Shown: piece after piece, positions 1 through 30,865 of the stretch
How positions within the stretch are numbered: position 1 is the first letter of the stretch
Layout: the number at the start of each line of letters is the position of its first letter
Origin: a virus
Strand: one strand, 5' to 3'
DNA: 30,865 bases
IMG/VR virus record: IMGVR_UViG_3300037504_000098
Span: 1 to 30,865 of that record
Notes under the pieces: generated by a model
What the model was told of the DNA's origin: nothing
What the model saw: the letters and a program-made list of their open reading frames with translations, nothing else
Databases searched by the model: none
Program-made: the position numbers and the translations under genes

Positions 1-455
1 CGCGTCTCCTCCTCATGGCCATCTTTGTGGTGCGCGATCACGACCGCTGTCAATTGCCCCGGCTCGTCCTGGACCGGCTTAATGGTGTAGGAAAATCCGT
101 GGTCCCGAAGCGCGGGCTTGACGGTCTCAACGATCACATCGAGCGGCGCGTAGCGGTACCTCACCGTCTTACCGTCTCTGTTCATCACGTCCTTTGTCTT
201 TGCGACCGCGGGCACCGCCGCCTGAAACTCACTCAGCGCCTCAAAAAATCGCTCACGCGACCACTCGGCCTTCATCCTGTCTCGCAGCGCAACCAGCCGC
301 TCGATCGTCTCTACCGGCAAGCCTTGCGTAAGAGCAGATCCAATCATCCCCATCACGTCACTCGGATCTGCCCCCCGCACCTCCGACGCATAGCCGCTTA
401 CACCGACCGGCCGTAGATCCTGCTGCTGTGCTTCTTCGTACTCAGTAACTTCCAT
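1..455 (-). CDS. erf: ERF family single-strand DNA annealing protein (3' end beyond window)
   Basis: The reading frame opens at ATG 453-455 behind AGGAGG with a 5-nt spacer and runs uninterrupted off the left edge, giving 151 codons. The protein has a variable N-terminus, then the segment FFEALSEFQAAVPAVAKTKD, then VRYRYAPLDVIVETVKPALR and a following HGFSYTI. This spacing is characteristic of the ERF (essential recombination function) family of phage P22, which anneals complementary single strands during phage recombination and genome circularisation. I recognise the family by these motifs only. It is the last gene visible in the left minus-strand group and is preceded by a perfect 11-bp hairpin. 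RusA, at the other end of the window, could act in the same recombination pathway. The C-terminus is not visible. Confidence 0.85.
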   Translation of the reverse strand, partial: MEVTEYEEAQQQDLRPVGVSGYASEVRGADPSDVMGMIGSALTQGLPVETIERLVALRDRMKAEWSRERFFEALSEFQAAVPAVAKTKDVMNRDGKTVRYRYAPLDVIVETVKPALRDHGFSYTIKPVQDEPGQLTAVVIAHHKDGHEEET

Positions 456-476
456 GTCATCCTCCTGTTGATGCGA

Positions 477-515
477 GAGCGGCCGACCGCTACACTGTAT
501 GTGCGTCGGCCGCTC
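477..515 (-). promoter_or_regulatory. Perfect 11-bp hairpin upstream of the ERF gene
   Basis: GAGCGGCCGAC (477-487) and GTCGGCCGCTC (505-515) are perfect inverted repeats around a 17-nt loop. On the minus strand the hairpin ends about 10 nt before the AGGAGG of the ERF gene and has no U-tract, so it is a poor intrinsic terminator. It could stabilise or process the message or gate ribosome access; that is inference. Confidence 0.5.
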
Positions 516-537
516 ATCCGGCGTTTCTCATTCCCCT

Positions 538-563
538 GGCCCGGCTACCCCGCCGGGCCTTTT
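538..563 (+). terminator. Terminator-like hairpin with T-tract reading rightwards
   Basis: GGCCCGG (538-544) pairs with CCGGGCC (553-559) around an 8-nt loop and is followed by TTTT on the plus strand. The same hairpin covers the stop codon of the minus-strand gene at 545. No plus-strand gene enters it, so it may block antisense transcription or be a by-product of a GC-rich gene end. Confidence 0.35.
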
Positions 564-823
564 ATCACCTTCTTGTCTACCGCATCCATTACCTCTTCAT
601 AGAGCTCCGGCTTGAGAAGATCCTGCCAGCGCTCAGCATCGAGCGTCAGCTCATCATTTGTCACGCCGTCAGGATCTTCGATTGTAATTGTGTCCTCGAC
701 CCAATTTCCCGGATCTTGGAAGTAATGCCACCCAACGCGAAACGTGAATCCGCGCACTGTCACCGTGCTTGCACCGCGCAGCATCGGCGGCAGCCCAACG
801 TCTGACCGAGTTACGCGCGCCAT
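545..823 (-). CDS. Small protein of unknown function
   Basis: A 92-residue reading frame starts at ATG 823 behind AAGGAG with a 6-nt spacer. The N-terminal half alternates hydrophobic and polar residues (STVTVRGFTFRVGWHYF), suggesting a beta-rich fold. The C-terminal half is acidic and probably helical (ELYEEVMDAVDKKV). No motif is recognised. Its start overlaps the end of the 56-residue gene upstream by 13 nt, so the two are probably co-translated from the promoter at 995-1022. Position next to ERF suggests an early phage gene. Confidence 0.7.
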   Translation of the reverse strand: MARVTRSDVGLPPMLRGASTVTVRGFTFRVGWHYFQDPGNWVEDTITIEDPDGVTNDELTLDAERWQDLLKPELYEEVMDAVDKKVIKGPAG

Positions 824-981
824 GCCGCGCTCCTTGCCAGCCGTGCGGTCAGCTCGGCCTCCGCCAACTCCTCGAGCCTGCGGTCAACGTCGCGCTCTGT
901 GTGCGTCGGCTGGTCGACGATGCCGCGCCGGATGCGCTGCACCTGCTGCTGTGCTTTGATTGCTTGCTCACTCAATCTCAT
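811..981 (-). CDS. 56-residue charged helical protein
   Basis: ATG 979-981 follows GGGGG with a short spacer and opens a 56-codon frame ending at TAA 811-813. The protein starts MRLSEQAIKAQQQVQRIRRG and continues into a Glu/Arg-rich segment (RDVDRRLEELAEAELTARL) that looks like one long amphipathic helix. Support comes from the near-consensus promoter 14 nt upstream, the ribosome site, and the 13-nt overlap with the next gene, a pattern typical of coupled phage genes. The function is unknown; a small DNA- or protein-binding early product is one possibility. Confidence 0.6.
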   Translation of the reverse strand: MRLSEQAIKAQQQVQRIRRGIVDQPTHTERDVDRRLEELAEAELTARLARSAAWRA

Positions 982-994
982 ACCCCCGTGTTGT

Positions 995-1022
995 ATTATA
1001 CCACACTATACTGTGCAGTCAA
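995..1022 (-). promoter_or_regulatory. Strong sigma-70-type promoter with a palindromic spacer
   Basis: On the minus strand TTGACT (1017-1022) and a perfect TATAAT (995-1000) are separated by 16 nt. The spacer is almost filled by an imperfect 14-bp palindrome at 1002-1015 (CACA-c-TATA-c-TGTG on the plus strand), which could be a repressor operator. It sits 14 nt upstream of the 56-residue gene and probably drives the left group towards ERF. Confidence 0.75.
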
Positions 1023-1043
1023 GGAAAACCGGCCGGTGTGCTG

Positions 1044-1265
1044 TCACTCTCCTGCCGTTCGCTCGTATTCAGCGACAACAGCCTCATTGATTGCGTTGTA
1101 CAAATCGACGTCCTCATCATCAATGGTAGGGGTGATTGTCAGCCCAGCATCATCTACCTCTACCGCGTCGCGGCCAAGAAACCGCGTCCAGCCAACCATG
1201 CCGATAGCTTCATACATGGTTCCATTGATCGCTATCTGAATTGCGATTTCTTTCTTGTCTGTCAT
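1044..1265 (-). CDS. Small acidic protein of unknown function
   Basis: Start ATG 1263-1265 is chosen because GGAGG lies 7 nt upstream; upstream in-frame Met codons lack such a site. The 73-residue protein is strongly acidic (DDAGLTITPTIDDEDVDLYN). Its first half resembles two beta-strands (IAIQIAINGTMYEAIGMVGW), and its end is helical (AINEAVVAEYERTAGE). No family is recognised. The 22 nt around its start (1256-1277) are identical to those around the start of the next upstream gene at 1654-1675, so the two share a translation initiation region. Confidence 0.65.
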   Translation of the reverse strand: MTDKKEIAIQIAINGTMYEAIGMVGWTRFLGRDAVEVDDAGLTITPTIDDEDVDLYNAINEAVVAEYERTAGE

Positions 1266-1324
1266 CTCGTAACCTCCGTTGGTATCTGACTGCCTCATCA
1301 GCGCCGGTAGTCAATCTCCGGCGG

Positions 1325-1342
1325 ACGCCGCGCGTGCGGCGT
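1325..1342 (-). repeat. 7-bp GC hairpin between two small genes
   Basis: ACGCCGC (1325-1331) and GCGGCGT (1336-1342) pair around a 4-nt loop, 18 nt past the stop codon of the gene ending at 1361. No U-tract follows on the minus strand. It may attenuate transcription or protect a 3' end. Confidence 0.35.
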
Positions 1343-1360
1343 TTCGGCTACTCTGTCCTC

Positions 1361-1663
1361 TCAGTCTCTATGGACAATCCGGAAGCCATTACGCACGGCC
1401 GCTATGCAGTTTTCGGCGCCGTGCATAACCGCGTCGGACAGCGTGTCGTGATAGTGCACCGTGTCACGCGTACGGCCGTTGACCTCACTAGTGTAGTCTC
1501 GCCGTGCCTGTGTGCCGAGGTCGGAGACCTGTATCGCGATTAGATCCTCACCGCGTGCGAGTACCACCTCTTCGCCGCTTGACAGCGCGTCAGCTGCGGC
1601 CGCTCTGTCGCCGTGTGCATCGTCCATCACTCTGTCGTAGATCGCCTTTGCTCTGTCTGTCAT
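1361..1663 (-). CDS. Small early-type protein of unknown function
   Basis: ATG 1661-1663 is chosen over a much longer upstream open frame because GGAGG lies 7 nt before it and a promoter (TTGCGC-17-TATACT) lies just upstream; the longer frame would run through that promoter and the regulator gene. The 100-residue protein has an Ala/Asp-rich helical N-terminus (MDDAHGDRAAAADALSSGEE), a central beta-like stretch (EEVVLARGEDLIAIQVSDLG), and a His-containing C-terminal half. I recognise no family. Its leader matches that of the gene at 1265 for 22 nt, suggesting common translational control. Confidence 0.65.
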   Translation of the reverse strand: MTDRAKAIYDRVMDDAHGDRAAAADALSSGEEVVLARGEDLIAIQVSDLGTQARRDYTSEVNGRTRDTVHYHDTLSDAVMHGAENCIAAVRNGFRIVHRD

Positions 1664-1691
1664 CTCGTAACCTCCATCGTTTGATAATAAG

Positions 1692-1734
1692 AGTATACCA
1701 CGTCTTATCACACAGCGCAATGGTGTGTGATAAG
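1692..1734 (-). promoter_or_regulatory. Promoter enclosed by a 10-bp inverted repeat (operator candidate)
   Basis: On the minus strand TTGCGC (1715-1720) and TATACT (1692-1697) are 17 nt apart. The -35 lies inside the loop of a perfect 10-bp inverted repeat, CTTATCACAC (1704-1713) and GTGTGATAAG (1725-1734). A dimeric repressor bound here would cover the -35 and spacer. It probably serves the gene starting at 1663. The adjacent RHH/AbrB-type protein is an obvious candidate binder, by inference. Confidence 0.65.
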
Positions 1735-1770
1735 AAAGTGAGGCAAATGTGCGATTTTTAACTGGAACTA

Positions 1771-2088
1771 CTACACGCCTGTGTAGTGTTTTGCAGGTTG
1801 GATGATGAGCGCTTCGTCGGAGTACGACACTGTGACGCGGTCTCTCGCTCGCAGTCCGGTGCTGCGCGTCCACGCGCGCGGTAGCGAGACCATCAGCTCG
1901 TCTTTGTGCGCTCGCACCGCCTGACGCTTTCCGGCGCGAGTGATCGGAGATCCGGCTCCGGACTTGATCCACTGCGCGAGCATGCGCGAGACGCTCAGTC
2001 CGGCGTCGGATGCTGCGGCATGGAGCGCGTGCCTCACTTCGTTTGGGACTACAATAGACACAACTGTGTGTCCTTTAGGGATGCCCAT
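1771..2088 (-). CDS. Ribbon-helix-helix / AbrB-type DNA-binding regulator
   Basis: ATG 2086-2088 follows GGAGG with a 6-nt spacer; the frame continues upstream, but that region lies in the promoter. The 105-residue protein appears to join two DNA-binding folds. Residues about 9-43 (VVSIVVPNEVRHALHAAASD, then two helices) match the strand-helix-helix pattern of RHH proteins. Residues about 63-100 (DELMVSLPRAWTRSTGLRAR, then a strand pair ending in EALIIQPAK) match the swapped-hairpin SpoVT/AbrB pattern. It probably controls the small genes downstream and perhaps itself, since a palindrome sits in its own promoter. A six-base-pair inverted repeat overlaps its stop codon. Assignments rest on pattern recognition. 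Confidence 0.7.
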   Translation of the reverse strand: MGIPKGHTVVSIVVPNEVRHALHAAASDAGLSVSRMLAQWIKSGAGSPITRAGKRQAVRAHKDELMVSLPRAWTRSTGLRARDRVTVSYSDEALIIQPAKHYTGV

Positions 2089-2127
2089 AGTTGCCTCCGT
2101 GGATGAGACCATTTTAGCCTCCATTCA

Positions 2128-2157
2128 ATCATAGCGCTGGTTATAACCATCAATCAA
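2128..2157 (-). promoter_or_regulatory. Promoter of the regulator gene with a perfect palindrome
   Basis: On the minus strand TTGATT (2152-2157) and TATGAT (2128-2133) are 18 nt apart, ahead of the regulator start at 2088. The spacer contains the perfect 10-bp palindrome GGTTATAACC (2139-2148), well placed for autorepression. The same 92-nt gap precedes the plus-strand HNH gene, so one bound protein could affect both directions. Confidence 0.55.
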
Positions 2158-2180
2158 CGGTAAAATGTGGCGAAGGAGGA

Positions 2181-2735
2181 ATGATGAATTACAATGAGAT
2201 TCGCAAGCAAAACATGAAGCTCTACAATCAACTGTACGCCAGAGTACGATTCCACGACCAGCGCGACAAATGGCGATGTTTTTACTGCGGTCAAGAGGCC
2301 GGAACAATAGATCACCAGCCACCGCTTTCGGTTATCGGATCTATGGTAACGTCTGGAATTATCTTTCAATGTGTGACGATCCCGTGTTGCTTTCAATGCA
2401 ACAGCATCCTCGGAAACGCCCAAACAACGACGCTTTCTGAACGATTTGAGCTCCTGAAAGAACGGCTGCGCACAAAGTATCGCAAGGAATTGCGATTGGC
2501 CGGTCAGTGGACCCTATCGGAAATCCTGGAGCTTGGCCCTTCTTTGCGTGCCATGGTTACTAGGTCTATCAGGCTTGGAGAGGATGCAGAGTCTCGGATC
2601 CTGTACCCCGGTCATCGCATTATCCATGACGACGCGCACTGGAATGATGGACAAATGCAAATATGCCCCAACTGCACTTTCGTTACTGATGAACATGATT
2701 GCCCAATGTGCGGACAGAAACTGAGCAGGCGTTAG
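2181..2735 (+). CDS. HNH-type endonuclease-like zinc protein
   Basis: This is the only convincing plus-strand gene (184 residues), with AAGGAGGA directly before two consecutive ATG codons (2181 and 2184; the second has better spacing). Near residue 33 it has CFYCGQ followed by IDHQPPLS, then a later CCFQCNS. This Cys-x2-Cys, Asp-His, Cys-x2-Cys order is the zinc-framed beta-beta-alpha signature of one HNH group. A second zinc ribbon closes the protein (CPNC and CPMCG). HNH proteins cut or nick DNA; phages use them in packaging or as mobile endonucleases. Opposite orientation and somewhat AT-richer sequence suggest an inserted gene. Its stop interlocks with the convergent lysis gene in TTAG at 2732-2735. 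Confidence 0.75.
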   Translation: MMNYNEIRKQNMKLYNQLYARVRFHDQRDKWRCFYCGQEAGTIDHQPPLSVIGSMVTSGIIFQCVTIPCCFQCNSILGNAQTTTLSERFELLKERLRTKYRKELRLAGQWTLSEILELGPSLRAMVTRSIRLGEDAESRILYPGHRIIHDDAHWNDGQMQICPNCTFVTDEHDCPMCGQKLSRR

Positions 2736-3193
2736 CTACCAAAGGCTACCCAAATAACCATGCCAACAGCAGCCGCCCACGCCCCGCGCTCTATCCAGTG
2801 CCACACCTGCTGTCTACGGATTTCGGATTGCAGCTCCGCTACCCGAGCCTCCGCCGCCCGCCTGTAGCTCTCGAACGAGTGAGACATACTGGTCAAAAAG
2901 GATTGCGATCTCCGTAATGAGCTCGACGTCTCCAAGAGATCCGTCTGCAATAGCTGCAGCTCGAGCCGCAATTGCTCGACCTCTCGCGACCGCTCTATCA
3001 ATCGCTCCTTGAGCTCTGCGATTTTCTCGCTGAGCGTCTCTGAGATCCCGCCGAGTGTCGGTGAGTCGCTGCTGTAGCTCGGCTGTGTACTCGGCTCCGG
3101 CGGCTCGAGCGCTCGCAGTGCCCCAAACCCAGCCAGCAGCAACAGCAACGCAAAGCACAGCACCAGCCACCAGGACACGCTTGATCGTCGCAT
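2732..3193 (-). CDS. Overlapping lysis protein with two membrane segments and a coiled coil (spanin-like)
   Basis: This 153-residue frame starts at ATG 3193, only 7 nt into the i-spanin-like gene, and overlaps it out of frame before running past its end. It has an N-terminal hydrophobic segment (WWLVLCFALLLLLAGFG), a Pro/Ser linker, a long Leu/Glu/Arg coiled coil (about residues 50-125), and a C-terminal hydrophobic segment (GAWAAAVGMVIWVAF). Nested frames of this kind are typical of Rz/Rz1 spanin pairs. A lipoprotein signal would be expected for an outer-membrane partner, but Phe replaces Cys in LLLLLAGF. N-terminal signal, coiled coil and C-terminal membrane segment also recall unimolecular spanins. 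Both overlapping frames look protein-like; that both are expressed is inference. Confidence 0.55.
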   Translation of the reverse strand: MRRSSVSWWLVLCFALLLLLAGFGALRALEPPEPSTQPSYSSDSPTLGGISETLSEKIAELKERLIERSREVEQLRLELQLLQTDLLETSSSLRRSQSFLTSMSHSFESYRRAAEARVAELQSEIRRQQVWHWIERGAWAAAVGMVIWVAFGS

Positions 3194-3200
3194 TGCTCAT
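2814..3200 (-). CDS. Inner-membrane spanin-like coiled-coil protein (Rz-type)
   Basis: ATG 3198-3200 follows GGAGAGGAG and overlaps the holin-like stop in ATGA, so it is translationally coupled. The 128-residue protein has a short positive N-terminus, one membrane segment (VLVAGAVLCVAVAAGWVWG), then a long Gln/Arg/Glu helix (ELQQRLTDTRRDLRDAQREN) and a Gly-rich tail. This single-anchor plus periplasmic coiled-coil plan is that of i-spanins, which fuse inner and outer membranes in the last step of Gram-negative lysis. It lies directly after endolysin and holin-like genes, as in classical lysis cassettes. The overlapping frame at 2732-3193 is the possible partner. Confidence 0.6.
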   Translation of the reverse strand: MSNATIKRVLVAGAVLCVAVAAGWVWGTASARAAGAEYTAELQQRLTDTRRDLRDAQRENRRAQGAIDRAVARGRAIAARAAAIADGSLGDVELITEIAILFDQYVSLVRELQAGGGGSGSGAAIRNP

Positions 3201-3397
3201 GATCTCCTCTCCGCTACCCCAGCGATAACCGACGCCGCACCGGTCGTCAGCACCCACTTGCTGTAGTCGACAAGCACAGTGTTTCCGAGCACTGCGCCGA
3301 CAAACCCGGCCAGCAAAGACGCGCTCATCAGCACGTAGCCTGCAACCCGCTTACTGCTCAAATTGCCGTTGACGTCCCGCATCAATCCATCAGCCAT
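3197..3397 (-). CDS. Holin-like small membrane protein
   Basis: ATG 3397 follows GGAGGGG and overlaps the endolysin stop by 8 nt. The 66-residue protein begins with a polar segment containing DVNGNLSSKRVAGYVL, then has two hydrophobic stretches (VAGYVLMSASLLAGFVGAVL and WVLTTGAASVIAGVA) and ends in a charged ERRS. A short two-helix membrane protein between an M23 endolysin and a spanin-like gene is the expected place for a holin, which forms the inner-membrane lesion that releases or activates the endolysin. No sequence-specific holin motif is claimed; an antiholin or other small membrane lysis factor is also possible. Confidence 0.65.
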   Translation of the reverse strand: MADGLMRDVNGNLSSKRVAGYVLMSASLLAGFVGAVLGNTVLVDYSKWVLTTGAASVIAGVAERRS

Positions 3398-3869
3398 AGA
3401 TCCCCTCCGTGAAAACTCGATACGGACACAGCCGCTCTTTCGATGGCCAGTACATTATCTCCATGTGCAGGTGTGGCCCGCCCGCCCTGCCGGTGGCCCC
3501 GACAAACCCAATCACGTCGCCTTCGCCAAGCGGCATGCCTGATCCGAAAAGCGGCGGCTCTGCAAGATGGGAGTAGGTGACAAGGATCGTGCCGCACTCG
3601 GTCTGGATCTCAATGTCAGTGTAGTTGCCACTGTTGCCGGTCCACTGATCCCCGTCTGCTCGAGCCGCCCTGACGTGGCCTCGGCCGCAGGAGCGGAGCG
3701 GCGTGCCGTGCGGTAGTACCAGGTCAATCGCCCACGCATAAGGTGAGTCGTGCGGCTCCCACGTGCTTTGATGCTCAGCTACACCGTGTGAGGCGAGCGC
3801 GCATCCGTCCTCACCACGCTCGGCCTTGAGCCACCAGTACAGATGCACGGGGATCTGCAGCGTGGTCAT
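3390..3869 (-). CDS. M23 family peptidoglycan endopeptidase (endolysin)
   Basis: The 159-residue protein starts at ATG 3869, overlapping the previous stop in ATGA. It shows the LytM/M23 zinc peptidase plan: His40 and Asp49 around DSPYAWAIDL, a YSHL turn with His101, and the C-terminal GATGRAGGPHLHMEI whose His133/His135 supply a base and a zinc ligand. M23 enzymes cut peptide cross-bridges in peptidoglycan. There is no signal peptide, so export would rely on the adjacent holin-like protein. The wider-than-usual spacing between His40 and Asp49 leaves the first zinc ligand less certain. A tail-associated role is possible, but its position directly before the holin-like gene favours endolysin. 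Confidence 0.85.
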   Translation of the reverse strand: MTTLQIPVHLYWWLKAERGEDGCALASHGVAEHQSTWEPHDSPYAWAIDLVLPHGTPLRSCGRGHVRAARADGDQWTGNSGNYTDIEIQTECGTILVTYSHLAEPPLFGSGMPLGEGDVIGFVGATGRAGGPHLHMEIMYWPSKERLCPYRVFTEGIYG

Positions 3870-4495
3870 GATGTCCCCAGGTGCCGGGCCGCGTAATCGT
3901 AGAACGGCCGCAGCTGTTCGACAAGCGAGTCGCGGAACTCGTCGGTGAGGAGCATGTCAACGAACTCCACCTGAGACACTACCCGCGTCCGGTCGCTGTG
4001 CTCGGCGTAGCGCACTACTGAGTCATACTCGCTGTTGATCAGCGATTTGAGCGAGTCGAGCACGCGCGGCACAACCGATCGGCGAATGTAGGCTGTGAGC
4101 TCCTCGCCGTCCCAATCCCGTGTTGCTATGTCGGTCTCGATAATCTTCTGGACTGAGTTCGTCCCGTTGCCCGCCGCAACAGCAAACCGTATCAGCATCC
4201 GCGCGTAGATCGCATCCTCAACCCCGGTCATGTCGTCCGGTGATACGCCCTTCTCCTTCATAATCCGGAGATAGCCGGTGTAGATGAGAGACGTTATCTG
4301 CCCCACGTTCTGCGGCACGTAGGCAAGTGCACGTCCAAGCGGCGTTGTCTGCTCGCCGTCGCCGTGCACGACAATCGCTGTTTTACCCACGTTGATGCTT
4401 TTGACGTTGCTTCCGATCTTGATCAGTAGCCACACCACCACGGTGATGAGCGCTGCCCCGCCTGCTGTTATCGGTCCCCACATCCATGTTGGCAT
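3866..4495 (-). CDS. Membrane-anchored protein of unknown function between fibre and lysis genes
   Basis: ATG 4495 follows AGGAGAT. The 209-residue protein has one N-terminal membrane segment (ITAGGAALITVVVWLLIKIG, about residues 9-28). A mostly helical soluble domain follows, rich in Arg, Asp and Val, with several segments of amphipathic character (EDAIYARMLIRFAVAAGN; ELTAYIRRSVVPRVLDSLK). No family is recognised. Its end overlaps the endolysin start by 4 nt, so it is likely co-translated with the lysis genes. A role in lysis control or at the inner membrane would fit; that is inference. Confidence 0.7.
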   Translation of the reverse strand: MPTWMWGPITAGGAALITVVVWLLIKIGSNVKSINVGKTAIVVHGDGEQTTPLGRALAYVPQNVGQITSLIYTGYLRIMKEKGVSPDDMTGVEDAIYARMLIRFAVAAGNGTNSVQKIIETDIATRDWDGEELTAYIRRSVVPRVLDSLKSLINSEYDSVVRYAEHSDRTRVVSQVEFVDMLLTDEFRDSLVEQLRPFYDYAARHLGTS

Positions 4496-4507
4496 TGGTT
4501 AGATCTC

Positions 4508-5287
4508 CTATGCGAGCCTGTAGATAACGACGCGGTAGTACCAGTCATCGTTGTCGAGAACGCCGAACGTGCCGTCAACGTTTAAAATGCCCAAGCCATC
4601 CGTCCCGGTGTTGAGTTTGATAGTGTTGCCGTCAACCGGCTCAATGACGATCCCGTACACTTCGGCGGCCGCCACGGCAGCGTCATAACTGATTTCAGCG
4701 TACTCACGAGCATTTGCATCTGTCCCGTCAGTGCTCACGTAGAAATTGACGATCACCTCCGGCAGCGCGGCACCCAGGTTGTGCGCGACCGTGAACTCTG
4801 CGGCTGTCCAGTCACTGTTTGATATCCAACCCGTGTCGAAGTTTGCCTTGAGCTGCACCACCGACCAATAGCTGCCCGTCCACCTCAGGCATATCACGTT
4901 GTATTGCGATGGCAGAGAGTAACTCGTTTTACCTTCGATCGTGTCGCTTCCCGATCTGCTGACGGTGACCTTTCCAGCGCCTGAGTCCACCTTGTGGACC
5001 TCAACCTCGTCGCCGGTCAGCATGTTGGCCCCTGCAGGTAGCGTGATCGTGCGATCAGTTGCACCGGTGGTCACGTACAGCACCCGCGCATCGTCGCGCC
5101 CGGTGATGGTGTAGTCGGCGCTTTTCGCTGCAGACTCTAGCGGCTGATTCAACAAGTCCTCAAGCGTGAGCTTACGCGACCGTGTTCCCGCAGCAAGCCC
5201 GGTCTGCTCGATCTCAAGCAACGTCTCTGCAAGAGATAGCGTTGCAGCCGCGTCAAGATCGCTTATCCTTTTTGGTACGGTCGCCAC
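4508..5287 (-). CDS. Tail fibre or tail-tip structural protein
   Basis: The start is GTG 5287, overlapping the upstream TAG by one nucleotide. The 259-residue protein opens with KRISDLDAAATLSLAETLLE, an N-terminal pattern common in phage tail fibres and minor tail proteins. A beta-rich segment follows (DARVLYVTTGATDRTITLPA, as in trimeric fibre shafts), and later FTVAHNLGAALPEVIVNFYV, also common in fibre tips. Position immediately after the hub-like gene and before lysis supports a receptor-facing tail component. No enzymatic domain or chaperone motif is visible. It is moderately short for a complete fibre, so it may attach to the propeller protein or form a short tip. Confidence 0.7.
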   Translation of the reverse strand: MATVPKRISDLDAAATLSLAETLLEIEQTGLAAGTRSRKLTLEDLLNQPLESAAKSADYTITGRDDARVLYVTTGATDRTITLPAGANMLTGDEVEVHKVDSGAGKVTVSRSGSDTIEGKTSYSLPSQYNVICLRWTGSYWSVVQLKANFDTGWISNSDWTAAEFTVAHNLGAALPEVIVNFYVSTDGTDANAREYAEISYDAAVAAAEVYGIVIEPVDGNTIKLNTGTDGLGILNVDGTFGVLDNDDWYYRVVIYRLA

Positions 5288-7122
5288 TATATCAGCCCCC
5301 TCTCACTCTCATCATCTGTAATCCTCAGCACGCCGGAATCCACAATCCGCACCTCCGTGATCGCATCGCGGTCCGGCAACTCGCGCACCCGAAGGCTGAC
5401 TACAAACAGCTGCCCGTCAAGCCCGATGCTGCGCTCAAGCACCTCGCCCACGATGTAGCTCGTCTCGCCATACCGGCCGACGTCAACCTGAACCACATCG
5501 AACAGGTTCAGCGTATCAGTCCCGAGCGGTATCTGCAACGCGTAGATTCGCTGCGGCGCGCTGCTCGTCTCCGCGATCTCCTCAGCAAGCGCAAGCGCAT
5601 CTGCCGAGGTCGTGAGCACCGACTCTACCGGTGAGATCGGCTGCGAAGTGTCAACGCCGTACGCCCCGGCCACGGCCTCTCGGTCAGCACTGTAGGTCAC
5701 CTGCAGCGTATCTTCATCGGACACCGCCGACCGACTGTACTCAACGGTGACGGTGGAGACTACCTCGTCTGTCTGCACGTCCTGCGTGGGTCCGTCAATG
5801 ATCTCATCCTGCTCAATGATCCGCGCAATCGCTGCGTCTGGATCTCGCGGAATGAACGTCACTCGCCCGTCGCCGAGTATCTCAAGCACGCCCTGCAGCG
5901 ATACGGTAACCGGCTCCACGATCTCGTCAATGATCCCGCGCTCACTCTGGATCGATAGTCCCACCGGCTGTGTGAGAGCCGCCGTCTGTGCGGCCCATTG
6001 CGTCGTGTCGAAATTGTCCGAGGTGTAAGCAAGCCCCGCCTGCTCGACAAACGCCGCTTTCATGATGTCAAGCCCATTGGTGTAGGTTCCGCTGATATCG
6101 TAGCCCTCGCCGTCCCACGAGAACAATCCGAGGTCGATCTCCTCGCCGGCCGATATGCTGATCTGCACCGTGCAGTTGGTGAGGTTCGTGGTGCCGAGTG
6201 TACGCGACTTGCCGTTGCTGTCGTATACCGCGTCGATCGCACGGATAGCGTCGATCGCCGGATCGGCCAACACAAACGTCACCGTGCCGCCGGTGTCAAG
6301 GTCAAAGCCTGACGTGTCAACCGGTACCGCAATCCCGCGCCGGACCTCACCGTAGGCAACCGGTATGGGTTTGCCAAGGTAGGTAAAGTCTATGTCCGCG
6401 TAGTCGTCGTCACTGAACTTGCTTGGACAGACCGCCCGGTTGTAGAACAGCCGAGCCTCGGCAAGTTGTAGACTGATCCGCTCATCACCCTGCCGCGCCC
6501 CCGCAGTGTAGCCGGTGAACAGCCGCACGCCGTCGTCAAGATCAGTGTCTCCGGACTCCATCAGCACAAACCGCACTTGAGAGCCAAGCACTGTCGCAAG
6601 GTCGATACGGTCAAACTCCGCGTCAGCGTTGGCCAGGTCGAGCGCGGAGGATTCGAACGACAACAGACCGAACTTCAGCGGATCAGCAATCTTGCTCAGA
6701 CGCCCAAGAGCCGTGATGATCGGATCGAAGTACAGCCCGTCGAAGTAGCTGATCGCGTCCGGCAGCACACCGGTTGCGTAGCCCGCGCTCACCGCAAGAA
6801 TCCGGTAGGAGTCACGCCCTATGGTGTAGTCGTTCGCGTCGCCTGCGTGGTGGACGTACAGCCGCTTGTTCGCGTTGTCCCAGTAGAACGACTGCTCAGA
6901 GGCAGCGCACAACGCAATGCTTGATGTCTCGGTGTAGTTGATCGCCCCGAGCGCGACACCGCGGACGTTCAGCAGGTCGCGCCGGTCTCCCCAAATGAAC
7001 GTGACGCCCTCGTCGTCTACGTAGGTCTCATCTCCCGCAAAGCTATACCACCACACCCCGTCGCCGTAGCTGATGAAGTCTGGAGGTGCTGATCTGATGG
7101 ATAGCTCAGCAAGGAGAACCAT
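5287..7122 (-). CDS. Large tail tip / baseplate hub-like protein
   Basis: ATG 7122 starts a 611-residue, strongly acidic, beta-rich protein. It begins with short strands (FISYGDGVWWYSFAGDETYV) and a strand-turn unit SFYWDNANKRLYVHHAGD. In its C-terminal half are VSTVTVEYSRS and a segment with LNLFDVVQVDVGRYGETSYI that resembles the closing region of hub proteins. Size and position, downstream of the tape measure and two other tail proteins, match the central tail hub of siphoviruses. I do not recognise a specific domain such as a peptidase or lysozyme. Function: probably the platform through which the tape measure and DNA pass and on which receptor-binding proteins are mounted. Confidence 0.65.
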   Translation of the reverse strand: MVLLAELSIRSAPPDFISYGDGVWWYSFAGDETYVDDEGVTFIWGDRRDLLNVRGVALGAINYTETSSIALCAASEQSFYWDNANKRLYVHHAGDANDYTIGRDSYRILAVSAGYATGVLPDAISYFDGLYFDPIITALGRLSKIADPLKFGLLSFESSALDLANADAEFDRIDLATVLGSQVRFVLMESGDTDLDDGVRLFTGYTAGARQGDERISLQLAEARLFYNRAVCPSKFSDDDYADIDFTYLGKPIPVAYGEVRRGIAVPVDTSGFDLDTGGTVTFVLADPAIDAIRAIDAVYDSNGKSRTLGTTNLTNCTVQISISAGEEIDLGLFSWDGEGYDISGTYTNGLDIMKAAFVEQAGLAYTSDNFDTTQWAAQTAALTQPVGLSIQSERGIIDEIVEPVTVSLQGVLEILGDGRVTFIPRDPDAAIARIIEQDEIIDGPTQDVQTDEVVSTVTVEYSRSAVSDEDTLQVTYSADREAVAGAYGVDTSQPISPVESVLTTSADALALAEEIAETSSAPQRIYALQIPLGTDTLNLFDVVQVDVGRYGETSYIVGEVLERSIGLDGQLFVVSLRVRELPDRDAITEVRIVDSGVLRITDDESERGLI

Positions 7123-7125
7123 TGA

Positions 7126-8418
7126 TTACACCCACGACAAAGCATATGGAGGCGGCGCGTTGAACTGCCACCTGAACCGGTAGACTCGCAAATCCTGGTT
7201 ACCAGTATCAATTAACGCCACATCAGTACCGTTAAGCGCTGCGAGCGCAGGCGTTCCGGCCCCAGATACGCTTATACCGTTTCCAGCCAGCCTCCACGCT
7301 GAACCATTAAACCGATAGATTTGCAAATCCTCGTTACTCGCGTCAATGTACGCGACGTCTGTGCTGTTGAGTGCTGCGAGTCCGCACAAAGACGTTGCAC
7401 CAGATATATTTAGGTCACTCCCGACCTGACTCCACGTCGCACCGTTGAATCGGTAGACTCGCAAATCCTCGTTGCCTGAATCAATGAATGCGACGTCTGT
7501 GCTGTTGAGTGCTGCAAGGGCGGGCTGACCTACCGTCGATATATTTAGGTCACTCCCGACCTGACTCCACGTCGCACCGTTGAATCGGTAGACTCGCAAA
7601 TCGTCGTTGCCCGAATCAATGAACGCGACGTCTGTGCTGTTGAGTGCTGCAAGGGCGGGCAGCGCCACCCCCGCTATGTTCAAGTCGCTCCCGACCTGGC
7701 TCCACGTCGCACCGTTGAATCGGTACACCCGCAAATCGTCGTTACTCCCGTCAATGTACGCGACGTCTGTGCTGTTGAGTGCTGCAAGGGCGGGCGTTCC
7801 GGCACCAGATATATTTAGGTCACTTCCAACCTGGCTCCACGTCGCACCGTTGAATCGGTAGACTCGCAAATCCTCGTTGCCTGAATCAATGAATGCGACG
7901 TCCGTATCATTCAGTGCTGCAAGAGCAGCGCTCAATGCTCCCGCTATGTTTAGATCGCTGCCTATTTGTACTGCATCCATCCAGTTAATAGTAGACGGCC
8001 GCGGAGCCAAGTTGCCGAGCACAATCTCACTTTCAAACGGTGAGCGTATCAACGCCCACGTTGTCGAAGTCGTTAGATAGAACCGGCACTGTCGCCGGTT
8101 CGATCCGTCGTATATGCCGCCCTTTGTTGGGTCGAAAGTCCCTTCCGACGTGCTCCAGACAAACGTCTCAGACGACGGATCGAAAAATAGGAACGCCCCA
8201 ATCTCCGCTGTCCCGGTCGGCGTCTCCGCTGCGGTGTCCACTTTGTAGAGCGAGCCATTCGCCTCGATCAGAGATCCTACCGACACTTTGACCGTGGAGC
8301 CGTCAAGCTCCAGCCACGTCAAGTCGTCCCCTATACGGTTGGCGTCGATGTTCGACAACGCGTTGCTCAAATCGGCATTCACGCCGACTTCGTAGTCGTT
8401 TACCTGTGTCACTGCCAT
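7126..8418 (-). CDS. Tail protein with six propeller-like repeats (putative receptor binding)
   Basis: ATG 8418 follows GGAGGT. The 430-residue protein has an N-terminal domain of about 150 residues with fibre-like features. Then come six consecutive repeats from about residue 152 to 420, five of 45 and one of 46 or a little less. Each runs roughly VGSDLNI, then PALAALNSTDVAYID, then NDDLRVYRFNGATWSQ, that is, two or more beta-strands with a conserved closing Trp. Such spacing and composition suggest a beta-propeller or a similar repeat barrel, used elsewhere for carbohydrate binding. The protein ends with a short RWQFNAPPPYALSWV. Position between a tail protein and the hub suggests a surface-exposed adsorption module. 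The propeller assignment is inference. Confidence 0.7.
   Translation of the reverse strand: MAVTQVNDYEVGVNADLSNALSNIDANRIGDDLTWLELDGSTVKVSVGSLIEANGSLYKVDTAAETPTGTAEIGAFLFFDPSSETFVWSTSEGTFDPTKGGIYDGSNRRQCRFYLTTSTTWALIRSPFESEIVLGNLAPRPSTINWMDAVQIGSDLNIAGALSAALAALNDTDVAFIDSGNEDLRVYRFNGATWSQVGSDLNISGAGTPALAALNSTDVAYIDGSNDDLRVYRFNGATWSQVGSDLNIAGVALPALAALNSTDVAFIDSGNDDLRVYRFNGATWSQVGSDLNISTVGQPALAALNSTDVAFIDSGNEDLRVYRFNGATWSQVGSDLNISGATSLCGLAALNSTDVAYIDASNEDLQIYRFNGSAWRLAGNGISVSGAGTPALAALNGTDVALIDTGNQDLRVYRFRWQFNAPPPYALSWV
7159..7965 (-). repeat. Six tandem 135-bp repeats within the tail gene
   Basis: Six adjacent units of about 135-138 bp encode the propeller-like repeats. Units 2-4 differ at only a few positions, for example in the block encoding YRFNGATWSQ, which is nearly identical in each. 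The outer units, especially the last, are more divergent. This suggests recent duplication or gene conversion among the central blades. Confidence 0.85.
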
Positions 8419-9180
8419 CTATCTTACCTCCACAAGTCCAATCTGTGTGCGCGCTTTCGTCTCGTCCTTGGCGTAGGCCAAATCAAGCTGCAGCGCGTCG
8501 CTGTCCAGAATTGCCAGTATTGCCTCGCCGGAAAAAATGCACTCATCGTCAAAGTACCACACGCGCGGCACCCCGTAGCCGTCGGTAAACAGCGTGCGGA
8601 GGAGCGAGCGTAGATCAGTAGCCGCGTCCTCCACAATCGCGAAGTCAACCGTCAGATACCGGAACGCGTCGCTCGTCACCGGCACCGATGCCCGGGAGAT
8701 TGCCAACGGGTCGTTGCTTTCTATCCGAACGTTGATTGCGTTGTCGGCAGGCACGAGCGCGTCTGACAGCTCACCGGCGAACAGGTAGCCGACGGCAAAC
8801 TGCTCGCCGTCTCCAACATCGAAACTCACCTCGATCTCGTCTGCGCTTACCGAGTCAAACGACGCGACCGCATACACCTGCTCGACAATAGCCGCCGGTG
8901 TAACCGTCTCACTCGCCTGCTCGACGCTGGCGAGGTACAGCTTGATCGTCACATCAACCGTGATCCCGACAAGCCCGGCAAGCACAACAACGTCAATCGT
9001 CTCCGATGATGCCGATCCGAGATCCGCGTTGATCTCTACCGCAGACGCCCCGTCCTGCGATGCGACGTAGGACCGCGTGGTGCGCACGTCGGACAGCGCG
9101 TCTGTCGTAGACACTGCATCAGTGGTGTTGCTCGTCGTGATGTCGGCAGACTCAACAACGTTGCTCAATCCGTACTTCAT
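8419..9180 (-). CDS. Tail protein downstream of the tape measure (distal-tail-like)
   Basis: The start ATG 9180 overlaps the tape measure stop in ATGA. The 253-residue protein is acidic and beta-rich (SETIDVVVLAGLVGITVDVT; YLTVDFAIVEDAA) with no recognised catalytic motif. It ends with a segment containing YGVPRVWYFDDECIFSGEAI and DLAYAKDETKARTQIGLVEV. The gene immediately after the tape measure usually encodes the distal tail protein, the hexameric ring that begins the tail tip, and the size fits. The homology is not demonstrated here; it could instead be a minor tail protein specific to this phage group. Confidence 0.6.
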   Translation of the reverse strand: MKYGLSNVVESADITTSNTTDAVSTTDALSDVRTTRSYVASQDGASAVEINADLGSASSETIDVVVLAGLVGITVDVTIKLYLASVEQASETVTPAAIVEQVYAVASFDSVSADEIEVSFDVGDGEQFAVGYLFAGELSDALVPADNAINVRIESNDPLAISRASVPVTSDAFRYLTVDFAIVEDAATDLRSLLRTLFTDGYGVPRVWYFDDECIFSGEAILAILDSDALQLDLAYAKDETKARTQIGLVEVR

Positions 9181-11951
9181 CTCCGCACCCTCACCGCGCC
9201 CTGTCTCCGGATCTGCGCGCCGCCGCGGTTGAACGCATCCTCCACAGCCGCCGCAAACTCGCGCTCACCAATGCGCACAACTACCGTGCTTGGCATGCCT
9301 CCGCCGGAGTCTGACGCTCGCGCCGGCGTCACGTCTACGCGCTCACCCGAGTTTACCCGCATCAGCGCGCCGTCGCCGTTGTTCCCCGGTGGCACCACGA
9401 AGGACCCTCCGAGCTCGGCTCCGGGTATCGGCTCGGCAACTATGACTGCCGTTTGAGCTGCAGCAACAATCCCTGCAGTAATAGCCCCTGCTATATTGCC
9501 GAGCGCGAGTTGTCGAGACACCGCGAGAGCTCCGAGAATGACCGACTCCGCAATGGCAATAGCTTTCTGAGCGACTGCCCTTTTACGCTCGTCCTCTATA
9601 AATCGATCGGCGAACGACGAAGTTACGTCAAAGATTGCTTCGGCAGACGTCTGCGCGATGTCGAACCGCTCTCGCGTTCGCTCTCGGTAAGCCTCATTGG
9701 CTGCATCGGTGGCCCGCCTCCACGATTCAGCTTCACGTTCTGCCGCTTCCTCAGCAGCATCTATTCTAGCCGCCTTTTCCGCTTTCATTGCAGCAAGCCG
9801 CTCGGCTCTCTCTTCCATCTCCTGCTGATGGCGTTCACGGGCTTGTGCGCGCAGTTCGGCCTCTGCCTCCGCAGATGCCATCAAGGCTGCGTCTTCCGCC
9901 TCAACACGCGCCATCCACTCTGCGTGTTGCTCAGCCTCAAGCTCCGCGATAAACGCGGCCTTTTCAGCCTCCACGCGTGCCGTCTCTTTTGCCGACTCCT
10001 GTTCTGCCGCCGAGCGATCGGATTGCAGCTGCTCAAGCATTTCCAGCTTTTCCATCTGCTCATCGAGCGCTGCCGACCCCTTTTCTGCTGCAACCTTGGT
10101 GATGTCGCCCCACTGCTGGACCTTTTCGGGCAGTACCGATAGCGCGTCACCTACCATAGCAAACGCTCCGGCTACGGGCTCCGGGATCTCTTTCAAATCT
10201 GACAGATTTTCGTTGATGTTTACCAATCCAGGCAAGAGATTGATAATCTCTCCCGCAAACTCGGCGGTGCTTTCTCCTGTCTTGTCTATGGCTTCTGCCG
10301 TTTCCATCGCCAGCAGCTTCAGCTTCAACAGCTCGGGGTTCAGCGTAGTAACGGCCCCGGTCAACCCACCTTTCCCGTCACCATCCCCAATTGCCCCCGC
10401 GGTATCCTCGGCCTGCTCTTCCGTATCCTCCATTGAAGCGAAAAGCCTTTCAAACTCGGCGCGCACCGTCTCTATCCGCGCCTCCGTCATTTCAGCCTCG
10501 CCGGAGAAAAACGCCAGCTGCTCTTTGGCCTCTCGCAGTCGCTCTCGAGCATCGACAAGCACAGAGTCCCCAAATCGCTCTTGAGCCCCTGAAAGCTCAC
10601 CGATCGCCGCTTCTGCGTCGGCGACTTCCTGACGATAAAACCCCACCGCAGCGCGCGCGTCGAACAGTTGTTTGATGAGCGGAGATATGATCTCGCTGAA
10701 CTCCCGCTGCGCTTCAATGCGGTTTAGATCTTCTACCGCCTCTTTCGCCTCCTCAACCGATGTCGCGTAACCGTCTATCTGGTCAGCCAAATCCGGGTAG
10801 ATCTCAATCAGCCGATTGTAAGCCTCTTCGCCAATCTCTTGCTGCTCGTTGAGCCCCTCGAGCGGCTCGATAACCTCATCGGCTGCGCGGCGCTGTTCCT
10901 CAAGACCGTCGACCACTCCCTGGATTTTCTCATCGAACGTCTCGGTGCGCATGATTAAAATGCCGATGCCTGCAGCCACCGCCGCCGCCGCTGCAATGAC
11001 AGCCGTCATTGGATTTGCCGCGAGAAAAGCCATTGCACCATTGAGCGCCGCTACTGCCGCAGTGAGCGCCGTTACTCCAGTGACTGCCGCTGCGACGGTC
11101 GCAATAATCTCTTTCGTCCCGTCGTCAAGGTTTGCAAACCGGTCTACAAGTCCGGTAAACTTCCCGATCATCTCCGTTGCTATCGGGAGCAACTGCTGCC
11201 CAAGCTCTTCTCGGAGGTCCTGCACCGCCGATTGCGCTATCCTCTGTTGGTTGGCGAATGAGTCTTGAGACCGGGCAAAGTCGCCAATCGCATTCCCGCT
11301 TTGCTGGATTGCCAGCTCAAGCGTGAGCGCCGCTTTTGTCTGCCGGTCAAGCTCTCCGGTGATACCTTTTTCTTCAGCAAGCCTAGCGATGTCCGCTTCG
11401 GTGATCGCGATCCCGAGGCTCTTGATAGACTCGCGCTCTCCGAGAAGCGCCTTGGTCAGTGCCTCGGATGCTCCGGCGGCACCGCCTGAAAAGTTGGTAA
11501 ACGAGGCCAAATCTACGGCAAGCTCCTGTACCTGCGTCGACAGCTGCAGCGCCCTGTCGCGAGTGAACCCAAACCCGGTAAGCAAGTCGCCGGTGTTTGC
11601 CAGCAGCCCACGCGCCTCGGTCTGCGCAAGACCAAAACTGTCTGCAAGATTCTGCGCCGTATCTTCTGCTTCGGTGTTGATTCCTTGAAATGTGACGTTG
11701 AACTTATTGAGCGTTTCCTCGGCGTCACTTGCTGCAGTGAGCAAAGCGCCGCCTACGCGTGCCATAGCCGTGGCTGCCCTGGTAGCAAACGCCGCAATAC
11801 CGACACTTACAAGGGCGGAAAAGGCCGACCGTGCACCTTTGGCTGCATCTGTGGATCCGCGCGTTGCACCGTCGAGTGATCGCATTTTCCGCGTCGCTTG
11901 CGGCGCGTCTGTGTCGATTTTGATTACTATCCTGGCGGCCTCGATCGCCAT
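9177..11951 (-). CDS. Tape measure protein
   Basis: ATG 11951 follows GGAGAGGGAGA, one nucleotide after the frameshift product stop. At 924 residues this is the longest gene in the window. It has an Ala-rich N-terminal helical region, a hydrophobic stretch at about residues 282-334 (IIATVAAAVTGVTALTAAV and further), and a long charged coiled coil at about 640-780 (EAEAELRAQARERHQQEMEE). A second hydrophobic patch lies near 800-850, with a Gly-rich C-terminus. These are the hallmarks of siphovirus tape measures, which set tail length and help DNA cross the membrane. At about 0.15 nm per residue, a rule from other phages, the tail would be near 140 nm. No lysozyme or peptidase domain is visible. 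Confidence 0.92.
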   Translation of the reverse strand: MAIEAARIVIKIDTDAPQATRKMRSLDGATRGSTDAAKGARSAFSALVSVGIAAFATRAATAMARVGGALLTAASDAEETLNKFNVTFQGINTEAEDTAQNLADSFGLAQTEARGLLANTGDLLTGFGFTRDRALQLSTQVQELAVDLASFTNFSGGAAGASEALTKALLGERESIKSLGIAITEADIARLAEEKGITGELDRQTKAALTLELAIQQSGNAIGDFARSQDSFANQQRIAQSAVQDLREELGQQLLPIATEMIGKFTGLVDRFANLDDGTKEIIATVAAAVTGVTALTAAVAALNGAMAFLAANPMTAVIAAAAAVAAGIGILIMRTETFDEKIQGVVDGLEEQRRAADEVIEPLEGLNEQQEIGEEAYNRLIEIYPDLADQIDGYATSVEEAKEAVEDLNRIEAQREFSEIISPLIKQLFDARAAVGFYRQEVADAEAAIGELSGAQERFGDSVLVDARERLREAKEQLAFFSGEAEMTEARIETVRAEFERLFASMEDTEEQAEDTAGAIGDGDGKGGLTGAVTTLNPELLKLKLLAMETAEAIDKTGESTAEFAGEIINLLPGLVNINENLSDLKEIPEPVAGAFAMVGDALSVLPEKVQQWGDITKVAAEKGSAALDEQMEKLEMLEQLQSDRSAAEQESAKETARVEAEKAAFIAELEAEQHAEWMARVEAEDAALMASAEAEAELRAQARERHQQEMEERAERLAAMKAEKAARIDAAEEAAEREAESWRRATDAANEAYRERTRERFDIAQTSAEAIFDVTSSFADRFIEDERKRAVAQKAIAIAESVILGALAVSRQLALGNIAGAITAGIVAAAQTAVIVAEPIPGAELGGSFVVPPGNNGDGALMRVNSGERVDVTPARASDSGGGMPSTVVVRIGEREFAAAVEDAFNRGGAQIRRQGAVRVRR

Positions 11952-11952
11952 G

Positions 11953-12306
11953 CTATCTCCCTCTCCGGCCCTTCTTTCCGCCGCCGGTCAGTACCTGCAA
12001 GATCAAATCGAGCCGCTCAAGTACCGCGTGCTGCTGACTGAAGTGCGCCCTGAATTGCCCCTCCAAGATCAGCACTCCCTCCGCCACCGAACTTCGGCGA
12101 TCCGGCCGCGCTATGCCAAGATGGAACTCCTGCCACGCTCGGTAGACTTCCCAGAACCGGTCATTCAGCAGCCCCGGCACATCACCTTTTCGCCCGATCC
12201 ACACCGGACGCGACGCCGGGCCGATGAAATGCAGCTTATGCTCAAACCCGGGGGCAGGTCTGTAGGCCGCCTTCCCGCTCATCACAAGCCAGAAGGCGGC
12301 TATCAG
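11953..12306 (-). CDS. Tail assembly chaperone extension (T part of the gpG-T fusion, by -1 frameshift)
   Basis: This is not an independent gene. After a -1 slip at 12306-12312 ribosomes leave the chaperone frame after residue 125 and read 117 further codons from 12306 to the stop at 11953, giving a 242-residue fusion. The extension contains GLLNDRFWEVYRAWQEFHLG and a basic Gly/Lys tail (GGGKKGRRGR). In lambda and many siphoviruses the longer chaperone recruits the tape measure, and the fusion domain binds the major tail protein. A start codon in this frame at 12285 (ATG with no ribosome site) is an artefact of the open frame. The tape measure gene follows one nucleotide later. Confidence 0.85.
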   Translation of the reverse strand: MIAAFWLVMSGKAAYRPAPGFEHKLHFIGPASRPVWIGRKGDVPGLLNDRFWEVYRAWQEFHLGIARPDRRSSVAEGVLILEGQFRAHFSQQHAVLERLDLILQVLTGGGKKGRRGR

Positions 12307-12312
12307 TTTTTT
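12266..12312 (-). promoter_or_regulatory. Programmed -1 ribosomal frameshift signal
   Basis: On the minus strand the zero frame reads TCA AAA AAC TGA, so the slippery heptamer A AAA AAC (12306-12312) is in the required phase, directly before the stop codon. After a 5-nt spacer comes a perfect 9-bp stem, GCCGCCTTC (12292-12300) with GAAGGCGGC (12266-12274), around a 17-nt loop. This is the standard layout of bacterial and phage frameshift stimulators. Confidence 0.9.
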
Positions 12313-12680
12313 GACTCGTCCTCTTCGGTGTCCTCGGCAGTCAGCGCATCAATCCGTTCATTGACCGCACGCAGTACCGGCGCGAGTTCGTCCCATCGAA
12401 ACAGATCACCGATCTGCATCTTGCGACTGCGCCCGTCTATCACCAGCGTCGGAGCGTTGACAAGACGGCCGATCCATGCGCGCGCTCGCCCGTTGGCATC
12501 GTACACCGTCCGCGCGTCTCCGCGCTCGTCAAACTCCGTCCGCACCGAGCTTTCTGCCATCGCTTGCTTGCTCGGCTTGCGCAGCTCCACGCCGAATCGC
12601 TCATCCTCGGGCAGACTGAGGTTGTCGTCGATGTCCGGATACACTGTCTGCTTCGTCGGTGACTTGATCTTGATCTGCAT
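12303..12680 (-). CDS. Tail assembly chaperone (gpG-like, unshifted product)
   Basis: ATG 12680 follows AAAGGGGAAGAT. The 125-residue protein begins MQIKIKSPTKQTVYPDIDDN and is charged, with a C-terminal acidic helix (ALTAEDTEEDESKN) ending at the slippery site. Identification rests on position between the major tail protein and the tape measure, on size, and on the frameshift signal at its end, a combination diagnostic for the G/GT pair. It probably coats the tape measure during tail assembly. The minor 242-residue fusion product is described under the extension entry. Confidence 0.82.
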   Translation of the reverse strand: MQIKIKSPTKQTVYPDIDDNLSLPEDERFGVELRKPSKQAMAESSVRTEFDERGDARTVYDANGRARAWIGRLVNAPTLVIDGRSRKMQIGDLFRWDELAPVLRAVNERIDALTAEDTEEDESKN

Positions 12681-12702
12681 ATCTTCCCCTTTAGATGGGC
12701 AA

Positions 12703-12721
12703 GCCCGGCGCTATGCCGGGC
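12703..12721 (-). terminator. GC-rich hairpin after the major tail protein gene
   Basis: Perfect 7-bp stem GCCCGGC/GCCGGGC (12703-12709 with 12715-12721) with a 5-nt loop, followed on the minus strand by TTGCCC rather than a U-tract. It sits in the 47-nt gap between the major tail protein and the chaperones. It may be a partial terminator or 3' stabiliser that keeps tail protein mRNA abundant. Confidence 0.5.
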
Positions 12722-12727
12722 AGCCTC

Positions 12728-13471
12728 TTATGTGTTCTCTTCGCTACGTGCGCGGCGATAGAGCGTCGGAAGGACGTCTACGCTTGCGGCACCAAGCTGG
12801 AGCTCGCTGAATCGAAATCCGGAATCAAACGTCTGCGCGTTTGCCCCCTGCTCAGCCCCCAGGTTAAACCCGAAAAACTCGATCGGCACGAACATCTCGA
12901 GGTAGTCGCCAAGGTCGAACTTATCGTTCAGGACAAGCCGCGCAAGCTTTGCGCCCTTGGTCTTTTGGTACACATCGATCGTGTCTCCGCCGTCCTGTCG
13001 CATGATGTCGATGAAGTTCCGCGCGAGCGAAAACCCGGTGAGCTTGTCGGTGATGCCAATGGTGAAAATCCCGTTGACGGTGCCCTGAGCGTCGTCCTTG
13101 CCCGCACGGTAGGTTTTGAAGTCGTTGCAGAACGACGTGATCTCCACCTCGTCGCTTGAGAACTGCACGCTCCATGAACTCATGTCGCAGAGCTCGGTGA
13201 GCGTGAGCGGCACGTACTTGTCCGTTGCAGCCGGCGTGATTGCGGTGTCGGTGTCTCTCACCTCGATGATGCGCCCGGCGGTGATCGTACTCGCACCGCT
13301 CGCGCCAGATGTGCCAGGCCATCCGCTCGCAGCATCTGCAACAGCGGTCACAAGGTAGTGGCCCTCGGTAAGCGGAGTCGCCCCGTCTCCCGAAGCCTCG
13401 GTCCCGGCGACCACGTCGTACACTGCCCCATCATCGCCGATCAGTTTCTGTCCTGTCCCTACAAAAGCCAT
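12728..13471 (-). CDS. Major tail protein
   Basis: ATG 13471 follows directly after the zinc-ribbon gene stop, with GAGGAGGAA close upstream. The 247-residue protein begins MAFVGTGQKLIGDDGAVYDV and has a beta-rich body (YVPLTLTELCDMSSWSVQFS; GTVNGIFTIGITDKLTGFSL), matching tail-tube subunits of siphoviruses. An Ala/Gly/Ser-rich stretch at about residues 47-68 may be an inserted loop. Between the terminator-like and chaperone genes this is the expected tube position, and the hairpin that follows is consistent with high expression. Confidence comes from synteny and fold pattern, not a specific motif. Confidence 0.8.
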   Translation of the reverse strand: MAFVGTGQKLIGDDGAVYDVVAGTEASGDGATPLTEGHYLVTAVADAASGWPGTSGASGASTITAGRIIEVRDTDTAITPAATDKYVPLTLTELCDMSSWSVQFSSDEVEITSFCNDFKTYRAGKDDAQGTVNGIFTIGITDKLTGFSLARNFIDIMRQDGGDTIDVYQKTKGAKLARLVLNDKFDLGDYLEMFVPIEFFGFNLGAEQGANAQTFDSGFRFSELQLGAASVDVLPTLYRRARSEENT

Positions 13472-13666
13472 TTAGCTTTCCTCCTCATTTGTCGTCGGCG
13501 TCTCTTCCGCCGGTGGTGACGGCTTTGGTACCGTCTTCCTAGTCCGCCTGGTCCGCGTAGGTCGCGGCCTCGGAACAGAATAGCGATTGCCGCACTGGCG
13601 GCACTCTTTCATATCGCCGGGTAGCCGCAAACTTGCCGGGCTACCGCACAATGGACACACTATCAC
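13472..13666 (-). CDS. 64-residue zinc-ribbon protein
   Basis: GTG 13664-13666 is chosen because AAGGAGG lies 5 nt upstream, directly after the previous stop; a longer upstream frame has no such site. The protein begins VIVCPLCGSPASLRLPGDMK, then CRQCG, giving a CPLCG...CRQCG pair, a classical zinc ribbon. A basic Pro/Arg/Thr-rich linker follows (RPRPTRTRRTRKTVPKPSPP) and an acidic tail (EETPTTNEEES). It sits between the tail completion gene and the major tail gene, an unusual place for a nucleic-acid-type zinc ribbon. Its function is unknown; a small structural or regulatory protein is possible. Confidence 0.65.
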   Translation of the reverse strand: MIVCPLCGSPASLRLPGDMKECRQCGNRYSVPRPRPTRTRRTRKTVPKPSPPAEETPTTNEEES

Positions 13667-13676
13667 ATCAGCCTCC

Positions 13677-14066
13677 TTACGTCTCCGACCACTGCACGGT
13701 GGCCTCAAAGATCGCCTGCCACGTCCCGAGCGACGCGTCAAATGACTGCACGCCGCTACACCTATTCGCGCTCACTCTATACTGCGGAGCGGTTCCTATC
13801 AAACCGCGCACCGCGCGCACAACAGTCTTTAGCGCCTCCAACTCAGACAGCGCCTCTTGCGGTGAGTCCGCGGCGCAGGAGAACTGTAGCTGCAGCTCAC
13901 CACCCTCGCCTTCCTCCTCCTCGAACACAAGCGGCGTCTCACTCGTCGGCGGTACAATCAGGATCACAATGTACGGTTTCTGCGGCCCCGACGGTTGAGC
14001 AAAGCTCAGCGTCGCACCGGTCCACGAACTCGAAATCTCAAGGATAAAGGTCTCGAGGAAGCTCAT
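13677..14066 (-). CDS. Tail terminator / tail completion-like protein
   Basis: The 129-residue protein starts at ATG 14066, overlapping the previous stop in ATGA. It has an alpha-beta pattern with strands (KPYIVILIVPPT; LQLQFSCAA), a helix (SPQEALSELEALKTVVRAV) and a closing strand (WQAIFEATVQWSE). This arrangement and position, between an HK97 gp10-like protein and the tail genes, fit the tail terminator (gpU/gp17-type) that caps the tube and joins it to the head. The acid-rich loop EEEEGEGGE is unusual. The identification is by synteny and pattern. Confidence 0.65.
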   Translation of the reverse strand: MSFLETFILEISSSWTGATLSFAQPSGPQKPYIVILIVPPTSETPLVFEEEEGEGGELQLQFSCAADSPQEALSELEALKTVVRAVRGLIGTAPQYRVSANRCSGVQSFDASLGTWQAIFEATVQWSET

Positions 14067-14437
14067 CCGCCCGCCTTCCGGACCGCTGCCGGGGTGTACT
14101 TTCGAACGATATCACTCATGTTGTCCCGCGTCTCTTTTGCCGCCGGTCGCATGTAGGGATTGTAGGTGTAGGGCCCTCCAGGCCCGCTCTTTGGCACAGA
14201 CGGTGGAGCTTCCCTGCTCGGGTAGTATGGGTGGCCGTACTCCTGAACCGCAGCGTACTCCGTGTTCGCGCTCACCTCGCGGCTCCCGTCTGGGAGCCTG
14301 TCAACGCGAATGCTGCCTTCCAAGTCTTCTGAGTCTTTCCGCACGTTTGCCTTGGCCAGTTTCCGTACCTCAACACCGACGGCCTGCCCGATTGTCTGAG
14401 CCAAGATGTCTGGGAATCTGACCATGTTGAAAGCCAT
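14063..14437 (-). CDS. HK97 gp10-like neck / tail completion protein
   Basis: ATG 14437 follows GGAGGG. The 124-residue protein carries the family-like core VSANTEYAAVQEYGHPYY, a Pro-rich loop, then YNPYMRPAAKETRDNM and a C-terminal helix. TEYA-x2-EYG followed by a P-x-MRPA element is the typical signature of HK97 gp10-type proteins, which connect the head-tail interface. The gene is between the head closure protein and the tail terminator, as in related phages. Confidence 0.85.
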   Translation of the reverse strand: MAFNMVRFPDILAQTIGQAVGVEVRKLAKANVRKDSEDLEGSIRVDRLPDGSREVSANTEYAAVQEYGHPYYPSREAPPSVPKSGPGGPYTYNPYMRPAAKETRDNMSDIVRKYTPAAVRKAGG

Positions 14438-14438
14438 G

Positions 14439-14759
14439 CTACCCTCCTACGTAGGACAGCCCGATCTCTTTGTGATGCGACTGCCCGGCAATGCCCGTAG
14501 GCTGCGTCACAAAAACTGCTCGCCACGTCACCCCGTCCTGCACGATCCGGTCTCCGTACTGGACAGGCGTGCTCTTGGCTGTGTACAGCACATGGCGGTA
14601 GCTCTCATCGACGGCGTTGAATGTCGACGTCTCGCTACCGCTGCGCGGCTGGATGAATCCGCGATACGTGCCCACCGTCGTGTAGCTCGGCTCGCTTACT
14701 ATCGTAGCCCCGTCTGCCTGCCGCTGAAGCGTGAATGGCCGGTAGTAGCGATCTATCAT
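14439..14759 (-). CDS. Head closure / head-tail joining protein
   Basis: ATG 14759 overlaps the previous gene in ATGA. The 106-residue protein has short beta strands (GTYRGFIQPRSG; SYRHVLYTAKSTPVQYGDRI) and ends with the pattern ...QPTGIAGQSHHKEIGLSYVGG. The combination of QYGDRI followed by GVTWRAVFVTQPTGI resembles the SPP1 gp16-type closure proteins that seal the connector after packaging. It is the second of three connector genes in canonical order. Confidence 0.75.
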   Translation of the reverse strand: MIDRYYRPFTLQRQADGATIVSEPSYTTVGTYRGFIQPRSGSETSTFNAVDESYRHVLYTAKSTPVQYGDRIVQDGVTWRAVFVTQPTGIAGQSHHKEIGLSYVGG

Positions 14760-15547
14760 GGCGTGAACCTCGCATCTGCAATCGGACCGTTGCCAAGGTA
14801 GGAATCAATCCCGGCTATCACGTCGATCGGGTACCGCAGCCCGCCAATCATCTGCTCAGACGTCTGGTAGCTGTACGATCCGATGCGCTCGCTCTGCAGC
14901 CCGTAGCGCAGCGGGCGAATCTGGATGTCGTAGTAGATCATCCGCGCGATGATCAGATCGAGATCCGTCGGCACTGAGATAAGCATCACCACAAATTGGC
15001 TGTCTCCGTCTATCAGCGTCTCGCCAAAGGTCAGCCCCGCAGCGTCTACGCTTTCTACCGTGTGAACCCCGTCGTTGCGCCGGGAACCGATGATGTAGGC
15101 AGCGTCCTCGTACTCAAAATCATCAACGGAGCCTACAATGTCGTCTGCATCGGCGACACTGATTGACGCCCCGCTGATTGTCCAGTCGGCGTACACTGAT
15201 ACGTAGGTGTTGAGCCACCACAGACTATTCCAGGCGATCGAGTCCGGCGCCTCCTCGAGCTCCGCCTGACGCTGGATGGCAAGCGATCCGTAGCACTCGG
15301 TAAGCACTCGCTTGTATGTGGACGCCAGCACCGTGTCTATCTTCGCGTCAAGCGCCGTCTCTATCTGCATCCACGTACCGGCCGTCTCGTCGGTGAGTTC
15401 AAAGCTGTCTCCACTGCCGGTAGCAAGCCATCGGTGCCCGTTGGTATACGCCGGGGCGCTCTCCGCCGCCGTGGGATCTGCCGACGTGATCGTGTCGTAT
15501 GTGCCGTTGATCTTGACTTGTGCTCGTGTCGTCACAACCGCCCCCAT
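14756..15547 (-). CDS. Head-tail connector protein (gp6-like, with an extra domain)
   Basis: Two starts are plausible: ATG 15547, which abuts a terminator T-tract, and GTG 15535, preceded by GGGGGCGG at good spacing; the second has the better ribosome site. The 263-residue product has a helical N-terminus (GTWMQIETALDAKIDTVLAS) and a C-terminal segment LDLIIARMIYYDIQIRPLRY followed by GSYSYQTS, a pattern seen in gp6-type adaptors that bind beneath the portal. Between them is a beta-rich insertion of about 60 residues (ISGASISVADADDIVGSVDD and following). It probably forms the first adaptor ring. The insertion makes it longer than typical gp6 proteins. Confidence 0.7.
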   Translation of the reverse strand: MGAVVTTRAQVKINGTYDTITSADPTAAESAPAYTNGHRWLATGSGDSFELTDETAGTWMQIETALDAKIDTVLASTYKRVLTECYGSLAIQRQAELEEAPDSIAWNSLWWLNTYVSVYADWTISGASISVADADDIVGSVDDFEYEDAAYIIGSRRNDGVHTVESVDAAGLTFGETLIDGDSQFVVMLISVPTDLDLIIARMIYYDIQIRPLRYGLQSERIGSYSYQTSEQMIGGLRYPIDVIAGIDSYLGNGPIADARFTP

Positions 15548-15548
15548 G

Positions 15549-15582
15549 AAAAAGGGCGCGCGGGCAACTGCCCCACGCGCCC
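15549..15582 (-). terminator. Intrinsic terminator-like hairpin after the capsid-proximal genes
   Basis: On the minus strand GGGCGCG (15576-15582) pairs with CGCGCCC (15554-15560), with inner GGGC/GCCC pairs and an AGTT loop, and is followed by TTTTT (15549-15553). This is a canonical intrinsic terminator directly before the connector start. It probably terminates part of the capsid transcription so that capsid and decoration-type genes exceed the connector genes. Confidence 0.75.
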
Positions 15583-15606
15583 CGTGGTTACTCGATCGGC
15601 AAGCCC

Positions 15607-16086
15607 TTACGGCTCGTCGTCAACGTCGCTCACATCCGGGTGCCACGTCGCCGTGGTCGGCTTGTCCGCCATCTCAAGGATAGCGTAGATGCTGTACGTC
15701 GGCGTGTTCTGTGATGTGTCGGTGTGAATTCGCGGTTTGAGATATCGCTCCGTCGAAAAGCACCCGATCATTTGCTTGTACGGACTGGTCGGATTGATCA
15801 GCTTGATTCCGTACTCGCCGGTTGCGTGCTCCACCTCAAGATCGGTGGGAAGGTACTTCCCGGAGGCAATCTCTGCATACGCGTCGCTCGACCCGTCGTC
15901 GCTCGATTCCAAAATCTGAAAATACGAAACGTCTGTGGTGAGCGTGGTCGCGGTGTCGAGGACGAAGGTCACCGACCGCGCACCCTTCGTGTCAAGCGAC
16001 ACACTCCCGTCGTCGTCTCCGGTGCCGTCTACGGCAATCGTGCCAAGGTCAACGACCTTGATGTTTGCTACAAGATCCCTTTGCAT
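15607..16086 (-). CDS. Head protein next to the capsid gene (possible decoration protein)
   Basis: ATG 16086 follows AAGGAGGGACC, 9 nt after the capsid stop. The 159-residue protein is acidic and beta-rich, starting MQRDLVANIKVVDLGTIAVD, with GARSVTFVLDTATTLTTDVS and YLKPRIHTDTSQNT near its end. The terminator following it groups it with the capsid for high expression. A decoration or cement protein is the best guess by position, but no decoration-protein motif is recognised. Confidence 0.6.
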   Translation of the reverse strand: MQRDLVANIKVVDLGTIAVDGTGDDDGSVSLDTKGARSVTFVLDTATTLTTDVSYFQILESSDDGSSDAYAEIASGKYLPTDLEVEHATGEYGIKLINPTSPYKQMIGCFSTERYLKPRIHTDTSQNTPTYSIYAILEMADKPTTATWHPDVSDVDDEP

Positions 16087-16095
16087 GGTCCCTCC

Positions 16096-17403
16096 TTACG
16101 ATTCCTGGACGTCGAGCACCTTCAGTGCTTGGTAGTTGGTGACTGCCCCACCCACGCGCTTGGTGGTGTAGAACTTCACGTACTGCTTCTGCGTGTACGG
16201 ATCGCGCAGAACCCGAATCCCGATCCGGTCAACCACGGTGTAGCCCTCTCGGAAGTCACCGTAGATCATGATCGAGTTGCCCTCAGCAACCGTCGAATCC
16301 ATGTCTCCGGCAAAACGCACCGGTCGGCCGAGCAGCTGCATCTGCACGCCCGAGAACAGCATCATCGGGTTGAGCAGATACTGATTGTCGCTGTCCTTCA
16401 GCTGCATCACCTCTGACCAGATCTTCCGGTGCATGAGCCAAGTGCCGTTTGTCTGGTACGCCTCGAGCAGATCGCTTTGCAGATCGATCAGATCGTCACC
16501 GGCAAGCGTGCCAACCGTCGCGGTGTCGCGGTGCTCGATTGCGTCCCGCTCGTACTCGCCCTGAGTGGTCCAGGAACTGTAGTCCAGGATGCCGCGCGGC
16601 TTCTTGACCGCATTGCCGCTCACAAACGCAAGCGCTTCCTGGCGCGCAAACCGCATGGCTACCTTCTCTTGCAACCATCCCTCGATGTTGATCGAGATGT
16701 CGTCCAGCGCCTTGGTGCTGATCTTCGGTTCGGCGTAGATCTCGTGCGTCGGAATCTCAACCTCCGCAATCTGCGGATAGTCCGTCTCCGATCGCGAGTC
16801 AACCTCGCCAACCCAACCGCTCCCGGCCTCTTCGTCGTCGACGATGATCGTCACCGCCTCTCGTGCGGTGCTGATCACGTTCGCCAACTGGCGCACCGGC
16901 GAGGACTCAAAAACGCGTCGGCTGATGAACCGCACCGGATCGATCGGGGCGAGGAATCCACCGTCTGGATTGCTGCCGACGAGACCAGCTTTGATTACCT
17001 GAATCTCGGCGCTCTTGGTGCTCTCCTCGTCTGTCGGAAGACCGTGGTACTCGAGCAGCTGCTGCACCTCGCGGTCCTGCACTTCCTCATCGATCATCCC
17101 GCCTTTGCGCATGTAGCCGAGGAACCCACGCCGGTAGCCTGGATCGGTGTGCAACTCGCCGTTGCTGTCTTCACCGTTCGGCATCCGGGCCAGTGCCGCC
17201 TCAAGCTGCTTGCGCTCTTGCTCCTCAGCCTCGATTCGCGAGACTGCCTTGGACAGTTCCTCGCTCTGCTTCGCGAAGTCTTCGAGAAGCTTCCCGAATC
17301 CCTCGTCGCGAGACTTGCCCTCTTCCTCGAGCTTGTCCAGTCGCTTCTGACCCTTTGCGACAAACTCGGTCACCTGCTCTTTCAGCTCCAGAATGTCACT
17401 CAC
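16096..17403 (-). CDS. Major capsid protein (HK97 fold, with N-terminal scaffold domain)
   Basis: The start is GTG 17403 behind AAGGAG; its frame overlaps the protease gene by 8 nt. The 435-residue protein begins with a coiled coil (ELKEQVTEFVAKGQKRLDKL to about residue 75), the delta-domain scaffold removed by the protease. A capsid body follows with DDEEAGSGWVGEVDSRSE, EIPTHEIYAEPKISTKALDD, ARQEALAFVSGNAVKKPRGI and MLFSGVQMQLLGRPVRFAGD. These motifs match the HK97 family. Cleavage is likely between about residues 95 and 135; the exact site is unknown. It forms the head shell. Confidence 0.95.
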   Translation of the reverse strand: MSDILELKEQVTEFVAKGQKRLDKLEEEGKSRDEGFGKLLEDFAKQSEELSKAVSRIEAEEQERKQLEAALARMPNGEDSNGELHTDPGYRRGFLGYMRKGGMIDEEVQDREVQQLLEYHGLPTDEESTKSAEIQVIKAGLVGSNPDGGFLAPIDPVRFISRRVFESSPVRQLANVISTAREAVTIIVDDEEAGSGWVGEVDSRSETDYPQIAEVEIPTHEIYAEPKISTKALDDISINIEGWLQEKVAMRFARQEALAFVSGNAVKKPRGILDYSSWTTQGEYERDAIEHRDTATVGTLAGDDLIDLQSDLLEAYQTNGTWLMHRKIWSEVMQLKDSDNQYLLNPMMLFSGVQMQLLGRPVRFAGDMDSTVAEGNSIMIYGDFREGYTVVDRIGIRVLRDPYTQKQYVKFYTTKRVGGAVTNYQALKVLDVQES

Positions 17404-18304
17404 TGTATGCTCCTTCTAGAATGGCGAGCAATTCCTGCATCGCCTTGGTGTCGTCTTGCTGCTGCGCTGCCTTCAGCGCCTCGCTTACCTCTGCTACACC
17501 AGCCTCGGTAGCTGGCGCTTGCACCTCGTTTTCCGGTTGCAGTATATCACACAACTCGTTGACTGCGTTCCGGCTCAACCTTTCGGTTCTGAGTATAGCC
17601 ACCCTCAAACCCTTTGGCAACGCTCTCACTTCCTGCAGGCTCCATGTGCCGCGTGTCAACGGTGACTCATGCCCAGCAATCTCGCGGAACCGTGCGTCCA
17701 ATTCTGACTTGACCTCCTCGCGTTCATCCTCGGCTATCTCGTCAATATAAGCCTTGTATGATGCAACCGCCGCCACTGCATCGTCGTACGTCTCCACCGG
17801 ATCAAAATAGCTTCGCACCGCGGTGAACATAGCTCGCGGGTTCATCGGCTCATCGACCAGGGATGTTTCCCAAATGGTGCACTTCTGGAACCGGCGGGCC
17901 GTTTCTGTCTGGTCCATGTCCTCAGTCTTCACCGACACGCCCACAGAGAAGTCTGACAAAACGCCCTGCTTGGCCAGCGCGTATGCCTCCTGGCCCTCTT
18001 TGACCATAAGATTGATATCGGCAACTCCGTACAATCCGATTTCGTCTTCTGTAAGCTTCTCTGGGTCAAGCCCGCCAATAAGCGGCCCAAAGTGATTTCG
18101 CCTCAGCCGCATCTGCCGCTTGCGCCTCCGCAAATCCTCGATAGATTCCCGAAAGCTACCTTTAACAAACTGGTCGCCCGCCCGATCAATGTCCCATGTT
18201 GACAGGTAGCCTTCCACTATCCCTGTCATGATGTCGTTTCCGTCATCGGCGACACGCTTCTCGACGGTCACTGACTTCACCTGCCCGTAGCCTCTGTACA
18301 ACAT
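17396..18304 (-). CDS. Prohead protease (HK97 family, S78)
   Basis: ATG 18304 follows GGAGGGCGGT. The 302-residue protein contains VEGYLSTWDIDRAGDQFVKG near residue 30, then NHFGPLIGG with the likely catalytic His, SDFSVGVSVK with the likely catalytic Ser, and ETSLVDEPMNPRA. This is the U35/S78 protease order. The C-terminal region, about residues 180-302, is helical, with a Glu/Ala-rich tail, and may act as an additional scaffold segment. It removes the capsid delta domain during head maturation, and its gene lies directly before the capsid gene as expected. Confidence 0.93.
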   Translation of the reverse strand: MLYRGYGQVKSVTVEKRVADDGNDIMTGIVEGYLSTWDIDRAGDQFVKGSFRESIEDLRRRKRQMRLRRNHFGPLIGGLDPEKLTEDEIGLYGVADINLMVKEGQEAYALAKQGVLSDFSVGVSVKTEDMDQTETARRFQKCTIWETSLVDEPMNPRAMFTAVRSYFDPVETYDDAVAAVASYKAYIDEIAEDEREEVKSELDARFREIAGHESPLTRGTWSLQEVRALPKGLRVAILRTERLSRNAVNELCDILQPENEVQAPATEAGVAEVSEALKAAQQQDDTKAMQELLAILEGAYSE

Positions 18305-18313
18305 ACCGCCCTC

Positions 18314-19258
18314 CTACAGGTAGACGCTCTCGCATTGGCACCCATAAATTTCAGAGCCGTCCGCCCCAAAGCTCCTATCCATCGGATACATGAGCAACCC
18401 ACCAGGCAGCTGGTACGGCTCTCCGATCGGCTTCCGCTGTCCGTCCGCCGCTGCGTGACTTGGCCGCGTGTTGTGGAAGATCGCCGCCCACTCTTTCTCC
18501 TGCGAGTCAAGATCTGCCGCCCGCTGCCTCATCGTTGCCACTATTCTACCCTGAGTGAGCGGAGTTGTCAGCCGGTCGCGCGCATCGTCTATGTAGCGCA
18601 GCAACTCGCCCTCGCTTACCGATGTCGGCAACCGTGCCAGCTTCACCACCTCACGACTCAACCGCTTTGCGCCGTTGATATCACCGCTCTCAATCAGCGC
18701 CGCGATCCGTTCAACGCTGTTCTGCAGTGGATCAACCACGCTCAACACAGCCGTGTCCCGGGTGACGTTTACCGTCCAGTTGCTCTCTGTAACCGCTATG
18801 ATGATTCGATGCCGACGAAGCCGCCGTGCAAGATCCGTTCTGGCGGCGGTATTGAAGTCCTGCCCGTCAGCGCGCGCCGCCTCTCCCGCGGCAGATGCAA
18901 ACCCAAAGTACTTGAGCACTGTGTTGGTAATGCTCGAGACACTGTCCGCAAGCTGCCCGACAAACGCCACAGCAAGCATCCCAGCAATCGCTCTCATCGC
19001 CTCGTCTATCGGATCCTCGTCGTCTACCTGCTTGTATGCTCGCCAGTCTCTCGGCAACAACCTGTTTGCAACCAGCGAGTATCCACGGTTGAGAATGATG
19101 CTCAGCTCAGTATCTGCGTCCTGCGGCATTTGCACCGACCCAGGCGCCCACTCGGCAACGATGCGTTTCTCCCATGTGCGTAGCTCGCGCTCGTAGTAGT
19201 TCCTCCCGGTCTTGCTCGCGGCTCTCGCCTGGCGCAGCTGCTCTCGCCTACTCGCCAT
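18314..19258 (-). CDS. Head morphogenesis protein (SPP1 gp7 / Mu gpF family)
   Basis: Start ATG 19258 is chosen over Met 19300 because it overlaps the portal stop by only 11 nt and lies behind a GGAG further upstream. The 314-residue protein has a helical N-terminal region with a hydrophobic stretch (AMRAIAGMLAVAFVGQLADS). The C-terminal family signature is NTRPSHAAADGQRKPIGEPY, then FGADGSEIYGCQCESVY, where His and Cys are typical conserved residues of this domain. The family assists capsid assembly and is packaged into heads in small numbers. Its place between portal and protease is canonical. Confidence 0.88.
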   Translation of the reverse strand: MASRREQLRQARAASKTGRNYYERELRTWEKRIVAEWAPGSVQMPQDADTELSIILNRGYSLVANRLLPRDWRAYKQVDDEDPIDEAMRAIAGMLAVAFVGQLADSVSSITNTVLKYFGFASAAGEAARADGQDFNTAARTDLARRLRRHRIIIAVTESNWTVNVTRDTAVLSVVDPLQNSVERIAALIESGDINGAKRLSREVVKLARLPTSVSEGELLRYIDDARDRLTTPLTQGRIVATMRQRAADLDSQEKEWAAIFHNTRPSHAAADGQRKPIGEPYQLPGGLLMYPMDRSFGADGSEIYGCQCESVYL

Positions 19259-20627
19259 CGTCAAGCCCGTCGGTTGCTCCGGCACCGTCGTCCGGCACAT
19301 CGTCTATCCGTGGCTCCGGAGGCTCCATTAGATCCGAGTCGCCAATCGGCAGTAGCGTCGATGGTGCGAGGATATCGTCGCCGCCGTCAACCTCGTCAAA
19401 CCCGCCAATGGCGCGGATCTCGTTGGTCGTCATAGATTGCGTATCGCGAGCTCGTTTCATCCGCTCAAGGTTTCGCCCCTTCAGCGTCTTGATTGTCGAC
19501 TCGTTGTAGGTGATATCAGCCTCGAGCAGCTCCGGGTACCTCGGCTCAAGCCCTAATGTCAGCGCGTCGGCGATATCGTCGAACACCGGAAACACGCCCT
19601 GATCGAAAAACGCCGTCTGTGCAGTCGCGTAGTTGTTGAACGTTGAGGCGTCGTTGCTCACCATAGGGAGGGGGATGCCGTAGAACGTGTACACCGCCTC
19701 CTTGGCCTCTTTGAGCAACTCCACATAGTCCATCTCTCTGTTGCTGATTGCCAAGTCAAGCGCCTGGACGGGACGCGGCATGACAAGCGTCCCGCCTGCT
19801 GTCGCCGATCCTCTCAGCGCTTGGAACGCTGCGCGAATCTGATTGACCGCGGCATCCTCGAAGCGCTCGCCCTCAAGCGGCATCACTCCGCCGGTAAGGC
19901 GCAGTCCGTTCTTCAGCACCGAAGTGTTATGCCGCTTGCCCTCCACGTTTTGCTGCACGCTGTACAGCAGTGATCCAAGCGGTGACTGCCCACGATACGG
20001 ACGGTCGATAGCCTCGGCGCCAAGTATCGGCACCAACTCATTCAGCCCGTCCTCGCTCAGCCACCGAATGCGTCCGTTGGACTCAGTGCGTCGGTACGTC
20101 CGCCGATCACGATCTCCCACCGTCCGGAACGTCAACGGCAATCCATCACTACGCGAGTTGTCGTTGATCACGTCAAACGGGTACACCCACGTGCGAGCAA
20201 CCGGTTCTGACTCCGGGCGGCCGCGCAGCACCACCCAAGCTTCGTTCGTCAGCAGAAAGCTGTAGGCGATCTCGTAGAAGAAACGTCTCTTGCTGTACCC
20301 CTCGCTGCCGGTTGAAAGAAAGGTCACCGCCGGAGAATCAGTCTCAAAGTCGGAGCCGTCGATCGTCAACCCGAGCGTAAAGCCTGCAATCTGCGTCGCG
20401 ATACGGTGCACGGCGGTACCGAGCACGTCGGACTTCATCGCCAGCCGGTAGGCGAGGATAGGGTGCACATCCTGAAAAATCCCAGCGCCCCACACCACGT
20501 CGTACAGATCAGAGCTTTCGGTAATTGTTTTGCCGGACGGCTCAATAGTCGTCTCGCCTTTCGTCACAAGCCCGAGCCCGCGCGCAAAGGGCTGCATCCA
20601 TGTCCCTATTCTTTCAAGCGGAGTCAT
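19248..20627 (-). CDS. Portal protein
   Basis: ATG 20627 follows AGGGGG. The 459-residue protein carries portal family features: LAYRLAMKSDVLGTAVHRIA near the N-terminus, YSFLLTNEAWVVLRG, YRGQSPLGSLLYSVQQNVEG, and ISNREMDYVELLKEAKEAVY, followed by FYGIPLPMVSNDASTFNNYA. The acidic C-terminus ends GATDGLDDGE. This order matches the HK97-type portal, whose dodecamer forms the DNA entry vertex and docks the terminase. The neighbouring gene order, terminase upstream and morphogenesis protein overlapping downstream, supports it. Confidence 0.95.
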   Translation of the reverse strand: MTPLERIGTWMQPFARGLGLVTKGETTIEPSGKTITESSDLYDVVWGAGIFQDVHPILAYRLAMKSDVLGTAVHRIATQIAGFTLGLTIDGSDFETDSPAVTFLSTGSEGYSKRRFFYEIAYSFLLTNEAWVVLRGRPESEPVARTWVYPFDVINDNSRSDGLPLTFRTVGDRDRRTYRRTESNGRIRWLSEDGLNELVPILGAEAIDRPYRGQSPLGSLLYSVQQNVEGKRHNTSVLKNGLRLTGGVMPLEGERFEDAAVNQIRAAFQALRGSATAGGTLVMPRPVQALDLAISNREMDYVELLKEAKEAVYTFYGIPLPMVSNDASTFNNYATAQTAFFDQGVFPVFDDIADALTLGLEPRYPELLEADITYNESTIKTLKGRNLERMKRARDTQSMTTNEIRAIGGFDEVDGGDDILAPSTLLPIGDSDLMEPPEPRIDDVPDDGAGATDGLDDGE

Positions 20628-20635
20628 CGCACCCC

Positions 20636-21844
20636 CTACGCTATTACCCAGCCAAAGTCATGAACTACCTCGCCGGTCCACATCTCTTCGAAGTGGTACC
20701 GCAACGCATCAATCGCGTGGTTGTTGAGGTCCACCGGCTCATCGATTGTATCACCGTTTCGATCCTCTTTGTAGTGGTAGGACATGACCTCCTCTGCGGT
20801 GTGCGGACACCTGGTCTTGTGGATGTGGATTCTCCGCTGTCGCAGCCAATCGACGCCGTACTTGATCGAGCTTTTCCCTTTTTTCGCCGGACTTACGTTG
20901 AAGCCGTCGCGCCTGAACTCCTCTATCCTGTCCGGCTCCGCACTGTCCGCAATGTAGGACCACCGCTTGTCCTGGTCTATCCCTCGCAGCACGTCAACAA
21001 GATCGGCGTTCGTCAACTTGCGCTCGTACACTTCGTCGAATACGTAAACCTCGCCGTCTCTCATGCCTGCCCAGACAATAGCCGACGGATGATTGTAGCC
21101 GAAGTCAATCCCGCCCCCAAACGACTCAAGATCGTCCGGCCCATAGTCGAAGTCCTCTATCACAAAATCGGTAAACACTACGTTCCCAAGCACACCCCAT
21201 TCGCCGAGCGTGTACACCTGGTAAAAGTACGGCGATCGCTCCTTCAGCTCTTCAAGATGTTGCCGGTACTCCGCATCCAGAAACGCGTTGTCCTTGTAGG
21301 TGGTTTTGGTGATCCGTGCGTTCAATCGCGGCTCATCGAAGAACTCGCGTTTGAGCCAGTGCGTGTTCAGAATCGGGTTGAACGTCATGACTACGCGCTT
21401 CTCGTGGCCCATCCCGCGCAACCGCAAGTCTAGCTGCCGGAGGTCGTCACGCTGTAGCTCGGTAGCCTCTTCAATCCAGATGTCCGTCATCCCATGCACC
21501 GACTTCAGCTTCTCCACATCGTCAAGCCCCGTCATCATGATTTCAACCCCAATCGGCGAGACAAGAGTCATCTCCGATCGGTTTACGCGAAACCACTGGG
21601 CAAGCCCCATCTCTGAGATGATGTCTCGCAACAGCGCAAACACTGAGTTGCGAAGTGTCCTCGCAACCTTTCTGACGCACAGGAACTTGCGCCCAAGGTT
21701 CTGTGGTGTCATCGATGCCAATACGATGTGCTGCGCGACGGCGTAGCTCTTGCCAGATCCAGCCCCGCCGGTGACGACCTCGTACCGGTAACCGTATTCC
21801 TGGAGGTGAGTGTATGCGCTATTGACCTGTAGCGTCGCCTGCAT
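20636..21844 (-). CDS. terL: Terminase large subunit
   Basis: I place the start at ATG 21844; an earlier in-frame ATG (21904) has no visible ribosome site and lies deeper in the small-subunit gene. The product is about 402 residues. The ATPase contains Walker A VVTGGAGSGKSYAVAQHI and Walker B DIWIEEATEL. The C-terminal nuclease shows GGGIDFGYNHPSAIVW, YIADSAEPDRIEEF and LNNHAIDALRYHF, whose Asp residues fit the RNase H-like active site. The pattern is that of the PBSX-type terminases. It pumps and cuts phage DNA. Its frame overlaps the small subunit gene by 26 nt. Confidence 0.95.
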   Translation of the reverse strand: MQATLQVNSAYTHLQEYGYRYEVVTGGAGSGKSYAVAQHIVLASMTPQNLGRKFLCVRKVARTLRNSVFALLRDIISEMGLAQWFRVNRSEMTLVSPIGVEIMMTGLDDVEKLKSVHGMTDIWIEEATELQRDDLRQLDLRLRGMGHEKRVVMTFNPILNTHWLKREFFDEPRLNARITKTTYKDNAFLDAEYRQHLEELKERSPYFYQVYTLGEWGVLGNVVFTDFVIEDFDYGPDDLESFGGGIDFGYNHPSAIVWAGMRDGEVYVFDEVYERKLTNADLVDVLRGIDQDKRWSYIADSAEPDRIEEFRRDGFNVSPAKKGKSSIKYGVDWLRQRRIHIHKTRCPHTAEEVMSYHYKEDRNGDTIDEPVDLNNHAIDALRYHFEEMWTGEVVHDFGWVIA

Positions 21845-22184
21845 CTTCCGGCTTCGGCACCGCCTGGTACACAATCTTGATCGATTCTCCGTCAAGTCCT
21901 GCAATTTCGGTGCGCTCTGTAAAACCGCGCTTCTTTCCTCGCGTGTAGAGCATCATGCGGACAGCCCACGGTTCACGGTCCTTGACTGCGGCTAATAGCT
22001 GGCTTTCGGCGAGGTCCAAAACCCTCTCGCCCTCGTCCTTCATAGCCTGCTTTGTTGCCTCCCACTTGTTAACGTAGTTGGCCGCGGTGCTCCAGCAACA
22101 ACGCAGCTTTGCCGCAACGTGAGACATTATCCCACCGGACCCCTTTATTGCTTCAAGAACTGTTTCACGTGTATACGATTTCAT
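21819..22184 (-). CDS. terS: Terminase small subunit
   Basis: ATG 22184 starts a 121-residue protein with an N-terminal helix-turn-helix (TVLEAIKGSGGIMSHVAAKL, then WSTAANYVNKWEATKQAM). A helical oligomerisation region follows (ERVLDLAESQLLAAVKDREP), with GKKRGFTERTEI and a C-terminal tail that would contact the large subunit. This layout is typical of TerS, which recognises the packaging site. The gene begins 24 nt after the ParB-like gene. The pac/cos site was not located. Confidence 0.88.
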   Translation of the reverse strand: MKSYTRETVLEAIKGSGGIMSHVAAKLRCCWSTAANYVNKWEATKQAMKDEGERVLDLAESQLLAAVKDREPWAVRMMLYTRGKKRGFTERTEIAGLDGESIKIVYQAVPKPEDAGDATGQ

Positions 22185-22208
22185 ACGTCACTCTCGATTG
22201 TTCAGCTT

Positions 22209-22916
22209 TCAGACCAAAATGTCAATTGCTCCGCTTGCAATGTCAATCAGCACCGTGTGCTTTATGTGCTTCTCAGTCTCCGGCTTGTGCACCTTGCGCA
22301 TGAACTCCCGCTTTTCTCGGTTGTTTGGGAACACCACCGTTACTGTATAGTCAGCAGACTCAGCATGATAGGACCCGTCCTCGTTTGTTTGATCCCTGGC
22401 GTTGTCTCTTTGCTTCTTTTTAATCTCTCGAGCATGCTCTACTGAGACAGTTTCTTGCGGGTCGTCATCAAAGACCGGCGACAGAAAATCATCACCAAGC
22501 AAAACTGATACGTCAGACTCGTCAAAACCAAGGTCGGCTACATAGTCAATTTCAGGAACGATATCCTTGAGGCTGGATAGAGCGAACACATCCCATTCGC
22601 CCTGCGCAGATGGGTTGTTCATGAAGACGTTTCCTGCTACCTCGGTTTTCTCGTCTACGTCTACCATTGCCACGGTCAGCTCGTAGTCCTGCTTACGTAT
22701 CACTGTGTCCATGGCCGCCAGCCGCTGATGTCCGGAGACGAGCGTCATAGATCTCCGGTTTACGACCAAAGGAGACCAAAGACCGTTGGTGCGCAAAAAC
22801 TTGCGCAGCTTCTTTGCCGCCCCCTCGCTTATCTTCCTTGGGTTGTAGTCTGCCTCTCGTATGTCCGCGCGGTTTACTACCTCAACCTCGAATGCTTCTA
22901 GTCTATTTGCCGCCAT
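22209..22916 (-). CDS. ParB/sulfiredoxin-type nuclease-like protein (IbrB-like)
   Basis: ATG 22916 overlaps the upstream gene by 14 nt. The 235-residue protein has a ParB/Srx N-terminal domain: NPRKISEGAAKKLRKFLRTN, then SPLVVNRRSMTLVSGHQRLA with the SGHQR motif near residues 61-65. The middle has DVFALSSLKDIVPEIDYVAD and the C-terminus is acidic, then basic. Proteins of this fold bind or cut DNA or hydrolyse nucleotides. ParB-like proteins next to PAPS-reductase-like proteins occur in the IbrA/IbrB pair and in phages. Whether this one acts on DNA or in packaging is unknown. Confidence 0.8.
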   Translation of the reverse strand: MAANRLEAFEVEVVNRADIREADYNPRKISEGAAKKLRKFLRTNGLWSPLVVNRRSMTLVSGHQRLAAMDTVIRKQDYELTVAMVDVDEKTEVAGNVFMNNPSAQGEWDVFALSSLKDIVPEIDYVADLGFDESDVSVLLGDDFLSPVFDDDPQETVSVEHAREIKKKQRDNARDQTNEDGSYHAESADYTVTVVFPNNREKREFMRKVHKPETEKHIKHTVLIDIASGAIDILV

Positions 22917-23529
22917 ACCATTGTGCCCGTTTTGTCATCGCTTCCACCATCGGTGACGCAGTCTTGAGTGCGCTGTAATCGGCCGGAAAATTGTTCTTTA
23001 CCCACAGCAGTAACTCTCCGTCAGCTTCTGATATCTCATGCTTCAACCCTCTGCTGTATTCAACGGGCAGAGGTAGCTTGTTTGCCTTGCAATACGCCAT
23101 GGCCTCCTTGGCGCTGATGTCGCACACTGGATAGAACTTCAAGTTCCTCGCGTCAACCCCGTCGACTGTTTTTGCCAGCATTCCACGGCGCGCGAAAGAC
23201 TCATCACGCCTTACGCCTTGCGCTATGTAGGAGATATCGTGCTCTTGCCGGAGCTCCGCCTCGATATCAGCCATCCTGATTTTCTTTCCACACTCTATCG
23301 ATCTTGTGGCTGGCCCCGGAAGTCGGTTGATCGTGATTCTGTATCGCCTTTCGTACCACCGTAATAGCGCGTCTTTCGATGGGGTTGTTGCAAAGTAGTA
23401 CAGATAGACAAAGACCATGTCTGATTCATGGTGCTTGCAGAGAAGATCCAGCATGACTACAGAGTCTTTGCCGGTAGAGAAGAAAACAATGAGCGGCTCC
23501 TGTGACAGAGCCGCTGCATAGTGAGTCAC
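22903..23529 (-). CDS. PAPS reductase-like PP-loop protein (IbrA/DndC-related)
   Basis: The start is GTG 23529 with GGAGG 10 nt upstream. The 208-residue protein carries the PP-loop FFSTGKDSVVMLDLL near residue 17-31, followed by DMVFVYLYYFATTPSKDALL, an internal IAQGVRRDESFARRG, and YPVCDISAKEAMAYCKANKL. These match the PAPS reductase / adenine nucleotide alpha hydrolase fold, including the late motif YPVxDxS before a helix. Members reduce PAPS, form thio-modifications, or act in DNA phosphorothioation (DndC). Only Cys79 and Cys163 are notable; no CxxC cluster for an iron-sulfur cofactor is seen. It is coupled with the ParB-like gene, suggesting a joint function. Confidence 0.82.
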   Translation of the reverse strand: MTHYAAALSQEPLIVFFSTGKDSVVMLDLLCKHHESDMVFVYLYYFATTPSKDALLRWYERRYRITINRLPGPATRSIECGKKIRMADIEAELRQEHDISYIAQGVRRDESFARRGMLAKTVDGVDARNLKFYPVCDISAKEAMAYCKANKLPLPVEYSRGLKHEISEADGELLLWVKNNFPADYSALKTASPMVEAMTKRAQWYGGK

Positions 23530-23532
23530 AGA

Positions 23533-23592
23533 TTAACCGCCTCCGCGGCCGCTGATTCTGCCACTCGGGGTGATGCCTGGAGATGTCAACAT
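23533..23592 (-). CDS. 19-codon micro-ORF (possible leader peptide)
   Basis: ATG 23590-23592 lies behind GGAGGAG and opens 19 codons (MLTSPGITPSGRISGRGGG), overlapping the ASCH stop and ending just before the PAPS-reductase-like GTG start. Its own GGAGGC forms the ribosome site of that next gene. Translation through it could couple the genes; a real product is unproven. Confidence 0.3.
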   Translation of the reverse strand: MLTSPGITPSGRISGRGGG

Positions 23593-24179
23593 ACGCTCCT
23601 CCTCTCTATGGATTTATCAAGATGATAACACATTTCAGGAAGTTCGACGTCAATGTTCCAAACCCGCAAGCGGCCCTCTACATTGATGACCGGAGAGACG
23701 TACAACCTGGGCGACCGGAGCACAAAATGGTACTGCCCATCTTCGGCCCATATCGACTGCGAATCTCGCACAACGTCAACGATCTCAACGTCACCGATAA
23801 TAGCGCCACTGCGTATGAATGGACGGTCAGCTCGTGCAAGAGCTTCTCGGCACGCCTCCTCGTCGTCCAGCCGATCAAGGCCGTAGTACTCAGCAGTGAG
23901 GACGTAGAGTCTCGCCAGCGATGCGATGAAGCCGTCGTGCTTATCTGCGTGTCGCAGCGCAGCGTCCACGGTCGGCGGATCTGGAGCAGGCACCGCAGCA
24001 TACGCCTCTGCAACCTTGTCTGGTATCAGATCCGCAGATATGCCGAAATGGTCAAGCTGTCCTGACGCATGTATCAGCACTCGACCTCGGTATTTGGTAG
24101 ACCACGTGCGGTTTTCAATGTCCTTTGCTCCTGACGCGATTAGGTACGCGTACGGAGCCGTAACGCTTATCACCTTCAC
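23586..24179 (-). CDS. ASCH-domain protein
   Basis: The start is GTG 24179 behind AAGGTGG. The 197-residue protein opens with the ASCH signature: ISVTAPYAYLIASGAKDIEN, RTWSTKYRGRVLIHAS, and later GAIIGDVEIVDVVRD and YHFVLRSPRLYVSPVINVEG with a closing LRVWNI. The ASCH fold is related to PUA domains and usually binds RNA or nucleotides; some bacterial members act on modified nucleosides. An Ala/Asp-rich helical insertion of about 80 residues separates the halves. It lies in the accessory region before the PAPS-reductase-like/ParB-like pair. Confidence 0.82.
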   Translation of the reverse strand: MKVISVTAPYAYLIASGAKDIENRTWSTKYRGRVLIHASGQLDHFGISADLIPDKVAEAYAAVPAPDPPTVDAALRHADKHDGFIASLARLYVLTAEYYGLDRLDDEEACREALARADRPFIRSGAIIGDVEIVDVVRDSQSIWAEDGQYHFVLRSPRLYVSPVINVEGRLRVWNIDVELPEMCYHLDKSIERRSVC

Positions 24180-24214
24180 AACGCCACCTTATCACACATC
24201 TTTACCATCGTCAA

Positions 24215-24736
24215 CTACCGCCATCCATCATAGTCAACGTGCGCCTTGTATGGTCCACTCCACGGCTTGTAGGTGACAATCTCCGGCTGCAGGCGAGCGT
24301 ACCACGGCGGCAGAAACGGTACCAAGTCACCGCGGTTGCGGACAGACAGTGTCCGAACTACGCCAGACAGCGCCTGGACAAACCGCCGGTTGCCGGTCCG
24401 CTTTGAACCGACGCAGCGCAGCAGCACTCTGTGCCCTTTGCGCGCAAGCTCCCGTGCGACGATCTGAGCAATTGCGCCGCCACGAGAATGACCGTTGATG
24501 TACCACTTTTGAGTATTTGGGTACGTCCTCAGCAACACCCTGAGCACGCGTATTGCCTCGTGGCGATCCATCCGGTTGACTCGCTCGTTGTCACCGATCG
24601 AGCGCATGGTGCGAAAGTTGTAGATCCAGTCTACCAAATCGTTGCTTCCGTCCACCCAGACGTCTACCTGATCGATCACGTGTGCAGAACGAGTGTATTC
24701 ATGCCTAAACTGTGTATTTCGAATCCTATGTGTCAC
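24215..24736 (-). CDS. Class 3 lipase-like alpha/beta hydrolase
   Basis: Start GTG 24736 is chosen because AAGGGG lies just upstream and overlaps the previous gene; a longer open frame exists to 24781. The 173-residue product has the strand VDVWVDGSNDLVDWIYNFR, the nucleophile elbow INGHSRGGAIAQI with Ser84, and candidate catalytic Asp137 (RNRGDLVPF) and His166 (YKAHVDYDGW). These match the lipase-3 fold, which hydrolyses lipid or acyl esters. It has no signal peptide, so it would act in the cytosol or during lysis. It could affect membrane lipids late in infection, or remove acyl groups made by the neighbouring glycan cassette; both are inference. Confidence 0.78.
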   Translation of the reverse strand: MTHRIRNTQFRHEYTRSAHVIDQVDVWVDGSNDLVDWIYNFRTMRSIGDNERVNRMDRHEAIRVLRVLLRTYPNTQKWYINGHSRGGAIAQIVARELARKGHRVLLRCVGSKRTGNRRFVQALSGVVRTLSVRNRGDLVPFLPPWYARLQPEIVTYKPWSGPYKAHVDYDGWR

Positions 24737-24956
24737 GCCGCCGCCCCTTGAGCTTGTCGACAAGCTCGTTGCACCGCGCAACCATCACGTCATACCGCGC
24801 TCTGAGCTCGGCGTTCTCCGCTTGCAGCCGCTCGCACTCCCGGAGCACGGCGTCGATATTCTCCGACGTACGCTTGATCGCCTTGCTTGTTTCTGACTTC
24901 GCCGCGATCGTTCCAGCGTCCTGACTCTCGGCAAGCGTTGGAAACCGTGTGCTCAT
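24726..24956 (-). CDS. Small coiled-coil protein
   Basis: ATG 24956 overlaps the previous stop in ATGA. The 76-residue protein is dominated by a heptad-rich helix from about residue 27 to 70 (AIKRTSENIDAVLRECERLQ and AENAELRARYDVMVARCNEL). The tail KGRRRDT is basic. Its function is unknown; it may act as an oligomerising adaptor. It lies in the accessory region between the DUF7694-like and the lipase-like genes. Confidence 0.65.
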   Translation of the reverse strand: MSTRFPTLAESQDAGTIAAKSETSKAIKRTSENIDAVLRECERLQAENAELRARYDVMVARCNELVDKLKGRRRDT

Positions 24957-25345
24957 ATCGTCTTTCCCCCTCGTGCGAAATCAGGCATCAGATCGTCGTC
25001 CTCATTCCACGGCGCCCAGATGTGAAGACAGTAAGGGTGTATGTTGATCGACCTATCGTCAGGAGGCAGCACCTGGTACGCCCACCGGTTCGATCCAAGA
25101 ATGACGTTTCTCACGCCTTTGATGTCGTCCCACGTGGGGAGCTTCCCCGGATAGCTCAGGCTGATGTGCACCCACACCGCGTTGTCATCCTCGATAGCAG
25201 CGCTTGCAACGATGGTCAGCTTTCCGCGTGTCCACTCAACCCCGTCGTCTGCTTCTCTGGTCCGCTCCCATGTCGCCGGCACATCAAGGTTTAGCAAATG
25301 CTCAAAAGCTTCTTCAAGCTCGATTTTAACTATCTCTCCGCTCAT
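24953..25345 (-). CDS. DUF7694-like protein of unknown function
   Basis: ATG 25345 follows CAGGAGGT; upstream in-frame ATG codons belong to the preceding gene's overlap. The 130-residue protein contains WVHISLSYPGKLPTWDDIKG, VRNVILGSNRWAYQVLPPDD and INIHPYCLHIWAPW. This pattern (HxS near PTWDDI, later QVLPP, HP and CLHxW) recalls the DUF7694 family often found in phages. Biochemical function is unknown. The start overlaps the dehydrogenase stop in ATGA, so it is translated with the cassette but may not belong to the glycan pathway. Confidence 0.6.
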   Translation of the reverse strand: MSGEIVKIELEEAFEHLLNLDVPATWERTREADDGVEWTRGKLTIVASAAIEDDNAVWVHISLSYPGKLPTWDDIKGVRNVILGSNRWAYQVLPPDDRSINIHPYCLHIWAPWNEDDDLMPDFARGGKTI

Positions 25346-26154
25346 GCGTGGTACCTCCTGTTGTGGTTGATGGTCTGCACAGATTGGATGAGTGGTAACA
25401 GCAGCCCTCGTAACGCTGCCGCGGCAAGCATCGCCGGAACGTCTTTGTCGAGGCAATGACTTGCGTAGTAAGGATGCTCCCGGTAACTGTAGGTGTGGTG
25501 CCTGCTGATTCGCTCATCGAGTAGCCATAGCTCCCGCCACTCGTCGCGGTCGAGCCCGTAGTGCTCGCATGCCTGCGCCATTTCGTTCACGAACGTGACC
25601 TTGGTTGCGATCCACGCATTCTCGCTGTACTTGACCAACTCGGCCATGGTGGCGCTCGTCTTGTAGATCCGGTAGGTGGCCGGGGTGTACTCTTTGTACA
25701 GCTCGGCCACGATGTCGCAATCTTCCTGAGCTCCGCCGAGGATCACAAAGTGGTGATCAAGAGCATTCGCGTGAGCGGTTGCCCCGAAGTACTCCGGACT
25801 CATAACTACCCGGTACCCTTCCTCACGAAGTCTCTGCGTCGTGCCAGGCGGCACCGTCGACTTGATCACCAGCACATCGCACTGCACGCTCCACTCCTCA
25901 ACGACGCTTTCCACGATAGACGTGTCAGCACTACCGGACGGTAGCTTGTCGGTGGGCACGCACACAAACCCAACGTCGTACCACTTACCTGGCTTTATCT
26001 CGTAACATTTTGTCTGCTCATCAGACAACCTCATCACCTCTACTTTTCGCTTACCGGCTAACATGTTTTTCGCCGGATCGTGCACATCCGCCTCCGGAAA
26101 CAGCTCAAGCATGTTTTCCCCAACGACTCCGTAACCGATGATCACAACTTTCAT
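25342..26154 (-). CDS. Short UDP-sugar dehydrogenase-like protein
   Basis: ATG 26154 overlaps the previous stop in ATGA, behind GGGGGG. The 270-residue protein has an NAD-binding GYGVVG near residue 7, the family motif VIKSTVPPGTTQRL, MSPEYFGATAH, and the central helix KYSENAWIATKVTFVNEMAQ. The catalytic Cys sits in HCLDKDVPAML. These match the UDP-glucose/GDP-mannose dehydrogenases, which oxidise a sugar at C6 to a uronic acid. The usual family length is about 400-450 residues; the C-terminal sugar-nucleotide-binding domain is absent here. It may be truncated but active with a partner, or have another substrate. Confidence 0.85.
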   Translation of the reverse strand: MKVVIIGYGVVGENMLELFPEADVHDPAKNMLAGKRKVEVMRLSDEQTKCYEIKPGKWYDVGFVCVPTDKLPSGSADTSIVESVVEEWSVQCDVLVIKSTVPPGTTQRLREEGYRVVMSPEYFGATAHANALDHHFVILGGAQEDCDIVAELYKEYTPATYRIYKTSATMAELVKYSENAWIATKVTFVNEMAQACEHYGLDRDEWRELWLLDERISRHHTYSYREHPYYASHCLDKDVPAMLAAAALRGLLLPLIQSVQTINHNRRYHA

Positions 26155-26798
26155 TCCCACCCCCCTTTGTATGTGAAGGCGGCCGCGACATTGCGCGCCC
26201 CTTCTATCTCTCGAGGACCATCAAACATGTCGATCCGATCCGCAAACCACTCCGGCGTTTCGGCGAACTCTGCCGCGCGCTTGCGGTGGTAGTAGTCCAT
26301 CATGACGACCGTTGCGCCACGGGCGAGAATCGGACCGAACCGATCAAACAGCGCATCGAGTGCAACCGTCCCCACGGTGCAGTCGTCTACCAGCAGCCCA
26401 ATCGGCCTGTCCGGCAACTCTTCGGTAAGGTACACATCGCCCTTGTGCGGGATGATCTCCGCGCCGATGTCCACGACGTTCTCCGCCCACAGCTTGAAAA
26501 ACGACTTGCCAACTTCTGGGATCACCGTCTTGCTCTGCCGGTACGCGTTCTTGCGCATCGCATAGAACACTTTCCATCGATCGTAGGAGTGAATCGGCAC
26601 GCAGCTCTCCGCCTCAATGACGCCCATTGCCAGGTATGCGGTCGTCGATCCCAGCCACGGACCGACGTCAACGATGCAGTGGTTGAGCGGCACCTGTGAG
26701 GCAAGCCGAAACAGCTCAGGCCCAATCGTTGAACCGCCACCGCCGAGCTCCGGTATCTGAGTGGCGCGTCTCCACACTGCACGTGTCATAGCTCTCAC
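26151..26798 (-). CDS. Class I methyltransferase-like protein (second of two)
   Basis: GTG 26798 with GGGGGGA upstream is favoured; ATG 26789 is also possible. The 215-residue protein shows NHCIVDVGPWLGSTTAYLAM, a SAM-binding motif I, then IHSYDRWKV, a motif II-like acidic loop, and later GLLVDDCTVGTVALDALFDR and TVVMMDYYH. This fits Methyltransf_24-type small-molecule methyltransferases. A sugar or nucleotide hydroxyl is a plausible acceptor by context. It overlaps both neighbours by 4 nt. Confidence 0.78.
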   Translation of the reverse strand: MRAMTRAVWRRATQIPELGGGGSTIGPELFRLASQVPLNHCIVDVGPWLGSTTAYLAMGVIEAESCVPIHSYDRWKVFYAMRKNAYRQSKTVIPEVGKSFFKLWAENVVDIGAEIIPHKGDVYLTEELPDRPIGLLVDDCTVGTVALDALFDRFGPILARGATVVMMDYYHRKRAAEFAETPEWFADRIDMFDGPREIEGARNVAAAFTYKGGWE

Positions 26799-27376
26799 AG
26801 CTCATCCCCCCGAACGCGGTGAAAGTAAGTGCAGTCACCGTCTGTTTCCTTGTCGTCCCCAAACACCTCGTCAACCGCCAGGCGCACCCCAGGAAATCGC
26901 GGCTCGTTGCCATAGTCGTGTCCACCGATCCACCCGCCGACACGCACCTTTGGCAACCACAATGCTATGTCCGTACGAACTGCGTCGTAAGTGTGGATTG
27001 CGTCGATGAACACGCAGTCGAGCGAGCGGTCCTCAAACTTCGACGCCGCATCTTCGCTGTACATCCGCATCATCACGGCCTGCTCTGCCCACGGCTTGAT
27101 TGCCTGTAACGTCTTTGCGTAGCACTCCTCAAAGTAGGGCTGCTGGTTCTTTGCGATTGAGTCCGGAGACTGCGCGTATTCGCTCTTCGCATCCGGCGCT
27201 TGCCAAGGATCGATCATGTACCACGTCAGTAGCGGGCGCGCTTTGAGCACTTCCATCGCCGTCCGGCCCATCCAAACACCAACCTCGGCGCCGTGCCACT
27301 CGACACCGTCAGGAATGCGCCGGAGGATTGCTTGCCACCGTCGCGGCCGGTTCGGGTCAAGTCGTTTCTTGGGCAT
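26795..27376 (-). CDS. Class I SAM-dependent methyltransferase
   Basis: The start is ATG 27376 with AGGAGA 8 nt upstream; a longer in-frame stretch upstream lies in the sulfotransferase gene. The 193-residue protein has WHGAEVGVWMGRTAMEVLKA (SAM-binding), WYMIDPWQAP, SLDCVFIDAIHTYDAVRTDI, and GGWIGGHDYG. This is the order of Methyltransf_24/TylF-like enzymes, several of which methylate sugar hydroxyls in glycans or antibiotics. The gene overlaps the sulfotransferase by 20 nt. The acceptor is unknown. Confidence 0.85.
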   Translation of the reverse strand: MPKKRLDPNRPRRWQAILRRIPDGVEWHGAEVGVWMGRTAMEVLKARPLLTWYMIDPWQAPDAKSEYAQSPDSIAKNQQPYFEECYAKTLQAIKPWAEQAVMMRMYSEDAASKFEDRSLDCVFIDAIHTYDAVRTDIALWLPKVRVGGWIGGHDYGNEPRFPGVRLAVDEVFGDDKETDGDCTYFHRVRGDEL

Positions 27377-27983
27377 AGCCGAATCTCCTATAGGCTGTCT
27401 GCTCTGCCGTCTCAAACACAGCTCGGCACTGCGGCGATACGTCCGGAGGTAGCGGAAAGTCGTTCCGTGGTTTCTTGGCAGCCTCAACGTATTGGATAGC
27501 TTCTTGCGCGACAGCTCTGGGCACGCCTATGGTCCCGAGAAGCTGCGGAAGCTGGCGATCCATGTCGTCGGTGTCGTAGACTACGCTGCACGGCCAGTCG
27601 GCGAACTTACAGAAAATGCTCGTTACCCATCCTGGATGCTCACTGCACAGCCAAAACAGGAATTGCTCAAAATCAACCTTCGCTTTGTCTGGCGGGTTGT
27701 TGATCTCGCGAAACGGGTGCCACCATCGATGCTCATACTTCGGGTACAGCGGCCATCCCCAATCGTGCTGAATCGACCAGACGCTCTTGATCCACTTGTA
27801 CGGATCTCGGACAAACACGTGGTGGTAGACCGTCATCGGCATGTCTACAACACCGGGGCAATCGTGCTTCTCGCCGATCCCTTTCCCAAGCACCTTGCAC
27901 CGTCGCAGCACCGCAGTAACAAACGTGCCGCCGGTCCTCGGATTGTGTAGGAATACGTCTCCGTTACTCAACCAATGTGCCAC
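27357..27983 (-). CDS. PAPS-dependent sulfotransferase-like protein
   Basis: GTG 27983 follows AAGGGGG with a 6-nt spacer. The 208-residue protein has the 5'-phosphosulfate-binding loop VFLHNPRTGGTFVTAVLRR near residue 10-28, and VYHHVFVRDPYKWIKSVWSI, whose RDPYxWxxS matches the 3'-phosphate-binding element. The middle is rich in Trp/Pro and may contact a sugar. These are hallmarks of sulfotransferases, which transfer sulfate from PAPS. In this cassette the acceptor is probably a glycan. Overlaps of 20 nt with both flanking genes suggest coupled expression. It lacks a membrane anchor. Confidence 0.83.
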   Translation of the reverse strand: MAHWLSNGDVFLHNPRTGGTFVTAVLRRCKVLGKGIGEKHDCPGVVDMPMTVYHHVFVRDPYKWIKSVWSIQHDWGWPLYPKYEHRWWHPFREINNPPDKAKVDFEQFLFWLCSEHPGWVTSIFCKFADWPCSVVYDTDDMDRQLPQLLGTIGVPRAVAQEAIQYVEAAKKPRNDFPLPPDVSPQCRAVFETAEQTAYRRFGYAQETT

Positions 27984-28707
27984 TGAGTACCCCCTTAAAT
28001 GCGTCGAGCTTGATGTGCTGGATCGGGCCCATCCGGTAGGACCGACGTTTGTTCTTACCTTTCTCGCCGCCTCGGTCAGATGCGCTTCCGTGTCCGATCA
28101 GATCTTCCGGGTTCAACCGGTCGCCCTGCAAGTGTCGCATGTGCAGACACCGAAGATCAGAGACTTCCCAATCGGCGACATCGTGCGACTTGGCGGCCGC
28201 GGGTTTAACAACGCGCGTTTTGCAGTGAAACAGCGTGCGCTCGCCATCTTCCGGCCACTCGACAATGTTAGCGAAGTTGTACAGCTTGGTCGGGTTCCAA
28301 GATGGTGGTCCAAAGTGCCCAATTGCAAACCGCGTGTTCATATCCGTCACGTGGAAATACATCCCTTTGCATTGCCAGCAGGAGTCAAGCGCCCCGGTCT
28401 CAATCACCCCACGCACTCGGCGAAGTCCCTCCGGGTCGTAGATCTCGTCTCCGTCCACGCCGAAAACCCACGTGTCAGTGCCCACGTACGGCACCACATG
28501 ACGGTGTGTCTTGCGCAGATCCGGCTCATGCTGGATGGTGTAGCTGACCCGGCCGTTTAGCGCCGACACCGCTCGGTCCTCCGTTCGGTCGGTGCTTCCG
28601 GTGTCGATCACAATCACATGGTCGGCAAACTCCCGGACAGCTTTGAGCGCTGCACCAATGAATAGTTCCTCGTTTTTGACCATGCTCACCACTACTATTT
28701 GCATCAT
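27964..28707 (-). CDS. Family 2-type glycosyltransferase
   Basis: ATG 28707 follows AAAGGGGG and overlaps the previous stop in ATGA; a second ATG follows directly. The product is 247 residues with the GT-A signature: VVVSMVKNEELFIGAALKAV, HVIVIDTGSTDRTEDR and the metal-binding VFGVDGDEIY (Asp85, Asp87). These match the GT2 subgroup that includes LPS-core and peptide glycosyltransferases. The C-terminal region contains a His/Arg-rich segment (RCLHMRHLQGDR). It has no membrane segment, so it would use cytosolic NDP-sugars. Confidence 0.87.
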   Translation of the reverse strand: MMQIVVVSMVKNEELFIGAALKAVREFADHVIVIDTGSTDRTEDRAVSALNGRVSYTIQHEPDLRKTHRHVVPYVGTDTWVFGVDGDEIYDPEGLRRVRGVIETGALDSCWQCKGMYFHVTDMNTRFAIGHFGPPSWNPTKLYNFANIVEWPEDGERTLFHCKTRVVKPAAAKSHDVADWEVSDLRCLHMRHLQGDRLNPEDLIGHGSASDRGGEKGKNKRRSYRMGPIQHIKLDAFKGVLSGTLVE

Positions 28708-29426
28708 TCCCCCTTTGCAGCGTCTACCACGTCCGCTATGTCCTGCCACGCGCGGCACGCCGCACGCATCGCACTTGGCCATCCTGCTATCTGCCGGAGC
28801 ACCGCCCTCCGAAGTTGTGACTTGACGTGCAGCACGCGCGTGTGCGGGCCGAAACGCATCCAGTCGTCATTGCACGCATTCCACACGGCGCACGGTAGCT
28901 CGACGATCTGCGTCGCTCCGTCGTCGTGCTCGACCATCCATCCAAGCGACGCTTGGTTCTGGCCTTTGTACTTGCGCTTGTACGGTTGGTGAAAATCATC
29001 GTCGAGATACATCTGCTCGTCTATCTCGCCCCACTTGCGAATGAACGCCCGCGACCGATTGTTGACGCGGACGAAAACCACGCCGCCGTTGTACGGCCAC
29101 TGCGTAGACGTCCGTCGCGTAAGCGCGATGTCGAAATCCTGATCGTAAGCAGGCGAAAGCGACTGCAACACCACGGTGTCTGCGTCCATCATCACCACCC
29201 TATCTCCGTCCTGGCACGCCTCAACAAACGAAGACCAGAACTTGAACTTGTAATGATTGCTGCTCATCCCGCTGTTTTTCTTGACCTCGAGCGGTGGCGG
29301 AACCTGGTGCATGACAAGCTGCGCTTCCGGCCAGTTGAGCTCAACGCTTTTTGCAAACACCTCGCCAAGCCGGTGGTAGGCTGTCCGTTCATCGTAGTCG
29401 AAAACGACACTTACGACGTAGTCCAT
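28704..29426 (-). CDS. Family 8-like glycosyltransferase
   Basis: ATG 29426 follows GGGGG. The 240-residue protein contains HYKFKFWSSFVEAC, the metal-binding DxD in VVMMDADTVV (Asp81, Asp83), and WPYNGGVVFVRVNN, all typical of GT8-type enzymes that transfer hexoses from UDP-sugars. It is shorter than many GT8 proteins and lacks a membrane anchor. It overlaps RusA by 16 nt and begins the accessory cassette. Substrate and acceptor are unknown. Confidence 0.83.
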   Translation of the reverse strand: MDYVVSVVFDYDERTAYHRLGEVFAKSVELNWPEAQLVMHQVPPPLEVKKNSGMSSNHYKFKFWSSFVEACQDGDRVVMMDADTVVLQSLSPAYDQDFDIALTRRTSTQWPYNGGVVFVRVNNRSRAFIRKWGEIDEQMYLDDDFHQPYKRKYKGQNQASLGWMVEHDDGATQIVELPCAVWNACNDDWMRFGPHTRVLHVKSQLRRAVLRQIAGWPSAMRAACRAWQDIADVVDAAKGE

Positions 29427-29806
29427 CTGTCAGCCCCCGTTGCGTAAAGTTCCACGGTGCACACATCGTGGTGGTCACGACTATGATACTCGCGAGTGAT
29501 GAGAATGTCCCTGACCATCTTGTCATCTTTGAGAACGCCGCCTTTCTCAAGCGCGTCCATGATGCCTTTGACGCACGCGTCGGTATCAATGCGCTTCCAG
29601 ATCGACACGATTAGGTGCATGTCCACCGGGTAGTCAATAGGATTCTCCGCCGCTGCGATGCTGAATAGCGACGCCGCGTCCTGGACATTTTCTGCGTACA
29701 GCCGCGACTTGACAATCCGATGCTGCTTCCCGATGCGTCCCATGGTGTGCCACTCGTTCACGCGCGGGAGCCTACCGGTAATCGTCTGACTGTAGATCGG
29801 TTTCAA
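29411..29806 (-). CDS. rusA: RusA-family Holliday junction resolvase
   Basis: The start is TTG 29806 overlapping the previous TGA (ATGTTTTGA). In the 131-residue protein Asp74, Asp76, Lys80 and Asp95 have exactly the spacing of the RusA catalytic residues (Asp70, Asp72, Lys76, Asp91). They lie in IDTDACVKGIMDAL and VLKDDKMV. RusA homodimers cut four-way junctions; phages use them to debranch DNA before packaging. The N-terminal ITGRLPRVNEWH resembles the family start. Its position upstream of the accessory cassette and terminase fits. Confidence 0.92.
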   Translation of the reverse strand: MKPIYSQTITGRLPRVNEWHTMGRIGKQHRIVKSRLYAENVQDAASLFSIAAAENPIDYPVDMHLIVSIWKRIDTDACVKGIMDALEKGGVLKDDKMVRDILITREYHSRDHHDVCTVELYATGADRWTTS

Positions 29807-30024
29807 AACATCTCCGACTGGCTCTCGTCCTCGTCCTCGATGTCTCCGACTGTCTCGCGGAACGCGAACGTGACGTCGGCTATCCGCTGAACGTTCGCGA
29901 GCAACACGCCGCCTGATCCTGATCCGTCGTCCGGAATCCTCAGCTTTACAAGCACCCCGCCTCCGCTCGAAGTAAACGACTCAACCTTCGCTATCTCACC
30001 GACAACTTCCAACTCATCTGCCAC
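29803..30024 (-). CDS. Small acidic protein upstream of rusA
   Basis: I favour GTG 30024, with GGGGG 5 nt upstream; TTG 30036 in the same frame is alternative. The protein has 73 residues: beta-rich start (ELEVVGEIAKVESFTSSGGG), VLVKLRIPDDGSGSGGVLLA and an acidic end (TVGDIEDEDESQSEMF). The stop overlaps the rusA start. No family is recognised. It may assist the replication or recombination genes. Confidence 0.55.
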   Translation of the reverse strand: MADELEVVGEIAKVESFTSSGGGVLVKLRIPDDGSGSGGVLLANVQRIADVTFAFRETVGDIEDEDESQSEMF

Positions 30025-30039
30025 GTCATCCCCCAAAAC

Positions 30040-30073
30040 GCCGGGGTGCCCTGGACTGGCCGGGCACCCCGGC
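30040..30073 (-). terminator. Very strong 12-bp GC hairpin upstream of the rusA group
   Basis: GCCGGGGTGCCC (30040-30051) and GGGCACCCCGGC (30062-30073) are perfect inverted repeats around a 10-nt loop. On the minus strand they are followed by GTTTTGGGGG, so a short T-run lies inside. It may terminate transcription from upstream, or act as a processed 5' end for the rusA group message. Confidence 0.55.
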
Positions 30074-30181
30074 TACCTCTCTGGACCGGCCGAAAGGTGA
30101 TCAGCAAACGCAGCAAATCCCCTACAGACCACACTGCACTGCTACTGATCCGGTCCAAATATCTCTCTGGCCCGCCTGCGT

Positions 30182-30248
30182 CACGTGTCACGCACGAATA
30201 GCAGGTCAAGCCTTCCGGACGCCGGGAGCACGTGTCACGCACGGATAG
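30182..30248. repeat. Pair of 20-bp direct repeats
   Basis: Twenty bases beginning CACGTGTCACGCACG occur at 30182-30201 and again at 30229-30248 with one mismatch, 47 nt apart start to start. Each includes the palindrome CACGTG. No gene covers this stretch. The rest of 30074-30265 shows only an inverted GGACCGG (30083-30089) / CCGGTCC (30150-30156) pair. The repeats could be protein-binding sites or parts of a non-coding RNA. Confidence 0.6.
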
Positions 30249-30265
30249 CCCGGTCGATCTCGGAT

Positions 30266-30330
30266 TGGACGGCCGCGGAATTGAACCGCGCGCGTGCTGT
30301 CGTGCACGCCGATCTCCAGACACGCCGCCC
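30266..30330 (-). tRNA. Shortened tRNA-like element, probably degenerate
   Basis: Five nucleotides after the stop of the rightmost gene, the minus strand reads GGGCGGC, which pairs with GCCGTCC (one G-U) to form a 7-bp acceptor stem. It has a perfect 5-bp T-stem CGCGG/CCGCG with loop TTCAATT. Total length is 65 nt, about 8-10 nt below normal. Between the arms only 33 nt remain: a weak 3-bp D-like stem (GTC/GGC) and a 6-bp stem GCGTGC/GCACGC whose loop ACGACA has six bases and no U33. No CCA is encoded. It is unlikely to decode; a tRNA remnant, a tRNA mimic, or an attachment-type tRNA fragment are alternatives. Confidence 0.5.
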
Positions 30331-30335
30331 GAATG

Positions 30336-30860
30336 TCATTGCGGTACCCCTATCGTCTTCCTCGCCGCTTCCCAATCTCCAGAAAACTCCTCCATCACGC
30401 GCAGCCAATACTGTTCGTACTCGCTCGCCTCGCCTCTTTCTGCTTTGCGCCTGACTCGATCAACCTCGTCAGGAGCGTATGCTCCGGATCTGTCCTTGCG
30501 GCCTCTGAGATCCCGCCGCATCTTCTCAAGCAGATCTGTCCACGCCCTCCTGTCCTCGGCGTTCGCGTCAACGTTGAGTGGGGCATCGATCAGGTTGCTT
30601 TGTGTGTAGTCGCGAAATGTGTCCGGAGGTGGAAGCTCCTTCATCGCCTTGTTTACCGCGGCCATATCCGGCAGCGGCCGCATCTGCGTAGGGACGAACG
30701 TTCGCAACACCTCTTCGTAAACCGCCTGTTTGTACCGGGGGCCCATCCACGACAGGCTGTCTACCATCTCCTCGGCCATCCGCTGGCCGTACCTCGGCTG
30801 CCTCTCCCGCGTTGCGTAGTAAGCCATGAATGCACCTATCAAATCCTTCGCGTGGTTCAC
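30336..30860 (-). CDS. Protein of unknown function at right edge (possibly replication-associated)
   Basis: The 174-residue frame begins at GTG 30860; it stays open to the edge, so the true start may lie outside, while ATG at residue 13 is another option. It has helical segments (RMAEEMVDSLSWMGPRYKQA, then VYEEVLRTFVP) and a Pro-containing stretch DMAAVNKAMKELPPPDTF. This resembles phage helicase-loader (G39P-like) N-termini in layout, but the evidence is weak. The second half is charged (DLLEKMRRDLRGRKDRSG; RRKAERGEASEYEQYWLRVM). The tRNA-like element follows its stop after 5 nt. Confidence 0.55.
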   Translation of the reverse strand: MNHAKDLIGAFMAYYATRERQPRYGQRMAEEMVDSLSWMGPRYKQAVYEEVLRTFVPTQMRPLPDMAAVNKAMKELPPPDTFRDYTQSNLIDAPLNVDANAEDRRAWTDLLEKMRRDLRGRKDRSGAYAPDEVDRVRRKAERGEASEYEQYWLRVMEEFSGDWEAARKTIGVPQ

Positions 30861-30865
30861 TGTTC

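Follow-up and report, generated by a model that had tools for sequence, protein, structure and literature searches.

The six genes at positions 25342-29426 of the window, a stretch of 30,865 nucleotides of DNA from an uncultivated phage, form a cassette. As judged from sequence, it belongs to a type of viral module that recurs in mix-and-match fashion and here encodes two glycosyltransferases, two methyltransferases, a short dehydrogenase and a putative sulfotransferase (ST). The initial annotation had read the six enzymes as a set working together, and this is supported by the data presented here: the predicted families also co-occur on other viral contigs, and their co-location exceeds chance. 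We consider the chances about even that these soluble, virus-encoded enzymes assemble a glycan in the cytoplasm of the infected cell, on a protein of the virion.

Gene layout and predicted enzymes

All six open reading frames of the initial annotation were recovered with identical boundaries on the minus strand. Named from the upstream end, they encode a GT8-like glycosyltransferase (28704-29426), a GT2 glycosyltransferase (27964-28707, whose ATG lies in an ATGA shared with the gene upstream), the putative ST (27357-27983), the methyltransferases MT-1 (26795-27376) and MT-2 (26151-26798) and a short dehydrogenase resembling UDP-glucose dehydrogenase (UGDH; 25342-26154); the start given is in each case the most plausible one. 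Successive genes overlap by 4, 20, 20, 4 and 4 nt, and most of the six have a purine-rich stretch 5' of the start. The coupled run exceeds six genes: rusA overlaps the first cassette gene by 16 nt, and a DUF7694 gene and the next ORF extend the operon via 4-nt overlaps. The proposed position between rusA and the terminase genes is a loose description, as genes for DUF7694, a small coiled-coil-like protein and lipase-3-like, ASCH, PAPS-reductase-like and ParB-like proteins separate the cassette from the terminase genes. None of the six proteins has a membrane anchor, as had been proposed (the maximal Kyte-Doolittle mean over any 19 consecutive residues is 1.66). Among the proposed enzyme classes, those of the glycosyltransferases, methyltransferases and dehydrogenase are supported by Pfam, with MT-2 scoring below the cut-off and the dehydrogenase being a short form, and that of the ST finds its support at the level of motifs and profiles.

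The GT8-like protein is a predicted GT-A fold glycosyltransferase of the PF03407/GT8-like type: it scores 25.3 bits against PF03407 (Nucleotid_trans, cut-off 22) and 16.1 bits against PF01501 (GT8 proper), the latter under the cut-off of 24.3. Both aspartates of its DxD motif (D81-x-D83) are invariant across 25 sequences. An AF2 model based on 25 viral homologues reached a pLDDT of 94.1 and a pTM of 0.92; in Foldseek searches with this model, the top match by E-value was LgtC (GT8). By TM-score (0.63/0.72), the PBCV-1 capsid glycosyltransferase 2p72 was top among the listed matches, a fold likeness of the degree shared across the GT-A superfamily. GT2 is above the cut-off for PF00535 (37 bits, cut-off 23.3) and likewise for PF13704, and its closest solved relatives by sequence are GmaR (E 1.9e-8) and SunS (E 0.002), both of which we take to be peptide or protein glycosyltransferases.

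MT-1 is a predicted class I SAM methyltransferase of the Methyltransf_24 family (PF13578; 61.6 bits, cut-off 26.3) with homologues at more than 100 loci. MT-2 stays under the same cut-off with 16.4 bits and is predicted to be a second class I methyltransferase, of a divergent Methyltransf_24 subfamily.

The dehydrogenase is above the cut-offs for both PF00984 and PF03721 and is a two-domain short form, consisting of the NAD and central domains without the C-terminal UDP-binding domain (PF03720). It retains the GxGxxG glycines for NAD binding, and T102, E123, K177, N181, C236, K239 and D240 are kept with few exceptions; the conserved Cys, Lys, Asn and Asp are the catalytic residues of UDP-glucose 6-dehydrogenases. 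PF03720 was absent from the entire window, from 12 related viral contigs and from phage Metamorphoo, and was detected in the positive controls, Bacillus phage SP-15 and an Aphanizomenon phage. A plain UGDH was therefore ruled out in favour of a short UGDH-like enzyme and, with the UDP-binding domain missing throughout the phage subfamily, free UDP-uronate is not an assured product.

The remaining cassette protein is a putative PAPS-dependent sulfotransferase, a call based on PAPS motifs and on profile comparison. It has a 5'-phosphosulfate-binding loop (HNPRTGGT) near the N-terminus, a 3'-phosphate-binding motif (VFVRDPYKWIKSVWS) and a C-terminal FGY. A homologue at another viral locus (L190:11644-12261) is 34% identical and keeps both PAPS motifs: the loop reads HNPRTGGTFV in the window and HVPRTGGTFV in L190, and the 3'-phosphate-binding motif VFVRDPYKWIKSVW, of the RDP...S type and following a beta strand, is kept too. 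Profile-profile comparison (hhalign) matched the ST to viral Sulfotransfer_2 proteins with a probability of 91.6 over a region that spans the 3'-phosphate-binding motif. The score was 48.7, and none of 100 column-shuffled controls scored above 19.7. No Pfam family was matched, even at E 10, and no NCBIfam model. The AF2 model, built from 2 sequences, is of low confidence (pLDDT 45.7), and Foldseek returned sulfotransferases among its matches, none of them significant. A search with the exact degenerate pattern of the loop found zero contigs. A second type of protein, found for example at locus L090 and provisionally labelled as sulfotransferase, matched neither the window-type ST nor the Sulfotransfer_2 proteins in profile comparisons, which leaves sub-cut-off Sulfotransfer_3 matches and linkage to APS kinase as the two grounds for that label. 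In the literature, we found phage sulfotransferases only as mentions, with function unknown or given by correlation.

Recurrence in other viral contigs

As single queries against viral contigs, the ST, dehydrogenase and MT-1 proteins gave no matches, and a search of the phage collection found no relative of the ST, MT-2 or the GT8-like protein; profile scans of viral contigs with MT-1, the GT8-like protein and the dehydrogenase did find matches. The GT8-like protein is the most constant member of the module, with homologues in about 36 viral clusters, and across bacterial and archaeal genomes representing 84,980 species its profile found a single locus, itself a phage-like contig. Recruitment with this profile yielded 37 viral loci in 33 clusters. 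In 24 of the 33 clusters, the GT8-like gene has an MT-1-type (Methyltransf_24) gene on its own strand within 5 kb, and in ten it has a short dehydrogenase gene so placed; in none of the 33 was either found within this distance on the opposite strand. As a control, 80 viral loci recruited with TerL (812 kb) contained no GT8-like and no dehydrogenase gene, four methyltransferase genes and two GT2 genes.

Families that had not been used for recruitment co-occur as well: MT-2, the window-type ST (in L190) and GT2 (in L185 and L194). MT-2, which never served to recruit loci, has homologues (E<1e-5) in 10 viral clusters, and all ten have a GT8-like gene. At L190, five of the families are present (GT8-like, UGDH-like, MT-1, MT-2 and the window-type ST), while L185 and L194 keep the gene order of the window, with GT2 in the equivalent slot, and lack ST and MT-2. 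Composition differs from contig to contig, and chemistry for decorating the glycan returns in other guises: APS kinase was found above cut-off in four records (3 distinct clusters), all four with a Sulfotransfer_3-like gene, TupA-like ATP-grasp genes are present in L093 and L198 and a LicD gene in L196. The initial annotation would have been contradicted by related phages in which these genes never travel together; the families do co-occur, and the outcome is in its favour.

In 19 of 37 clusters, cassette-type genes lie within 5 kb, and on the same strand, of genes for portal, minor-head, major capsid or connector proteins. These 19 share one head-gene family, so that shared ancestry accounts for part of the position and linkage. 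The backbone of the window differs: most genes outside its cassette lack homologues in the cassette-bearing contigs, its portal protein is outside their portal family, and the nearest relatives of its cassette genes are found on different contigs for different genes. The same enzyme subfamilies on a different backbone, with scattered best relatives, are what one would expect if a mobile pool had been put together to serve a single pathway.

Candidate acceptors of the proposed glycan

In the proposed pathway, the GT2 and GT8-like transferases would link a short sugar chain to a protein and lengthen it, the short dehydrogenase would oxidise a hexose to a uronic acid, MT-1 and MT-2 would add O-methyl caps to the sugars and the ST-like protein would transfer sulfate from PAPS. 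The PAPS would come from the host in the case of the window phage, whereas some relatives would make use of a phage APS kinase. The acceptor would most likely be a surface protein of the virion, resulting in a charged, methylated coat of the particle. We infer the order of reactions, the identities of the sugars, sulfation itself and the virion acceptor alike. A virion acceptor is favoured by the head-block position of many relatives, by the solubility of the enzymes, by the likeness to the PBCV-1 capsid glycosyltransferase and by the capsid glycosylation reported for other phages, and the closest solved relatives of GT2 also point to a protein as acceptor. It is weakened by the absence of the UDP-binding domain from the dehydrogenase, by the weak support that the fold gives to the ST and by the position of the window cassette itself, which is after rusA and upstream of the terminase genes, outside the head block.

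Biochemically, the conserved short dehydrogenase is puzzling. The enzyme may have lost its UDP-binding domain because its substrates are sugars already on the growing chain and not nucleotide sugars, within a phage-specific mobile factory that draws on a shared pool of enzyme subfamilies and makes oligosaccharides with sulfate, uronate and O-methyl groups in place on the phage head; we regard this combined proposal as quite unlikely.

If glycans are indeed built on the virion, glycosylation of tailed-phage particles would be far commoner, and its chemistry richer, than the few cases in actinobacteriophages imply. The phage virion is generally regarded as naked protein, and dozens of environmental phages with cassettes for a charged, methylated and sulfated glycan, often within the head operon, would change that, with possible effects on virion stability, adsorption, binding to mucus or matrix and recognition; the cassette enzyme subfamilies could serve as markers to find such phages.

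It is rather unlikely that the same soluble enzymes instead decorate an envelope glycan of the host or its precursor (LPS, capsule or teichoic acid) to block superinfection or mask the cell. Uronate, O-methyl and sulfate groups are typical of surface polysaccharides, and the TupA and LicD genes of some relatives would fit, as these proteins act elsewhere on wall or surface polymers; the Aphanizomenon phage, too, has UDP-glucose dehydrogenases and polysaccharide genes together. However, by Pfam and hydropathy the six cassette products include no polyprenyl-phosphate transferase, flippase or membrane protein, unlike in O-antigen conversion of the GtrAB type, and the head-block position of many relatives is late for exclusion. 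A GtrABC-type serotype-conversion module was ruled out, given the absence of membrane genes.

Very unlikely, in our view, is hypermodification of phage DNA bases with a decorated sugar for evasion of restriction. The model for this is phage SP-15, whose sugar genes are linked in the literature to DNA modification and which is reported to use glucuronate-containing thymine derivatives. SP-15 has a UDP-glucose dehydrogenase gene next to glycosyltransferase and sugar-activation genes, but the enzyme is full-length with its UDP-binding domain, unlike the short form of the cassette, and the other accompanying genes differ. Earlier work on phage nucleotide modifications based on glycosyltransferases and sulfotransferases is cited in PMC10829341. 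Against a DNA target, no enzyme that hydroxymethylates or activates bases is among the annotated genes of the window (a partial contig) or of the cassettes examined. As a test of DNA modification, a search with a thymidylate-synthase model was uninformative: the SP-15 positive control was missed as well.

A loose set of morons, each with its own target and linked only by the descent of one phage lineage and shared insertion points, would agree with the common head-gene family and the variable composition, but is highly improbable given the same subfamilies on the different backbone of the window and the scatter of best relatives.

Related systems

Within the literature and collections searched, this combination of enzymes has not been described as a phage module, and to this extent the novelty claimed by the initial annotation stands; its kind is not new, as phage groups of glycosyltransferase and methyltransferase genes and glycosylated virions are known. 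Capsid glycosylation is reported for F1 mycobacteriophages in PMC11256854, which also cites Freeman et al. 2023 for virion glycosylation of the Che8 type. There, phage-encoded glycosyltransferases place a glycan on a capsid protein of a tailed phage, and the citing paper mentions neither a sulfotransferase nor a short dehydrogenase. The ST, MT-2, GT8-like and GT2 proteins of the window showed no homology to mycobacteriophage genes in the phage collection.

In Actinoplanes phage phiAsp2, the coupled genes pas33-pas35 encode a glycosyltransferase, a methyltransferase and a second glycosyltransferase directly downstream of structural genes; the methyltransferase is only 22.5% identical over 63%, and neither a dehydrogenase nor a sulfotransferase is among the three. 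Microbacterium phages such as Metamorphoo carry the same short type of dehydrogenase (about 35% identical, also without PF03720) adjoining a glycosyltransferase gene. No sulfotransferase or methyltransferase is annotated beside this pair, and its neighbours are ParB-like and AAA-ATPase genes rather than head genes.

The machinery for the capsid N-glycan of the chlorovirus PBCV-1 (A064R and partners) likewise consists of virus-encoded, mostly soluble glycosyltransferases and methyltransferases and includes steps of sugar methylation (PMC9614988). It differs in belonging to a eukaryotic giant virus and in using separate or multidomain genes, and the A064R and A061L steps, as described, involve neither sulfotransferase nor dehydrogenase. 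The GT-A domain of PBCV-1 has only about 10% sequence identity with the GT8-like protein of the window, and A064R-D1 is GT34-like by fold (PMC9614988).

Organisation of the cassette and its predicted enzymes

The window is a virus record of 30,865 bases. With the exception of a few ORFs, its genes are on the minus strand. In the direction of transcription, their order begins with rusA, the six cassette genes (25342-29426), DUF7694, a small ORF, a lipase-3-like gene, ASCH, a PAPS-reductase-like gene and a ParB-like gene; these are followed by an unassigned small ORF at the position of the terminase small subunit, the terminase large subunit, portal, head morphogenesis, protease, major capsid protein and connectors, and then by tail, tape measure, M23 peptidase and an ERF-like protein truncated at the contig end. 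The initial annotation had described six coupled genes without membrane anchor. The overlaps are present (4, 20, 20, 4 and 4 nt), but they are not peculiar to the six: rusA overlaps the first gene and DUF7694 the last, and coupling is thus a feature of the whole operon rather than of the cassette. The absence of anchors was confirmed, with a membrane segment in none of the six proteins. The G+C content of the six genes (0.56-0.60) resembles that of the window (0.578) and therefore does not indicate recent import.

The first gene (28704-29426) matches PF03407 above cut-off and the GT8 family below it. Its AlphaFold2 model, built with 25 viral homologues as input, has a pLDDT of 94.1 and a pTM of 0.92; LgtC and other GT8 enzymes are the best Foldseek matches by E-value, while the top TM-score among the matches listed belongs to the PBCV-1 capsid glycosyltransferase 2p72 (0.63/0.72, rmsd 3.9). 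In the viral library, the matches are phage and giant-virus glycosyltransferases. The second gene (27964-28707) is a GT2, with GmaR and SunS as nearest solved structures by sequence.

The third gene (27357-27983) matches no curated family, and its AlphaFold2 model is of low quality. Its motifs PRTGGT and VRDP...S are kept in a homologue at 34% identity, and a profile of the two sequences aligns to viral Sulfotransfer_2 proteins with a score of 48.7 (100 column shuffles: at most 19.7; unrelated profiles: 13-16). Judged from these sequence comparisons, it is probably a sulfotransferase.

The fourth gene (26795-27376) is a clear Methyltransf_24 and the fifth (26151-26798) a divergent relative below cut-off. 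The dehydrogenase encoded by the sixth (25342-26154) has the NAD-binding and central UDPG_MGDP_dh domains and retains T102, E123, K177, N181, C236 and D240, but the UDP-binding domain PF03720 is absent, unlike in the full-length dehydrogenases of phages SP-15 and Yong-DA. All 13 module-type dehydrogenases (window and 12 related contigs) share this short form of about 246-293 aa, and the missing UDP-binding domain may point to an unusual substrate. In each of the viral contigs L213 and L214, the short dehydrogenase is part of a 573-aa open frame (7014-8735), which suggests fusion to another domain.

Co-occurrence and descent of the cassette genes

Relatives were reached first with the Methyltransf_24 profile (contigs L090, L091 and L093), and a GT8-like profile then identified 37 viral loci, or 33 clusters once loci with 1.5 kb in common (≥85% identity) were merged. 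Within 5 kb of the GT8-like gene and on the same strand, 24 of 33 clusters have a Methyltransf_24-type gene and 10 a short dehydrogenase; on the opposite strand neither was found within this distance (0/33). A handful of clusters is partly circular, as they contain profile seeds themselves reached via the methyltransferase; without these, the methyltransferase linkage is about 20/29. The background of 80 terminase-recruited loci (812 kb) contains four methyltransferases, two GT2 and neither GT8-like genes nor dehydrogenases.

Stronger tests come from genes that played no part in recruitment. All 10 clusters with homologues of the fifth gene have a GT8-like gene. The sole homologue of the sulfotransferase-like gene among the loci is in L190, alongside a GT8-like gene, a dehydrogenase and both methyltransferases. 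The GT2 homologues of L185 and L194 stand in the order GT8-GT8-GT2-MT-UGDH, immediately upstream of a portal gene. Homologues of the window neighbours rusA, DUF7694, lipase, ASCH and PAPS-reductase-like gene are absent from these loci, and the ParB-like neighbour has one in a single locus. At most five of the six families occur in one contig (L190). Among bacteria and archaea, a scan of 84,980 species genomes with the GT8-like profile, based on one peptide pattern that divergent copies could escape, returned one locus: a SAR86 MAG contig (L232, NVVJ01000101.1) with tape-measure and other phage-like genes. It has several consecutive GT8-like genes and a gene like the fifth of the cassette.

Genes for portal, minor-head, capsid or connector proteins lie no more than 5 kb away, in the same orientation, in 19/37 GT8-like clusters. 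As their head genes are homologous, these 19 belong to one broad phage lineage and the linkage is partly due to common descent. Still within this lineage, the cassette is found in the terminase-portal interval, before the portal or behind the capsid gene, with its genes in changing combinations. The backbone of the window is distinct: homologues of most of its remaining genes are missing from these contigs, and there is no match between its portal and the portal family of the lineage. The nearest relatives of the window genes are scattered over L090 (GT8-like), L185 (GT2 and fourth gene), L190 (third), L177 (fifth) and L207 (sixth), and by these similarities the cassettes look like assemblies drawn from a common pool of parts. 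The window portal and capsid have no close relative among the sequences retrieved; the terminase large subunit (19248-21904, compared with L084) is 49.5% identical to its counterpart in Thermoanaerobacterium phage THSA-485A.

Possible product and acceptor

Soluble glycosyltransferases would build a sugar chain that the methyltransferases would cap, the dehydrogenase would form a uronic acid and the sulfotransferase would contribute charge; together, the four activities form a coherent scheme. Parts and pairs are on record, namely a glycosyltransferase-methyltransferase set in phiAsp2 and a glycosyltransferase with short dehydrogenase in Microbacterium phages, and sulfotransferases of unknown function occur in phages (PMC10580990). 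For the combined module, we found no description in the open-access library searched.

There is about an even chance that the acceptor is a virion protein. This is suggested by the head-operon position in many relatives, by the lack of genes for membrane proteins, by the kinship of the GT2 to enzymes that glycosylate proteins, by the likeness of the GT8-like protein to a chlorovirus capsid transferase (PMC9614988) and by the reported glycosylated capsids of mycobacteriophages (PMC11256854). Decoration of the host envelope is unlikely, and modification of DNA is decidedly more so. That the genes are unconnected morons is just as improbable as the latter.

Sulfate supply and variant cassettes

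PAPS, which sulfotransferases need, is the product of APS kinase. This kinase is found above cut-off in 4/50 records (three independent cases, as two records are the same phage), each with a Sulfotransfer_3-like match; such matches occur in nine of the 50, none above cut-off. Contigs L090 (with L171) and L172 combine three GT8-like genes, two methyltransferases, a Sulfotransfer_3-like protein and APS kinase. Independently, a Sulfotransfer_2 protein is encoded in five out of 50 viral records with a methyltransferase; by coordinate comparison, it is about 3.3 kb or less from the methyltransferase. In the viral glycan cassette of L188 (7145-8014), APS kinase is fused to an N-terminal cytidylyltransferase-like domain, possibly a phage-encoded PAPS-forming enzyme. 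The window itself encodes a PAPS-reductase-like PP-loop protein (FSTGKDS) that overlaps the ParB-like protein (22209-23529, minus strand); the pair presumably resembles the IbrA/IbrB-type pair of phages and is probably unrelated to the sulfate supply of the cassette. A lipase class 3-like alpha/beta hydrolase (24215-24781, minus strand) lies between cassette and terminase genes.

TupA-like ATP-grasp proteins, which could amidate a uronic acid, are encoded next to glycan genes in L093 (3811-4644), which also has a short dehydrogenase, and in L198 (9420-10247), and L196 has a LicD protein.
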